64,000 nucleotides of DNA, from the NCBI GenBank assembly GCA_030068145.1, contig JAPJBO010000248.1, positions 1-64,000 of the forward strand, read 5' to 3'. Positions 1 to 64,000 of the stretch are shown here, one piece after another. Each line of letters opens with the position of its first letter. Position 1 is the first letter of the stretch. Made by a program: the position numbers and the translations under genes. This DNA is from Diplonema papillatum (taxonomy: Eukaryota; Euglenozoa; Diplonemea; Diplonemida; Diplonemidae). The notes beneath the pieces are model-generated. The model made no database searches. It was not told the origin of the DNA and saw nothing but the letters and a program-made list of their open reading frames with translations.

Positions 1-300
1 GTGCAACAGTTGATGGTAAAGTCGTAGCTGGTGCCACGGTTGGAGGCGCAGTTGATGAAGCAACAGTTTACGGTACACTTGCTGCGATGCATAATAATAA
101 CAGTTGTAGCTGGCGCACGTCGTTTGAACACTATTAGCAGGCGTCACAGCAGGGGGCGCAACAGTTGGTGCAACAGTTGATGGAACACTTGAGCACCATC
201 GTCGGAGGCACAGCTGCTGACGGTGCAGTGGTGGCTGGTGCAACTGTCGATGGAGTAGTTGTAGCAGGTCCACGGCTTGAGGCACAGCAGTAGATGTCAC
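1..300. repeat. degenerate repeat at the 3' side of the Ingi-like element
   Basis: Short variants of a GCAACAGTTGATGG-like motif recur with drift through this stretch, for example near 5, 45, 63, 150-180 and 240. One plus frame reads as Ala-Thr-Val-Asp-Gly / Val-Val-Ala-Gly-like repeats but is broken by a stop near 138, so I do not call it coding. It lies downstream of the LINE ORF2 stop and may be its 3' untranslated region or a neighbouring minisatellite. The window edge cuts it. Confidence 0.45.
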
Positions 301-478
301 TCTTACCATGGGTGCAGCTCGGTCGGTCACTGTCCGTCAGGCGTGCACAGGCGGGCGTTACGGTGTGCAGACAAGCCGCATCTACCGCAAGAGCGCATCG
401 TCCCGGCTCCAGTTTCCAGCTACCGGCCGCGGCGCCGACGATGTCCTGCTTCAGGCTGATGAGACGGCCAGCCTACGG

Positions 479-3400
479 TCAGGCCCAGTCACTCGCGCTA
501 TCATCAGAGGGGAGCGCATCGGCAAAACTCAGCCCGCCTGCCGCCACTGACTCAAGGTCGGGCGTGTCCGGTCTGTCACCAGGCAACGTTTCGTCGACGT
601 GCCCAGATACAACCTCGCTCGCCTCCGAGTCAACAGGTTCTCTGCTGAAGCCCTCTGGCTGGCTACTCGCTGCGACACTCACGAGTGCACTTATCTGCGA
701 GGTGACTGTCTGAGAGCTCCAGACTGACCTACCGTCGCATATGCAGTCGCTTGTGGGCAGCGATTCCCCGTGGCCGGACTTTACCACGGCGAAACGGGGT
801 ATCAGCCCCGTGTCCTGCAAGTACTCAAGCGCCATTTCAGGGTGCTTGAACAGGACGTGCCACAGCTTGTCGGCGTTTGTTGCGCCCGACGGGAGGCGTG
901 CCGCCGGTTCGGGCCCTTTTCCTCTGGCCACTTTAGCCCACAAACTCATGCGGTGAGCTTGGCTCGAGGCTTCGACACATCCGATGAACATATGCTCCAG
1001 GACGTTCGGGTGGTAGCTTTTGCAGAACGCGCAGCTCCGATAGGCCCGCCTCCTCTCAAGCATATCCAGGTCCGCATAATCTGCAGCGTACATCGTCATT
1101 ACGAGCGGGTGGTGTCCGGTCCGGATCTGCCGGATCTCCCGCTCCGCCCGCACCGTAAGGTGGCAAGGGCGCTTGACGCTTCGCCCGTCTACAATCCTGG
1201 CGTATGGCATTGAGACGCGGTGTCGCTCAGCCCTGATGAACGCCGCGCGTGCCATCGGCTCGGTTGAGGCGAGGGTCGTAAACGCTTTATACCGTGTGAC
1301 TGCATCTTCTGCCGCTAACGGGGGCTCCCCGGGTGCGTTGCCTCTCGTCACCTCTCTGAAATGGTGGAAGGCCGCACGTTTCGCGAGGCTGTCAGTTACC
1401 TCGTTGCCGCGTAGGCCACAGTGCCCGTACACGAACTGCAGCGTTGTTGTGTAGCCCTTCTGGGAGATTGCGCTGAGCGCAGACCAGATGTACACGAGCA
1501 GCGGTTGCTTCTGCACTTGCGGGCCACCAGCCAGTAGACGCAGGAGCGACTGCGAGTCAGACAGGATGAGGATCCGCCGGGATTCGGGTGTGGGTGCGAG
1601 GATTTCCAATAGCGCCTTCATGGCTGCGGCCAGCGCTAGCGTCTCGGCTTTGAGGCTGGAAGGGAAACGGCCAGCTGTGTGGGCGAGGTGTGTCGACCGA
1701 AGGTTGCCAAGTTGACGGAACGAGTAGTCATGGCCGTTGGCGATGGTGATCGTTGGTGCACACTCTATCAGGGCGGCAGCCCCACCCCAGGTTCTGGTGT
1801 CTGCGTACTGCGTGGTCCATGGTTGCATGATGCGTTCAATGCGAGATCCAGGAGGTGGCGCCGGTGGTTGTTCTCTTAGTACGGACCCATCAGTCCACAC
1901 TGTGCAGTCGGGCACGGGAAGCTTGAGGAGGTATTGTTCGACGATCCGTTTCTTCTCAGCCGGACTACGCTTTTTCCCCTCAGGCAGGAAGGGATTGATA
2001 TCGACTGCCGGTCGAGGGAGCCAAGGTGCGAACGGGTTGAACGTGAGGCGTTCCCTCGGCTGCTTGTGGGTTCCGGACTTCACCGTCAGCTCTGCGTACC
2101 GACGATTCAGCGTCGACGGCCATCCGAAGGTGTCTGGCCACAGGTGCTTGCGAGGCATCATTCTCTCGCACAGGCTGCCGAGGCGCACGTCAATGTATGT
2201 TGCAATTGGGGGGATTCCGGCCTCGCGTGTTGCCACAAAATCAGATATGCCTTTACGGCAGCCAAGGACGTGAGCGATCGAGTTTGTATGAAGGCGTTCG
2301 AGGATGCCAATATATTTACTCGCCGAGAGTAACAGAAAGGGCCCGTAGACTGACAAGCAGTAAGTGACCGAGGGGATCACATACGTCAGATACATGCTAC
2401 GCAGTGTAGCAGTGCTGCACCCCCACGCTTTTCCAGACAGGTGGCGTAGTAGGTTAGCTCTCTGCGACATGCGCTTGACGGCACGTTCAGCATGCGGGTG
2501 GAACGTGAGCTCGTCGTCAATTATTAGGCCAAGAAACTTTGTCTGCTTGACCCAGCGCACGTTCACCGTCAGCTCGAGGATGACCCTTCGGTCGCGCGAC
2601 TCTCTATGGACGTCCAGTATGTCCTGGTTGGAGAATCCACTGCGGCCGTCGACCGTTTCAATGTGCTTCCCGTCGTGTTCAGCATATTCGGGTTCGTTGG
2701 CCACGAAGTTGTGGTTCCAGCGCGTTATCCACGCAGGCAGCTGCGCACCGGGAACACTGATGGTCTGCCTCGTACCCATAAAGCGCAATGGCGGCGGGAC
2801 TGTCCTTTTGTCCCGCGGGCATAGGAAGATGGCTTCGGTTTTGTGATGAGCCAGTCGCATTTTGGCTTTCGTCACCCATTCTTCAACCGCATCAACCACT
2901 TTCTGCGCCTTTGTCCCCAGTTCTGCTACCGAGGCCGCTGAGACGACCACCCCCACGTCATCAGCAAAAAGTGAAGGGGTTATGGTGTTGGGACCGGCAG
3001 TCGTGCTCCCGAGAGAGCCGCGGAGATCTTCAAGCTTCAGGCCCAACCCGTCAATACAGAACAGGAATAATAATGGGCCGAGGACTGTGCCCTGGGGGAC
3101 GCCACGCCCCAAGGAAACCTTCTTCCCAATCGTGCCGTCGATTTTGTATGCGGCTGTTCGTCCCTGCAGAAAAGCGTGCAACCATTGCAAGTAACGTGGT
3201 GGTACTCCACGCTTTTCCATCGCATTGAGCAGGAAGTCGTGGTCTACAGTGTCGAATGCGTTTGCAAGGTCAAACGACAGTAGGCACGAGAAATCTCCTC
3301 TACTGCGAGCCTGGTCCATGGCTGTGACTATGCTCATGGCCTGCTCTTCCGTGCCGCGTCCTTTTCGGAATCCGCCCTGTGAGTCACAAAAGGGTCGGAC

Positions 3401-5302
3401 GGATTTGTCCATCGGGTTATCGGTGGTAAAGATTAAACGGTTCTTTACCATGACCTCCAACAGCTTCGCGATCACACTCGTCAGTGAGATCGGCCTGTAC
3501 CCCTCAGGTGTACTGTGGTCCCTGTTAGGCTTGGGGACAGGTATGACGTGGGCCTGCCTCCAGCTTGGGGGGACCACTGCTGTCGTCCACGAGATGTTGT
3601 ACACCTCAAGGAGGAGCCTTTTGGTGTCGTCACCTACGTGTGCCAATACCGTCGAGCATAGGCCGTCGGGATCCAGTGACGTTGTTTTGCGGAGCTCGGC
3701 GATTGCCCGGTTGAGCTCCAACTCTGTGAACAGTGTCTCCGCCACTTCGATCTCGCCACTGAGCTGTAAGCTAGGTTTCCACTGCTTGGACAGCTGGGGA
3801 CTATTCAAATCAAGTCGGCATATATCCGACAGGTGCTCCCCAAAGATGTCAGCCTTTTCCTTGGCATCCACCACTCGCGTGTTACCGACCTTGATTGGTG
3901 GGACGGAGTACCGTTGTGACCTGCCGTCAATCCTCCGTATTTGCCGGTAAAGAAGGCCGATATCCGAGAACAGATTGATCTTGGATACTATCGTGTCCCA
4001 ATACCCAGCTTTCGCCCTCGTTGCCGCGGAGGTGAAGGACTCCTTTAACTTCTCGTAGGCGCTTGTCTTTTCCTCGTTCTGAGGGTCGGCCGAAGCCTCC
4101 GCATGCGCCGTCGCCTTCTCCTTCTCCAAGCGGCTGAGTTCGGGCGTCCACCAAGCTTTGTGCACCCGACCGGATGAGGATGCAGGCACGAATTTACGCA
4201 GACCAGCTTGGAGAATGGTCGTTGCCTTTTCAGCGAGTTCAGCGTTAACAGACAGCCTCCCTGCGAGAAGTCTCCTGCTCTGCTCGTCAAGGAACGATGC
4301 CATCTCCTCCCAGTCAGCTTTCGCCCAGGAGTACCCTTTGCGGGTTTGCGTTTTAGTTAGCCGGTAACCTCTCGGTAGCTCAAAGTAGACCGGCCTGTGG
4401 TCGGAGCCCCATGGTTCAAGGGCCCTCCAGTTGACGACAGCATCCGGTATTGCGGCTGATATGACAACGTCAGGAGAGGAGGCCCTTGCATGTCTCCTGT
4501 GGCACATTGTCGATGTTGCAGGGTCGTTCCAAGTTTTGGCCGAGTTCAGCTGGAGCCAGTCATGGAGGGTTTCGCCCCCCGGGTTTACAGTGCCCCGTGA
4601 CCAATCCGTGTGGTGGACATTGAGGTCGCCGGCTATTATCACCGTGTCGTCCATTGGGAAGGGGTGCATGTTAATCTTCCTGGATTCTACGGCTGTTGGC
4701 TGTGGGGGTCTATAAACGTTGTAGACCTTTATCGGAGGTAGGCCTATGCGTTCGACTGCTACAGCAATGCATTCCATCGCTGTGTCATCATCGAAGGAGT
4801 CCACTGGTAGCAAGCTGGCTGCTAGATTGGACTTGACGAACGTTGCTACACCTCCGTACCCACCACCCCCAGGCCTGTCACGTCGGTACACCCGATATCC
4901 AGGAAGCTCGGGGGGCAGGGACCTGTCACTGAGCCAGGTCTCCTGCAACAGGAGAATATCGGGCTTGTAACGCTCGGTTAGGCGGCTGATTTCGTCCCTG
5001 CTGTTTGGCGGATACTCACGTGCCTTGAATGATCTGCAGTTAAAACAGATCACTCTCAGCAACTTTTCCGGGGCACATGTCACCGGCCGGTGTGCCTTCC
5101 CTCCTTCACTGGCGCCACTGTGTTTTGTCCTGCCGTGCGGTTTTCGTTGTCTGGCTCCGCGTGGGCCGGTACGGGGCGTTGCCAGACCCCGCATATTGGC
5201 AGGTGCTTGCTTTAGCCCCTCATTGTGGAAGTGTGGGTCGAAAGGCGTGCGAGGAGGTAGCAACCCTTCCCCTGGTCCTGAGCGGTGAGTCTCGCGGTCC
5301 AC
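479..5302 (-). CDS. LINE ORF2: APE endonuclease, reverse transcriptase, RNase H
   Basis: This 1607-residue protein would nick the target, prime reverse transcription and degrade template RNA. The endonuclease spans about residues 82-310, with N88, E121, a GDLN motif at 225-228 and SDH at 300-302. The RT spans about 530-820: motif A is SFDLANAFDTVDH near 675-687, motif B is GVPQGTVLGPLLF near 733-745, and the catalytic FADD is at 778-781. RNase H spans about 1131-1311 with candidate acids D1137, E1219, D1248 and D1303. A C-x2-C...H...C knuckle follows at 1423-1441. The tail is Ser/Asp-rich. The order endonuclease-RT-RNase H fits Ingi/I-type elements of trypanosomes. The start lies inside ORF1 and is in the +1 frame relative to it, so reinitiation or frameshifting is needed. 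All catalytic residues inspected are present. Confidence 0.93.
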   Translation of the reverse strand: MDRETHRSGPGEGLLPPRTPFDPHFHNEGLKQAPANMRGLATPRTGPRGARQRKPHGRTKHSGASEGGKAHRPVTCAPEKLLRVICFNCRSFKAREYPPNSRDEISRLTERYKPDILLLQETWLSDRSLPPELPGYRVYRRDRPGGGGYGGVATFVKSNLAASLLPVDSFDDDTAMECIAVAVERIGLPPIKVYNVYRPPQPTAVESRKINMHPFPMDDTVIIAGDLNVHHTDWSRGTVNPGGETLHDWLQLNSAKTWNDPATSTMCHRRHARASSPDVVISAAIPDAVVNWRALEPWGSDHRPVYFELPRGYRLTKTQTRKGYSWAKADWEEMASFLDEQSRRLLAGRLSVNAELAEKATTILQAGLRKFVPASSSGRVHKAWWTPELSRLEKEKATAHAEASADPQNEEKTSAYEKLKESFTSAATRAKAGYWDTIVSKINLFSDIGLLYRQIRRIDGRSQRYSVPPIKVGNTRVVDAKEKADIFGEHLSDICRLDLNSPQLSKQWKPSLQLSGEIEVAETLFTELELNRAIAELRKTTSLDPDGLCSTVLAHVGDDTKRLLLEVYNISWTTAVVPPSWRQAHVIPVPKPNRDHSTPEGYRPISLTSVIAKLLEVMVKNRLIFTTDNPMDKSVRPFCDSQGGFRKGRGTEEQAMSIVTAMDQARSRGDFSCLLSFDLANAFDTVDHDFLLNAMEKRGVPPRYLQWLHAFLQGRTAAYKIDGTIGKKVSLGRGVPQGTVLGPLLFLFCIDGLGLKLEDLRGSLGSTTAGPNTITPSLFADDVGVVVSAASVAELGTKAQKVVDAVEEWVTKAKMRLAHHKTEAIFLCPRDKRTVPPPLRFMGTRQTISVPGAQLPAWITRWNHNFVANEPEYAEHDGKHIETVDGRSGFSNQDILDVHRESRDRRVILELTVNVRWVKQTKFLGLIIDDELTFHPHAERAVKRMSQRANLLRHLSGKAWGCSTATLRSMYLTYVIPSVTYCLSVYGPFLLLSASKYIGILERLHTNSIAHVLGCRKGISDFVATREAGIPPIATYIDVRLGSLCERMMPRKHLWPDTFGWPSTLNRRYAELTVKSGTHKQPRERLTFNPFAPWLPRPAVDINPFLPEGKKRSPAEKKRIVEQYLLKLPVPDCTVWTDGSVLREQPPAPPPGSRIERIMQPWTTQYADTRTWGGAAALIECAPTITIANGHDYSFRQLGNLRSTHLAHTAGRFPSSLKAETLALAAAMKALLEILAPTPESRRILILSDSQSLLRLLAGGPQVQKQPLLVYIWSALSAISQKGYTTTLQFVYGHCGLRGNEVTDSLAKRAAFHHFREVTRGNAPGEPPLAAEDAVTRYKAFTTLASTEPMARAAFIRAERHRVSMPYARIVDGRSVKRPCHLTVRAEREIRQIRTGHHPLVMTMYAADYADLDMLERRRAYRSCAFCKSYHPNVLEHMFIGCVEASSQAHRMSLWAKVARGKGPEPAARLPSGATNADKLWHVLFKHPEMALEYLQDTGLIPRFAVVKSGHGESLPTSDCICDGRSVWSSQTVTSQISALVSVAASSQPEGFSREPVDSEASEVVSGHVDETLPGDRPDTPDLESVAAGGLSFADALPSDDSASDWA

Positions 5303-8204
5303 CGGACAACCTGCCAGCGGTGGTGGGAGAGCTCCTCCTACTTGGGTGCGGCGACTCAGAACGGCTCGGCGTGGGTGTTTGTGCCCTCACTGTTGTATAG
5401 GGTTGGTACTTGGGGCGGGGTGCATCCTGCTGAGTGAGCGCTCTGTCCGGCGTGGGCGCAGGTTGATCTTGTCCAGGTACAGGTCCCCTACAATCGACAT
5501 GTTCCTCTCCCATTGTGGCGCTTGTTACACAACTGTGTTCCGATCGAGAACAATGAACAGACCCTCCAGAGGCTGCTGGCTCCCGACGTTCGGAGGCATC
5601 AGTCACGGCCCGTTCAACAGCAGCGATGTCAGAGGGAGCCGGTAACTGGGAAGTGGGGGGGCACTCGTCTCGGGATAGCACACCGGAGAGGCTTGGTGCC
5701 GCCCCCGCTACCATCGGGGTGGATGTTGGACAGGAAACGGCCTCCCGGGTAGTCACCAGGTCCGGTGAACATGTGACGGCCACAACGGTGTAGTCAGATG
5801 TCTCGCCAGCAGGAGTCAACGTTAGCGGGCCGCCTGTCCGGCCTGGCAGCAGGGGTGGGCTCGAAGTGGTACTTACTGCATGGGCCGCTGGGGTGCGATG
5901 GGTTGCTGTGCAAACACCGCTAACGTTACCATCGGCTCGAAGACAGACAGGCGCCTCCCGAGGGCGGCAGGCCGTGGAGTCCCTTTCCCTGCGAGGTGCT
6001 GACTCTGCGTCACTGGGAGGGGTGTTCCCACGGTGTCCATCACGTGGGCCCTCATCAGAATTTCTGCGTCGTCTCCGTGATTCGTCGCCCCCATGGGTGA
6101 CCGCGGCTGAACGCCGATCCCGCGCCCTGGATGACGAGCCTATTGCGGCATGATCGTGGTAGTCAGCCTCAGTCCTGGCGGTGACAGATCGTACAAGTTG
6201 GGCACCTTGCATCGCAGCCTGCGGGCAGTAGGTCGTCTGTTGCGGGGCAGCACGGTTATAACCCTGCTTCAGGGTATTGATCTCAGCTCGCAGCTGAGCA
6301 GCCTCAATTTGTGCCGAGTTCTCGGAGGGTTGGGGCAGCTGTCGCTTGAGGCTTGCCAATTCGGCCCGGAGTTGGTGTAGCTCGATTGAGGGCTGGTTTG
6401 CCTCTTGTCTCAGCGTTTGAACATCAGCTTTGAGCTGCTGCATCATAGCAGCCGGCGTGTGTGTGGTGGTGTGCGAGAGGATGGCTTGGAGCGTGGCTTC
6501 GAGGCTGGCCATCCTTGCTCCCAGTTCCGATTCCCCCGTTTGGCCAGCCACCGTGTTTTCCTGCCGGCCAGTTTGCCCAGCTTCCTTGCGGTCTTCCGTG
6601 TTCCCTGATTTTTTCCCGCACCCCGTTCCATCTTCATCGACTCGTTTACCGCCGAACAGTGGCTGCCCTTCCCCGGTGTCCACGTCCATGTCAGTTTGCC
6701 CCTGTGCACAGCCCGGGGTCTCCCCCGCCACTTTCCACATGAGCTCTGCTTCACGCCCGCGTGGAAATCTCTGACGGAATTCCTGGTAAGTCAGGCTCTC
6801 CTTGGAGATAGGGTCCCGTCTCCTTTCACCCTGGGCGTGTTTTTGAGCACGGTACTCAGTGGAGAGCGTTGGTCCTGGGGCGTGCCTTACCGGGGGGGTC
6901 GGGTCGTCGCCGATCCTGCGGATTTTCAGGTTCACTCCTGACCGAGTGTTGTACTCCTCCTGTCCTGGCAGCCATTCAGAGAGCACGACCCAGTTCACCA
7001 GACGCCTTGTTCCTGCTTTCTTGAACAGAGGGGAGACAATCCACCCAAGCGCTTGGAGATTGGCGCGAAGTGTGGCAGCATTAGTGCCGCTCGGGATACC
7101 CTGCACCAGGAAGGTACCTTGTACTGGGGGGAGCAGCCCCTGTGTAGCGAGTTCGCGCCTAACCCCGTTATAGGCATCGTCTCTGACACGGATCCCGTAC
7201 CCCTTGCCAGCCTCAATGAGCCCGCAGTGGGCGTCCCCAATCAGTGCCGCCACTTGCAGCGCATGGTCTAGCGTGCAAACCCCCAATTGTACAACCCTGA
7301 AGGGCGATGTATTTAGGGGGGTCACGAACACAGCGCCCACCCCGCTGGACCGGATAAGCTGCTCAGACTCTTCCAGGGGTACTGTTACCCGTACCTCACA
7401 GAAGCCATCCCCAACTCGCGCCCCCCATGCATCGGCCACCTTATCCATCATAAATCTGCCGTTCAGGAGGTGCTGTGTTAGGAGTACCGGGTTCTTTTGT
7501 AGGGACTGCAGCTCTGGGTCTGGGGCCGTCACTAGGGTCGCCGAAATTTTAAGGGCGAGGAGTGGGGTCTCCCAACCAGGGTACAGTTTTTCTCGTTCAC
7601 CTAGCAGTCCATCATCGCGTACCACTGTGACGCGGACTTTCGGGTCCTTTCGGGTCGCGCCGGACGAGCTGGGGGGGCTGCCAGCCCCCCTGCCGGTACT
7701 ACCACGGCCGCCTGCACCCGGTCTCCGGCCACCCCCTCGGAGATTAGGCACTACACAAAGTGCTTGGGAAAGTCCGCTGTCAAACCCAGACTCGCGCAGT
7801 GACATCTCTAGGGGAAGAGGGGTTCCGCTGCCCCGGATTACCCGGGCTTCTGGGCCAGGGATGAGGTCCTCCAGCACATCTCCAAGGTAATCGTCCAGCT
7901 TGGCGGTCACGCAGTGCCTCTTGCCATTCACGTCCGTCACGAAGAACGTTGTGACAGGTGAAGTTGGGGGGTGTGTAACGGCACCTTGGGGTGCTTGGGC
8001 CGCTTGTGTCATTGTTTTCCAGGCTCCCCCAGCGGTCCCCTGTTCAGGCTGGGTCAGCCACGCCGTCAGGTCAGCCGGTGATTCACTGTGGGTCGCCAGT
8101 GTGTGGAACAATAGAAGGACCTCCTGGAGTAAGGCCGCCTTTTTCTCGTACTCCCTCCGCAGGGCTCTGCGGCGCGCTCCCTCGCGGTCGTAACGCCTTA
8201 TCAA
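5220..8204 (-). CDS. LINE ORF1 with ubiquitin-like domain, RRM-like region and coiled coil
   Basis: This 994-residue protein occupies the ORF1 position, where LINEs encode an RNA-binding chaperone. Residues 86-158 match the ubiquitin fold in length and pattern: a GK turn near 94-95, an RVIR segment matching the ubiquitin QRLIF strand, a SLRESGF segment matching TLSDYNI, and a terminal LRGG at 155-158. Residues 362-412 read as an RRM-like strand-helix pattern similar to LINE ORF1 RNA-binding domains. Residues 557-650 form a Gln/Leu-rich coiled coil. The C-terminal 340 residues are low-complexity Ser/Thr/Pro/Arg. The ORF overlaps ORF0 by 122 nt and ORF2 by 83 nt. The ubiquitin-like call rests on my eye alignment, not on a search. 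An LRGG end followed by a Gly/Arg linker is what deubiquitinases cut, so self-release is possible (inference). Confidence 0.82.
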   Translation of the reverse strand: MIRRYDREGARRRALRREYEKKAALLQEVLLLFHTLATHSESPADLTAWLTQPEQGTAGGAWKTMTQAAQAPQGAVTHPPTSPVTTFFVTDVNGKRHCVTAKLDDYLGDVLEDLIPGPEARVIRGSGTPLPLEMSLRESGFDSGLSQALCVVPNLRGGGRRPGAGGRGSTGRGAGSPPSSSGATRKDPKVRVTVVRDDGLLGEREKLYPGWETPLLALKISATLVTAPDPELQSLQKNPVLLTQHLLNGRFMMDKVADAWGARVGDGFCEVRVTVPLEESEQLIRSSGVGAVFVTPLNTSPFRVVQLGVCTLDHALQVAALIGDAHCGLIEAGKGYGIRVRDDAYNGVRRELATQGLLPPVQGTFLVQGIPSGTNAATLRANLQALGWIVSPLFKKAGTRRLVNWVVLSEWLPGQEEYNTRSGVNLKIRRIGDDPTPPVRHAPGPTLSTEYRAQKHAQGERRRDPISKESLTYQEFRQRFPRGREAELMWKVAGETPGCAQGQTDMDVDTGEGQPLFGGKRVDEDGTGCGKKSGNTEDRKEAGQTGRQENTVAGQTGESELGARMASLEATLQAILSHTTTHTPAAMMQQLKADVQTLRQEANQPSIELHQLRAELASLKRQLPQPSENSAQIEAAQLRAEINTLKQGYNRAAPQQTTYCPQAAMQGAQLVRSVTARTEADYHDHAAIGSSSRARDRRSAAVTHGGDESRRRRRNSDEGPRDGHRGNTPPSDAESAPRRERDSTACRPREAPVCLRADGNVSGVCTATHRTPAAHAVSTTSSPPLLPGRTGGPLTLTPAGETSDYTVVAVTCSPDLVTTREAVSCPTSTPMVAGAAPSLSGVLSRDECPPTSQLPAPSDIAAVERAVTDASERREPAASGGSVHCSRSEHSCVTSATMGEEHVDCRGPVPGQDQPAPTPDRALTQQDAPRPKYQPYTTVRAQTPTPSRSESPHPSRRSSPTTAGRLSGGPRDSPLRTRGRVATSSHAFRPTLPQ

Positions 8205-9396
8205 TCGACTTTGCCTTCGCGTGAGCTTCCTGAGTATATTGCGAGGGGGGGGCGAGAGGCGAGGCTGTTTGGGTGGTGTCGTCGCAACTAGACGGGAAGT
8301 GTTCCTCGGGGCTAACGGGTACGACAGATGTTATCGTTGACATCCGCATTACCGAGGCTCTCTCTGGGAGCAAGATCGCATACGTTGGGGGGCCTCCAGT
8401 GGTGTCATGGGTGTGTCCCCCCGGTCCAGCCCGAGAGTACAAGCCGCTGGCGGAGTGTTCCCTACCTAGTATGGGTTCTCGGTAATCCAGGTAGTCCTCG
8501 GCATCGCAGTACCCCACCGAGGACCCAACGGCGAATGGGGAACCCGACCCCGAATCAGAGTCGCCCATGCTGTGCGCAGCCAAGTCTTCCGACAACTGCG
8601 AGCAGCCACAATCACCCACTGATACAGTTTCCTCCAGCAACTTGTCACCGGCAGACATGTACCTGCACCTTGTCAGGATAGATCTGCCGTCACTGCCAAA
8701 GTTAGCGGTACTAAGCCCCCCTAAGTTGCTATCGGCCGTGACACAGGGCCTTTCAATCGTGCACACGTCGCCTACCTTCACGTTGCAACTATTCGTTAAC
8801 AAGTATCCGACTAGACGTGGTGATCCTGTTCCTAGATACAAGCCGCCATTTCTTGCGGTTAGGCATGCGTCTCTCATTCGAGCATCTTGCACAAACGATG
8901 TGGCGTTGCAGACTGCAGGACTAGTTCGAACTCTCAAGCCGCCGGAGCACACGAAGAACCAGTTGTCCCGGGTAGACAGGCTGGTAATGTCAACAGCACG
9001 AGCAGACAGTCCGTATTCGCGACCGCGCTTGTACTTTAAGAGGGTGGGCGATCCAATTTGGGCGTCAAGTGAATACGGGCCTACGTTCCCGACGGTGCCG
9101 TCCGAGGCGACCCGCGAGAGTGGTCCGGGGTCACGCGCGTCGGCCGTCGTTGTTACCGTCACGTTCAGCGGTCCCTTGAAGTGCAGCATCAAGCACGGAG
9201 CCATTGCGTGATGTCTAGTGGGTGCGTTCGGGATCAACAAGAACAGCGGTGTTGAGTCTGGGTCCAGCAGCTTGCCGTCGTGGGTCGCGTGCGAGAGGGC
9301 TGGCACGATCCGCGAGATCCACACGCGGTTGCAGCCAGCAGACCGAGCGAGGACGTCGTTGTGCAGGCCCAGTGCGAACAAACGCCGGTCCTCCAT
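8083..9396 (-). CDS. upstream ORF (ORF0) of the Ingi-like element, unknown function
   Basis: The open frame runs back through the poly(A) run at 9415-9403, where it encodes a lysine run, so I take the ATG at 9396 just after that run as the likely start (about 437 residues). The N-terminal 250 residues are mixed alpha/beta-like with many cysteines (for example CSGG, CNATS, CRYM and CGCS motifs). The remainder is Ser/Pro/Gly-rich. No domain was recognised. It overlaps ORF1 by 122 nt in a +1 relationship, the same geometry as ORF1-ORF2, which argues that it belongs to the element. Alternatively it is a host ORF interrupted by the R2/CRE-like insertion. Confidence 0.5.
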   Translation of the reverse strand: MEDRRLFALGLHNDVLARSAGCNRVWISRIVPALSHATHDGKLLDPDSTPLFLLIPNAPTRHHAMAPCLMLHFKGPLNVTVTTTADARDPGPLSRVASDGTVGNVGPYSLDAQIGSPTLLKYKRGREYGLSARAVDITSLSTRDNWFFVCSGGLRVRTSPAVCNATSFVQDARMRDACLTARNGGLYLGTGSPRLVGYLLTNSCNVKVGDVCTIERPCVTADSNLGGLSTANFGSDGRSILTRCRYMSAGDKLLEETVSVGDCGCSQLSEDLAAHSMGDSDSGSGSPFAVGSSVGYCDAEDYLDYREPILGREHSASGLYSRAGPGGHTHDTTGGPPTYAILLPERASVMRMSTITSVVPVSPEEHFPSSCDDTTQTASPLAPPSQYTQEAHAKAKSIDKALRPRGSAPQSPAEGVREKGGLTPGGPSIVPHTGDPQ

Positions 9397-9415
9397 CCAA
9401 AATTTTTTTTTTTTT

Positions 9416-9603
9416 GGAGCGCGGGACACTGTACTTGCCTTGTTGGTACAGCGGGGCTGCCGGTATCCGGTTGCTTCCGGAGCGGTAGTCCACTTCTTCA
9501 GCACACAGTGAACGCCACCTCACTGCGACCTGGGCTGGCCTGCATCTGAGTGCAGGTCCGACCAGGTAAAAAAACCCGCGATGCAGTGACTCTTCCCCCT
9601 GCA
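9416..9603 (-). other. 3' untranslated region of the R2/CRE-like element
   Basis: About 190 bp lie between the RT stop and the 13-nt A run. No coding signal was seen. It includes a T7 run near 9569-9575 on the minus strand. It may hold the RNA structure recognised by the RT (inference from R2). Confidence 0.45.
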
Positions 9604-12600
9604 TCAGGGTGGATTCGCTTCGTCCGGTCGCGCCCCACCAGATGCAATTACGATCCTCGCCACCCCTTGGGCTATAGAAAAGCTCAAGCGGTGGAAGAGG
9701 TCCTGGCAGGCGGCCGAAGCGGTCCGGTCTTCACGGAGGGCGTTCGCGCGGGCGATGTGCCGCAGCTCCGTGATTGCTCCTGGGCACCAGGCCCCGAACG
9801 TGTCTACAACTAGCGGCACCGCTCGCCACTCCCGCGGGTCCGGCTCATTTGCGATGATCCTGTTGTAGACACGCTCCTTGACGGCAACAGCATACGCGGC
9901 TGCTGCGCCCCCTGGCTCCGCTGCGGCCCTGGTCGCGTAGTGGGGCTGCGAGAGCTGTAGGGGGTATGTGACTGCGACGTCAAGTAGGACGGTGGTGCCG
10001 TCCCGGACGTAGCTGATGTCCGGGCGCTTGCGCCGCGTGTTCGCGAACACGGCTCGCTCGATCGAGGGGCCCAGCAGCCCTCGACGTGCGAAGTCGGCGA
10101 CAATGTCCCGAAGCGCGTTGTGCAGGCGCGTCCGGCGGCCGCTGCCGAAACACGTTTGGGCGTGCGAGCCGATGACGTCGGTCGCCCCGTGCCCGCAGAG
10201 GCGGCACTCCCCTGGCGCGGCCGCAATTGGCAGCCCCAGCCGAAGGCGTACTGCCACCGCCAGTTCGGCCGAGGACAACCACATCCCGGTATCCGCTTCC
10301 GGGTTGCCGTACAGCCACGCCGAGGCGTGCTTGCCGGAGCTGCTTTGGATCCTCGCCCGGATCCGGTCTTGCGCCTGGGACAGGGCCGCTCCCTGCAGTT
10401 GGCTCGAGCGGGCGAGCTCCTCCGTTAGCAGGTCGAGGAGGTTCTTCCGCTTCTCGGTGGCCAAGGCGGACGACCACACCTTCTGTCCTCGCCCCTCGTA
10501 CTGGGTCCGCGCCTGCATGACGTCCTGGATCTTCTCCAGGACGGACTCATACGTTGCAAGGCGCGGGTCCGCGAGGGACGCTTGGACGGTGTCGTCCTGC
10601 TGCCACGTGAGGCGTGGCCCCAGGGCCTCGGACACGAGGGCGGGGAGATGCGTCCCCCCATCTAGTGCCGCCGCGATGTGCGCAATCCCTGTCACGTCTG
10701 CGCAGCTGTGGAGGCCGAGGCCACCCATCCTGACCGGGAGGGACGCTTGTGTCCACGCCGCCTCGTCGGTCTGTATCCCGGTGATAGTCGCGAGACAGGA
10801 CTGGGTGGCCCGGTCGACTCCCGCGAAGTCGAAGACGGACCCCGTCGCGCGCATGAGATGTACTACGCCGACGAAGCCCGCACAGAACTTCGTTAGCGTG
10901 AGCGCCACGTGCGCGTCGGGCAGGGACGCTATCATCCTCAGCTTCCTCTCCGCACCCTGTGCCGCCCGCTCGACGAACGCGTGGATCTTCTCTGGCGAGC
11001 CACACGGGACTCCCAGATGCTCGATCTCGTCGAGCGAGCACGTCTCGATGCCTTGCAGGCCGTCGGGTATCTCCGCCCCCGCCGCGATCGCCAGTCTGCA
11101 CTTGCCCCGGTTCAGGCGCAGTCCGACGGCCGCTGCCCGCCGCTCGTATCCCTGCAGCCAGCGCGCGATCGCGTCGAGGTCTCCGCCTGACACTCCATCG
11201 TCAAGGTAGAATGTCAGGAGATCGAGGTCGGCTTGGCTCAACGCTGAATGGCCGAGCGCTGCCTCCGGCCCCCCGACTTCCGGCTGCCCTTGTCCCTCCG
11301 GGCCCTGCGGCTCGGGCTCGGCTCCTGGGGCCCCCAACTCGACCGCCGGCGGGATTTCCGGGGCCGGCAGGACCTGGGCTGGTCCGGGGTCGACGTGCGC
11401 TATCCCCTGCGGCTCTGCCGCCCCCGGGGGGGGGCCGGCCTGGGCCGGGACTGCCGGTGGCCCTTGAACTGGTGCCAGCTCGCGCGCTGGCTGTCCCTGG
11501 GGCGCCGCTTCGTCCGCCGCGACCGGCGCGCCTGCTGGGCCTGCAGGTCCGACTGGTGGCGGCGGCACGACGCCCTCCCCTGGCCCGGGTGGGTCCGCCG
11601 GGCCGGCCGGCGGCGCCGCTGCTTCGGCCGGTGGCGGCGGCGGCGAGACGACGTCGTGCATCGCCAGGCTGAAGAGCAGGGGCCCCAACGGGTCCCCCTG
11701 CTGCACCCCGCACTCAGATGTGAGCGTCTTGTCCCCCACCTGCAGGATGGAGTGCTTGCCGTACGCCGCCTGGGTGTAGGCCAGGACCTGGGGGGCATGC
11801 CGGCTGGCGCTGCGGATGATCGCCTCCCTCTGCAGGGAGTTAAATGCGTTCTCCAGGTCCACCTGGAGGACGCCCTTACTTGCCCCGCCCTCCCTGCGGT
11901 ACAAGGCCGCCACCCTCCGGACGGCCAGGACCCCGGCGTCCGCGCCGGCCTTCACGCCTACTCCGACCTGCCCGCTTCGCAGGAGGACGTTCTGGCCGAG
12001 TTCCTTGACCGCCCGGTCGGACGCGAGGACCTTGCCGGCTACCCTCCTCAGAATCTCGCCGCAGGCGATGGGCCTGATCCCGCCCGTCCTTTTGACCAGT
12101 GGGACCAGCTTGGCCCCGTAGAGGTATGGCCTGGCGGCCGTCGGTACCCTCCCGGACGAGACCGCCCAAACGGCATCCGCCACGGCCTCCTTGAAGGAGC
12201 CGGAGCTGTCCCACAGGTCTAGCAGGTGCTGAGCTGACAGCCCGGAGGGGCCGGCCGCCGTGCCCTTCGGCATCTTCTTGAGCAGCCTCCGCACGGCGCT
12301 CGGCGCGGGCCGCGCCACGTTGGGGATCTGCATCGCTGGGTCGCCCTGCCACTCCTCGGCGGCCGGGTGTAGGTCTCTGAGCTGTGCCAGGGTGGCTTCG
12401 TCCGACGGGGCCGTCTGTGCTGCCGACAGCGCAGACACGGCTCGCGAGTAGCACCTGTCGCGCGCCCTCTTGATGACCTGGCGCACGGTGGGACCGTCCA
12501 GGTCGTCAACTGACCTGACCGCCGTCTGGAGCTCGACCCTGTAGTCCAGGTCGTCCTCGACTGGGTAGGCGCGCCGGCGCGCGCGGCCTTGTGCCTTCCC

Positions 12601-12975
12601 AGCCGTGATGGCCTGGGCCTCAGACCAGAGGGTCTCGAACAGGCCGTCCCTCCAGAGTCGAACCCGCCGGCGGAGGGCTTCCGTCACTGCCCTTCGGCCC
12701 CCCCGCGTGGTGGCGGCCAGGACGAGCGGGGCGAAGGCGTATACCCGCAGCCACCCCGCGTCGTCTGATGCCGCTCGCAGCACGGTCTCGAACAGGGCCG
12801 CTACCTGCGGCTTCGCCGTCGTGGGCACCCTGTTCAGCGTGGGCACATTGGCTGCGGCCACCTGGGCAAAGGTGAACGGGAGCGCCGCCCCTTGGAACAC
12901 CCTGCCTTGGGCCGCGCCCACCTCTGGGGCTTGGGGGGGCGGAGGCCTGGGTGCCGGATCCTGTCCTGCTGCCAC
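9604..12975 (-). CDS. R2/CRE-type RT with restriction-like endonuclease
   Basis: The protein is 1123 residues from the GTG at 12975. RT motif A is QVDLENAFNS (371-380), motif B is QQGDPLGPLLF (425-435) and motif C is YLDD (590-593). Between B and C lies a Pro/Ala/Gly-rich insert of about 130 residues (445-575), which is unusual for a palm subdomain. The C-terminus has a C-x2-C...H...C knuckle (near residue 921) followed by an RPD...LDV core (near 983), the signature of the restriction-like endonuclease of R2/CRE/SLACS-type LINEs that insert at specific sites. No in-frame ATG exists upstream. The frame stays open from a TAA inside the poly(A) at 13134 and includes a CxC...HCxxC finger near 13065-13010, so the true N-terminus is longer than the GTG start or is truncated. 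Confidence 0.88.
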   Translation of the reverse strand: MAAGQDPAPRPPPPQAPEVGAAQGRVFQGAALPFTFAQVAAANVPTLNRVPTTAKPQVAALFETVLRAASDDAGWLRVYAFAPLVLAATTRGGRRAVTEALRRRVRLWRDGLFETLWSEAQAITAGKAQGRARRRAYPVEDDLDYRVELQTAVRSVDDLDGPTVRQVIKRARDRCYSRAVSALSAAQTAPSDEATLAQLRDLHPAAEEWQGDPAMQIPNVARPAPSAVRRLLKKMPKGTAAGPSGLSAQHLLDLWDSSGSFKEAVADAVWAVSSGRVPTAARPYLYGAKLVPLVKRTGGIRPIACGEILRRVAGKVLASDRAVKELGQNVLLRSGQVGVGVKAGADAGVLAVRRVAALYRREGGASKGVLQVDLENAFNSLQREAIIRSASRHAPQVLAYTQAAYGKHSILQVGDKTLTSECGVQQGDPLGPLLFSLAMHDVVSPPPPPAEAAAPPAGPADPPGPGEGVVPPPPVGPAGPAGAPVAADEAAPQGQPARELAPVQGPPAVPAQAGPPPGAAEPQGIAHVDPGPAQVLPAPEIPPAVELGAPGAEPEPQGPEGQGQPEVGGPEAALGHSALSQADLDLLTFYLDDGVSGGDLDAIARWLQGYERRAAAVGLRLNRGKCRLAIAAGAEIPDGLQGIETCSLDEIEHLGVPCGSPEKIHAFVERAAQGAERKLRMIASLPDAHVALTLTKFCAGFVGVVHLMRATGSVFDFAGVDRATQSCLATITGIQTDEAAWTQASLPVRMGGLGLHSCADVTGIAHIAAALDGGTHLPALVSEALGPRLTWQQDDTVQASLADPRLATYESVLEKIQDVMQARTQYEGRGQKVWSSALATEKRKNLLDLLTEELARSSQLQGAALSQAQDRIRARIQSSSGKHASAWLYGNPEADTGMWLSSAELAVAVRLRLGLPIAAAPGECRLCGHGATDVIGSHAQTCFGSGRRTRLHNALRDIVADFARRGLLGPSIERAVFANTRRKRPDISYVRDGTTVLLDVAVTYPLQLSQPHYATRAAAEPGGAAAAYAVAVKERVYNRIIANEPDPREWRAVPLVVDTFGAWCPGAITELRHIARANALREDRTASAACQDLFHRLSFSIAQGVARIVIASGGARPDEANPP

Positions 12976-13529
12976 GCGGGCTCGGTAGGCCCGGGATCGC
13001 GGACACCAGTTGCAGTGCCTGCCCCTTCGTTCGCCTGCCCCTGCTGCGTTCCGGCAAATGCAGGCGGCCGCCGCGCCTTGTGACCCGACTGGCTGCGCCG
13101 GGATCGGTGGCTGCGGCTGCGGCTTTTTTTTTTAGATGAGGCACCTTTTCCTTCTATCCTGTCTTCTTTGGAGAACAAAAAGGAAAGGAGAGGAAGAGGC
13201 CAGCTGGGCTGATTGTTCTTGCCGTGGGAGAGGTTCTTTCGCTGGTTCCTGTAGACGTGTTGGTGTGTTTTGAAAAGATGCTTTGGCAGTATGCTGCTAA
13301 TCACGTCGGAGACCCCCGTTTCGGCCCCTGAGCTCGTTACGCATCCCCCCACACGCGGGGCACTCTTCGGACGAGTTACGTGTGAGGGGTTCTGTCCTCG
13401 TGAGGGTACAGATTGACCTGACACTCGGGACCGACAATGATTCTTGAATCGAATGATGTGTCGGTTGGCCTTCCCTAATGTCAGGCAGGGTCTCCGTGAG
13501 GGCAAAGGCCCCGTTTTTCTGTAGCTGTG

Positions 13530-13890
13530 TGTGCGTTCGGTTGTTGAGAAAGGACGGAAGAGCGAAGCGAACAAAGGTTCTTTTGGCGCGAAGAGATCAT
13601 GCAAGCCGTGTGTAGCCGCAACTCGTCTGTCTGCTCTGCAGTGGCGTGGTTGTCGTGCGGGCTTGTGTCCTTGCTGGAATCCTTTCTTCTGTCTTCTGTA
13701 TTTCTCTCAGTGTGTACCTTCGCGTGTGTTCGGTGCGTGAAAAGAAGAAAGAGCAGTAAGTGTGGTACTGTGAGCGCGAAGTGATCATGCAAACCGTGTT
13801 TAGCCGCAACTCGTCTTTCTGCTCTGCAGTGGCGTGGTTGCCGTGCGGTTTGTGTCCTTGCTGGAGTCCTTTCTTGTGTCTTCTCTCCTT
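13530..13890. repeat. about 110-bp segment duplicated in tandem
   Basis: The segment at about 13588-13700 (GATCATGCAAGCCGTG... GTGTCCTTGCTGGAATCC) recurs at about 13778-13885 with a few substitutions, a period of about 190 bp. It lies between the R2/CRE-like element and the hAT-like ORF. Apart from this repeat I see no gene in 13135-14017. Confidence 0.7.
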
Positions 13891-14017
13891 TCGCCCGTTG
13901 TGTTCGGCTCGCTTGCGGGGGGTGTCGCTACTCACCCGCCGTTGACACGGCTGCTGCCCATACGACGCCAAATTTTTCGAGACTGGAGGTCCTATGAACA
14001 TGCAGTGTGAATAGCCT

Positions 14018-15673
14018 CTATTCGAGCCAACCCGGCTTTTCTTCATGAAAAAAGTGTATTGTTTTTGGAAAGAGCCGGGCAAGCTTCTTTTTTTTCTTTG
14101 CATATTTGAGTGTCTCGAACATCAGTTTCTCGACACTTTCCTCCCCTTCATCAGTGAAATCAATTCCCAATCCGCGAATTTCAAACTCGAAGGAATCGGG
14201 TGACAGGGAAACCCCGAATGCTTCTGCATCACTGATGAGGTCCTTCATTGCTCTCAACATAGCAGATGCGTTGTCCGCCACAATAGCGAACACATTGAGA
14301 CTTCCGCGATCGCGAAGCAGTGCGATCGTATGATCCAGCTCGGAACAAATAGTCTGAGCGTTCGCTGATGCTATTTCAACGTTTTTAAGAAAGAAAGTTG
14401 AGGCACCGTTGCTCACAGCAAATCCCAAGAAAGTTCTTCCACGAACAGTGGCACCATCGATGAGCAGGAAGACGTCTGCACCCCGATTCACCGCAAAGAA
14501 CATTTCTTCTGTCTCAGCAGCAAAATCTCTGGTTTCCCGGACAAGCTCTTTTGTCCAGAAGCGCTGCTTGGCAAGGCCAGTCGGGTTCAGTATCGATCGG
14601 AACAGTGGGGTATCCATGATCGAGTTCGGCAGGCCATACTCAGAGACGAGAAGTGCAAGTCGACGAGTGAACGACATTTCGTTCCAAGGAGCCACAGCAG
14701 CGGAAGAGACTGCACCAGACGCACGCGCTCTTCGAGGAGACTTAGGGCCGTGTTGTCCCTCCCAATGCCGCTGAATGCTTGTCTTCCCGATTTCCTTCTG
14801 GCAGATATTGCATTTTACGACCTTGTTCCCGTTGGTCTTTGTGCAAACGGGCCCGCATAAATAGCCGCGTCCCACTCCGCTGGCTATTTTGGAGGAGTAC
14901 TCAGTCACATACTCTACAATCGCAGGGAGTGGCTTAGACACAACGGTGGCAACAGAGGCCGAACCCGCCGCGGCCGCAGTACTTTCTCGAGTGTTGTCAT
15001 TACTCGCGGCGTTTTCGCTCAACTGTGCACCTTCAGCCAGTTCAGGTACTTCGGGACGATGCGAAGCTTGATCCGTTGACTGGGTCTGATCCTCACTCTT
15101 TCCGGCTGCTGCTTCAAGCTCTGTCAAGTGACGTTGCAGGTCCCTCATGCGAGCAACGAGGGCGCGTTTCTGATTGCGAACTTTTGCGAGCAGATTGGTA
15201 CGGACTTCGTTAACGAACCCAGCGAAGCTGTTGTTTGTCTTGTGGCAGGTTTCACAGATGTCCATGCCGCAGTGACCCTTGATTTTCGGACACGAAAAAC
15301 GAGCACCATCGACTCCGCCACATGCATCACACTCCCACAACCTCCAGTCCCGTCCCCTTTGCGTCTTCAATTTCTCAAGGGCGAGTACCACTAACAGCTC
15401 TCCGCATAGGCACCTTCGCTCCTCAGGCTCAGCCTCCTGTGACTCTGACTCTGTGTCTGACGCTGTACTACTCGACTCTTCACTTGGAAGGCGGCGTTTT
15501 TTCCTTCTCGCCTGGTCAGGGTCTGCAGTTTCCTGCTGACGACGTCTCACCCTGGCTGCCTTCTGATGCTGCGTCCCTTCTCGTGCTGCACCTCCCGTAG
15601 GCATGGCACTTGTAGTGTGCACCAGCAATAATAATAACAGGAACACCCACAACACGAAGTGTTTGGCGATCAT
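14018..15673 (-). pseudogene. truncated hAT-like transposase with ZZ-like and BED-like fingers
   Basis: The ORF is 551 residues. It opens with a hydrophobic run and an A-M junction near residues 8-24 that read like a signal peptide, then a basic RRKKRR patch (56-61), a Cys/His cluster resembling a ZZ finger (88-143), a coiled coil (155-192), and a BED-like finger CNIC...H...H (288-308). It ends with the DUF659-like start of a hAT transposase: LLIDG with D406 and ADNAS with D467. The rest of the hAT fold, including the C-terminal dimerisation domain and the third acid, is missing. The end is a lysine run from an A-rich stretch (14088-14098) and a stop at 14018. I infer a broken transposon or a gene derived from one. 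A start at residue 24 would remove the signal-like segment. Confidence 0.62.
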
Positions 15674-15928
15674 TTTTTAAAGTTAAAAACTTCTCTTGAG
15701 TATTCTTGATAAATTCGGCAGGTCCTGTAATTTTTGCGGATTTGAGAGAGATATGGCAATGAACCTATCGCATGCTGGCAGCTACGTTGCGGATTTTATC
15801 AACAATCTTGGCAGGGCCACACACGCCGTGCCCGGCCCACCATCGAAGTTGGAAAAAGTCTCGTGGTGTTGTATGTAAGGCAAGTCATCAATTCCTGCGG
15901 TGCTGCAGGAATCGATCACAAACACGAC

Positions 15929-16003
15929 TTTCGTATTTCGTTCGTATTTCGTAAATACGAAAAAATACGAAACGAAAAATACGAATACGAATTCGTACGA
16001 ATT
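15929..16003. repeat. AT-rich TACGAA/TTCGTA inverted and direct repeats
   Basis: Units of TTCGTATTT and its complement AAATACGAA alternate, so the strand can fold on itself. It lies directly before the 41-bp satellite array and after about 170 bp with no recognised feature. Confidence 0.7.
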
Positions 16004-16009
16004 ACCTGA

Positions 16010-16735
16010 CCCTGAGTGGGACAACCCTCAAACGTCAGTATTGGTGACCCAAAAAAGTGGGACAACCCTCAAACGTCAGTATTGGTGATCCAAAAAAGTG
16101 GGACAACCCTCAAACGTCAGTATTGGTGACCCAAAAAAGTGGGACAACCCTCAAACGTCAGTATTGGTCATCGAAAAAAGTGGGACAACCCTCAAACGTC
16201 AGTATTGGTGATCGAAAAAAGTGGGACAACCCTCAAACGTCAGTATTGGTGATCCAAAAAAGTGGGACAACCCTCAAACGTCAGTATTGGTGATCCAAAA
16301 AAGTGGGACAACCCTCAAACGTCAGTTTTGTTGATCCAAAAAAGTGGGACAACCCTCAAACGTCAGTATTGGTGATCCAAAAAAGTGGGACAACCCTCAA
16401 ACGTCAGTTTTAGTGATCCAAAAAAGTGGGACAACCCTCAAACGTCAGTATTGGTGATCCAAAAATGTGGGACAACCCTCAAACGTCAGTTTTGGTGATC
16501 CAAAAAAGTGGGACAACCCTCAAACGTCAGTATTGGTGATCGAAAAAAGTGGGACAACCCTCAAACGTCAGTTTTGGTGATCCAAAAAAGTGGGACAACC
16601 CTCAAACGTCAGTATTGGTGATCCAAAAAAGTGGGACAACCCTCAAACGTCAGTTTTAGTGATCCAAAAAAGTGGGACAACCCTCAAACGTCAGTATTGG
16701 TGACCCAAAAATGTGGGACAACCCCAGTTTTTGTT
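16010..16735. repeat. 41-bp tandem satellite, about 17 copies
   Basis: Each unit contains GTGGGACAACCCTCAAACG followed by TCAGTnTTGGTGATCCAAAAAA. Successive copies start 41 bp apart and differ mainly by T/A at one site and by GATCC/GACCC/GATCG variants. The period is not a multiple of three, so long ORFs across it are accidental. The same unit recurs at 29682-29851 (inverted), 25771-25805 (inverted) and 34361-34937. Confidence 0.95.
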
Positions 16736-17110
16736 GTCTGAAAAGTGGTCTAGCTGTGATTTCGAAGTGAGAAACACCAACAGGATTGTTGAAATGGGGT
16801 TGAAAAGTTTATTAGAAAACCCGTACCGTTTGGGCGGGGGGCGTAGCCCCCCGCACCCCCCTGTTTTTCATGTTTTTTGGCGGGATATCTGAAAAATTTC
16901 TGAAAAACTCGCGGAGAACACCAATCCGGAGTGATTACAGAATTCTGAAAAACCGGACCCTCCTGGGGGGAAAAGGTGGGTCCCCCACCCCCCCCTATAA
17001 ATGGTGGGCTGGTGGCCCGCTCAGGAAAAAATCTGTGCTCCCAAACAAAAAAATATTTATCGGAAACAAAAATATTTATCGGAAACAAAAAAATATTTAT
17101 CGGAAACGTT
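16736..17110. mobile_element. satellite-linked repeat unit, copy A
   Basis: Directly beyond the satellite lies a body that includes a GC hairpin (GCGGGGGGC / GCCCCCCGC near 16835-16855) and ends with GGTGGCCCGCTCAGGAAAAA and ATCTGTGCTCCCAAA. The same body sequences flank the 41-bp arrays at 25390-25770 and 34940-35205. Four copies of an AAATATTTATCGGAAAC unit follow at 17047-17110. No protein was recognised. I read satellite plus body as one dispersed unit (inference). Confidence 0.6.
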
Positions 17111-17277
17111 CCCATAAATATTTTCCCCACTTAAGTGCTTCCGATATGGTTTTGTCTCAAAAAAAAATTTTTTTTCTTGGTCGCTGCTGAGGAAACCACC
17201 TTGGAGCGGTCACCACCCTGCTGCACACATGTGCAGGCCCTGCAGGAGGGGGGGGGTGATGCTCTTTCCACCCCCGG

Positions 17278-17425
17278 CCGAGGTTTTCCACCCCCGGAAA
17301 ATCTCTTTCCACCCCCCAAAATCTCTTTCCACCCCCGGAAAATCTCTTTCTACCCCCGGCGAAATCTCTTTCCACCCCCGGAAAATCTCTTTCCACCCCC
17401 GGAAAATCTCTTTCCACCCCCGGCG
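17278..17425. repeat. 21-bp CCCCCGGAAAATCTCTTTCCA minisatellite, first array
   Basis: About seven imperfect copies of a 20-22-bp unit of the form TCTCTTTCCACCCCCGGAAA. The array reappears at 18366-18600. Long ORFs here only reflect the lack of stops in the unit. Confidence 0.88.
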
Positions 17426-17436
17426 CCAGGGCAAAC

Positions 17437-18000
17437 AGATTTTCGGGGGGGCTGAAAAGTGATTTTTCAGAAGGAACCCCTGGGTCACCAGACTGGGTTT
17501 GCGGGTGCGGACGGGGGTCCCCCACGAAAAAAAAAAAAAAGACTTCAGATACGCAAACTCTTTCGAACGCTGCACACGGGTATCCTTCAAGTGACCTCTA
17601 ACTATCTGTTGCATACGCGTATCCGGATCTGAAAGCCGAAGACTTTGTAACACTTTACCGCAACCGAAGTCGCGAACCGGGTTCGGCTTGCACTGCAAAA
17701 GCAGCATAATTGTGTCTTGCGCACGAGCGCGGAAATCCGCCACCCGCCATTCGGCTAGATTGCAAGAACACAATTGCGAAGCGTACTACAAACGGATAGT
17801 GTTACAAAGGCGAACGAATCATGCGAGAACCTATGGAGGGGCCCCTCGACAGCTTTCAGAACACGGCATAGTAAGTCAAGAGACGGATAAGCATGTGCAC
17901 GTTCTACTCCCGTTTGATCTGCATTTTCCACCTTTCCCCCCTTCCTTTGGTCTGCTGTGTGTATTTGCAAAAACAGTTCCAGCCTCAATATACGAGTTTC
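17437..18000. other. no gene recognised
   Basis: This stretch holds a 14-nt A run at 17525-17538 and otherwise non-repetitive sequence. No conserved domain or convincing ORF was seen on either strand. Confidence 0.5.
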
Positions 18001-18002
18001 AG

Positions 18003-18245
18003 GATTTGGGTATGCGGGTATGCGGGAACGGGTTTGCGGGTTTGCAGGTTAGCGGGGGTTTGCGGGTTAGGGTATGCGGGTTTGCGGGGTTTGCGGGTTA
18101 GGGTATGCGGGTTTGCGGGGTTTGCGGGTTAGGGTACGCGGGTTTGCGGGGTTTGCAGGTTAGGGTATGCGGGTTTGCGGGGTTTGCGGGTTAGGGTATG
18201 CGGGTTTGCGGAGTTTGCAGGTTAGGGTATGCGGGTTTGCGTCTT
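18003..18245. repeat. 31-bp minisatellite containing TTAGGG
   Basis: About six copies of a 31-bp unit read TTAGGGTATGCGGGTTTGCG followed by GGGTTTGCGGG. Each copy holds one TTAGGG, the telomere repeat of Euglenozoa, embedded in G-rich sequence. The array is strongly G-rich on the plus strand and could form quadruplexes. It lies about 600 bp from VIPER/TATE-like copy A. Confidence 0.85.
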
Positions 18246-18365
18246 TCCACCTTCATATACGCACCCAACATGACCCAATATGACCACAGTATGATCCCCA
18301 CACGACCCCCCGATTGATGAGGCACTACAACAAAAAAATCCAAAAAAGTTAAGAATTTTCACCAA

Positions 18366-18600
18366 AATTTCCACCCCCGGAAAATCTCTTTCCACCCCCC
18401 AAAATCTCTTTCCACCCCCGGGAAATCTCTTTCCACCCCCGGAAAATCTCTTTCCATCCCCGGGAAAATCTCTTTCTGCCCCCGGGGAAATCTCTTTCTA
18501 CCCCCGAGCTGTTTTTTACCCCCGAAAATCTCTTTCCACCCCCGGAAAATCTCTTTCCACCCCCGGAAAATCTCTTTTTAACCCGGGGGTAAAAAACCTC
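18366..18600. repeat. 21-bp CCCCCGGAAAATCTCTTTCCA minisatellite, second array
   Basis: About eleven imperfect copies of the unit seen at 17278-17425, including an inverted segment near 18575-18620 (ACCCCGGCCGAGG, complementary to CCTCGGCCGGGGT). The intervening 18246-18365 has no recognised gene. Confidence 0.85.
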
Positions 18601-18860
18601 GGCCGGGGTGGAAAGAGTCTCTCGGGGGGGGGACCCACCCACCCTCGTTGCCGTCCGGCTGACAACGATGCCGAGTTTAGGGGCCTTAGCATCAGCACTG
18701 GGGGGGGGGGGTCGGTCAAAATTTTTATCCGACCAAATATTCGGAAAGCCCTGTCCTCAACGGATTCAAACGTGTCCTGAAAATGTCGAAACCGACCATT
18801 TTCGGACCTGCAGATGGAAATCTTCGGCAGAAGTCCGAAAAAACGGATCTGGCGCTTCCG

Positions 18861-18974
18861 TTGTTTGTGCGCACTTCCTTCAAACCTGTTTTGTTCATCT
18901 AACGGGAGTGAGGATAGTACGCTGCCATCGATCTGTTTTTGTTCTTGACAAATTGCATTTGTTAGACACAAAAA
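18861..18974 (-). repeat. terminal repeat of copy A, 3' side
   Basis: This is a repeat of about 112 bp running from TTTGTGCGCACTTCCTTCAA to GACACAAAAA on the plus strand. It is followed at once by a second, truncated start of the same unit (CGGATCTGGCGCTTCC plus TTTGTTTGTGCGCACTT, 18975-19012), a split-repeat layout like that of tyrosine-recombinase elements. Confidence 0.85.
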
Positions 18975-19105
18975 CGGATCTGGCGCTTCCTTTGTTTGTG
19001 CGCACTTACGGTCTCTACTTACTTTGTCTGATTACCCCCCTCCCACCCCTCCCCCTCACCCTCCCAGCATTTCCAGTAAACACGGCGGCTAAGAAAGCGA
19101 CACAT

Positions 19106-20593
19106 GGGTAGGATTCCGAGCCTACCTGCTTAGCTACCGGAAAACGAGGCGAACGTCGGATCGGCGGCTCGCGCGCCTCCGAAGATCCGAGTGTAAGCGT
19201 CGGCCGGGTTGTTTTTCGACTCCACGTAGAACAATGAAACCACTGACCCGACGACCTCCACCAGAGCGTATGCTTCACATAACATGTCGAAAAGAGGAAT
19301 AGTGTGCTCGCCATTCCTCCCCTCCCCGAAGACACAGCGTATCAGACGCAAAAGTGCGTACATCTCCAGCACATCCGCTGTACTCTGGTGGAGTCGGACC
19401 GTATCGAGGGTCATTCCCCAAGATGAAACACCAACCGCGAAGGCTAGCGTCGGTGAACGCAGTAAGAACACGCGTCGGGGGTGGCATCCACTTCGCCCAA
19501 GGATTGACCACAAGTTCTGCAAACTCGGCACGGAAAAGTTGCTGAACCTCGCCCGGGACCCCTACACGCTGCTTCCAGAATCCGGGATCCTTGCTGAGGC
19601 AATGGCCTGAACTTGTTGCCGACATCCAGCGCAGAAGGGAGGCTATATGAAAAAGTGGCTTCCTCAGGGCGTGTACCCTCCACAAAATCATGCCAGCCAG
19701 CCGCCACCACAGGCGCCGTTCGAATGCCCCGTGGACATCTATCTGGTCGACTACCGAGACAACCTTGGCCACCCAATCTCCATTCATGCGCCATTGTTTA
19801 TCCACAAGATTAAACTCCAAACCCAAGGCGCCCAATGAGGTTTCAGCTTCGGCTGAGCACTCACCGATCACTGCGGAGTATCGGGCGCAAAGAGCCTCGA
19901 ATCGCGACGAGGCTAACTCTAGTTCGGTGACCGTGTTTCCCACGAACACTACGTTGTCCAACCAAACAATAGACGAAGTCTCTGACGAACGAGTAGCCTC
20001 CGTCGCTAGAGCGCTCGCTACACTTTGCCCCAACTGCGGAGCAGGACGGTACCCCATAGCTAAGCGGCGCATCCAGTAGACAGCACTTCCGACTCGGAAG
20101 GCGAAGAATGGTCTGGTGCCTTCGGGCAGTAAGAACTGGAAAAACCAGCTCTTGAAATCGTACTGCCTAGCGAAGCGACCCTGCAAGATGGTGTCGACAA
20201 TATCCCTGTACGAGGACGCAGGCAAGGCAGATGTTTTATGGCGTCGTTCAGGCAATTAGTCGCCAGAATAAAGCGGAGACGACCGGCAGCCTTCTTACGC
20301 ACGCAGAAGGCCGGGTGGAAAACGCACCCCACCCGATTCCTCGGAGCCCCCTCGGCGACATGACCGGTGATGAGTTGGTCAAGTAACGGCTGCAAGCGCA
20401 TGTTCGGCGGGCCGAGAGCAGAAGTTCCGTATTCAACGCTGACTGTGGAGCCCCGTCGATCGTGCCCTCGTACGATGCCTTGGGAATTTTCGGCAGGCCC
20501 GAGCCCCATTCCCACCACGACCAATCGTAGTCGTAGTACTGCAGTACCGACCAGAGGCGCTTCATCGGATCCGCTGCACGGTGCGGGTCGCAT
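19106..20593 (-). pseudogene. RT-RNase H of VIPER/TATE-like copy A, broken
   Basis: The frame starts at the ATG at 20593, overlapping the recombinase stop by 32 nt. The RT fingers (FILATN) lie in one frame until about 20245. There the frame moves by -1 at an ATAAAAC site, shared with copy B, and continues with motif A YDFKSWFFQF, motif B-like RRLAMGY, and motif C as WLDN in place of YxDD. RNase H begins at FTDAS. Two deletions relative to copy B (11 bp near 19372 and about 62 bp near 19293) remove the third catalytic segment and shift the frame. The final segment with NPADAYTR is intact here but damaged in copy B. Confidence 0.85.
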
Positions 20594-21491
20594 CGAGCGA
20601 TTTCTGGGTAGGACCCCAGAACGCGCGGGAGATGTAGTTTCGCGATGAACTTATCGTGCGATGTCTTCCCAGCGCCTTTGCTGCTTGCTCGCCCAGAATG
20701 CTGGCCACCGAATTCAGTGCCGCATGGCGAACAAAGCGAGTCGAGACGCCCAGTCTCGTCTTCGTGAACGCATTGTAGCGCTCGTAGGTCAGACCTTCGA
20801 AGATTCTCAGGGTTGGCTCGGCAGGAATCGACTGCAGCCACTGGAGGAAGACAGCAGACAGGTGTCCGCTCTTCGGCAACAGAAGAGACTGTCCCTCGGA
20901 CTCGGGATCCGTCTTCCCTCCCACCATTGTCACCATGAAAGTGCCCGGTGGCACATCGAGGCGATCCAACTGCACATGTTGGCGCTCGAGCAGTTCCAAG
21001 TCCACCCAACGGGCACCCAGAGCCAGCTGTAGGGCAAGGGCTGCGGCGAAGATTGGCTCCGTTCTCAACGTCGCCATAGCGATGGTCCTGACACTGGGTA
21101 CCTTCGCCATTTTCGCTTCGTGCTGTTGAAACCGATTGCACTTCAGTTTCAGAGCTCGGCTGTAAGCCTCGAACGGACTTTTCAGCGACATGTGGTAGTA
21201 CGTCATGTACTGCCTTGCCGAAACCACCGAGATCTGGTCCGAAGACCTCAGGGTTTGGAGCCACATGAGGAAACACTCCTCGCGGGTGAGTTCCGGGTTG
21301 TGACGCTGAACTAGTTGGCGAAACTCTTCCGCCCTCCGGATCACGGAGATGAAGGCGGGCATTGTGCGTTTTTTGAACGCGGAGGCCATTGTACCTCGGG
21401 TGTTCTGCAGCAAGGTCGGGATAGCTGCGGGCTCGATCAGCGTCGGCTTTCGCGTCTGCGTTGCCGCGATGTGCGCCCGCCACAAGTGCAC
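20562..21491 (-). CDS. tyrosine recombinase of copy A
   Basis: The 309-residue frame would cut and rejoin the circular DNA intermediate at integration. Recognisable parts are GARWVDLELL holding the first catalytic Arg, TRFVRH in the H-x-x-R box position, LGRH in the position of the LGH box, and SSRNYI with the catalytic Tyr. There is no ATG at the start. The frame is continuous with the gag-like ORF upstream through a single TGA followed by CTG, so readthrough is the simplest route (inference). The sequence appears identical to that in copy B. Confidence 0.87.
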   Translation of the reverse strand: MHLWRAHIAATQTRKPTLIEPAAIPTLLQNTRGTMASAFKKRTMPAFISVIRRAEEFRQLVQRHNPELTREECFLMWLQTLRSSDQISVVSARQYMTYYHMSLKSPFEAYSRALKLKCNRFQQHEAKMAKVPSVRTIAMATLRTEPIFAAALALQLALGARWVDLELLERQHVQLDRLDVPPGTFMVTMVGGKTDPESEGQSLLLPKSGHLSAVFLQWLQSIPAEPTLRIFEGLTYERYNAFTKTRLGVSTRFVRHAALNSVASILGEQAAKALGRHRTISSSRNYISRAFWGPTQKSLDATRTVQRIR

Positions 21492-21524
21492 AGGGTCCTC
21501 CGGGCACTGAGAGGAGTCCGGCAG

Positions 21525-22350
21525 TCACTGCCTCTTTGCGAACTTTTTTGGCAACGAGCTGGGGGTAGGAAGGGCACGTTTCCTCCCCTCTTTCACCTTT
21601 TTTGACGCGTCCTGGACGCGGTCCGAGTCCAAAGTGGCTTTCACGGCCATTCGCAACACCTTGTCGGTGAACTCGTCCCACCGCACGCCGTGCAGGTACG
21701 ATTCGTATGAGATCGTCATGGCCGTCGCCACTGACGAGTGCTCATTCGACTCCCGACCGATCCGGAGAGCTTCCATCCGGACCATCAGCTGGTGGAGGAA
21801 CGGCAAGCGGTCTCGGGTCCAGACCTCTTTCTCGTTGCGAGAGTGACTGAGCACCCCCCACCTCTTCTTGCAGCGCTGCATACGCCGCCTGCTGCTGCTG
21901 CATCTGCAGAGCCAACGCCCGTACCGCCGGGTCCGTACTGGCGAGAGCCGATGGTGGCACAGCCATCGACTCTACGCCAAGAAGTTCCTCGTCGTCGAGG
22001 TCTTCTTGCTGGTCAGCCACTAGGCGATCAGGGTCGATAAGCAGCGCACCACCGCTTATCGCCCAGGCGCAAGGGGGGCACACCCAAGCGTTTTTTGCCT
22101 CCGGGAGGCCAAGCCGGTCAACCACCTGCTTGTTTTTCAGCCTGCTCTTCAGGCAGGTCTGATCGCCTTTGTTCCCACACCGGTAACAATTGGCACCCTC
22201 GGCGTGCACGGTGTCGCATGAGGGATAGAACACACAAGTTGTTCTTTCATCAGCTTTCGCCTCCTCCGTGGGCCACTCAACCGCGGCCACGTCCCTCCAT
22301 TTCACAGTAGAAAGATCAATGTCGTCACGATGAACGGCGGGCATTTTCAC
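21525..22350 (-). pseudogene. gag-like ORF of copy A with a 200-bp deletion
   Basis: The N-terminal half matches copy B: a Cys-rich zinc-binding region (CVFYPSCD, CYRCGNKGDQTC, CPPCAW), then an acidic stretch and Gln repeats. A deletion of 200 bp relative to copy B, falling near 21860, shifts the frame, so the C-terminal part is read in another frame. The protein cannot be made as one piece. Confidence 0.83.
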
Positions 22351-22362
22351 TTACGTCCCTTT

Positions 22363-22476
22363 TTGTTTGTGCGCACTTCCTTCAAACCTGTTTTGTTCAT
22401 CTAACGGGAGTGAGGATAGTACGCTGCCATCGATCTGTTTTTGTTCTTGACAAATTGCATTTGTTAGACACAAAAA
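22363..22476 (-). repeat. terminal repeat of copy A, 5' side
   Basis: It matches the copy at 18861-18974 almost throughout and ends GACACAAAAA at the junction with unrelated flanking DNA (GCCGAAATC). It contains or lies just upstream of the presumed transcription start for the minus-strand ORFs. Confidence 0.85.
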
Positions 22477-22539
22477 GCCGAAATCTGTGACACTTTTTCG
22501 TGGAATGAGTGATATTGTAATTGGCCCCCCCTGTAGCCA

Positions 22540-23060
22540 TTATCATGCCTGATTTCAATGACGACCAGTGGGCCAACGTGCTAGAATCCAGCCGGCCGGC
22601 ACCTCCTCCTGTTCACGCCTGCTTCCAGCACAGTACTCGAGCCTGATTCCAGACGCCCAGCACCTCTTCCAGTACATACCTGGTTCCAGACGCATGGCGT
22701 TAGGAGAGTTGAACCGCACTCGAGCCCGATTCCAGACGCTCGGTACGCTGACCAATGTTATGCTTGATTCCAAACCCATAACGTACACGAGCCTGTTCCC
22801 AGACTCGGTACGATAGCCATTATCATGCCTGATTTCAGATGCATGACGACCTGCGGGCCAACGTGGTTAATTCCAGACGGCCGGCACCTCCTCCCGTTCA
22901 CGCCTGCTTCCAGCACATGGCGTTAGGAGCGTTGACCCGTACTTGAGCCTGATTCCAGACGCCCAGCACCTCTTCCGATACATGCCTTGTTCCAGGCGCT
23001 CGAGCCCAATTCCAGACGTTCGGTACGCTGACCAATGTCATGCCTGATTCCAGACACCCG
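22540..23060. repeat. degenerate direct repeats around GATTCCAGACGC
   Basis: Two passes of a block of about 300 bp (22550-22830 and 22820-23060) share segments such as GCCGGCACCTCCTCC, CACGCCTGCTTCCAGCACA and GCTGACCAATGT. Within each block GATTCCAGACGC variants recur every 40-60 bp. No gene was seen. Confidence 0.75.
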
Positions 23061-24440
23061 CCGACACAAAAGTGGTAGAACTGGGTTATAGCACTTAGGC
23101 ATGCACCAGTCTGAAATTGCCTCAAAAACAAGCATGAAATCTGATATTTCGCCCTTCGGTTGGACTGAAGGGACGGATACGACGCCCTGAGACTCACCGC
23201 ACCGTAGCGCTCCACTTCGCGCTTGGCTACCTCCAGATTCGTGAAACTATGAAACACACGAGCCCCTTGACATAGTTGCTGCAAGCAAAGGTTGTACGCA
23301 GCACTGCGACAGAGCAGCTACCTGAGGGATGCATCGCAGCTAACAAAGAATGGGTCCGGAGACGGTCCGGCATCCCCAAGTGCTCCGCGCTGGTGTGCGT
23401 CCCCTGTTCGATGAAAAAGACCTCTGTTCTACTCTGCATTGCCCGCTTGTAATTCTTCTCTAGCGTTATTCTCGTTCGTCGCATCCTTTGCGCCAGGTTG
23501 AGCGACACTTCCGCGCACTTGAGTCGTAAGCTCAACAGAGATAACAAAAAGGAAACACAGCCGAGTTGCTACTTTTCCACCAACGACAGCAAGAGCAGCT
23601 CCATTGTTACTACTCTTTTTTCGACAGTGTCGCCCCGTGTTCTAGACTTAATAAGGTTCTAACACAGCGATCTAGAATGGACAGCAGTAAAGACCAGAAT
23701 ACGTGCTAGATACCGCTCCTGTAAACTATCCTTCATGACATTCAGGATGCCACGTCTCAACTGAAGACAAAAGACAAGCGGCCCACAGGTTCATCAGGAA
23801 GGAGGATAGCCAGTACAGCATTCCTTGCGAATGCAAGAAGAGCGAGAGGTACCGGTAGTTGAGCCTGAACGTATTTAGGTGGAGCACACGTGACGCACTG
23901 GAATCTATCCAAGAAAGAAAAGTCACAACTTTGCGAGAAGCTGTAGAACTTTCTTGACGATGTGCAGCTTCTTGCACACCAAAAAAGTCGCGGGTGAAGC
24001 CCGCGTCACCTGAACTTCCACGGCAAAAACCATTAGGGCGGGCAACGGCTTCACCAGTTTGGATGTCGCAAGTGTGGGGGTCGGTCATAGGCTTCCCATT
24101 GCATAACGCAAGAAAGACGCGGTGTTCGTGTGGCCTACACGAGTTGATCGGTAAAAAGAAAACGGATCTCTGCCGCTTCCTTTGTTTGTGCGCACTTGGC
24201 AACATTGCCACGCCAACTTGCGAAGACGGCGCTAACCGCTTCCTCACTAACCCCCGCGCGAAATATCTGGCATTGAGCATTCCATTCACCCTTCAACAAT
24301 GGGACGCATTGAGCATATCCATTCATTCTTCAACAATGGGAAGGGCTGCCCTCGATGCTATCTAAACGACCTGTACCTTTCGGTCGAGCTCGGATATGTG
24401 CACAGCTCGGGAAGAGGGCCTAAGAACTGCAGCGAAAACG
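23061..24440. other. no gene recognised
   Basis: About 1.4 kb of mixed sequence with no convincing ORF. One relic at 24160-24197 (AAACGGATCT...CTTCC plus TTTGTTTGTGCGCACTT) matches the 3' end of the VIPER/TATE-like element. Confidence 0.5.
24160..24197. repeat. short relic of the VIPER/TATE-like 3' end
   Basis: Thirty-odd bases match the truncated second terminal-repeat start seen at 18975-19012 and 25931-25967, with two small changes. The rest of the element is absent. Confidence 0.65.
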
Positions 24441-24443
24441 GGA

Positions 24444-24908
24444 CTAGGCGGCAAGTTTTAGCTCGGCGGCTGCGAGACGAGCTTTCGCGTCAGCGATTCG
24501 CTGGCGGAGGGCATCCTCGCGCGTGCTCGCCTTGACTTTGCAGTTTTCTTTGAAGACCGCCGACTGGCGTAGGGTCACGATGCGCTCCTCGAGCTGTTGG
24601 ATGTAGTTTCCGTGCGCGGTCTTCTCCATGCCCAAATGCTCGATCTGCCGGCCGAGCTCCGTCACAAGTGTTTCCTTATGCTTCAACCGCGTCGGGATCA
24701 TGTCCGTAAGCATCTGCCGCAGGGTCTCTTTCTCGCTGGAGACAGCGGATGACGCGTCTGCCAATGCCTGTGCCGCTTGCGACTCTTTCTTCTCCAACTC
24801 ATCCAACTGGTTCGTCGCTTCTGACGTCTTCTTCGCCGCTTCGTTGACCGCTTGCGCAGCGTCCTTTGCCGCACGCTCCGCGTTCAGAACATTGGAGTGC
24901 ACTGCCAT
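24444..24908 (-). CDS. small coiled-coil protein, unknown function
   Basis: The 154-residue ORF begins with ATG at 24908 and ends with TAG. Nearly the whole protein is Ala/Glu/Lys/Gln-rich heptad sequence, so a long coiled coil is expected. There is no signal peptide or membrane segment. A possible 3' splice-type AG (AACAG) lies 16 nt upstream of the ATG and could accept a spliced leader. It is flanked by retroelement debris, so a LINE ORF1 origin cannot be excluded. The lack of stops and the clean heptads favour a real protein. Confidence 0.5.
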   Translation of the reverse strand: MAVHSNVLNAERAAKDAAQAVNEAAKKTSEATNQLDELEKKESQAAQALADASSAVSSEKETLRQMLTDMIPTRLKHKETLVTELGRQIEHLGMEKTAHGNYIQQLEERIVTLRQSAVFKENCKVKASTREDALRQRIADAKARLAAAELKLAA

Positions 24909-25142
24909 TTCTTAACTTTTGGTTTCCTGTTTTTGGCGTTGCCCGTCGCATTATTGATTCGGAGCTTAACAGGAGTCCTCGCCCGCTTTAGAAGCAGATC
25001 CGTACCCCGACTTTCATTGGCAGCCACTGCAATGCGGACAGCAACCAGCGGGGTGGGAGTGAGTCGGTCCACCCCCTGCTGATAGTTTCTGATAGCTTGG
25101 ATTATAATCCAGATACTCTGTGGCTATAATCTGGCTGTTGTC

Positions 25143-25145
<3 letters not shown>

Positions 25146-25173
<28 letters not shown>
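25146..25173. repeat. (GT)n microsatellite
   Basis: About fourteen uninterrupted GT dinucleotides. Confidence 0.98.
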
Positions 25174-25179
25174 AACTGC

Positions 25180-25380
25180 CGAGGTCGATCGTCGCTTCTT
25201 CGTCTTCGCTCGAGACCGATTTCGCACTTCTGCGTGCTTCCAGGAACCAGCACTACGCTTCGCTTACTTCGGCGGAGACGTTGTTGCCGCGGTGCTTATT
25301 AGCTCCGCCTTCCTCATCTCCGCCGTCGATCCGACCCCTCGAGAGCCACCGCCGCACGCCCTTTCCTCCGCCGGTCAACC
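25180..25380 (-). mobile_element. fragment of the Cys/His-tail LINE family
   Basis: The plus-strand text CGAGGTCGATCGTCGCTTCT through TCTCCGCCGTCGATCCGACC matches 35770-35950, part of the basic tail region of the element at 35530-36650, with about 80-90 percent identity by eye. The copy is truncated on both sides. Confidence 0.65.
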
Positions 25381-25389
25381 TCGCGCAGA

Positions 25390-25805
25390 ACACCAACCCG
25401 GAGTGATTCCAGAATTCTGGAAAACCGGACCCTCCCGGGGGGAAAAGGTGGGTCCCCCAGGCCCCCCTATAAATGGTGGGCAGGTGGCCCGCTCAGGAAA
25501 TAATCTGTGCCCCCTTTGCATTCTAGTTCAAAAGACTATCGCAGTCCATCAGAGTGGCATGGGATGCCAACGTGCGAGCACTGCAGAAAACCTTCAGATA
25601 TCCCTCCAGAAAACATGAAAAAAGGGGGGGGGTGCGGGGGGCTACGCCCCCCGCCCAAACGGTACGGGACCAATTGACTTTTCAACACTATTTCTACAAT
25701 CCTGTTGGTGTTTATTACTTAGAAATCTACAGCTACAGTATTGTAAACCACTTTTCAGGCAACCTAAACTGACGTTTGAGGGTTGTCCCGCTTTTTTGGA
25801 TCACA
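25390..25805. mobile_element. satellite-linked repeat unit, copy B (with one satellite unit)
   Basis: The stretch 25390-25500 matches 16910-17035. The stretch 25590-25770 matches 16870-16740 in inverted orientation, including the GC hairpin. One 41-bp satellite unit follows in inverted orientation at 25771-25805. The rest of the array lies beyond VIPER/TATE-like copy B at 29682-29851, so the array was split by that insertion. Confidence 0.65.
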
Positions 25806-25818
25806 AAAACGGATCTGG

Positions 25819-25930
25819 CTTTGTGCGCACTTCCTTCAAACCTGTTTTGTTCATCTAACGGGAGTGAGGATAGTACGCTGCCATCGATCTGTTTTTGTTC
25901 TTGACAAATTGCATTTGTTAGACACAAAAA
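25819..25930 (-). repeat. terminal repeat of copy B, 3' side
   Basis: About 112 bp from TTGTGCGCACTTCC to GACACAAAAA, followed by the truncated second unit at 25931-25967. The leading CGGATCTGGC stem is shortened compared with copy A. Confidence 0.85.
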
Positions 25931-26085
25931 CGGATCTGGCGCTTCCTTTGTTTGTGCGCACTTACGGTCTCTACTTACTTTGTCTGATTACCCCCCTCCC
26001 ACCCCTCCCCCTCACCCTCCCAGCATTTCCAGTAAACACGGCGGCTAAGAAAGCGACATATGGGTAGGATTCCGCGCCTACCTGC

Positions 26086-27601
26086 TTAGCTACCGGAAAA
26101 CGAGGCGAACGTCGGATCGGCGGCTCGCGCGTCTCCGAAGATCCGAGTGTGAGCGTCGGCCGGGTTGCTTTTCGACTCCTGACCTGACGGCCTCCACCAG
26201 AGCGTATGCTTCACATAACATGTCGAAAAGAGGAATAGTGTGCGAACCTCTTGTTCCAAGCACCGATTACCGCGGTGTTGTCCACACCAACGACTAGTTT
26301 GGTCTCGCCATTCCTCCCCTCCCCGAAGACACAGCGTATCAGACGCAAAAGTGCGTACATCTCCAGCACGGCGATGTCGCATCCGCTGTACTCTGGTGGA
26401 GTCGGACCGTATCGAGGGTCATTCCCCAAGATGAAACACCAACCGCGAAGGCTAGCGTCGGTGAACGCAGTAAGAACACGCGTCGGGGGTGGCATCCACT
26501 TCGCCCAAGGATTGACCACAAGTTCTGCAAACTCGGCACGGAAAAGTTGCTGAACCTCGCCCGGGACCCCTACACGCTGCTTCCAGAATCCGGGATCCTT
26601 GCTGAGGCAATGGCCTGAACTTGTTGCCGACATCCAGCGCAGAAGGGAGGCTATATGAAAAAGTGGCTTCCTCAGGGCGTGTACCCTCCACAAAATCATG
26701 CCAGCCAGCCGCCACCACAGGCGCCGTTCGAATGCCCCGTGGACATCTATCTGGTCGACTACCGAGACAACCTTGGCCACCCAATCTCCATTCATGCGCC
26801 ATTGTTTATCCACAAGATTAAACTCCAAACCCAAGGCGCCCAATGAGGTTTCAGCTTCGGCTGAGCACTCACCGATCACTGCGGAGTATCGGGCGCAAAG
26901 AGCCTCGAATCGCGACGAGGCTAACTCTAGTTCGGTGACCGTGTTTCCCACGAACACTACGTTGTCCAACCAAACAATAGACGAAGTCTCTGACGAACGA
27001 GTAGCCTCCGTCGCTAGAGCGCTCGCTACACTTTGCCCCAACTGCGGAGCAGGACGGTACCCCATAGCTAAGCGGCGCATCCAGTAGACAGCACTTCCGA
27101 CTCGGAAGGCGAAGAATGGTCTGGTGCCTTCGGGCAGTAAGAACTGGAAAAACCAGCTCTTGAAATCGTACTGCCTAGCGAAGCGACCCTGCAAGATGGT
27201 GTCGACAATATCCCTGTACGAGGACGCAGGCAAGGCAGATGTTTTATGGCGTCGTTCAGGCAATTAGTCGCCAGAATAAAGCGGAGACGACCGGCAGCCT
27301 TCTTACGCACGCAGAAGGCCGGGTGGAAAACGCACCCCACCCGATTCCTCGGAGCCCCCTCGGCGACATGACCGGTGATGAGTTGGTCAAGTAACGGCTG
27401 CAAGCGCATGTTCGGCGGGCCGAGAGCAGAAGTTCCGTATTCAACGCTGACTGTGGAGCCCCGTCGATCGTGCCCTCGTACGATGCCTTGGGAATTTTCG
27501 GCAGGCCCGAGCCCCATTCCCACCACGACCAATCGTAGTCGTAGTACTGCAGTACCGACCAGAGGCGCTTCATCGGATCCGCTGCACGGTGCGGGTCGCA
27601 T
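26086..27601 (-). pseudogene. RT-RNase H of VIPER/TATE-like copy B, nearly intact
   Basis: Same RT as copy A: start at 27601, -1 move near 27253, motif A YDFKSWFFQF and motif C WLDN. RNase H keeps FTDAS, EMYAL and VDNTAV, so three acidic positions are present. A deletion of about 20 bp near 26178 shifts the frame just before the last motif (NPADA), which is then read in another frame with some substitutions. The damage complements that of copy A. Confidence 0.85.
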
Positions 27602-28499
27602 CGAGCGATTTCTGGGTAGGACCCCAGAACGCGCGGGAGATGTAGTTTCGCGATGAACTTATCGTGCGATGTCTTCCCAGCGCCTTTGCTGCTTGCTCGC
27701 CCAGAATGCTGGCCACCGAATTCAGTGCCGCATGGCGAACAAAGCGAGTCGAGACGCCCAGTCTCGTCTTCGTGAACGCATTGTAGCGCTCGTAGGTCAG
27801 ACCTTCGAAGATTCTCAGGGTTGGCTCGGCAGGAATCGACTGCAGCCACTGGAGGAAGACAGCAGACAGGTGTCCGCTCTTCGGCAACAGAAGAGACTGT
27901 CCCTCGGACTCGGGATCCGTCTTCCCTCCCACCATTGTCACCATGAAAGTGCCCGGTGGCACATCGAGGCGATCCAACTGCACATGTTGGCGCTCGAGCA
28001 GTTCCAAGTCCACCCAACGGGCACCCAGAGCCAGCTGTAGGGCAAGGGCTGCGGCGAAGATTGGCTCCGTTCTCAACGTCGCCATAGCGATGGTCCTGAC
28101 ACTGGGTACCTTCGCCATTTTCGCTTCGTGCTGTTGAAACCGATTGCACTTCAGTTTCAGAGCTCGGCTGTAAGCCTCGAACGGACTTTTCAGCGACATG
28201 TGGTAGTACGTCATGTACTGCCTTGCCGAAACCACCGAGATCTGGTCCGAAGACCTCAGGGTTTGGAGCCACATGAGGAAACACTCCTCGCGGGTGAGTT
28301 CCGGGTTGTGACGCTGAACTAGTTGGCGAAACTCTTCCGCCCTCCGGATCACGGAGATGAAGGCGGGCATTGTGCGTTTTTTGAACGCGGAGGCCATTGT
28401 ACCTCGGGTGTTCTGCAGCAAGGTCGGGATAGCTGCGGGCTCGATCAGCGTCGGCTTTCGCGTCTGCGTTGCCGCGATGTGCGCCCGCCACAAGTGCAC
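27570..28499 (-). CDS. tyrosine recombinase of copy B
   Basis: A 309-residue frame identical in sequence to that of copy A as far as I can see. It holds the Arg of GARWVDL, the RH of FVRH, LGRH and the Tyr of NYI. It follows the intact gag-like ORF in the same frame, separated by TGA and ten codons before the GTG at 28499. No ATG occurs for the first 30 or so codons. Confidence 0.88.
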   Translation of the reverse strand: MHLWRAHIAATQTRKPTLIEPAAIPTLLQNTRGTMASAFKKRTMPAFISVIRRAEEFRQLVQRHNPELTREECFLMWLQTLRSSDQISVVSARQYMTYYHMSLKSPFEAYSRALKLKCNRFQQHEAKMAKVPSVRTIAMATLRTEPIFAAALALQLALGARWVDLELLERQHVQLDRLDVPPGTFMVTMVGGKTDPESEGQSLLLPKSGHLSAVFLQWLQSIPAEPTLRIFEGLTYERYNAFTKTRLGVSTRFVRHAALNSVASILGEQAAKALGRHRTISSSRNYISRAFWGPTQKSLDATRTVQRIR

Positions 28500-28532
28500 A
28501 GGGTCCTCCGGGCACTGAGAGGAGTCCGGCAG

Positions 28533-29558
28533 TCACTGCCTCTTTGCGAACTTTTTTGGCAACGAGCTGGGGGTAGGAAGGGCACGTTTCCTCCCCTCTT
28601 TCACCTTTTTTGACGCGTCCTGGACGCGGTCCGAGTCCGAAGTGGCTTTCACGGCCATTCGTAACACCTTGTCGGTGAACTCGTCCCACCGCACGCCGTG
28701 CAGGTACGATTCGTATGAGATCGTCATGGCCGTCGCCACTGACGAGTGCTCATTCGACTCCCGACCGATCCGGAGAGCTTCCATCCGGACCATCAGCTGG
28801 TGGAGGAACGGCAAGCGGTCTCGGGTCCAGACCTCTTTCTCGTTGCGAGAGTGACTGAGCACCCCCCACAGCACACGCAACTCGTGGCTGCGTCCCGATC
28901 CGTCGGTTTCTGGCCTCTCCGGGAAAGGCCCGTACCTGTGCCGAAGGCGGTTGAGTATCTCATCCACAGATGAGGGATAGCCCAGGAAAGGCACCCACTC
29001 ACACACGCGGCGCAGGTCGATGTCAAACGGCACCCTAAGAGAGTCCGTTTGAGATCGCAAAACCAGGACCTCTTCTTGCAGCGCTGCATACGCCGCCTGC
29101 TGCTGCTGCATCTGCAGAGCCAACGCCCGTACCGCCGGGTCCGAACTGGCGAGAGCCGATGGTGGCACAGCCATCGACTCTACGCCAAGAAGTTCCTCGT
29201 CGTCGAGGTCTTCTTGCTGGTCAGCCACTAGGCGATCAGGGTCGATAAGCAGCGCACCACCGCTTATCGCCCAGGCGCAAGGGGGGCACACCCAAGCGTT
29301 TTTTGCCTCCGGGAGGCCAAGCCGGTCAACCACCTGCTTGTTTTTCAGCCTGCTCTTCAGGCAGGTCTGATCGCCTTTGTTCCCACACCGGTAACAATTG
29401 GCACCCTCGGCGTGCACGGTGTCGCATGAGGGATAGAACACACAAGTTGTTCTTTCATCAGCTTTCGCCTCCTCCGTGGGCCACTCAACCGCGGCCACGT
29501 CCTTCCATTTCACAGTAGAAAGATCAATGTCGTCACGATGAACGGCGGGCATTTTCAC
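28533..29558 (-). CDS. intact gag-like zinc-binding protein of copy B
   Basis: This 341-residue ORF is the likely nucleocapsid-like protein. It starts with ATG at 29558. Residues about 40-100 hold three Cys-rich segments (CVFYPSCD, CYRCGNKGDQTC, CPPCAW) that probably bind zinc. Acidic residues and a QMQQQQ stretch follow, then a helical C-terminal half with a basic end (KKVKEGRKR). It is complete, unlike copy A. Its TGA stop is followed in frame by the recombinase. Confidence 0.85.
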   Translation of the reverse strand: MKMPAVHRDDIDLSTVKWKDVAAVEWPTEEAKADERTTCVFYPSCDTVHAEGANCYRCGNKGDQTCLKSRLKNKQVVDRLGLPEAKNAWVCPPCAWAISGGALLIDPDRLVADQQEDLDDEELLGVESMAVPPSALASSDPAVRALALQMQQQQAAYAALQEEVLVLRSQTDSLRVPFDIDLRRVCEWVPFLGYPSSVDEILNRLRHRYGPFPERPETDGSGRSHELRVLWGVLSHSRNEKEVWTRDRLPFLHQLMVRMEALRIGRESNEHSSVATAMTISYESYLHGVRWDEFTDKVLRMAVKATSDSDRVQDASKKVKEGRKRALPTPSSLPKKFAKRQ

Positions 29559-29568
29559 TTACGTCCCT

Positions 29569-29681
29569 TTTGTTTGTGCGCACTTCCTTCAAACCTGTTT
29601 TGTTCATCTAACGGGAGTGAGGATAGTACGCTGCCATCGATCTGTTTTTGTTCTTGACAAATTGCATTTGCTAGACACAAA
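29569..29681 (-). repeat. terminal repeat of copy B, 5' side
   Basis: It matches the other terminal repeats apart from CTAGACACAAA replacing TTAGACACAAAAA at its outer end, where it meets the satellite. Confidence 0.85.
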
Positions 29682-29851
29682 CTGACGTTTGAGGGTTGTC
29701 CCAACTTTTGGATACCAAAAATGGTTGTCCCAACTTTTTGGGTCACCAAAACTGACGTTTGAGGGTTGTCCCACTTTTTTGGATCACCAAAACTGACGTT
29801 TGAGGGTTGTCCCGCTTTTTTGGATCACAAAAACTGACGTTTGAGGGTTGC
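29682..29851. repeat. 41-bp satellite, about four inverted copies
   Basis: Units read ACTGACGTTTGAGGGTTGTC and CCACTTTTTTGGATCACCAAA, the reverse complement of the array at 16010-16735. The array ends abruptly in retroelement sequence at about 29852. Confidence 0.9.
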
Positions 29852-30372
29852 GGCAGAGGGGTGGGCACGTCCCAGCGCAGCGAACGCTGTGCCCGCCGCG
29901 CCGCGTCGTACTGCGGGAACACGTCCCCGCCCCAGTTCTTCCCGTCCCCGGCAGCTGCCCGCGGAAAGCTCGCCTCCAGCACCCCGTGCGTCTCCTCGCC
30001 CCCGGCGAAGCGTGGGCGAGGTGTCAATCCCCCCCACAGCATCGGCGCCCCCAGGGTCCTCATCGAGCCCACCCGGACCTTCCGCTCGGCAGGCAACGGC
30101 GACGGCAGCTGCAGGTCTCGGCACAGGCGGCACAATGTCGACAGCATCGTCCAGAGGGTCTTCCCCCTCTGGTTGGCGGCGAGCCTTCGTATTCCCGGGG
30201 GGGCAGGGACGTCGACCCCGGTGTGGACCTCGAAGTCCACTGCCAGCTCGACGCACGACACCTCGCCCGCGTCGGTCCACCTCAGTGCCGACAGCCAGCC
30301 CTTGAGCGCCCGCATCGCACGGCCGCCGTACGGCCATCTCGGCGGCTCATCCGGAAGGCAACTTTTCACCAC
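29852..30372 (-). pseudogene. C-terminal ELA-x-x-FE module of a LINE-like ORF, truncated
   Basis: About 170 residues closely match the N-terminal part of the ORF at 30455-32134: WPYGGR, KGWLSAL, VELAVDFEVHTG, GKTLWTML, NWGGDVFP. The satellite array replaces everything downstream, so the frame runs into repeat-encoded residues. The upstream side is cut within the DEPPRWPYGG segment. Confidence 0.75.
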
Positions 30373-30390
30373 TTTTCACAGCTTTTCGCC

Positions 30391-30443
30391 GTCTTGTTGC
30401 GTTAGTGGGGAGTCATTTGCAAGCAAATGAGTACCACACTATG
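30391..30443. repeat. palindrome-bearing repeat, copy 1
   Basis: The sequence GTTAGTGGGGAGTCATTTGC continues AAGCAAATGAGTACCACACT, giving an 18-bp perfect palindrome TCATTTGCAAGCAAATGA within a longer imperfect one. The same 50-odd bases occur at 34218-34272 and 62064-62116. Confidence 0.85.
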
Positions 30444-30454
30444 CCAGCTTTTCG

Positions 30455-32134
30455 CTACGTGACTCCAGAAGGGTCACTTTTTCCGCGCTTTCGGCGCGGC
30501 GCAACTCTAGTCGGTTGCAACTGTTCTTGGAAATTACTGACAATTTCATAATCCGAAAAGGAATCGGAATCTTCGCTTTCTCGTTTGCGCCGATAGGCAC
30601 GCCGCGATGCGGAGGACGCGAGTAGCCGGGAAGAGCCGGCGGGAGGGCGCGATCGTTGTGTGACCCGTGGAGGGTCGGAACCAGAATCAGTAAAAGGGCC
30701 CGAGTCAGGGCCTGCCATCGAAGAGGGCCGGGCGGGGCCGGGTGGGCGCGGTGTGTTCGGGCCGGCGAGGCCAGTGCCGTCGTCGCCGAGATCGGCGCGT
30801 CGTCGTCGTCGTGCGCGCAGCGCGGCTGCGGGAGAGGCCGTGGGGGTGCATGGCGCGGGTCGCTTCCTGCCTGCTGGCGGGGGGGCGCGCTTCGGGGGCG
30901 ACTTCGTCGTCCGCCTCCTCCGGCCACGGCTGGTAGGTGTTCCAGGTGGGGACGGCGCGCGCCGCTTCCGGCCTGTGAGGCCGTCGCTCTCGCCTAGGCT
31001 GCGACCGCCACCGCCGCCGCCGCCGCGATCCCCGCCGCGTCCGCTGCCGCGACCGCCGCCGCGTGCGCGGCCGCGACCAGTGCCGCGGCCGCCGCCACCG
31101 TCTCCGTCACTGTCGTCTCCGCCGCCTCGGCCGCCGCGGCCGCGGCCACGGCCGCAGCAGCGGCCGCCACGACCACCGCCACCCCCGTCGCCACTGCTGC
31201 TGTCGCGGCCAGCACCACCCCTGTGATGCCCCCGTCCGCAGCACGCGTCAGCGTTCGGGCAGGTCCCGCATCGCGTCAGCCGATGCGCCCGGCAGCACTG
31301 AATGCGCAGGCCGTCGTCCGGTTGGTGGTGCACCTGGCAGCACTGGTCCACTACAAGGCTGTAGTTTCTCCGCATGCCCGAGCACATTGCGCACTTCTGC
31401 TTCGCGCACGCGTGACAGACGGACTGTGAGCGGAGCAGGGGGTCTGCCTGCGACTCCGGGACGAGCACCGGGAGGCGTGGTCGTTGCGGCATTGGTGTGG
31501 GCTCGGCCCAGCGCGCCGAACGCTGCGCTCGCCTCGTCGCGTCATAGAGCGGGAACACGTCCCCGCCCCAGTTCTTCCCGTCCCCGAGCGCCGCACGCGG
31601 GAAGTTCATCTCCAAGACTTCGAACGTCTCCTCCCCCCCAGCGAAATGTGGCCGCGGTGTCAGACCACCCCACAGCATCGGCGCCCCCAGCGTCCTCATC
31701 GAGCCCACCCGGTCCTTCCGCTCGGCCGGAAGCGGCGACGGCAGCTGCAGTTCCCGACACAGGCGGCACAGCGTCGCTAGCATCGTCCAAAGGGTTTTTC
31801 CCCTTCGGTTGGCGGCGAGGTTCGGGGGGCCCAGGATGTCGTGCCCGGTGAAGACCTCGAAGTCGACGGCCAACTCGATGTTCGACACTTCGCCAGTGTC
31901 CGTCCACTGCAATGCCGACAGCCAGCCCTTCATCGCCCGCATCGTCCGTCCCCCATACGGCCACTTCGGCGGCTCATCCGGTAGGCGCCCGAAGTCAAAC
32001 AGGTGTCGCTCTTCGCGCGCCACGTACACCGACGCCATGAAATGGTGCAAGGCCGCCGCGTCGACCGGCGCGCCTTCCACGATTACCCCGTGCACGCGCG
32101 TACAAGACGGCCACCGCGCACGGTCCGCCCGCAT
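30455..32134 (-). CDS. LINE-derived ORF: ELA-x-x-FE module, Cys/His cluster, Gly/Arg-rich tail
   Basis: The open frame is 559 residues. Residues about 50-230 hold the module shared with 29852-30372 (WPYGGR, KGWLSAL, IELAVDFEVFTG, GKTLWTML, WGGDVFP). Residues about 255-320 are Cys/His-rich (CHACAKQKCAMC, CCQVHH, CCRAHR, CGTCPNADACCGRGHH). A Gly/Arg/Asp-rich region, then Pro/Arg/Ser-rich sequence with basic clusters, follows. I infer the 3' end of a LINE-type polyprotein, 5'-truncated, since no RT is attached and the module lies C-terminal to a zinc knuckle in the relic at 32520-33596. It could have become a free-standing gene. Confidence 0.6.
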   Translation of the reverse strand: MRADRARWPSCTRVHGVIVEGAPVDAAALHHFMASVYVAREERHLFDFGRLPDEPPKWPYGGRTMRAMKGWLSALQWTDTGEVSNIELAVDFEVFTGHDILGPPNLAANRRGKTLWTMLATLCRLCRELQLPSPLPAERKDRVGSMRTLGAPMLWGGLTPRPHFAGGEETFEVLEMNFPRAALGDGKNWGGDVFPLYDATRRAQRSARWAEPTPMPQRPRLPVLVPESQADPLLRSQSVCHACAKQKCAMCSGMRRNYSLVVDQCCQVHHQPDDGLRIQCCRAHRLTRCGTCPNADACCGRGHHRGGAGRDSSSGDGGGGGRGGRCCGRGRGRGGRGGGDDSDGDGGGGRGTGRGRARGGGRGSGRGGDRGGGGGGGRSLGESDGLTGRKRRAPSPPGTPTSRGRRRRTTKSPPKRAPPPAGRKRPAPCTPTASPAAALRARRRRRADLGDDGTGLAGPNTPRPPGPARPSSMAGPDSGPFTDSGSDPPRVTQRSRPPAGSSRLLASSASRRAYRRKRESEDSDSFSDYEIVSNFQEQLQPTRVAPRRKRGKSDPSGVT

Positions 32135-32519
32135 CAGCTTTTCACAGCTTGGTACTGCTTGGGTACGGCCTCCATAGGCCCTGGTTTACCCCTCCTGGCC
32201 CCCTCCCCCACCCCCCCACCCCACCCCCCCCCTCAGGCCCTTGATAACTTGAGAAAAATCGTCTGTCCGGCCGCCGAGGCCCACCCAGCTCGTTTGACCA
32301 CATAATGCTGCCGGTGGCCCTCTGGTGGCCCTTCCTCCTCAATATCCATTTGCACTCTCTGGCCGATGGCGTGATGCGAGATCCGAGAACAAGGAGAAAT
32401 GACTCGAAGGCACCGACGATCGATGGCTGAGACCCAAAATGGCTTTGGCCAAGGTCTATAGTCCTACTTTGAACTTCGGGGACTCTAGACTCCCACCTCG
32501 AACTAAGCATCGCCCGAAC

Positions 32520-33596
32520 TTAGCTTCGCCAGCCTAAAGAGCATACACCCTGTCGCCACTTCCCGGGGAAGGCTGAGGCCCCCGTGTCAGCAAAGCCTAG
32601 GTCGTTGATGGCTCGTGCTAGATATCCTATCTGCAACCCTTTTTCGGCAAACGTTTCCCCAGGCAGCTTGGATCGCGTGTAGGCCTCAAAACCCAAAGCG
32701 AGTTCCACGCCGGTCGTAGGAGAGGGGGGGTGTTGACCCAACGTAGATTCCTTAGCCAGTAGACTAGCGTCGCCGCGAAGCGCGTCCTGATCTGCTTCGT
32801 GAGGAGCTCACGGCTGTCCCTTGCCAGCTCAACGTCATATCTCCCTGCCGCGGCGGAGGCAAGCTCCCAGGGGCGCGTCGTCGCGATATTGCGCTGCGCT
32901 TGCGCCATCTCGATGGAGATGGTCCCGATCAGCTTCTGGACCCTCTCCACGAGTACCGGCGGGGTTCCGATGGGGGGAATCCCCCGTGTGCTCAGGCATA
33001 GGGGCATATTCTGTGCCGCCACTCCTGCGACGTCGAGTCGGCAGCGTAGATTGACCCACCTGCGGGCATTCCCAGAAATAGTGTAGCAGGGTCCCCGGCG
33101 TCCCACCGTCGCAGAACTCGCATACGCCGTCACCCATTCCCCATTTTCTGTTGCACCACTCGCGAGAGTACACCGCTCCTGCGATGCATTTGCGGATTGC
33201 AAAGCTGAGCCTGTCCCCCGTCGCGCGGTTCTGCCACAGTCTGTTCAGCAGGCGCACATCCACCCCCCTCTCGATACCCGAGTAGCCTTGCCTTTGTGTC
33301 GTCAGGTAGCGCCACGCTCGAAGACGCAGGCCCTCACGGACGAAGTGCAGTGCCTCCTTCCCGGAAAAAGGCACGGTCGCACCTTCGAACGATAGCAACT
33401 CGAAACTGTGCCGCTTCGCCGGCAAGAAACGTATCTCCCGAAGGAGATTGGATAGCAGCCCGACGGGGCCCTTTAAGGAGGCGTCAGCCCCGGATACAAG
33501 GAGGGCATCCATTCGCAGCCGAAACCTCTCCTTCTGGTATTGCTTCGCGGCGGTGCGGAGTGAGCTGTACCCGGAGGCGCATGCCGGATCGCACAA
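32520..33596 (-). pseudogene. 5'-truncated, frameshifted LINE C-terminal fragment
   Basis: Three frames succeed one another. From 33596 a frame with RLRAWRYL, RLLNRLWQNRATG, IRKCIAGAVYSREWCNRK and CEFCDGG...HYFWECP gives a C-x2-C...H...C knuckle typical of LINE ORF2 C-termini. From about 33080 a second frame carries VNLRCRLDVAG and YWLRNLRWV. From about 32715 a third frame carries VELALGFEAYT, the same ELA-x-x-FE module seen at 29852 and 30455. At least two frameshifts have broken it. No RT core remains. Confidence 0.7.
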
Positions 33597-33599
33597 GTG

Positions 33600-34200
33600 C
33601 GCCTTCGCAACAAGAAGGACAACAGACGCCTACACGCCACTTACTCGATGCGAGGAAGTAACCGTGCCGGACAGAACGCACGGCGTTGACGAGCCCAGAA
33701 ACACAGGGTCCATGCTGACAATGGTCTAGAAACAAAAGGCGTGTCAGTCGGTGCCTCGGCGAAGAAAGTGAATCCCAGGAAAAATGATTCACAGGAGGAT
33801 CGACGGTGGGGTGTGGTAAATCGTCGACGAAGTGTCATCGACGAGCGAGGGAGAATGTGGCATTGCGACCGTCACGAGTTGCACCACGTCAACAGCGCCG
33901 AGTAACCCTTCCGGAATCAAGCGAAAGGCTGCTCACTCGGGACTCATCATCCTTTTCCTGGGTACCACTGGAGGCTGGGCGGAAGAATTCTCTAAGGTGA
34001 AAAGGTCAAAATCCCCGGGAAAACTGCGGCCCAAAAAAAAACCCTAAAGTGCGAGTTTTGAGGTATTGCGGCCCAAAAAAAAAATTTCTTTTTCCTTGAC
34101 CCACCCCTGGGGACCGCCGTGGACGGTGGCTGTGGGGCTAGGGTCGTGTAGGGGGATAGGGGCACGAAAAAAACTCCAGGAAAACAAAATCAATTCACAA
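33600..34200. other. no gene recognised
   Basis: Intergenic sequence with an A-run at 34073-34083 and no supported ORF. Confidence 0.5.
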
Positions 34201-34217
34201 CTTTTCACAACTTTGCG

Positions 34218-34272
34218 TCGTCTTGTTGCGTTAGTGGGGAGTCATTTGCAAGCAAATGAGTACCACACTATA
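34218..34272. repeat. palindrome-bearing repeat, copy 2
   Basis: It matches 30391-30443 over the core, including the TCATTTGCAAGCAAATGA palindrome. The flanks CACAACTTTTCACAACTTTG and the downstream AAAGTTGTGA suggest a slightly longer repeated unit. Confidence 0.85.
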
Positions 34273-34360
34273 CAACTTTGCAGACCTTTGCAGAGCTCTG
34301 CAGAACAATGTGTCAAACCTAATTATGAAAAGTTGTGATTTTTTGTGCTAAAAAATAGGT

Positions 34361-34937
34361 GGATCACCCCAAAACGTCAGTTTTGGTGACCCAAAAAATT
34401 GGGACAACCCTCAAACGTCAGTTTTCGTGACCAAAAAAGTGGGACAACCCTCAAACGTCAGTTTTGATGATCCAGAAAGTCGGGACAACCCTCAAACGTC
34501 AGTTTTGGTGACCCAAAAAATTGGGGCAACCCTCAAACGTCAGTTTTCGTGACCAAAAAAGTGGGACAACCCTCAAACGTCAGTTTTCGTGATCCAAAAA
34601 GTTGGGACAACCCTCAAACGTCAGTTTTGATGATCCAAAAAAAGTGGGACAACCCTGAACCGTCAGTTTTGGTGATCCAAAAAAGTGGGACAACCCTCGA
34701 ACGTCAGTTTTGGTGACAAAAAATTGGGACAACCCTCAAACGTCAGTGTTCGTGACCAAAAAAGTGGGACAACCCTCAAACGTCAGTTTTGATGATCCAA
34801 AAAAAGTGGGACAACCCTCAAACGTCAGTTTTGGTGACCCAAAAAAGTTGGGACAAAACTCAAATGTCAGTTTTGATGATCCAGAAAGTCGGGACAACCC
34901 TCAACCGTCAGTTTTGGTGATCCAAAACTGAGGACAA
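34361..34937. repeat. 41-bp satellite, third array, about 14 copies
   Basis: Same unit and orientation as 16010-16735 but more diverged: lengths vary from 38 to 43 bp and GACC, GATGATCC and AAAGTCG variants occur. Confidence 0.92.
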
Positions 34938-35205
34938 CCCGCGACCGTGCGGGATGATGGTTTGAAAGTGCAGAAACTGGTCGAGGAAGTCAGGTAAAAA
35001 AATGTCTCCGGCGGCGGCCGCTCGGGACAGAAGCCCGTCGCACTGTCAATTGAGCTACAGTTTGATGCTGTGGCGCGGAAATGTTCGCTCGATTCCGTCC
35101 AACCAGGATTTCGACTACACAATGGGGAAGGTCTGGGGGACCCACCTTTTCGTTTTGCGAAGTCGGTGGGTAGGTGGCCCGCTCAGGAAAAAATCTGTGC
35201 TCCCA
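34938..35205. mobile_element. satellite-linked repeat unit, copy C
   Basis: After the third satellite array the sequence ends with GGTGGCCCGCTCAGGAAAAA and ATCTGTGCTCCCAAAG, as in copy A. Between them lies unrelated or highly diverged DNA. The repeated arrangement satellite, body, common end supports a dispersed unit. Confidence 0.55.
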
Positions 35206-35490
35206 AAGAATCTATGGCGATAATGCAGCGCCGGCGTCGCGGTTATCTCTTCACGTGATGTGTCATGTTTTCGCATCTTCAGCTCGTCTTGATCGCGTTC
35301 AGGCGCGCGTTTAGCGCTTCGCCTCTCCTTCAACTGCTCGTCCAGGTTCATCGGTTGCACGTCGATATTTGCTTCCTTACGGCGCTTGGGGCGATGGCCG
35401 GGGTGTCTTCTGTGGTGCTGCCAAGGTTGATCGTCGCTTCTTCGTCTTCGCTCTGGAGACTGGGTTGCGCACTTCATCCTCAGCTACTTA
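35205..35490 (-). mobile_element. 5'-truncated copy 1 of the Cys/His-tail LINE
   Basis: The minus-strand 3' end is CGCGACGCCGG...GATTCTTTGG. It matches the 3' ends at 35530, 36655 and 36780. The copy extends only into the basic tail region before truncation. Confidence 0.72.
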
Positions 35491-35529
35491 CTGTGATAGA
35501 CTCAGATGGACACTGATAGTTTGGGTTAG

Positions 35530-36650
35530 TTTGGGTTAGAATGCAAAGAATCTGTGGCGATAATCTGCATCACCGGCGTCGCGGTTATCTCTTCGCACGT
35601 GATGTGTCATGCGCTCGCCTCTTAAGCTCGTCTTGATCGTCGCGCTCAGGCGCACGTTTGGTGCCTCGCTTCTCCTCGATTGCTCGTCCAGGTGCATCGG
35701 TTGCGCGTCGATAGTTGCTTCCTTACGGCGGCGCTTGGGCGATGACCGTGTCGTCTTCTGTGGTGTTGCCGAGGTTGATCGTCGCTTCTTCGTCTTCGCT
35801 CTCGAGATTGGGGCTCGCTCTTCGTCCTCAGCTGCCTTCGGAAGCACCAGCACCACGTTGGCGCGCTTCGTTTGCTTCGGCGGGGCGCTGCTGCCGCGGG
35901 GCTTATCAGCTCCGCCTTCTCCGTCGACCCGACCCCTCTCGCTACCGCCGCTCGATGGTGCCCTTTCCGACAGCACTGTCCGGGCCTCCGGCTCCGCAGG
36001 TCCGCGTGCCTCCTGCAGTGCTCGCACGTGGGCATTTCGTGGTCGAGACATCGGTGATGGTGGTTGTTGCAGCTTTCGACGCACGTGGCGCATCGCGTCA
36101 TTTTGTGCACCACGCACATCTTCACCGCGAGGCCTTCGTTCTCGTTGTGGTGGGTCTCACAACACCACGCAACCGTCTTGGCCCGGCGCTTGCACCCGTC
36201 ACACTTTGCTTTCTGGTGCTGATGACACACCCTCCCGCCTTTCGTCTCGTGCCTCGGGATCCCCTCAGGCACGTACCACGGGCCCCCTCAACAGCTTTCT
36301 TTCTGCTTCCTTTCCGTCTCCCCGTCGCGTCGTCGTAGGCCGCCCATCTCGTTGCTCGTCCGGCCCGCTCTGCCCTGTGCATGGAAAGAGGTCCATCCCC
36401 CACGCCTCGCCGGTGAAGGCGTGCCTGCTCGTCCTCAACTGCGTCTCCAGGACTTCCACGTCTCCACGCCGCCGCGAAACATCGGTCTCAGCTCGTACCC
36501 AGTGAGGCATGGTGCTCCCACAACCAATTTTCCACAGCCTCTTCCGGTCCCATTTCTTTTTTTGCTCGAGCGCCTCTCCCATCACCTTCAGCATTCGTGC
36601 TAGCGTCCTCGCACGGATACACAACGGCGTCGTTGCCACAGCACTGCAGG
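35530..36650 (-). pseudogene. 5'-truncated copy 2 with Cys/His-rich domain
   Basis: In shifting frames the minus strand encodes ARTLARML, GDVEVLETQ and WGMDLFPC (compare GKTLWTML, EVLEMNF and WGGDVFP at 30455-32134), then a Cys/His cluster (CHQHQKAKCDGC, CCETHH, CVVHKMTRCATC, CEHCRRH), then basic Ser/Arg-rich sequence. The 3' end is the shared CCACAGATTCTTTGCATTC followed by TAACCCAAACTAACCC. It is homologous to, but clearly diverged from, the ORF at 30455-32134. Confidence 0.68.
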
Positions 36651-36654
36651 ATTT

Positions 36655-36745
36655 GTGTTAGAATGCAAAGAATCTGCAGCATCTCTTCGCACGTGGTGCT
36701 TCGCTTCTTCTTCGATTGCTCGTCCAGGTGCATCGGTTGCGCGTT
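36655..36745 (-). mobile_element. 5'-truncated copy 3, 3' end only
   Basis: Matches the terminal stretch with AATGCAAAGAATCTG and CTCTTCGCACGTG, with an internal deletion, and the segment GATTGCTCGTCCAGGTGCAT. Confidence 0.65.
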
Positions 36746-36779
36746 TCAATCATAGACTACAGATGGACGATGATAGTTT

Positions 36780-36915
36780 GGGTTAGAATGCAAAGAATCT
36801 GTGGCGATAATCTGCATCGCCGGCGTCGCGGTTATCTCTTCGCACGTGATGTGTCATGCTTTCGCCTCTTAAGTTCGTCTTGATCGTCGCGCTCAGGCGC
36901 GCGTTTGGTGCCTCG
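36780..36915 (-). mobile_element. 5'-truncated copy 4, 3' end only
   Basis: About 135 bp match the end of copy 2 nearly base for base (AGAATGCAAAGAATCTGTGG through CGCGCGTTTGGTGCCTCGCTTC in two pieces). The upstream break differs from the other copies, as expected from incomplete reverse transcription. Confidence 0.72.
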
Positions 36916-36917
36916 CT

Positions 36918-36977
36918 TCGCTGATAGACAGGCAGCAAACAATTCGTGGTTCCCGGGGCTAGGCGTGGATCGGCTCA
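36918..36977. mobile_element. half copy of a short inverted-repeat element
   Basis: It holds CTGATAGACAGGCAGCA and a right end CGTGGATCGGCTCAGG, resembling the internal part and right terminus of the element at 40267-40372. Another half copy with GTGAGCCGGCCC and GTGATAGACTGCTG lies at about 44570-44630, and a left end at about 25055-25085. Confidence 0.5.
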
Positions 36978-37372
36978 GGTGGGGGACGGGCAGAGCGGAT
37001 GAAACAGAGCCCCGACACCAAGACGGCTGCGAACACCTCGAGCCGCACTCGGGCCGGGCCGCGCTCGAAGCGAACCCCTTCTGCGCAGCGCGCGTTTCTT
37101 CGAGCCCAGTTCCTGTTCACCGCGCGGAGCGTTCAAGAACAAGAAACCACGAGAACGAGAAAGGAGCGCACAATCTTTTTGCTTTGTGCAGATATCCTAC
37201 CATCTGGGCGCAAAAGGTCACGTTCGCTAATTGAAAAGGTGAGGGCACACAACCACAGAAAAGGGGATGTTGCAAGAACTCGCTCGGGTGCAGATAACTA
37301 ACGGGGAATTAGGTTCAAATAACGGAGGATGCTTGGGGTGTACTGAACCCAGAACCCCGTGCACGCAGCAGC

Positions 37373-37556
37373 TTTTGCAGTTTACTGAGGGAATAGGAGC
37401 AAGACGCATGGCTAGATGAGCACGACCACCTCGAATCGACACCAGGAGAATTCGGGTGGAGCTGGCTTCTACAACTAGTAATATTCCGGCAAAAGGTAGC
37501 ACTCCTCAACTAGCCCGAACCAACAGGATCAAAGAATGTCAGTCACACCTTCCCGA
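37373..37556. repeat. dispersed repeat of about 180 bp, copy 1
   Basis: The sequence GCAAGACGCATGGCTAGATG through GTCAGTCACACCTTCCCGA recurs at 59780-59955 with only a handful of differences. A short inverted piece lies near 56922-56955. No coding potential was seen. Confidence 0.85.
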
Positions 37557-38037
37557 ATATTTTTCCCACCCTCCATCCCCCGCGTGACGTAGTCCCGGCG
37601 GCAGTCATAGCCTCATGGTCGGTGTTCTTCCCAGCAAGAGTCGTTGCTGCCGCCTACCCTCGGATCACTGTACCAAAGTCAAACTCTATGATAGCTACGA
37701 AACTTTGTACTTCCACATTTGACGGCTTTCAGCAACCTTACCGAGTTATACGTCACGCGACAAAGCTGTCGGGAGTCCCTGACGGACGAATACTGCGCAG
37801 AAGTCCGAACTCCAGCAACACTGGCCGGACCCATTGGGAAGGGAGGCGTGTTTCTTTTTCCTGCGGATTGTTTTCGATTATCCACGGTCTCAGTTTTCTG
37901 CCACGCTTCTTCCCTTGCCTCGGGTGCAAGCGGTTCGGCCGAATATGTTACGTTGCGCGCGATTTCGCTACAGGACGAGTGCAGGTATCTCGCCTCCGCT
38001 ACGTTACGTTGCGGCTTCGAGAAGTGCGCCGGTCTAA
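37557..38037. other. 3' flank of the membrane-protein gene, no gene seen
   Basis: Moderate GC with scattered stops. It probably includes the 3' untranslated region of the minus-strand gene at 38038-39942. Confidence 0.5.
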
Positions 38038-39942
38038 CTACAAAACAATGACGGCTTCGTCCACGGGTGGCTCGAACGCGGTGCCAAACGCACTGGCGTT
38101 GAGAGCCGTGTGTCTCCTGCGGCTGCTGTCAAGTTGGCTGACATGGGGCGTGACAGGAGAGCGCGGGACCGCCTCCGGATGGGCCGCGCGTGCTGGCGAA
38201 CCGAATTCTGACGGGAACATGTACGAACCGTCGAGAGACACCTCGTGTGGATTCGACATGCCGTCACTCCTCGTTTTGTGCAGGCTGACCCCTTTGGGTC
38301 CGACCATCTTGTACGACGAGCCGAGAGCGCTCGAAGTTCTGGACATCGTCGCAGATCGAACACCGATTGGGTGTGCATCGGGCATGAATAGCTGGCCGTC
38401 ATTCCCGTGGCCCGATCGGGAAAGAGCGACGCCGCCTCTGCCGCCACGCCCGAGTTCGGGCGACAACGGAGGGAACACCATCGAGTACGAATCAACGTCG
38501 TCATTCGGCGAAGCCATGGCCGTGGACAAGGCCAACCCCGCTCGCGTCGCCCCTCGACCAGAAGACACGGGCATGATCGGCAACGAGAAGTGCGCACCGC
38601 CAGCAGCCGGGCCTACCTTTGTTTGCAACGGGTGATTGTTGTTTGTGTCGACATTGTTGGGGTCGTTGCTGTTGATATTGCCCGACGCTTTCGGCGTACC
38701 GGTTGGGGTAATGTCCAACTTCTTGTCCTCCATAAACGAGCTTTCCAACAGCGGGAGGTCGCTGGCGCTGGCGAAGAGCTCTTTGTTGTTTCGCTGAGGG
38801 ATCCGAGTGTCTCTGCCGTGGCTGTCCGCATCGTCATTGTCACCTTCGTTGTCGGAATAATACCCGCCGTGCGACCCGACTGCCTGAGGCCGCAGGCACA
38901 GATACACGCCGACAGCGCATCCAGAGAGCAGGATCAGCACCGCCAGCACTGTCAGCACGACACCCCCGGCACCGCCGTCGTCGTCGTCCTCCTCAGCCGG
39001 CGACGCCTCGGCGACGTAAAAAGCCCCGACATCCCCTGCCTTCACCAGAACCGGGGGGTTCGCGCCGACGCTGTGGAACAGCCCCTTCGCCGGCTCGTTG
39101 TAGTAGAAGCTGCCGTCTTCTTGCACGGCCACGTGCCCCTGCAAGAACGCAGGGAGCCCCGTGGAGAATTCGGTGCCCTGCCCCGAGTTGGTCTGGTATC
39201 GTCGGACGACGGTGGAGGTCGGCGAGAGGACCGTGACGAAGAAACTGCCCAAACCGGCGGAAATCCGGCCGATCTCCTTCCCGGCGTAGTAGCCAGCCGC
39301 GGCGTCGGCGGTCACGCCGTTCAGGTTGCCGTTCGTTTGGCTCGTCACCTTCGGCGCCCCGGCACTCGTCGCCCACGTGAGCCACGCGGTCTTGTTGTCC
39401 GCCGGATCGACGACGACGCCTCCGCCTTCGGACGAGTCCGTCGCCGCTGTGAAGATCGCCGCGCCGCTGCCGAAGTCACGCGCGCACGCCCCCGCGGCAT
39501 ACGCGCAGCCCAGCCTGCCGTTGCACTCGGACTCGACCTTCGTATCCTCGCAGGGCCGCAAGGCGTACGGCTCGAGGGTCCACCCCACGTTGGCCGTCAG
39601 CACAGCCACGTAGGCAACGTGGTCCACCCCGTTCACGGCCACACCGAACAGCTCGTTCCCCCGTCCGAACCCGGGCACGGCGTCTACGTCCCCCTTGCCG
39701 AAATCGCACACGTACAGCGCGTCCCCGCAGGTGAACACCGCGACGTCCATCTCCTCGTCGACGGCCAACCCTTCGCTCGCGTTGCAAAACGCCCCCGGCG
39801 GCAGCGCCGCGACCAAGTGCTCGGTGGTCGCCGCACGCAGGACGCTCAGCCCGGTGTCCGTGACGAAGTACAGGTCCTTCGCGGCGGCCGCGCCCCGCCA
39901 CGCCAGGCAAACAAAAACCGCGACGCAGAAGAAGTGCTTCAT
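38038..39942 (-). CDS. single-pass type I membrane protein, unknown function
   Basis: The 634-residue protein starts with ATG at 39942. Residues 1-20 are a clear signal peptide (hydrophobic core ending AAAA). The ectodomain (21-325) has six or more cysteines, a pair-rich segment CEDT...CNGRLGC...C near 131-153, and repeating strand-like blocks that suggest a propeller or similar beta fold, which I cannot name. Residues 326-350 form one membrane helix. The tail (351-634) is Ser/Thr/Pro/Asn-rich and probably disordered or phosphorylated. An acidic EEDDDDGG segment precedes the helix. A candidate trans-splice AG lies 20 nt upstream (CACCTAG). Codon use is GC-rich like the other host genes. It is a surface or flagellar-pocket candidate (inference). 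Confidence 0.85.
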   Translation of the reverse strand: MKHFFCVAVFVCLAWRGAAAAKDLYFVTDTGLSVLRAATTEHLVAALPPGAFCNASEGLAVDEEMDVAVFTCGDALYVCDFGKGDVDAVPGFGRGNELFGVAVNGVDHVAYVAVLTANVGWTLEPYALRPCEDTKVESECNGRLGCAYAAGACARDFGSGAAIFTAATDSSEGGGVVVDPADNKTAWLTWATSAGAPKVTSQTNGNLNGVTADAAAGYYAGKEIGRISAGLGSFFVTVLSPTSTVVRRYQTNSGQGTEFSTGLPAFLQGHVAVQEDGSFYYNEPAKGLFHSVGANPPVLVKAGDVGAFYVAEASPAEEDDDDGGAGGVVLTVLAVLILLSGCAVGVYLCLRPQAVGSHGGYYSDNEGDNDDADSHGRDTRIPQRNNKELFASASDLPLLESSFMEDKKLDITPTGTPKASGNINSNDPNNVDTNNNHPLQTKVGPAAGGAHFSLPIMPVSSGRGATRAGLALSTAMASPNDDVDSYSMVFPPLSPELGRGGRGGVALSRSGHGNDGQLFMPDAHPIGVRSATMSRTSSALGSSYKMVGPKGVSLHKTRSDGMSNPHEVSLDGSYMFPSEFGSPARAAHPEAVPRSPVTPHVSQLDSSRRRHTALNASAFGTAFEPPVDEAVIVL

Positions 39943-40266
39943 CTTTCTTTTTCTTGCTTCTAGGTGGTGGATTCTTTCAGGCAGGGGTTCCTCCCCCGAC
40001 GACCGCCTTTCGTTGAATTGCTGGCGTGGCTTCGCTTATGCTGTTGACTGCCTTGGTTTGTATTTCACTGCTGCCTCTACCTGGTCTACACCAACGTTTG
40101 TATTTCACTGGTTGCCTTTGCTGGGCCTACTTAAACGCTGGCGAGCCTCGTTATCCTCGTTATTGCCTTGTTTGTTGCCTTTGCGCCGTTGATCCGTTAG
40201 TGCTGCCGATTGCTTTCGTTTGCGTTCGATGTTCGGTTGGCTTCGTTTGATTGCCGGCGATGTCGT
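39943..40266. other. 5' flank of the membrane-protein gene
   Basis: Pyrimidine-rich on the plus strand, with two near copies of a GTTTGTATTTCACTG motif (near 40053 and 40093). It may hold the promoter or trans-splice signals. No ORF is supported. Confidence 0.4.
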
Positions 40267-40372
40267 TGAGCCGGTCCACCCCCTGATGGCTTGTGATAGA
40301 CTGCTGATAAGACTGTGGTAGACAGCAGCAGGCAATCGACGCAGTTCCAGGGAAGAGGGGCGGACCGGCTCA
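40267..40372. mobile_element. 106-bp element with terminal inverted repeats
   Basis: The left end TGAGCCGGTCCACCCC is complementary to the right end GGGGCGGACCGGCTCA with one mismatch. The interior holds TGATAGACTGCTGATAAGAC and GACAGCAGCAGG. Partial copies occur near 25055, 36918 and 44570. Size and ends fit a MITE. No clear target duplication was found. Confidence 0.65.
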
Positions 40373-40931
40373 GTCGTTTGAAATGCCCCGGAAACCAACA
40401 GCCTTCGATCGCCCGAGAGAACGTTGGGGGGAGGTGGGGAAAGACAAAGGGCGCGCGAAAAAGGGGTTGACGCGCGCGCGCGAACGCGTGTGTGTATAGG
40501 TGTGTGTTTGTGGACTTCGCTTGGGGCCTCTTTCTTCTTTCCTGTTCCTTTTTTTTGTGTTTGCCCCCCTTTTCTAGCGTTGTGGATTAGAAGGTCGGTG
40601 TTTTCAGCGCCGCTGCGCTGCTCCACGAGATCCTGGCGACAGTTTTTCGGGACTGCTTTCTCTCTGCCGCGGCTCAGCAGGATCGTCAATGTGTCACCAC
40701 TTCCGATCTCTGCATCCGCGTTGCGGAATGTTCACGCATTTCCTTTCGGCAATTCTGCACGTCCGAGCAAGCTCGTCAGTGGTAGTTGCTTTGAGGCGAG
40801 CGGTTACACACCTTGCCTCAGGACCGATTAACCCATGCGCACGAACGCAACAGACCACTCCTGGGTTTCTTTACACGGTGGGGTCCAGCCTCAGAGGCTG
40901 GAGCTAAAGCTGGAGTTCAAAAAGCGAGTGT

Positions 40932-41137
40932 CACACCCGCTTTTCGGGTGTGGATTTACATGCGTTTTAGTTGCAGCACACCCGCTTTTCGGGTGTGGAT
41001 TTACATGCGTTTTGGTTGCAGCACACCCGCTTTTCGGGTGTGGATTTACATGCGTTTTGGTTGCAGCACACCCGCTTTTCGGGTGTGGATTTACATGCGT
41101 TTTGGTTGCAGCACACCCGCTTTTCGGGTGTGGCTCG
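40932..41137. repeat. 45-bp tandem repeat with a hairpin in each unit, 4-5 copies
   Basis: Each unit holds CACCCGCTTTTCGGGTG (a 6-bp stem with a 5-nt loop) and then TGGATTTACATGCGTTTTGG. Starts of CCCGC fall at 40936, 40981, 41026, 41071 and 41116, exactly 45 bp apart. The period is a multiple of three, so frames stay open across it. The copies are almost identical. The array is flanked by GCTGGAG and CTCCATC segments that may pair. Confidence 0.9.
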
Positions 41138-41199
41138 TCTTTAACTCCATCGTCCGAGGCTGGACCTCACCGTGTACGCCGGATCGTGCCTGACCTTGT

Positions 41200-42285
41200 A
41201 TAATATTATGTAGAGTTCGTGGACCGATCCAGGCATCGTTCTTCTGTCGAGAATCCGGTACTCAGCTTGCTACGTTCTGTATGTACACCTACGTAGCCAC
41301 CCTCCCGCAATTGTCGTGCACGAGGTGAAACAGAAGGGGACAAGGGACGCCATGAAACAAACTTGTGAGCTACATGAGTACTACGGCTGCCAACCTGAAA
41401 GGAATACAACTCGGATGGTTAGTCTACTTCAAAAATCTAATATTCAGCTAGTTTGGAGGTACTTCTTGCTTTTCGCAACGCTTTGCGAACCGGGGTTCAG
41501 TGTTGGTTCTTGTAAGAACGATCTCCGAGAAAACTTAATTGAATGTCTAGGCAGAACACTGCCTCCTATGCGCGAGGCAAACGCTAGCGTTTTTCTCCAA
41601 AAAAATGAGACGGAGGGGTTCACACGAAACAGCATTTCAGCTGCAACGCATAACTACTGCGGCCGCCAATGCTTGTGCGTTGGGGTTTGTGGGTGTGAAC
41701 GTTCGTTCGCGGCTTTTCGGCTATCCACGGACTGCCTGGGTGGCTTTCTTTAGTGCGATGTTGTAGCAGGTGACTTCTGTGGGCGTCGGTCTCTATGTTG
41801 AACTGACGCACCCGCCTGCTTTCAATGCACGAAGGGCCCCCCTCGGTTCTTGGGAAGAGCCCAACTAGCTGAAAATCACTTTCGTAAACAAGAGCGCAGA
41901 AACCCGTACAGCTGAAGTGCGTTTACATCAGGTACTCGGTTTGATAGATGCGGATGCCACTACGTCCAAAGCTTACGGCGGAGTACGATGACCAGAGGCA
42001 CACGAAACCGACAACGCTGCGATCCCAATTACCGGAGAATACCCTGCGGAGATGCGCGCGAAAATAAAGGCGTTGTCGAAAACAGGAGATCGGTGGTTTG
42101 GCGAGCGAAACCACTGGGTGCCTTCCGCTGCTAGGCACGGACGCTAGTATCTTCACGCGACGCGGCTCCGTTGCTGTCCGTCTTCGTTCCTCTTGAAAGT
42201 AACTTTGTTTCGTGAACGGCATCACCTCCATGCGATACGCGCACTGCTCACGTCTAGTTGCTAGAGACGGATGCTATTGTTTCTT
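41200..42285. other. no gene recognised
   Basis: Unremarkable intergenic DNA. A short ORF at 41316-41753 (+) has no recognisable domain and composition like its surroundings, so I do not call it. The 3' untranslated region of the minus-strand gene at 42286-43350 lies at its right end. Confidence 0.45.
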
Positions 42286-43350
42286 TCACGCTGCGGCCAG
42301 CTCAGCAGCTAGGTGCGTGTACGCGGCTTCTTCGCTGTCGATCATCTGCTGCAACGCCGCCACGGCATGTGCGTGCGACGCTTTCCTCGAAGCCAGCAGC
42401 GCTTCCAGCTTCGCAGCCTGCTCGGCTGCGGCCTGCCACTCGCCCTGCTGCTCGGGCGACGCTAACGGGACACCACCTTCGGCTACCGCTTGCTTGAACG
42501 CGTCGAAACTGGTCAAAGCCGCAACAGGCAACCCGCGGTGGCCAGACTGCAGGGAGAAAGAGAGCAGCTGGCAGGCCCGGTGGTGCACGACGTCCAGGTA
42601 GTCATCGGAGTCGAACGGGTGCGTGGGAGGCAGCCTGGCTTGCAGGTTTGTGTAGGCAGCGCGAAGTGATCCGTGCTGCTGGGTGACCGCGCGGAGGAGG
42701 GTGTCGGGGAGCGCCTTGGCTGGGGTTCGGGGGGCGTGTGCGGCGGGCTGCGACGTGGACCGGGCCCGTGGAGACTGGCCCACGTCGACTCTCGGCCGGT
42801 TTGCTCGGCGGTCGCGCATGCGGGTGCGGGGCGTGTTGAAGACGGTGGGCTGCGGGCTGCTTTGGCTCGTCGAACGCCGCCCGGAGTGGCGCGGCGTCCC
42901 GTCGGCCGCGAGCGGCACCGGCCGTGCCGGCCGCGGGGTTTGCGGGAGTGTCTCGGCGCGGGACGTGGACATCACGGCACGGACGCTCCCGCCAGCGTCG
43001 GCTCGGAACACGGGGTGGGGCGCGGATCCGCCCAGGCAGGCCCTGTACAGACGAGCGTCTTCTTCCGTCACCACGCGCTCCTCGTCAGCACAGCGAGGGA
43101 TCGGCGTCACATTCGGGGTGTCGCCCCCTTGCTGCCGGAGCCGCGCGACCTCCGTCTCCAGCAGCACGACCTCGCGCCGCAGCGTGTTCACGAGCCGCTT
43201 CTGCAAAGCGTCCTTTTCCCTCAACTTCCCCACGTCGTCGTCGTCATCACCCGCACCACCTCCAGCCGCCACCGACGCACTGCGCCGGCGCGTGTGCGTC
43301 GTGGTGCAAGCCGTGGGTGGCCGCAGCTCGGTCACCCAGCCGCCGGGCAT
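42286..43350 (-). CDS. coiled-coil protein with basic disordered middle, unknown function
   Basis: The 354-residue protein starts with ATG at 43350. Residues 40-75 form a leucine-rich coiled coil (KLREKDALQKRLVNTLRRE). Residues 110-215 are Arg/Ser/Pro/Thr-rich and disordered, with repeated T-P-R motifs. Residues 225-354 are helical and end in an Ala/Glu-rich coiled coil. No signal peptide or membrane segment is present. GC-rich codons match the other host genes. The 5' flank contains an 88-bp tandem duplication. It could be a cytoskeletal or basal-body component (weak inference). Confidence 0.75.
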   Translation of the reverse strand: MPGGWVTELRPPTACTTTHTRRRSASVAAGGGAGDDDDDVGKLREKDALQKRLVNTLRREVVLLETEVARLRQQGGDTPNVTPIPRCADEERVVTEEDARLYRACLGGSAPHPVFRADAGGSVRAVMSTSRAETLPQTPRPARPVPLAADGTPRHSGRRSTSQSSPQPTVFNTPRTRMRDRRANRPRVDVGQSPRARSTSQPAAHAPRTPAKALPDTLLRAVTQQHGSLRAAYTNLQARLPPTHPFDSDDYLDVVHHRACQLLSFSLQSGHRGLPVAALTSFDAFKQAVAEGGVPLASPEQQGEWQAAAEQAAKLEALLASRKASHAHAVAALQQMIDSEEAAYTHLAAELAAA

Positions 43351-43391
43351 CGGACGTTCTCACTATTTGCTCGTTGTTCCCCCCTCCCCTC

Positions 43392-43569
43392 GACGACAGC
43401 AAAGTGTCAGACTAGCCCCACCTGGGCAGGGGGGGCGTGTTCCTTGGCAGGTCTACCGCACGGCGGTTGCTTTGAGTTCGACGACAGCAAAGTGTCAGAC
43501 TAGCCCCACCTGGGCAGGGGGGGCGTGTTCCTTGGCAGGTCTCTACCGCACGGCGGTTGCTTTGAGTTC
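43392..43569. repeat. 88-bp tandem duplication upstream of the coiled-coil gene
   Basis: CGACGACAGCAAAGTGTCAG through GGCGGTTGCTTTGAGTT is present twice, back to back, with two extra bases (TC) in the second copy. A diverged third copy (GTGTCAGACTAGCCTACC...CTCTACCGGCGGAAGTTG) lies at 57607-57680. It sits 40 bp upstream of the ATG at 43350, so it may be promoter or 5' leader sequence. Confidence 0.88.
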
Positions 43570-46165
43570 AGAAATGATGGGCGAGCCCCCTCTTTTCTTG
43601 GGTTGGACGTCGTCCTTTTTTTTTCCGGTAAAAGCAGTGACACCTCCCTCTTTGCGCGCAAGGGTATCCGGAAACCCGCGTGAGCTACTCAGGGCACAGC
43701 GGATGTATCGGGCAACGACTGGCGTCGGCGAACAGCAACTTCCAAATTCACAACAGGATCCCGTGTCTCTACCGGGTCAAAACGAGTCCGAAGGAACAGC
43801 CGGCGTAACGCGATGAGGAGCCTCGCTGTTCCGAGGGTTTGAGCCTTGTGGCCGGTTCCTACGGTTATCTCCTGCTTCGCTCCGTTCGAAAGAGTAGCCC
43901 AGCATCGTGTTCTGCAGTACTGCAGAACCACGAGCCTAACACGCGGTTGCCCGGTTCCTGAACTGGATCAAGGCGTGGCGTCTCGGCTTGCGCTCTACAA
44001 ACCCTTACATCAGGCCGGCGGGCAGAGCAGAAGCGCTAGTTCCGACTCGGGTGCATGCTGCTGGCCCCTGGTACGGAGCGAACTTCGCAAAGACCGCAGA
44101 GAAAAGTTCTCGCGGTCTTTGCGGGTTCCCTCTTCCCCCCCCGTCGCCGCTTTCTTGCGCGGTCGGGAAGAGCTCGGTAAAGGTAGTGCCTTTTTTTCGA
44201 AACGCAAAGCGGCGAAACCACACGTCATCTTTTCGTCACAAACAAGTACAGTCCGCATTGCAAACATGCGTGGACGAAGGGACGACATAGCCTCAACGAG
44301 AAGGTATGTACACGTACACGGTTGAGGCACAAGGTGCTTGGTGTCGGAAACATCGCCGGGGGGAGCCAGGGAAAGGCGGCAGTGGCAGTACATCTATTAT
44401 TAACAACTGCGAGTGACTAAGGAGCACGGGAAGGGGGGAAAGTGCGATTCGCATCTGTGTGACGTGATGCACAATGTCCGAACGTGTCGTTTCTGACGTT
44501 GTCTGACATTGCGGAGCAACATAAACGGGTTTGTCCTTCATGAAGACGGGTACTGGTGCTCGCCTCAAAGCTGTGAGCCGGCCCATGCTGCAGACTGTGA
44601 TAGACTGCTGGTAGACTGTGACCGACAGCAGCAGTTTCAGGTTAGTGTCAGTTTGATCAAGGTGACATCAAGGCAGCCCTTTCAGAGACCAGCCACAGTC
44701 AACGCCGCGTGGGCGCGGGCGTTATGTAATCATCATGTTTCAAACCCCCCGATTGCGATTGGGAAACCACTTTTAGCGACCACACCTGGAAAAATCAGCC
44801 AAACTTCACGTGTACGACCCGCAGAAGGTCAAGTGGACACCGATTCAAACGAGAAAGCCCGTAAGGACACGTGGAGCTTGCGCGATCAGCACAAACCGAT
44901 CAGCACAAACTTCGTCATATGCACGGACGGCTGCCTAGCTGATTCTTTGCGGAAACGCGTTACTGAGCCTCGAAAGGTTCGGCAACGTTTCCTCCAGCTT
45001 CGTTCGGATAGTTCATCGTTCGCCCAGAATATCTCTGCAGTAGATCAAGGTTGCGCTGCGTCCACAAGTCGGCGCATCACTCCTTGCAGTGCGGCTCGCG
45101 GGCTTGGCATCCACGGCTCCCGCTCATTTTCTAGCGCTTTGGCCGACAATCAACCGGAGTTGATGTGCGGTCTGCTGACTGTTTTTGACTGTTTCGCTCC
45201 TGCCGGCTACCATAGCTAAAAGTAGCCAGAAAATACGGAGGAAGCTAGCTTGGGACGATGTGCCCGAGCTACCAAATTGTTTGCAGCGTTCACGCTGGCA
45301 CCCACTAACAACGTTCGTTTACGACGCCTGAGCGGACGGAGCAACTGGTGAAAACTGAGCGCATTGCAACTGTCGCCGTCTCCGTTCGCGTTTTGCACAC
45401 CAACCTGCCACGAAAGCTTGCGGCGTGAACGCCTTGGTACCATCCCTGGCGGGGATCATTTGATTGATTTGACACCGCCGCTGTTCTTTATTGGCTGCGG
45501 CGACCTTCTCCATATTTTTCCTCCCCAACATTGCAATGTTCGAGAATGACGATGACATAGGACGTTGACAGAAAACAAGCCCGGATTTGTTTGCGCAACT
45601 GAAGGCCGTGGTGCGTTCCGCATCGGATCCATTGATTTTCCTTCCGCGCGTTCGTATGAAAGTTTGCTTGCAACTTTTTGCAATGAAGGCTGTATCGTAC
45701 CAAGCCGTGAACTTGGCAACAGAGACAAATCAGGGGGTAGCCAACCGTGGGGTAACATTCGGGAGAATCTGTGGCGATAAACAGGTCCTCTCTATCGGGG
45801 CGTTGCCGTCTTTCAAAAGTCGTCGCTGCCGGCGACCCATTGACTCAGCAGAGACGTTTTCCCCTCGTCCACGCAAGAACTCCGTGGAGCGCAGGAGTGT
45901 TTCGACATGTTGTCGAGCGAGTGCTTTAGACACCACGTCGCCGGCTTGACCAAATGAGCCCAACGCGAGGGGGGCCTATTTCCGCCAGCTGAGCTTTTTG
46001 CTATAGAGTCTTCGCTGGGTAGGTATGTGCCCCATGGACCCCTCGCCGGATTCTCCGCCAACCATAGATGGGAGACAGATACACAGCTGCCTTGCGCACG
46101 GTCGGTCGTTGGCCTACCATTCTTCGCTTGCAACGTCACCGCCGACATTCAGCGCGGGCACCTCA
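43570..46165. other. intergenic, no gene supported
   Basis: A plus-strand frame of 236 residues (44509-45219) has no domain and overlaps a MITE half-copy near 44570-44630, so it is not called. A possible sterile-alpha-like string on the minus strand near 45,760-45,910 is rejected because the real SAM exon was found at 46294-46166. The 3' untranslated region of that gene lies just left of 46166. Confidence 0.45.
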
Positions 46166-49100
46166 TTATCCATGGATGCCATTGAGACGGCCTTCTTTGG
46201 CGCGCAGCCGGGAGATGGATTCGAGAATCGACTTCTTTGCCGGAAGCGAGATGCCCATCTCGTCTAGGTCGCGTTCGGTCAACAAGGGAAGCGTCTGTTG
46301 GTTGGTGGTGGGGTGCGAGTTCGCAGAGGCTGGAAACCACGGAGACGTGTTTTGTACGCAAACGGTACCGCCTCCGGCTACAGCAGTTGTGCATACTTTC
46401 TGCAGTATTTTACTGTGATGGCAATAGTTGCGAACGGCTTTGCGTTGTTGCAGAGTGTGACATGTGCAGTCCCAGGGGGGGATAGTGGTGAACTACTTAT
46501 ACATAGCCTGTACTTGCACGGGAAACGTTCCAGTTGCTACGATATCCTGAAAGAAATACGCCATTACACGCATGCGTTCGTTTTTTATCCTTCGCTTCGT
46601 TTGACTTCGCTCTTGCAAATCCGACGACACCATAGAAAGAAAACGGCTCCAAAATATCGTAAAAGAAAAATCAGACTGCTGCCAGCAAACGGCTTTCTTA
46701 TCAGAAGCGAGGGGTAAAATTACGGTGTTCTTCTCGGGAGCGACGGGGTAATAACCTTTGTACAACTGTTAGTTCTCGTCGGAATAGTATTAATCTTCTA
46801 AGATCTTCGATCTTATACGACAAAGAAAAATCAAACTGCTGCCAGCAAACGTGGCACCAAGGCACTCTACACACAAGCCTTGATGTCGCGTGGCTCTTGA
46901 AAAAGCAAACGGACGAGGTTAAACCTGTCGCACGCTCGGGTTAGCAGGCAAAGCCCGAGCACATGTACTATTCGTGTAACGGTGCTGAGTACCTGCTCAG
47001 CCTTGTGTATGACGTCAGCGTTTGTGGTCGTGCGTATAGTCGACTTGCCGTGTTTTCTGGTGGTCGCTCAATCGGAAGGCCTTTATGAGTGCGCTGGTAA
47101 GTCCTGTACCGATAAGAAATGTGGAATCACACCAAGGCACACAAAACACATGCGATGCGTGTAGCGGTGCTGGTTACATGCTATCCCTGGTATTTGATGT
47201 CGCGTGGTTCTTGAAAAAGCATCGTCGACTTGTAAACAGACGAGGCTAAACCTGTCGCACGCTTGAAAGGTATGGACGGTAGGTTGCGGGAAGCGGTGGT
47301 ACTCCCTGCTGTGCTACTTTCTTGGCACAATCCTGCGGTGTTTCTTATTCCGTCAAACTGCTTTCGCTGTCGCAAAATGTGGGATGGCACCAAGGCACGC
47401 AGAACACATGTGATAAGTGTAGCGGTGCTGGTTACATGCTATCCCTGGTGTTTGATGTCGCGTGGTTCTTGAAAAAGCATCGTCGACTTGTAAACAGACG
47501 AGGCTAAACCTGTCGCACGCTTGAAAGGTATCGACGGTAGGTTGCGGGAAGCGGTGGTACTCCCTGCCGTGCTACTTTTTTGGCACAATCCTGCGGTGTT
47601 TCTTATTCCGTCAAACTGCTTTCGCTGTTGCAGAATGTGGGATGGCACCAAGGCACGCAAGACACATGTGATACGTGTAACGGTGCTGGTTACATGCCAT
47701 CCCTGGTGTTTGATGTCGCGTGGTTCTTGAAAAAGCATCGTCGACTAGTCAACAGACGAGGCTAAACCTGTCGCACGCTTGAATTGCATCGACACAGTGG
47801 GTAATCCGACTGAATCGGTAGTGCGTACTCTGTGCAGTGCACAGGGCAATATCTCGCGTCAATTGCGCTTCCTCCAGTTTGCTTTTTGCTGTTCTGGCAC
47901 GAAGGCACACAAAACGCATTGGCACCGCAATAGCTCTGGTCGTACGGCAACTGAGCGGCCTCTTGGAGTTTCTTCCTGCAGAAGCAGGTGCTTAGTCAAA
48001 AGAGGCAAGGAGTCGGGACAGATTCGGCCAATTGGCCGCACTCGCTAGTGTGGTTGTGGCACGCACACACACACTACACTCACCCTCTACTGTCTTGCTT
48101 GACACACCCAACCACACACACACACACACACACTGAGGAGAGAAAGAGGGTTGAAGTATGGCTAAAGAGGAAACACCATACCTCAGCATCGACTTCGTTG
48201 GCGGCCAGGATTTGCGCGTACGCCTCGAGCCCCAGAGATTGCAGCCATCCAGAGAGACCTCGAGGCGCGGTCGGTGGCAGTGAGCTTACGCCCGAGAGCG
48301 TGGCAGCCGGGTGGACGGGCAGTGGTGCGGGCATTGCACGTGGGAGGGAAGCGGGCATAGGCAGAGGAGCAGGAGGGAAGAACTGGTTTGAATACGACTG
48401 CACAGGGTGCGTCAGCGTGCGTTGGATGGAGGGAGAGAAGACGGGGGGCGAGTGTATCGGCCGCCGGTGCAGGTCCAGCGGCACTGACAGCAGCGGCATC
48501 GTGCTGGTCCCGGGTAATACAGCGGGGGGCATCGGCAGGTTGTCGGGCCCCACGGGTGCGGGGGAGCTCCGCAGCGCGCGCGGCGGCGTCGCCGGCACAA
48601 TCCGTTCCGAGTGCACCAGCCGCTTCGGCGTCCGCGACAGCTTCCGACCGCGCGACTGGGACCTGTGTGCTTAGCAAAATTTCGCGGCTGGCCACTGAAC
48701 AGCACTCGCTTCACCTCCGGGAGTTGGTAAATTTGTTGCATTAGTGTGATTGTCAGGCCTTCGACTACCCTACTCTCCTACGCACTATCCTACCCTGAGC
48801 AACGCACTATAATATCAACAAGCCCGCACCCACGCGGCGTTGATTGTGGCTGGTCTTTGCAAGGGCTGCCTAGATGTTACCCTTGATCAGACTCACACGA
48901 AGGTGAACACTCTTATCGACTTTCATGGTTCATCAATTCCCTCAGGGACTCCCTCAATGCGGGAGTGGGGACTCCCTCAATGCATGAGTGGGACTCCCTC
49001 AATGCGGGAGTGGGCCTCCCTCAATGCGGGAGTGGGCCTCCCTCAATGCGGGAGTGGGCCTCCCTCAATGCGGGAGTGGGCCTCCCTCAGCGGGAGTGGG

Positions 49101-50276
49101 CCTCCCTCAATGAGGGAGTGGGACTCCCTCAATGAGGGAGTGGGACTCCCTCAATGAGGGAGTGGGACTCCCTCAATGAGGAAGTGGGACTCCCTCAATG
49201 CATGAATGGGACTCCCTCAATGCATGAGTGGGACTCCCTCAATGCGGGAGTGGGGACTCCTTCAATGCATGAGTGGGACTCCCTCAATGCGGGAGTGGGA
49301 CTCCCTCAATGAGGGAGTGGGACTCCCTCAATGAGGGAGTGGGACTCCCTCAATGCATGAGTGGGACTCCCTCAATGCGGGAGTGGCCCTCCTCAATGAG
49401 GGAGTGGGACCCCCTCAATGCGGGAGTGGCCACACCCGCACTTTTTCACTCCCGCATTGACTTAGTATATGGCTGCTGAAGCCCGGGGGTGTACACTTAC
49501 ACAGGGCCAACGGCGAAAAGGACAGACCTCCGTTGGCACGTCGCAGCCCGAGGCGTGCCGCCCGACGACGCCGGGCGGGCGTCCCTCCCGCGGAGGGACA
49601 GCCTCGCCGCGGCGGGGTCTGGCTCGTCGGTGTAGAACTGCCGCTGGCGCGATGTGATGCCGGGGCTGACGGCGCGGGACCCCGTGTTTTTCAGGTGCGA
49701 CGCGTACGCGCGCAGCGACAGGCACCACTTCGCCAGCGCGGCGGCGGCCGGCGAGGCCATGGCGAGCTGGTCCGCGTCGACGGTGCGGGGCAGCTTCGAC
49801 AGCGCCGCCGCGACGTGCCGCGGCAGGTTGTTGAGATCGATGGTCATCAGCTTCGCGACGAACGCCTCGGCCGACGGCGCGAACCAGGTGCAAAGCGAAG
49901 CCCAAGGGTTGGCCTTCGCCGACGAGGCATCCGAGACCACCGCGGAGAGGAACTGCGCGTACGGGTGGAAGCTGTGCGGCGACATGAAGTGCGCCCCCAG
50001 CCGCGAAAAGTTCGCGTCCGACGTCTTCTTGAGCTCGCGGCAGGCGGCCAGGTATGTGCGCGCCTCGTGGCTCTCCTCGTTCGGCTGCCGCCGCACGCGG
50101 GGCGTCACCTTCGACATGTCGCTCCAGTCGATCGGCTCCGGCTTCGCCACCATCTTCCCGCCACCCCTCGACCCCGTCCCGCAGAACTCGGAGCTGTGCT
50201 CCTTCATCACGTGCCACTCCTTGTGCCACGCATTAATCTGCTGCCGGCTGCCCGGCAGCGTCACGATCACCGACAT
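46166..50276 (-). CDS. three-exon gene: dynein-stalk-like region and C-terminal SAM domain
   Basis: Exons: 50276-49501, 48662-48182 and 46294-46166 (461 residues). Splice sites are CTGT|GTAAGT with CACACAG|G (phase 2) and GAG|GTATGG with CAACAG|ACG (phase 0); total coding length is 1386 nt with no stop. Exon 1 (258 codons) has a region near 120-215 whose pattern (NLPRHV, ASPAAAALAKWC, then an AY pair) resembles the C-terminal side of dynein heavy chain stalks (tentative). Exon 2 is Pro/Arg-rich and ends with GWLQSLGLEAYAQIL. Exon 3 supplies LPLLTERDLDEMGI and KKSILESI, completing a SAM domain split by the intron. SAM domains mediate protein or RNA contacts. Intron 1 (838 bp) holds a 22-bp minisatellite and intron 2 (1887 bp) a 258-bp tandem repeat. 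Exon 1 is partly duplicated upstream at 50434-51060. Confidence 0.8.
46845..47775. repeat. 258-bp tandem repeat in intron 2 of the SAM gene
   Basis: Two full copies (about 47159-47416 and 47417-47674) and part of a third (47675-47780) are 95 percent or more alike. A much more diverged copy covers 46845-47158. Diagnostic text: GGTGCTGGTTACATGC, TTGATGTCGCGTGGTTCTTG, GGTTGCGGGAAGCGGTGGTA. The period is 258 bp by the spacing of identical ATG triplets at 47263 and 47521. Confidence 0.92.
48110..48134. repeat. (CA)n microsatellite next to the intron 2 donor
   Basis: About eleven CA dinucleotides, 48 bp from the donor at 48181. A second, shorter CACACA run lies at 48065-48078. Confidence 0.9.
48731..48812. 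repeat. dispersed repeat TTGTTGCATTAGTGTG, copy 1
   Basis: The sequence TTGTTGCATTAGTGTGATTG and TCAGGCCTTCGACTACCC recurs at 51436-51488, where a 28-bp block is missing, and in diverged inverted form at 52468-52512, just past the stop of the EF-hand/WD gene. Confidence 0.8.
48950..49440. repeat. 22-bp hairpin minisatellite in intron 1 of the SAM gene
   Basis: About 22 copies of GGGACTCCCTCAATGCGGGAGT and variants (GCATGAGT, GAGGGAGT, GGCCTCCCTC). ACTCCC and GGGAGT in each unit can pair. The unit recurs in intron 4 of the EF-hand/WD gene (53188-53262). Confidence 0.93.
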
Positions 50277-51060
50277 CTTTACTTGTTGGCTTTCGCGTTT
50301 CCGGCGGGGGACAAAATAACGGTCTCCCCCCCTTCAACTTGCTCCACCCGTCTCCCCCTCCGGAGTTGACGCCTGGCAGTTGTATTCATGCGCGCTCGCC
50401 CATCGCAGCGCCCAAAATGAGCTGGTTGGGGGTTCAGTGTTCTGGGGGGGATTGCAAGAACGCGCTTGGAATGGATATGTGCTCTGGGGGGACGTGTGTT
50501 CCGGGGGGGAGTGCGTCACCTTCGACATGTCGCTCCCAGTCGATCGGCTCCGGCTTCGCCTCCATCTTCCCGCCGCCCCTCGACCCCGTCCCGCAGAACT
50601 CGGAGCTGTGCTCCTTCATCACGTGCCGCTCCTTGTGCCACGCATTAATCTGCTGACGGCTGTCCGGCAGCGTCACGATCACCGACATCTCTACTTGTTG
50701 CCTTTCGCGTTTCCGGCGGGGGACAAAATAACGGTCTCCCCCCCTTCAACTTGCTCCACCCGTCTCCCCCTCCGGAGTTGACGCCTGGCAGTTGTATCAT
50801 GCGCGCTCGCCCATCGCAGCGCCCAAAATGAGCTGGTTGGGGGTTCAGTGTTCTGGGGGATTGCAAGAACGCGCTTGGAATGGATATGTGCTCTGGGGGG
50901 ACGTGTGTTCCGGGGGGGAGTGCGTCACCTTCGACATGTCGCTCCCAGTCGATCGGCTCCGGCTTCGCCTCCATCTTCCCGCCCCTCGATCCCGTCCCGC
51001 AGAAGTCGGAGCTGTGCTCCTTCATCACGTGCCGCTCCTTGTGCCACGACGGGGGAGGGT
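50277..51060 (-). pseudogene. two partial upstream duplicates of SAM-gene exon 1 and its leader
   Basis: A unit of about 410 bp repeats: ATG at 50276 (real exon), ATG at 50688 (duplicate) and a third copy truncated near 51046. Each carries the first 50 or so codons and about 240 bp of upstream sequence. In the duplicates the frame leaves the gene after EPIDWERH and soon meets a stop, so they encode at most short peptides. The third copy has lost its ATG region. Confidence 0.87.
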
Positions 51061-51126
51061 GGGAGGTACACGGGTTGCGTTTTGCGACTACGAGCGTATA
51101 AATTGAGTTTAGAGTGCGTGGGCTCC

Positions 51127-51349
51127 CCTAGGCATAGGGGTCAAACGATTCGCATTATCGCATATTATCGCATTTGGGGGTTTGGCGCCAATTATCGCAT
51201 TTTCATTCGCATTATCGCACGCTTAAAACCTGGGCAAATACAGTAGTATGGACTATCGCATATTATCGCACGCCGATTATATGCGATAACTTTGCGCGAT
51301 AATGCGATAATTATTATCGCATGCGAATCGTTTGACCACTATGCCTAGG
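51127..51349. mobile_element. 223-bp foldback element full of ATTATCGCA
   Basis: The left end CCTAGGCATAGGGGTCAAAC plus GATTCGCAT is matched by the reverse complement of the right end with one mismatch in 29. Between them ATTATCGCA or its complement occurs about a dozen times in both orientations. The whole element can fold back. The tips CCTAGG are themselves palindromic. There is no ORF, so it is a non-autonomous DNA element or a foldback satellite. Confidence 0.82.
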
Positions 51350-51435
51350 AAGAAGACCCATCACACTTTGCGAACTGCGTGCGGTTTCATGGTCGGGTGG
51401 CATCCAAGTGTTCGCGGGATCCATTGGCTGTAATT

Positions 51436-51488
51436 TTGTTGCATTAGTGTGATTGTCAGGCCTTCGACTACCCGGAGCAACGCACTAT
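51436..51488. repeat. dispersed repeat TTGTTGCATTAGTGTG, copy 2
   Basis: Shorter relative of 48731-48812, flanked by CATTGGCT and CCAATGGCT, a possible short inverted pair. Confidence 0.7.
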
Positions 51489-51503
51489 ACCAATGGCTAA
51501 TTT

Positions 51504-51615
51504 GTTGTTTGTGCGCACTTCCTTCATTCCTGTTTTGTTCATCTAACGGGTGTGAGGATAGTACGCTGCCATCGATCTGTTTTTGTTGTTGACAAGTTTG
51601 CTAAGACACAAAAAG
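51504..51615 (-). repeat. solo terminal repeat of the VIPER/TATE-like element, diverged
   Basis: From TTGTTTGTGCGCACTTCC to GACACAAAAA it matches the element termini with about ten differences (for example CATTCC for CAAACC and GTTGACAAGTTTG for CTTGACAAATTGC). No element body is attached. Confidence 0.88.
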
Positions 51616-52074
51616 AAAACGGGAAACGGGCGGAAAGTCGAACCCAAATGCCGTTTAAAAAGATACACCGAGAATCGGCGCACGTGCAGGAGCACGGCGC
51701 GGACGCTCAGTCAAGCTTTTCACCTGCTTATTCACTTTTTTTTCGTTTTGGCAGGAAGGCGTCGATGGCGGTGTAAGAATGACAGCTAGGGGCGCCGGTG
51801 CGAATGCAGCGCCACCGGATATTTGATTGGTCATGCAAGACCTGAAGTGATGGCACACTGACCATGGGCCGTTGGCAGCGCGGCGCCACACGACTCATGT
51901 CAGGTGGCAAAATAACGTATAGACGCAGGCACTGGAGTACCTTGCACAAGAGGTTGGTTTAACGCACCTGAGAGGGGAACGATTGTGATGACACGTATGC
52001 GCACGAGTTGACCTTGTCCTCGGCAAAGCGATGCTACAGATCTAAAAGGGTAACATCGCACGTGGTCCAAACAG

Positions 52075-52240
52075 CGGGACGGCTTTTCACGGGGACGGCT
52101 GAGTCTCAACAAGCCGACATCGGCCTCCTTCCCACTGCGCTAGTCTTCAATAGCATCTGTGGCGGCTGCAACGTCAGGTTCGAGTACTGCGACGACAGCA
52201 GGTCTCGGTTGCACTGCCGCTGGCGCGTGTGCTTGCAAGG
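52075..52240 (-). pseudogene. decayed duplicate of the last exon of the EF-hand/WD gene
   Basis: In the minus frames QYSNLTLQPPQMLLKT and RQRQCNRD match QYSNLTLRPPEMLMKT and RQRQRNRN of exon 5 (52531-53078). The segment lies about 485 bp further downstream. The alignment is broken by deletions. It is a tandem duplication relic. Confidence 0.8.
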
Positions 52241-52530
52241 AGACCGAACCGTCGGTGTCACGCGGGTATGGCAGAGCGAGTGCGCAGACGACGGTAACTG
52301 AATTGACAAAGCAGCAAACAGCACCAGCGAAACCAAAAGATGGAACCTGGGCAACCGACTGCAGGGGATCTAAATCGGAGTTGACAACAACCTCGCAGTG
52401 GTCCCGTCCACGCGCGCAAGCACGGCTAATGACAACACGAGCTCAGTGCGCTGCTCAAGGTAGTTGAAGGCCTGTCAGTAGTCCCGAGGGACGATAGTAC
52501 TAATGCAATCCCTTACTAGACTGCAGGCGG

Positions 52531-55500
52531 TCAGCACAGCGGCAGTTCGAGGCCGGCTTTGCGCGGGGGCGAGCCGAGGCGGTTGAGTCTCAACGGGCCG
52601 ACGGCGTCCGCTTTCTTCCCGCCGCGCTTCTGGCCGAGAGTCTTCATCAGCATCTCCGGCGGCCGCAGCGTCAGGTTCGAGTACTGCGACGACAGCGGGT
52701 TCCGGTTGCGCTGCCGCTGGCGCACGCGCTCGAGGGCCAAGTGGATCGACCCGTCGATGTTCGACACGTGCTGCTCTTCGTCCATGCGCTGCAGGTCGAG
52801 GGCCACCTTCGGGTCGTTGGTCCGCTTGAGCGAGTATTCGAGCATCCTCCGCACGTTGAGCGCCGGCGGCATCTGCGTCGGCGAGCCGGGCGACCCGTCC
52901 AACGCAGGCCCCGCGGGCACGTTCTTGAGGGGCATCGATATGCTCGGCAGCTGCACCGTGACCCCGTCGGGCCGCGGCGCCGCGGCGCCGGCGTCGTCGG
53001 CGCCCTCGGCCGGCGGCTGCTTCATCGCGGAGCCGCGCTTTTTCGGGCGCCGAGGCTTCGCCGCCGCGAAAATGTCGCCTGCGGAGCGGGGGAGAAAATC
53101 GTAGTGTAATGTTTAGGCAGGATGGCCTCTCATACAAAGGGGGGGGGGGTCGGATATCGTAGTTTTACGCCCCGGACTCCCTATCCGGATTGCGGGAGTG
53201 GTTTTGCGGTCGCTTGTGCGGTCGGCCTCACTCCCTCAATGCGGGAGTGGGACCACCTCAACGAGGAATTACCTCCTTTGATCTTTTGCGGCTGACAGCC
53301 CCTCAAGTATTTTTGTACAAAGCAGGTGCTTGTACAAAAACGGGGGGGGTGGACGTGGAGCACACACCGAGCTTGGCCCCACGGTTCAGCGCGTCGAAGT
53401 TCATCGCTGCGACGGCGGCGTAGTTCGGGTTGTTGTGGTTCGCGTGCCCGGGGAACCGCGTGGTGAAGTAGTGCGTGTCGACCGACGACTCACCGATGCC
53501 GCCCTGCGCGTCGATCCTCGGCGTGCGGTGCGCCCTGGCGCGGTCGCCGCTGCCGCGGCGCTCGTCGGCGGCCAGCAGCGCGGCCTCCGCGGCCAGGTTG
53601 AACGACGCGTGCGCCTTGTCGCCGAAGGTCATCAGGAGCCGCCCGGACATCGTCCAGAGCCGCACCATGCAGTCGCTGCCGCCGGTCACGACGTACTCCC
53701 GCGCCGGCGACCCTTCGGCCCCGCAGCCCTCCCCTTCGACCGACGGGAGCAGACAGATCGTGTTGACGCTGCCGCAGTGCGCGTACCACGACGACGAGAG
53801 CAACACGAAGTGATCATTCCGGATGGTCCGCGATCCCGACGAAGCCGCCCCCCCCGCGTGGTCGTTCGCCCGCTTCGACAACCGCCGGGGCGTCGTTCGG
53901 GACCGTGCCGAGGACGAAGGTCCACCGGCGTCGTGCAACTTCGTACGGGAGACGGGGTCCGCCTGCGCGCTGGAGACAGACGGCGACCGTATGCTCCCCG
54001 CGCCCGACTTTTCGAACCGGACGCCATCCGTGCAGAACTCCCCGCGCGCGGTTGAGAACGACGCGTCGTCCGCGCCGGGTGAGCTGGGCCCCTTCGCGTC
54101 GCCCGCCGCCTTGTCCTTTCCGCCATTTTTCTCCGTCGGCCGCGAGAGCCGTTTCGCCGGCGAGCCGACGCCGGACGCGGCGTCCGCGCCGGGTGAGCTG
54201 GGCCCCTTCGCGTCGGTTGCCGCCTTGTCCTTTCCGCCGTGTTTCTCCGTCGGCCGCGAGAGCCGTTTCGGCGGGCCGAAGCCGGACGCGGCGTCTGCGC
54301 CGGGTGAGCTGGGCACCTTCGCGTCGCTTGCCGCCTTGTCCTTTCCGCCGGGTTTCTCCGTCGGCCGCGAGAGCCGTTTCGGCGGGCCGACGCCGGACGC
54401 GGCGTCCGCGGCGGGTGAGCTGGGCCCCTTCGCGTCGCTCGCCGCCTTGTCCTTTCCGCCGTTTTTCTCCGTCGGCCGCGAGACGCCGGACGAGGACAGC
54501 GCGTCGTCCTTCGCGACGGCCAGGCAGGGGCCCATGTCGAACACCGACACGTACCCTTCGTTGTCGCCGACGATCAGCCACGACAGGCTCGGCGCCCAGA
54601 CCATGCAGCAGCCGCCTTCCCCGGGCCCGTGGGACGCGGGGACGGACGAGAGCACCTTGGCTTGCAGCGTGTCTTTGGACAGCCACCAGACGCAGAGGTC
54701 GCCGTTGCCGTGCAGCGTGGCCACCGTCGTCGGCGAGAGCAGCGCGAGGTTCTCGATCGTCGACGCCACGTTCTTCTGCGTGATGCGGTGGAACGCGGTG
54801 AACGCCGACGCCCCGACGAACATCCGCGCCTTCGACACCGCCCGAAACACGCGGTTCCCCGACAACAACCCGGCGTTGAACCGCTCGCTCGCAGCGGCCG
54901 TCTTGCCGGTCGCCGCGACGACGGCCTGCCGCATGAATCCAGCGGAGTCCGCGATCTGCCCGCCTAGCGCGGTCGGCTCGTTGCAGACCGAGATCAGCGA
55001 CATGTTGTTCAGGCTGTACACCAGCATGAACCCCTTGCTTGTCCCGACCGCCAGCCGGCTGTGCAGCACGTGGTGGACAGACGTCGCGTGCCCGTACCTG
55101 TCGAGCGTCATCAGGTGCGACGGCCTCAGGTGCTCTGTCCACGGCACGCAGCATTCGATGTCGTCCTTGAACACCACGATCTTCGGCGCCATGCCGGCGG
55201 CGATGATGTACCCGTCGGTTTGCGCCACGCGCTCGCGCACCTCGATGGAGAGGAGGTGCGCGAGTTCGTCGCGGAAGCTCGTGTTGTACGTCCGGAGCAT
55301 CGTCCGCCGCACGTAGTTGAGCAGGTACACGCAGTTGTCGTCCGCTGAAACGACGAGCCTCCGGCAGTCGTAGGCCAGGCAAACTGCTGTGAGCCGCTTG
55401 TTGCCTTCGACGAGGAAGTCGGGAGACCACGCCGCGAGTTGCTGCCCGGTGGTGCAGTTCCAGGTGAGGATGTTGTCCTTGTCGATGGTCACCAGGTGGT

Positions 55501-58500
55501 TGAACCGCGGGTTGTACACGACCATCGACACGGGGCGCACGTGGCCGGCGACCTGCTTCTGCGCCGAAAGCCCGGCTTCGATCCTCTCCTGAACCGAGCG
55601 CATGCGGAAGGCGACCAGCGCGCTGCCGCCGGTGACGAGGCTCGACCTCTCGTTGTCCCACGCCAGGCACTTGAACTGCTCGTCCGACGCGCGCGGGCGC
55701 TTGTCGACGAGGGTCTGGACGCACCGGAACGTGCGGACGTCCCAAATCTTGATGGTCTTGTCGACCGACAGGGAGACCAGCTGGTGGTTCGGCTTGAACA
55801 TCACCTGCGACACGGGGTGGGTGTGCTCCGTCCTGTGGAACAGGAGGGTCGCGGTCTGCGGGTTCCACACCACAAAGCGCCGGTTCTCGCCCCAAGAGAC
55901 CAACAGGTTGAGCTCGGGCGAGTAGTCGAACCCGAACACGGCGCGGTTGCCCCTCTTCGCGCTCGCGTTGCCGAGCCGAGACGGCACCGGCTCCTTCATC
56001 CGCACGTAGCTGCGGCCCTTCTCGATGTTGAGGATCTGCACCGTTTCGTCGGTCGACGACGAGATGAACCCGTCGAGGCTCTCCACGGCCAGCAGCCGCG
56101 TCACGTACGAGTCACTCTCGTGGCACTGCCACCGGGCCGTCGGCAAGTTCGACTGTTCGTCGTCCGTCGCCTCCAGTCGCTTCGTGTTGTAGTAATTCAC
56201 GGTTCCTCCTGTGTGACCACGAAAAGGGTGAGTTGGGGAGCAGCTCTTGACGGTTGCCCTGTTTGTTTTGTGCGCACTTCCTTCAAACCTGTTTTGTGCA
56301 TCTAACGGGAGTGAGGATAGTACGCTGCCATCGATCTGTTTTTGTTCTTGACAAATTGCATTTGTTAGACACAAAAACCCTGCCATTTTCGCAAGGCGAG
56401 TTGTTAACACACTCATTGTCGGATGCCGACTTCCGCTGCCACCGTCCTGCTGTCAAGATGAACCGACACCCTTTGTGGGATCTGATGAGCGATCCCTCGG
56501 ACACCTTAGGTCAGCTCTCGGTTCGTGTGGCTGCCGGGACCGGTGCATTCGGCAGGTGAGTTGTTACACACTCATTATCGGATGCCGACTTCCATGGCCA
56601 CCGTCGTGCTGTCAAGATGAACCGACACCCTTTGTGGGATCTGATGAGCGATCACTCGGACACCTTAGGTCAGCTCTCGGTACATCCGGCGTCGCCACTC
56701 CTGCTTACCAGAAGCAGGCCCACCTAGGACTAGGATGACAGGGTTATCGTCGTCTTTTCCTATTTTCGCATGGAAGAAGGTATGTCGGTCCTGCTGTTCA
56801 CGGTACATCATGGGCTTCCGACTTTCTCTGAGCCAAATAGTCCCCCAAGCAGCCGAATTGGGCTGTCCACGCAATCGAAGCCGTCTGAGATGAAGGCGAG
56901 GTGGAAAAGAATGAGCAAGGTGAGACTGACATTCTTTGATCCTGCTGGGTTTGGTCTCTTAGTAACGCCGAGTGACTGTCTACTTGCAACCCCGCCTCAT
57001 CCCAAACTCTCCTGGTGTTGGTTCGGGAAGGCGCTCCTTCTGCCATGCGCTTTGCTCCAATTCCCAAAGTAAGCCATGGCAAGTATCATACCTTCGGTGC
57101 CCATGAAATAGGAACCACCCGCGCACCACGGCGCGTAGTCGACGGTGAGTGTGGTGACGCCGAGGTCGTACAACGGGATTGCATCGGTGGCGACGAAGTC
57201 CTTTTCCGACAGCCCGGCCTTGCCTTCGAGCAGAGAATGCTTCCCCTTCCCTTTCGCCTTCACCGGCTCCTTCCCGCGGAGCTGCGCGACCACCTCCGGC
57301 CCAAAGTTGTTGTTTTCGGCGCTGTTTGCGTTTTTTTGCTTTGTACGATTTCGAGCTGCACGCGGTTCACGGTTGGACCGCTGCCAAAACGTTCCTTTTT
57401 CTAGTGTTGCTTTTCTTTTTTTTAGCCACATGCAATGTGTGAGGAAACTGAACCGCCCAAGTAGGACTTCTGATCATGATCATTTGCCAAATTTGCCACC
57501 TGAAACCACGTTCAGGATTTGGGCTCAGGGTAGTGCGGTCAACGAAAACTCTAGTTTCCCTTTTCTACTTTCTCCTACTCTCGCGGTGTACGGTTTTCCC
57601 GACGACAACTAGTGTCAGACTAGCCTACCCGAAGGCAGTTGATTTCTTTAGGCAAGATTACTCTACCGGCGGAAGTTGTTTGGGTTAGCGTCCTTTTTTT
57701 GTCTCGCGCCGTCTCTAAAAGAAAAGAAGAATTTCGTAGCCTCGTTCGCCCTCTAGGTGTCCCGCTCGCAAAGATAAAACCAAAACTCTCGATAGTGTCC
57801 ACATTTCTCATATCGGCTATTCCGGCGCCGGGCTTCTTAGGTCGAATACGTCGTGATCAGCGTCGACCATCGGGCGGCGAGCGGGTTTTTCTTTTGTTGT
57901 ACGCTTACGCCCGCCACTGAACCCGGATTCGCTTGTGTTTCTAGCGTTATTTGTGGATTAGAAGAAGGTCGGTGTTTTAAAGTCTCCGGTTGACCGTAGA
58001 GGCTTGGGTATGGAGGGGGTTGAGAAAAGTGAGAGGGTGATGTGTCGTTCCGTTGTAAAACCTTGTGAAGTCCCCTAACGCGTTTAGGGGGTGTTTGGGA
58101 TTGGGTAGGGTGTGGTCGTTCTGCTACGGCGTGAAAAGCCAGGAAGTTTCGACGCTAATCTTCGACTCTTGACTATGTTCGCCGGGTTTCGTGTGGGCTA
58201 CAGCACAATCACCTCCTTTGATCTTTTGCACTTGGCAGCCTCCTCAAGCACTCCCTACAAAGCAGGTGCTTATACAAAAAATCTGCTCTCGAAAGAATGC
58301 ACTGATTTACGCAAAGAGGCGTAGGGAGATGGGGAGGTGCTGTTCATGGTGAGACAGACTTCACACTAGATGTCTACTGAGTATTGTATTTTTAGCTGCG
58401 CATTAGACAGCTTGGCTACTTGAGAGAGTGGCACACCCAGGATCGTTGTCAGCAAGGCGGTAGACCATCGGTTTTGTGTTCGTGAAGTCACGCGTGAAGT

Positions 58501-60490
58501 TGTCGACGCCTTTGAACGTCTTCAGCAGCCCGCTGCGACGAGAGCGGCACATCATCCCACAGTCGTACACGGACACCGTCCTATCGTTTTGCAGGACGAT
58601 CAACCGATTCATTTGCGCGTTCCAGCGCAGATCCGTTATGAAAGCGCCGTTTGTGGCGCAGTGCACAGCTGTGTTGGTTTGCGTTTTGCAGACAACTCGT
58701 GGGATTCTCGCAGTACACTCGGGTGATCGAAATAGGGTGTATTCTCATGTGGGAAGACAGCCCGCTGGTGGCAGCATTTCGCTGTGCGACAGTTGAACAC
58801 GCCGTTGTGGCGTTTCGTAGAATATTTGTACCAATGCATAGTTGGCGGCAATATCCGGAGTTTTAGTTGTTCGTGGGAGTCAGCAGCACCGACCTCGATG
58901 CCCATCAAATGAAGCTGGTTAAAACCAGGTCCATCAAACCAGGTGCTATTTTCGCGCGCTTTCGTGTCACAGACTAGAGATACGATGGGTTTGTTGACGG
59001 GCCAATGAACATGCCATCCAGCTAGTTAACTCCAGGTTTGGTTATGTCTCCGCGCTTTCGCATCGCGGGCATCTTTAACCGCTTCGCGTTCTTCTCGCGG
59101 AATGTTTAGGGCATGTCAGTGAACACAATTGGCGGACAAGGTCGGCGACAGCGCACAGTAATTTCAGCAACAAGAACGGCGTGTAGCAATGCTGCGTACC
59201 TTTGGAGCCCTGCTCTTCAATGTCAGCGTTCCACATCCTGACAACTCCGTCGAGTGACGCCGAGTAGAATACGTCGTTGACGGAGTTGTGCAGGATGTGG
59301 GTCATCGTGTCCTTGTTAGAGTCCGCGTCGAAGACTTGCGGCGTCGAAAAGAACTCGTCCTTCTGGTCAGGCGACGGCAAGTGGTTGGACATGACGAGAA
59401 AGCAGCAGAACTCATCCCATCCGACAAACCCATTAGCATCGTAGTCGATACCCGTGAACCACTGGGCAAGCTCGCCGTCCGACACCCCTGTTTTCGTGGG
59501 CGAGATTGCGTATGGGACTCCTCCAGTTCTCAAGGGGGAAGATGGAGGTATTTGTTTGTGTCCTTCAGTTATCTTCTTTCAGGTACAACCCTGCGCTGTC
59601 CTTGATCAGCTTAAAGCATTCAAGGGAGGCAGTTCAGCGGAGTAGGCGCAAGTCATCAGCTTGCACCGATTACGTCCTTGTCATTTGGACGCGAATGGGT
59701 TAGAATGCAAAGAATCTGTTGCGATAATCTGTGGGATAGGGCTTGGGAGCGGGAAGTGCTTGGCAAAGGTTCAGCCCGTATTGCAGTTTACTGAGCAAGA
59801 CGCATGGCTAGATGAGCACGACCACCTCGAATCGACACCAGGAGAATTCGGGTGGAGCTGGCTTCTGCAACTAGTAATATTCCGGTAAAAGGTGGCACTC
59901 CTCAACTAGCCCGAACCAACAGGATCGAAGAATGTCAGTCACACCTTCCCGATTTCTCAGCTGGGAGGTAACAACTTTGTACAAGTGTTGGTATTCGTCA
60001 ATCTTCGGTCTGATGCGAAACAAACAAACTACCAGCCCACGTTCTTGGGCTCCCTCGGAGGCTAGGAACACTGCTAGCGTACTCCCCTTTTTAGGTACAG
60101 ATCCAAGTACTTCAGCTGGAAACAAGCGAACACAAGCACACCTGGCAAGAAGATTGTGCCAAAAGTATCAAGAAACTCGGCCTCGCCGACGCCGACGTCG
60201 CCGTTGGGCTTCCGGTACTCGAAGACGGCTTTTAGGTCAAGCAGCAGCGTTTCCATCTCCTGCGTGGCTTGGTCGCGCTTCTTGAGCTCGCGAAGCAGGA
60301 ACTTGTCATCGTGGTCATCTTTGGCGCCGTCGCAAGCCACGCCGTCCTTCCGGTCCCGCTCCCTGCGCCGGCGGGCGGCTTCGAAGCAGCCGACCATGCG
60401 CTCATTCAGGTTCTGGTAGATCGCGTGGAGCTTCGCCACGACGTCGCTTCCCTCCGTGGACAGGTCGGATCGGTAGCCATTGGCGGGCAT
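52531..60490 (-). CDS. five-exon EF-hand/WD-repeat protein (WDR49/WDY-like)
   Basis: Exons: 60490-60142, 59487-59200, 58668-58420, 56208-53368 and 53078-52531; all junctions are phase 1 and sum to 4275 nt (1424 residues). Donors are CCAG|GTGTGC, AAAG|GTACGC, CAA|GTAGCC and CTCG|GTGTGT; acceptors all end in AG (AACAG, CACAG, CACAG, CGCAG). The exon 3 donor is the least certain. The N-terminus is a coiled coil. A paired EF-hand region crosses the exon 1-2 junction, with a canonical second loop at 131-142 (D-x-D-x-N-G...E). WD-type repeats follow (VVRMW, KTIKIWDV, DCMVRLW among them) through exon 4, interrupted by four copies of a 37-residue RPTEK...DAKGPSSP repeat. The architecture resembles WDR49/WDR64/WDY proteins, often ciliary. 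Introns are 654, 531, 2211 and 289 bp. Confidence 0.86.
53188..53262. repeat. 22-bp hairpin unit inside intron 4 of the EF-hand/WD gene
   Basis: Two to three units (GCGGGAGTGG, CACTCCCTCAATGCGGGAGTG) of the minisatellite found at 48950-49440. Confidence 0.8.
53265..53340. repeat. intron repeat with TACAAGCA/TGCTTTGTA hairpin, copy in intron 4
   Basis: ATTACCTCCTTTGATCTTTTGC through CAAAGCAGGTGCTTGTACAA matches 58206-58282 in intron 3. The end forms an inverted repeat (TTTGTACAAAG...CTTGTACAAA). It starts 28 bp from the exon 4 donor. Confidence 0.82.
56264..56379 (-). repeat. solo terminal repeat of the VIPER/TATE-like element in intron 3
   Basis: Nearly identical to the element termini (one clear change, GTGCATC for GTTCATC). 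It ends GACACAAAAA followed by CCCTGCC. It lies 55 bp upstream of the exon 4 acceptor of the EF-hand/WD gene, in the same orientation as the full copies. Confidence 0.9.
56398..56681. repeat. tandem duplication of about 157 bp in intron 3
   Basis: GAGTTGTTAACACACTCATT through CACCTTAGGTCAGCTCTCGG occurs twice with few differences (starts near 56398 and 56560). Confidence 0.87.
56709..57321 (-). pseudogene. fragment of a cyclase / adenylate-kinase-like gene inside intron 3
   Basis: Two exon-like pieces share phase: 57321-57092 (acceptor CAAACAG, donor GAAG|GTATGA) and 56759-56709 (acceptor AATAG, donor CTG|GTAAGC). The first encodes an LRGK...VKAKGKGK...LLEG pattern like the C-terminal end of class III nucleotide cyclases. 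The second encodes NPVILVLGGPASG, the P-loop of adenylate/UMP-CMP kinases. No continuation of either domain was found nearby. I infer a captured or decayed piece of a host gene, or an unrecognised nested gene. Entry phase 2 does not fit exon 3 of the surrounding gene. Confidence 0.5.
58206..58282. repeat. intron repeat with hairpin, copy in intron 3
   Basis: ATCACCTCCTTTGATCTTTTGC through CAAAGCAGGTGCTTATACAA, about 80 percent like 53265-53340. A shorter related string, GAAGCAGGTGCTTAGTCAAAAG in two overlapping pieces, lies at 47980-48000 in intron 2 of the SAM gene. Confidence 0.8.
59780..59955. repeat. dispersed repeat of about 180 bp, copy 2 (intron 1 of the EF-hand/WD gene)
   Basis: Second copy of the unit at 37373-37556. 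It is preceded at 59696 by a short match (GGGTTAGAATGCAAAGAATCTG in pieces) to the 3' end of the Cys/His-tail LINE. Both lie in intron 1. Confidence 0.85.
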
Positions 60491-60532
60491 TGTCTCCCGC
60501 TCGCACGCCGTCGCCTCATGGAAAGGGGTGGG

Positions 60533-60850
60533 TGAGACTCTGAGTGAGCAGTGCAGAAAGGGGGCAAAAACTGTGTGTCTGCGAAGGGCTTGGGAGAAGC
60601 TCAGAAGAACTGAAAACGAGCAGTGCCTGACGAAGCCGTGCCCACGACAGGAGCGTTGGGCATTATTTCCCAGGGGTGAGACTATGAGTGAGCGCAGAAA
60701 GGGGGCTTGGGAGAAGCTCAGAAGAACTGAAAACGAGCAGTGCCTGACGAACTTGCCCACAGGAGCGTTCGGCATCATTTCCCAGACTCACGCCGTCGCC
60801 TCATGGAAAGACGTGGGTGAGACGATGAGAGAGAAGTGCAGAAGGAGTTT
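60533..60850. repeat. tandem duplication upstream of the EF-hand/WD start codon
   Basis: GCTTGGGAGAAGCTCAGAAG and AACTGAAAACGAGCAGTGCC are each present at about 60588-60632 and 60704-60745. GGTGAGAC...GTGAG strings occur three times. The block lies 40-350 bp upstream of the ATG at 60490, so it may contain the promoter or leader. Confidence 0.82.
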
Positions 60851-61483
60851 GTCTGAGACAAACATCAGTCCTGTTACCAGTCAGAGACATCGGCCCTCCG
60901 ACTCCCCCTTCCCTGAACCGCTACCTGACCCACCTAGCCATCTTTCCCCCTGTTTTCGCTTCTTCATTCTGGCTCATTTTGCCAGGGCATAAGCGACTGC
61001 GAGGAGGACCGAGGACCCCATGAAGGAGACGGATACTGAAGATGCGATGGTGACCTGGGGGCTGACTTGGTAGGCTTGTGAGAGCACATGATGGTTGTGG
61101 ATATATTGTGGCACAAGGTAAGCTAGCCATCGCGGTTAGGAGTACAAGACCAGGCGACCAAGGAGACGTAGCGTGACCCTATGATTGGCCTGGGACAGGT
61201 ATGATGGGCCATATTGCTGGGGGGCCCAGAAAGCACATACCCCGTCGCTACCTGTGCTTTATGAACAGCGGCAATGGTAACTCCGGGTTTGCATCAAGAC
61301 CAGGCAATAGTGCGCCGCGTGCAATCTCTCCGCCGGACAAAACCCGCGTGCACGTTCACTAAGCGCACACGGGCGCCTTGGAACAACACGAAAGGGAGGA
61401 CCGAAGAATAAGCTGATCAAGACTCCGTTGAGTAACATCGAAACCCAACAAAAAAAAAGGGGGAACATGTTCGGCAGTATGAA

Positions 61484-61680
61484 AGAATAGTTGAGTTGCA
61501 GCTCTTGACAAAGATAGATGGAAAAAAGAAGATGTTTCTATTCTTCGCTTATTCTCACAAACGGGGGGGTCGGTCCTGCTTTTGGCTTTGTAGGTTCTCC
61601 CGACTCCCCAATTCGTGGTTAGCACAAACTCAAGAGGTCTAGTCAACTATTCCCTGCAGTATTGGCATACTTTCAAAAAG
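61484..61680. repeat. 190-bp direct repeat, copy 1
   Basis: GAATAGTTGAGTTGCAGCTC through CCCTGCAGTATTGGCATACT matches 62366-62556 with few changes and small indels. Confidence 0.9.
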
Positions 61681-62063
61681 AAATTGAACACAAGAAAGGG
61701 GGCCGCGAAAAGAAGGGAAAAAAAGTCGGATAGAAACGCGTTCTGCAGCTGCTGAAAAATGACAACGCGTAGACCCTACTCTCAGGCTCAGTGGGTAAAT
61801 GATCCGCATTTTCGCGTTTTCGGGGGAAGGGGCGAGGAGACCTTCGGTCTCCGCATTTTCGCAAACATCGCTTTGTTGAGCCGATGCCTCTCATCTCACC
61901 TTTTAAACACGGCTGGGTCACGCATGCTCTTGACAGACGCTAGCGCCCGCCATTGTGCACGTGTGTTGCAGTCGTTGGGTTGGTATTGACAAGGGGTTTC
62001 ATCGGACACTCGGACGAGCTTCGTTACTTCACCGCCGCAGGTTCCCCCCTGCCCTGGGATGTC

Positions 62064-62116
62064 GCTTGTTGCGTTAGTGGGGAGTCATTTGCATACAAAT
62101 GAGTGCCGCGCTGCAC
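62064..62116. repeat. palindrome-bearing repeat, copy 3
   Basis: TTGCGTTAGTGGGGAGTCAT then TTGCATACAAATGAGT. One base of the palindrome centre is changed compared with 30391 and 34218, and the right side is more diverged (GCCGCGCTGC). Confidence 0.8.
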
Positions 62117-62365
62117 AAAACACCTGTACACGTATGCACTCAAGCGCAACGGATTCCGAATTCATTCCCGCACATTTCCGACGGAGCTCTTTTTCGGAAG
62201 CGAACGGCGCGAACAACGGGGAAAGGGGGGCTCGAACGGAAAATTACAAAATTCCAGAAAGTACGAGAAATCCGGGTTTCGCAAACGAGAGGACGGTGCA
62301 GCAGGGGCCCTAGGAAGTCGATTGCCAGGGCTGGGCGAAGCGGCAGCAGGGAACGCCAAAGAATA

Positions 62366-62556
62366 GATGAGTTGTAGCTCTTGACAAAGGTAGATGGAAA
62401 AAAGAAGGTGGTGTATTCTTCGCTTTTTCTCACGAACGGGGGGGTCGGTCCTGCTTTTGGCTTTGTTGTAGGTTCTCCCGACTCCCCAATTCGTGGTTAG
62501 CACAAACTCAAGAGGTCTAGTCAACTATTCCCTGCAGTATGAGCATACTTTCAACA
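62366..62556. repeat. 190-bp direct repeat, copy 2
   Basis: Second copy of the unit at 61484-61680, about 880 bp away in the same orientation. Confidence 0.9.
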
Positions 62557-63396
62557 AAAAAAACAGGCACTTCGCTATGTTTGCGTCGTGCCGGTTCGTC
62601 GGTATCGGTACTCTTACCCTGTTTCCTCTTCGTCTTTTTCAGGGTCGGAATTCTGATCAGTAGTTCTGACACCAGTGCCGCAGGCACAAGGCCCACCTCG
62701 ACGGTAGATCGTCCAACTCCGGGGAAACCCTGCAATATATTTCTTGCCACGTGCGTGAGGAGAGTCACAAAGCACGGAAAGAAGGAGGACGGGAATTCCT
62801 AAAATTTTGTATCAGATAAGGTTTCAAACGAGAAGAGCTGATCTCCTCGAGTGAGACGCTGACCCCCTGGAGAAGAATATATGAGAAACAGGACGTTCAA
62901 TGGCAAGCGACGACTAAGGAAACCAAAAGAAAAAAAAAAAAAAAAACAGAGGCGGCACAGGATTGACCTCGGACGGGACATGGAAGGTGCATCGTCTCAG
63001 CAAGACGAGACGCGCTCTCTAGCCATTCCCTGCACTACTTGCGACGATACTGGCGAGAACGATCGAGTCGCAGCCTTGGCAAAAAAGAGGATGTTGAGAT
63101 CGGTCCTGCTTTGGGTATCGCGGGCGGCAAACTGAAGAGGTCGAGTCATGTTTTCAAGCAAATAACGCAGACATGCGCTTCGCCACAGAAAGCCACAAAT
63201 CACACGTTACGTTCTACCTGCCTTGCCCTGAGTTGCTCTGCATCAACAAGGTGGGTACGAAACGATTCGTTATGCAACGCAAAACAACCCATAATTGGCT
63301 ATATTTTAGACTGTTTCGAGTTTATAGAACGCGGAATTGGTTGAACCTCCGGTTCTGTGAGGTTTGTGGGTGTGTGTCTTGGTCCCGCTTCGCGGT

Positions 63397-64000
63397 TTAC
63401 GCTTTGCAGAGCACGATGTTGAGGCCAAGCTCTTCGCGCTCCTGCTCCGCGATGACAACGTCAGCGTCGGTTTTGGCGGCCAGCGGCGCAACGTCGGAGC
63501 CGAGGGCCGACTTGATGTCGTCGAGCTTTTGGTCGAATGCTTTTTGGTAGTCTTCGTCTTCGGCGGAGAAGAAGAGCTTGATCTTGTCCGTGATGTCAAG
63601 ACCCGCCCGCTTGCGCAGCTGCTGCACGGCCGCGACGATCTCGCGGGAGATGCCGCTGATGATCGTCTGCTCGTCCTGCTCGACGTCCACGAGCACCAGC
63701 ACGCGGCCGTCAGTGTGCGTCTCGTACCCGGTGACACCCGGCTTGAACGACCGGATGAGCTTGATGTCCTCTTCGAGAACCTCGAACCCTGCCACCGTCA
63801 CCTTGCCGTTCGCTTTGATCTCCTTCAGCACTCTCTCACCTTCCTCGGCAATAGCCTTGGCAACGACCTTGCCTTCCTTTTTGAACTTCTTCCCCAGCTT
63901 CGGGCCGTCGCCTTCGACGGTCGTCTCGACGTAGTCACCTTCGTTCGTGGTGCACTCGACTTCGAACGCGTTGACCTCTTCCTTCACGTAGTCCATCATT
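63397..64000 (-). CDS. IARS1-like (IleRS): isoleucyl-tRNA synthetase, cytosolic type, C-terminal part
   Basis: The last 200 or so residues of an open frame that continues beyond the window edge. The pattern YVKEEVNAF, then KLGKKFKKEGK, EEDIKLIRSF, EIVAAVQQLRKRAGLDITD matches the C-terminal extension of cytosolic isoleucyl-tRNA synthetases, which lies after the anticodon-binding domain. The catalytic HIGH/KMSKS core would lie outside the window. The stop TAA is at 63399-63397. The enzyme charges tRNA-Ile with isoleucine. GC-rich codons agree with the other host genes. Confidence 0.92.
   Translation of the reverse strand, partial: MMDYVKEEVNAFEVECTTNEGDYVETTVEGDGPKLGKKFKKEGKVVAKAIAEEGERVLKEIKANGKVTVAGFEVLEEDIKLIRSFKPGVTGYETHTDGRVLVLVDVEQDEQTIISGISREIVAAVQQLRKRAGLDITDKIKLFFSAEDEDYQKAFDQKLDDIKSALGSDVAPLAAKTDADVVIAEQEREELGLNIVLCKA

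Follow-up and report, generated by a model that had tools for sequence, protein, structure and literature searches.

A probable ubiquitin-like domain with a conserved di-glycine in ORF1 of a LINE and its relatives in Diplonema papillatum

A jumping gene of the diplonemid Diplonema papillatum, together with its relatives in the same genome, carries a probable ubiquitin-like (UBL) domain in the protein encoded by its first open reading frame (ORF1). Judged from the aligned sequences, the glycine pair that closes this domain is kept at one fixed place by selection, which suggests that these elements use the host ubiquitin-processing machinery. The element lies in a stretch of 64,000 nucleotides (contig JAPJBO010000248.1, positions 1 to 64,000), referred to here as the window, and its features are as follows:

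479–5194, minus strand: ORF2, 1571 aa from the first ATG
About 4397–5044, minus strand: ORF2 endonuclease
2771–3538, minus strand: ORF2 reverse transcriptase
1370–1633, minus strand: ORF2 RNase H
5220–8012, minus strand: ORF1 from the first ATG (8012), 930 aa
7731–7955, minus strand: probable UBL domain of ORF1, residues 84–158 from TTG 8204 or 20–94 from ATG 8012, placed by family alignment and profile matches
7731–7742, minus strand: LRGG tail of the UBL; GG (7731–7736) is invariant in 11 representatives, LR is not
7650–7730, minus strand: G/R/S-rich linker past the GG, with few hydrophobic residues and poorly conserved
6825–7637, minus strand: stretch of ORF1 past the linker (residues 190–460), conserved and apparently folded
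6240–6527, minus strand: ORF1 segment that may form a coiled coil (about residues 560–655), with only sub-cut-off matches to several coiled-coil Pfam models
8083–9396, minus strand: upstream open frame ("ORF0"), 437 aa from ATG 9396, no Pfam match

The element is a non-LTR retrotransposon (LINE), with an apurinic-type endonuclease and a reverse transcriptase encoded in ORF2. Pfam recognizes the endonuclease (PF03372, 1.7e-20), the reverse transcriptase (PF00078, 7.8e-31) and the RNase H (PF00075, 1.3e-5), and the top match of ORF2 in the PDB is the LINE-1 ORF2p (6.5e-20). ORF2 has no relative in the viral-contig collection and a single weak reverse transcriptase match in the phage collection, while no relative of ORF1 or of its parts was found in the viral-contig, genome-contig and plasmid collections. 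Counted from the TTG at 8204, the ORF1 frame (5220–8204, minus strand) comprises 994 aa, and the same frame stays open up to 8330. Residues 190–460 share 58–77% identity, in 60-residue blocks, with those of family F2 (F1, F2, A, F3 and F3b are our own family labels, and contig names also serve as family names). This part has neither a Pfam match nor a PDB sequence match and, by analogy with other ORF1 proteins, is probably RNA-binding. The upstream "ORF0" starts directly past a poly(A) run, which was taken as the tail of an upstream LINE.

The initial annotation had pointed to an LRGG-ending stretch within the LINE ORF1, and the reading is correct: the 74 codons at 7728–7949 (minus strand) read TFFVTDVNGK...CVVPNLRGGG, with LRGG at 7731–7742. 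The residues that it numbered 86–158 become 22–94 if the ATG at 8012 is used. Taken alone, the window copy resembles ubiquitin beyond chance only suggestively. Among 1388 sequence windows, the UBL with its tail ranks 2nd against ubiquitin and 1st against Rub1 with BLOSUM45, and 12th and 1st, respectively, with BLOSUM62; when the LRGG of ubiquitin is left out, its rank drops to 85th and 70th. In a comparison anchored on LRGG, a motif found seven times in all and four times with enough preceding sequence, the 78 residues preceding this LRGG score 35, versus 7, −2 and −8 at the three other sites. A score of at least 35 was reached by 8 of 3154 random anchors and by 4 of 1000 shuffles.

Searches with the single sequence were negative and, on their own, would have led to a verdict of chance. 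The Pfam UBL models give no match to the window domain with E up to 1 or up to 10, and the best row of phmmer against the PDB is a P450 (E 0.41). With a purpose-built UBL HMM, 290 of 2000 shuffles are equally good; hhalign finds no ubiquitin match; and glocal profile threading yields a z of −0.18, compared with 3.8 for a left-out Smt3 used as control.

The domain belongs to a broad set of sequences, being found in many repeat families of the same 271-Mb genome (150 rows for one query). ORF1 relatives occur at 60–61% and 42–43% identity, and the untruncated rows begin at query residues 66–84, which places the UBL within the conserved ORF1 protein. Other LINE families have it in their ORF1 too, and in several of them about 126 to 490 extra in-frame residues precede it; thus, the UBL does not necessarily sit at the N-terminus. 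The C1469 class has its first in-frame ATG just 9 codons ahead of the UBL. The link between family F3 and the repeated relative C277 is modest (E 0.003 and 0.009, within a single genome). The Pfam UBL models do not match the F2, F3, F3b, C277 and C307 segments (E up to 10). Polyubiquitin genes are present in the genome, and PF00240 gives 79 matches across it (E up to 0.01), host polyubiquitin among them and none at any inspected UBL of these elements. The family alignment (A4) holds 11 representatives, namely nine LINE rows plus C277/C307. Left out of it are additional copies and nearly identical sequences from the classes represented, together with L067/L074 (a single partial place with the tail LQGG), L093 (where the frame stops before the tail), L096 (partial) and L073, whose UBL has an internal deletion and lacks the GG.

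The profile built from these 11 rows aligns with ubiquitins end to end in hhalign (71 columns, E 2.7e-4), with a score of 24.9 versus 8.8 ± 1.9 for column shuffles, none of 200 reaching it. With the tail removed, the score is 19.3, again unmatched by any of 200 column shuffles. Against the PDB, rows 1–10 are all FUBI/eS30 precursors, each aligned over its FUBI portion (E 0.0013–0.094), and the next six are ISG15/ISG17. FUBI also holds the first seven rows when C277/C307 are omitted (E 0.068–0.19) and when the seven nearest families are used alone (E 0.16–0.51, in register to the GG). Subsets of rows differ in their reach to ubiquitins in hhalign: E is 2.8e-4 for C277/C307 by themselves, 0.0064 (13 columns) for F3 by itself and 0.0092 for the nine LINE rows (0 of 100 shuffles as good, 1 of 100 without the tail), whereas the seven nearest families alone give no match (E 0.18, with 15 of 100 shuffles as good, and 9 of 100 without the tail). 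A four-row profile of three families reaches E 0.04 in hhalign, and its PDB list is not led by a UBL, the best row being EccE3 at 0.13. These subsets indicate that the domain of the window reaches ubiquitin largely via F3 and C277, and they led us to lower our estimate slightly; the ORF1 domain is very probably ubiquitin-like. The proposed ubiquitin-family domain in ORF1 is supported by the 11-row profile, its shuffles and the first place of FUBI in the PDB; the single sequence and, in hhalign, the seven nearest families give no ubiquitin match. Two AlphaFold models of the UBL are of low confidence (pLDDT 44.8 and 57.9), and the second was built with ubiquitins as its alignment and is thus circular. 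Foldseek and VIA-align return mostly ubiquitin-fold proteins for both, none at a Foldseek E ≤0.001; these readings carry little weight.

The glycine pair is invariant in 11 of 11 A4 representatives, accounting for two of the six invariant columns. In all 11 it stands right after the last strand, as placed by the alignment, and is followed by further sequence. The next residue varies (G, K, D, Y, W or S), and in the seven representatives without a third glycine the glycine codons differ synonymously. The domain evolves under purifying selection, with omega values of 0.10–0.47 in the 15 pairs with unsaturated dS among the 24 listed. The expectation that LRGG would be conserved among genomic copies holds for the glycines in the aligned representatives and for all four letters within the family of the window, where LRGG is kept at 4 of 4 region-holding loci (the window and three others). 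It fails for the letters elsewhere: the other ORF1 families inspected end in VLGG, ILGG, LLGG, MHGG, LHGG or LQGG, and MR precedes the glycines in the C277-type relative, so that no conserved LR exists. At position 74, R is confined to the family of the window and C277/C307, the others having L or H, and tail positions 71–74 as a whole vary widely. The described transition from GG into a glycine-rich linker also recurs, as a conserved GG with a G/R/S-rich stretch behind it. Since the GG opens this linker, it could be a hinge.

A relative of the UBL is found in a repeated protein of the C277 type, where it ends in ELHARMRGG and shares a frame of 2758 aa with a USP deubiquitinase domain (PF00443, E 1.8e-6, residues 1047–1284). 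This USP domain has Cys-, His- and Asp-box-like segments, and its best PDB matches are USP21 and USP36.

Natural ubiquitin fusions, such as FUBI–eS30 and ubiquitin–eL40, offer a model for the function of the ORF1 domain. In this reading, ORF1 would be a fusion of a UBL nearest in sequence to FUBI and a probably RNA-binding ORF1 protein, joined by a flexible glycine/arginine-rich linker. The UBL would fold early and assist the folding or solubility of the fused part, and a host USP-type deubiquitinase would cut after the GG, freeing the mature ORF1 protein. We infer the beta-grasp fold, the cleavage, its protease and its benefit to the element; that cleavage after the GG is the main use of the UBL is our preferred reading, held tentatively at somewhat short of an even chance. 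It is also possible, if doubtful, that the UBL stays uncleaved and serves as a docking module, through which the LINE particle reaches a partner of the proteasome, E3, USP or p97 type, the GG being no more than the start of a flexible linker. The UBLs of Rad23 and of many USPs are docking modules, and those in USP-bearing proteins are often regulatory. The variable position 74, the glycine-rich linkers, the location of the UBL well inside the protein in several families and the USP-bearing relative all suit docking, but a hinge needs no exact GG, and adjacent glycines are invariant at one place in all 11 representatives while the next residue and the linker vary.

Two further readings appear improbable, to a similar degree. 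The UBL could be freed and then conjugated to other proteins as a LINE-encoded modifier, or act as a decoy in host ubiquitin/UBL signalling; E1 enzymes act on free di-glycine ends, and the LRGG of the window family is the ubiquitin/NEDD8 tail, but the wide variation at positions 71–74 argues against such a role. Alternatively, the region could be unrelated to ubiquitin: a conserved domain with a different fold that happens to close with GG where a glycine-rich linker begins, the LRGG of the window's family having arisen by chance. The negative single-sequence searches and the failure of the seven nearest families to outdo shuffles agree with this, but the 11-row profile matches ubiquitins even without its tail and FUBI comes first in the PDB search with each of three profile versions. 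An extension of the cleavable-fusion reading, which we regard as unlikely, would be a ubiquitin-like system borne by mobile elements, in which the LINE has a FUBI-like UBL cut after the GG and the C277-type repeated element has a related UBL and its own USP; transposable elements would then carry both substrate and protease.

Among known systems, FUBI (the N-terminal UBL of the eS30 precursor, encoded by FAU) is the closest parallel. It is the best match of the domain profile in the PDB, with colinearity as far as the GG of the tail, and it is a UBL joined through GG to an RNA-binding protein, a property only probable for the ORF1 part. Its own tail, RMLGGK, is near the VLGGK, LLGGY and ILGGG of LINE families. 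The fusion of FUBI to the ribosomal protein is cleaved by USPs. The PDB entry 8bs3 contains a USP36 chain and an eS30/FUBI chain. However, FUBI is part of a host gene with a ribosomal protein, whereas the UBL of the window lies in a LINE ORF1, 19 residues after the first ATG. Ubiquitin and NEDD8 share with the ORF1 domain a profile match along its whole length and the LRGG tail of the window's family. They differ in that the window UBL is no more than 27% identical to any of seven ubiquitins from viral contigs, has PN instead of LR at positions 71–72, departs from ubiquitin at most lysine positions and is not recognized by PF00240.

Elements with ORF1 proteins of the LINE-1, Jockey and ZfL2-1 types also have ORF1 before an endonuclease–reverse transcriptase ORF2, and share with this LINE a probable RNA-binding region and a possible coiled coil. 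These classes carry RRM, CCHC, coiled coil or esterase domains, and a UBL is not named among them in the portion of the source drawn on here (PMC3905857). NeSL, Utopia-1_TSP, Ginger1 and some Helitron and Mutator elements bear Ulp1 or OTU domains and are thus, like this LINE, mobile elements with ubiquitin- or SUMO-pathway domains, but as described in excerpts of PMC4640811 and PMC2836005 they encode a protease rather than a ubiquitin-like domain. Among the matches listed in the open-licence literature, the titles and the beginnings of abstracts mention no ubiquitin-like domain in a LINE ORF1.

LINE ORF1 proteins are highly variable, and little is understood of the additional domains they carry. 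An ORF1 that includes a UBL closed by a selected di-glycine would be an architecture new to these proteins. It would point to maturation of a LINE ORF1 protein by deubiquitinases, as happens to ribosomal proteins made as fusions with ubiquitin or FUBI.

The window, positions 1-64000 of contig C248, is made of repeat-rich DNA with 57.7% G+C. A minus-strand LINE extends from about 9,400 to below 479 and has the following frames:

8083-9396, minus strand: ORF0, ATG at 9396, 437 aa
ATG at 8012, minus strand: ORF1, an open frame of 930 aa (994 aa with the TTG at 8204 as start)
ATG at 5194, minus strand: ORF2, 1571 aa, with endonuclease, RT and RNase H domains

A second LINE, with its RT frame at 9604-12975, lies directly upstream, and the poly(A) run ending just ahead of the ORF0 start is taken as its tail. 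ORF0, which opens straight after this run, overlaps the open stretch in the frame of ORF1; a Pfam search of ORF0 gave no match. The segment closing in LRGG that the initial annotation had read as a ubiquitin-like domain (UBL) inside ORF1 is indeed in frame there, with LRGG at 7731-7742.

Elsewhere in the window, two elements (18856-22476 and 25812-29683), over 99% identical in most parts, carry 117-nt direct terminal repeats, with additional repeat copies at 51500 and 56259. Their first frame has a PHD-like match below the cut-off and another frame a weak RT match (PF00078, E 0.02). Three tandem arrays occupy 15892-16847, 29723-29850 and 34356-34940, one made of a 41-bp repeat and another its inverted relative. 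A partially tandemly duplicated fragment of eukaryotic large-subunit rRNA (56473-56807, minus strand, 145 bits) identifies the window as eukaryotic DNA.

Taken by itself, the window's copy gives weak evidence for a UBL. The lone sequence produced no signal in Pfam, phmmer, hhalign, a custom UBL HMM or a glocal profile test, and AlphaFold returned a low-confidence strand-strand-helix model (pLDDT 44.8). In pairwise comparisons including the tail, it ranked 2 (ubiquitin) and 1 (Rub1) among 1388 windows with BLOSUM45, and 12 and 1 with BLOSUM62; without ubiquitin's LRGG, the ranks drop to 85 and 70. In an anchored test, where LRGG is taken as given and only the preceding sequence is scored, the UBL reached 35 and three other LRGG sites 7, -2 and -8. 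As high a score came from 8 of 3154 anchors placed at random, 5 of 579 placed in frames of transposon or WD40 type, and 4 of 1000 shuffles, which makes the resemblance of the preceding sequence to ubiquitin suggestive.

The genome (271,365,524 bases, 2,910 contigs) was searched for relatives. The ORF1 query returned at least 95 match rows, each a piece (best 46 of 5038 first-look candidates scored); the matches listed comprise near-identical copies and two sister families, F2 (60-61% identity) and F3 (42-43%). Non-truncated F2 and F3 rows align from query residues 66-84 on, so the UBL is part of the conserved ORF1 protein. The UBL region is present in 25 loci read, representing 24 places (L017 and L018 are one): four of the window's family (the window's own locus and three more), 17 of F2 with one identical UBL, and four of F3 type. 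The expectation that LRGG would be conserved among copies held for all four loci of the window's family and for none of the F2 or F3-type loci, though GG occupies the same position in 25/25. The F2 UBL query gave at least 150 rows of many identity classes (best 150 of 192 candidates scored), and 149 of the 150 listed reach the query's GG or beyond. GG was found in 19 of 20 loci read from these classes, the frame of the remaining one stopping earlier; in a single locus, L073, GG and a part of the UBL have been lost. The F3 UBL query found a more distant relative on contigs C277 and C307, with tails ..GGDEIELHARMRGG and ..GGDEIEVHARMRGG.

Across 11 representatives (nine LINE rows plus C277 and C307), six alignment columns are invariant, two of them the closing GG (positions 75-76, ubiquitin numbering). 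L, V, I and M occur at position 73, and R, L and H at position 74, where one partial copy has Q; GG is followed by G, K, D, Y, W or S. The glycine codons were compared in the seven representatives lacking a third G, since the second and third G were read in the other four; they are GGG GGC, GGT GGA, GGG GGG, GGT GGA, GGT GGA, GGG GGG and GGA GGG, and these differences indicate that the amino acids, not the bases, were kept. dN was below 0.75 in 24 of 55 pairs, and in the 15 of these with unsaturated dS omega was 0.10-0.47. UBL identity between the window's family and F2 is 59%, inside the range of the remaining ORF1; between the window's family and family C2 it is 53%, against 19-47% for other well-aligned blocks. 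For F2 against C2 the figure is 43%, with another block reaching 53%, so the UBL is not always the best-kept part of ORF1.

The 11-row profile matched the ubiquitin-family alignment nearly from first to last column (hhalign gave E 2.7e-4 at 42% probability), scoring 24.9 against 8.8 +/- 1.9 for column shuffles (maximum 16.3, n=200); with tails cut off, it scored 19.3 against a shuffle maximum of 18.4 (n=200). Among 177,635 distinct PDB sequences, rows 1-10 were FUBI/eS30 (E 0.0013 to 0.094), FUBI being the ubiquitin-like fusion part of the ribosomal protein eS30 precursor, and rows 11-16 were ISG15/ISG17 (E 0.15 to 0.37). EccD1 (E 0.48), itself a ubiquitin-folded protein, was the first match without a UBL name. 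The host has its own polyubiquitin gene (G000:C173:165180-167447), with ten ubiquitin units in a single 793-aa frame.

The alignment was split by rows to locate the source of this match. Against ubiquitins, C277/C307 alone gave E 2.8e-4 (0/100 shuffles as good, 1/100 without tail), F3 plus family F3b E 0.0064 across 13 columns (0/100), the nine LINE rows E 0.0092 (0/100, 1/100 without tail) and the window's seven nearest families only E 0.18 (15/100, 9/100 without tail). In PDB, FUBI filled rows 1-7 for both the nine LINE rows (E 0.068 to 0.19) and the seven families (E 0.16 to 0.51), the latter in a register of 36-78 to 35-75, down to GG. The window's UBL thus reaches ubiquitin partly via its own family's FUBI likeness and partly via F3 and C277. 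On these profiles the ORF1 domain is very probably ubiquitin-like, an assessment lowered slightly from a still firmer one because the match rests partly on F3 and C277 and the step between them is modest (E 0.003 and 0.009, within one genome). No Pfam UBL model recognises the domain. That it has no relation to ubiquitin is unlikely given the shuffle comparisons of the 11-row profile.

The distant relative lies in the following frame:

L100:709-8985 (G000:C277:72000-81400), minus strand: C277 frame, 2758 aa

It holds a related UBL at about residues 217-292 (tail MRGG), two zinc-ribbon-like CxxC pairs and a USP domain (PF00443, 28.2 bits against a cut-off of 23.9, E 1.8e-6), so that a UBL and a predicted USP domain are in one protein. 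Its segments GLRNVTGSCCFASSVIQML, TGHFICV and HNDSV resemble the boxes of USPs; strict USP-box motif patterns gave no match on this frame. The best PDB matches were USP21 (E 0.0028) and USP36 (E 0.035). Further on, a second cysteine-protease-like stretch was noticed by eye (TCALFACVMAL ... GGPEGHFIYL). An identical UBL occurs in at least four loci, and one of them, the copy on contig C384, has its middle part deleted, with over 99% identity across shared parts, which fits a repeated and perhaps mobile element.

ORF1 would be laid out as a UBL, an invariant GG, a flexible G/R-rich linker and probable RNA-binding and coiled-coil parts, which is the plan of a cleavable ubiquitin fusion, with FUBI-eS30 the closest. 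By this analogy, cleavage after GG may be the main use of the UBL, a reading held tentatively, at a little under even chances. The variable LR before GG counts against it, as does the additional sequence ahead of the UBL in several families; between the first ATG, the putative start, and the UBL lie 19 residues in the window's family and about 9 in the C1469 class. The UBL could instead serve uncleaved as a docking module, which is appreciably less probable than cleavage. That it acts as a conjugated modifier or decoy is improbable.

Mobile elements carrying Ulp1 or OTU proteases have already been described (PMC4640811, PMC2836005), as have ORF1 classes that carry RRM, CCHC, coiled coil or esterase domains (PMC3905857). 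Among the literature matches listed, no title or abstract opening mentions a UBL in a LINE ORF1. What would be new here is a LINE ORF1 of UBL-fusion architecture.
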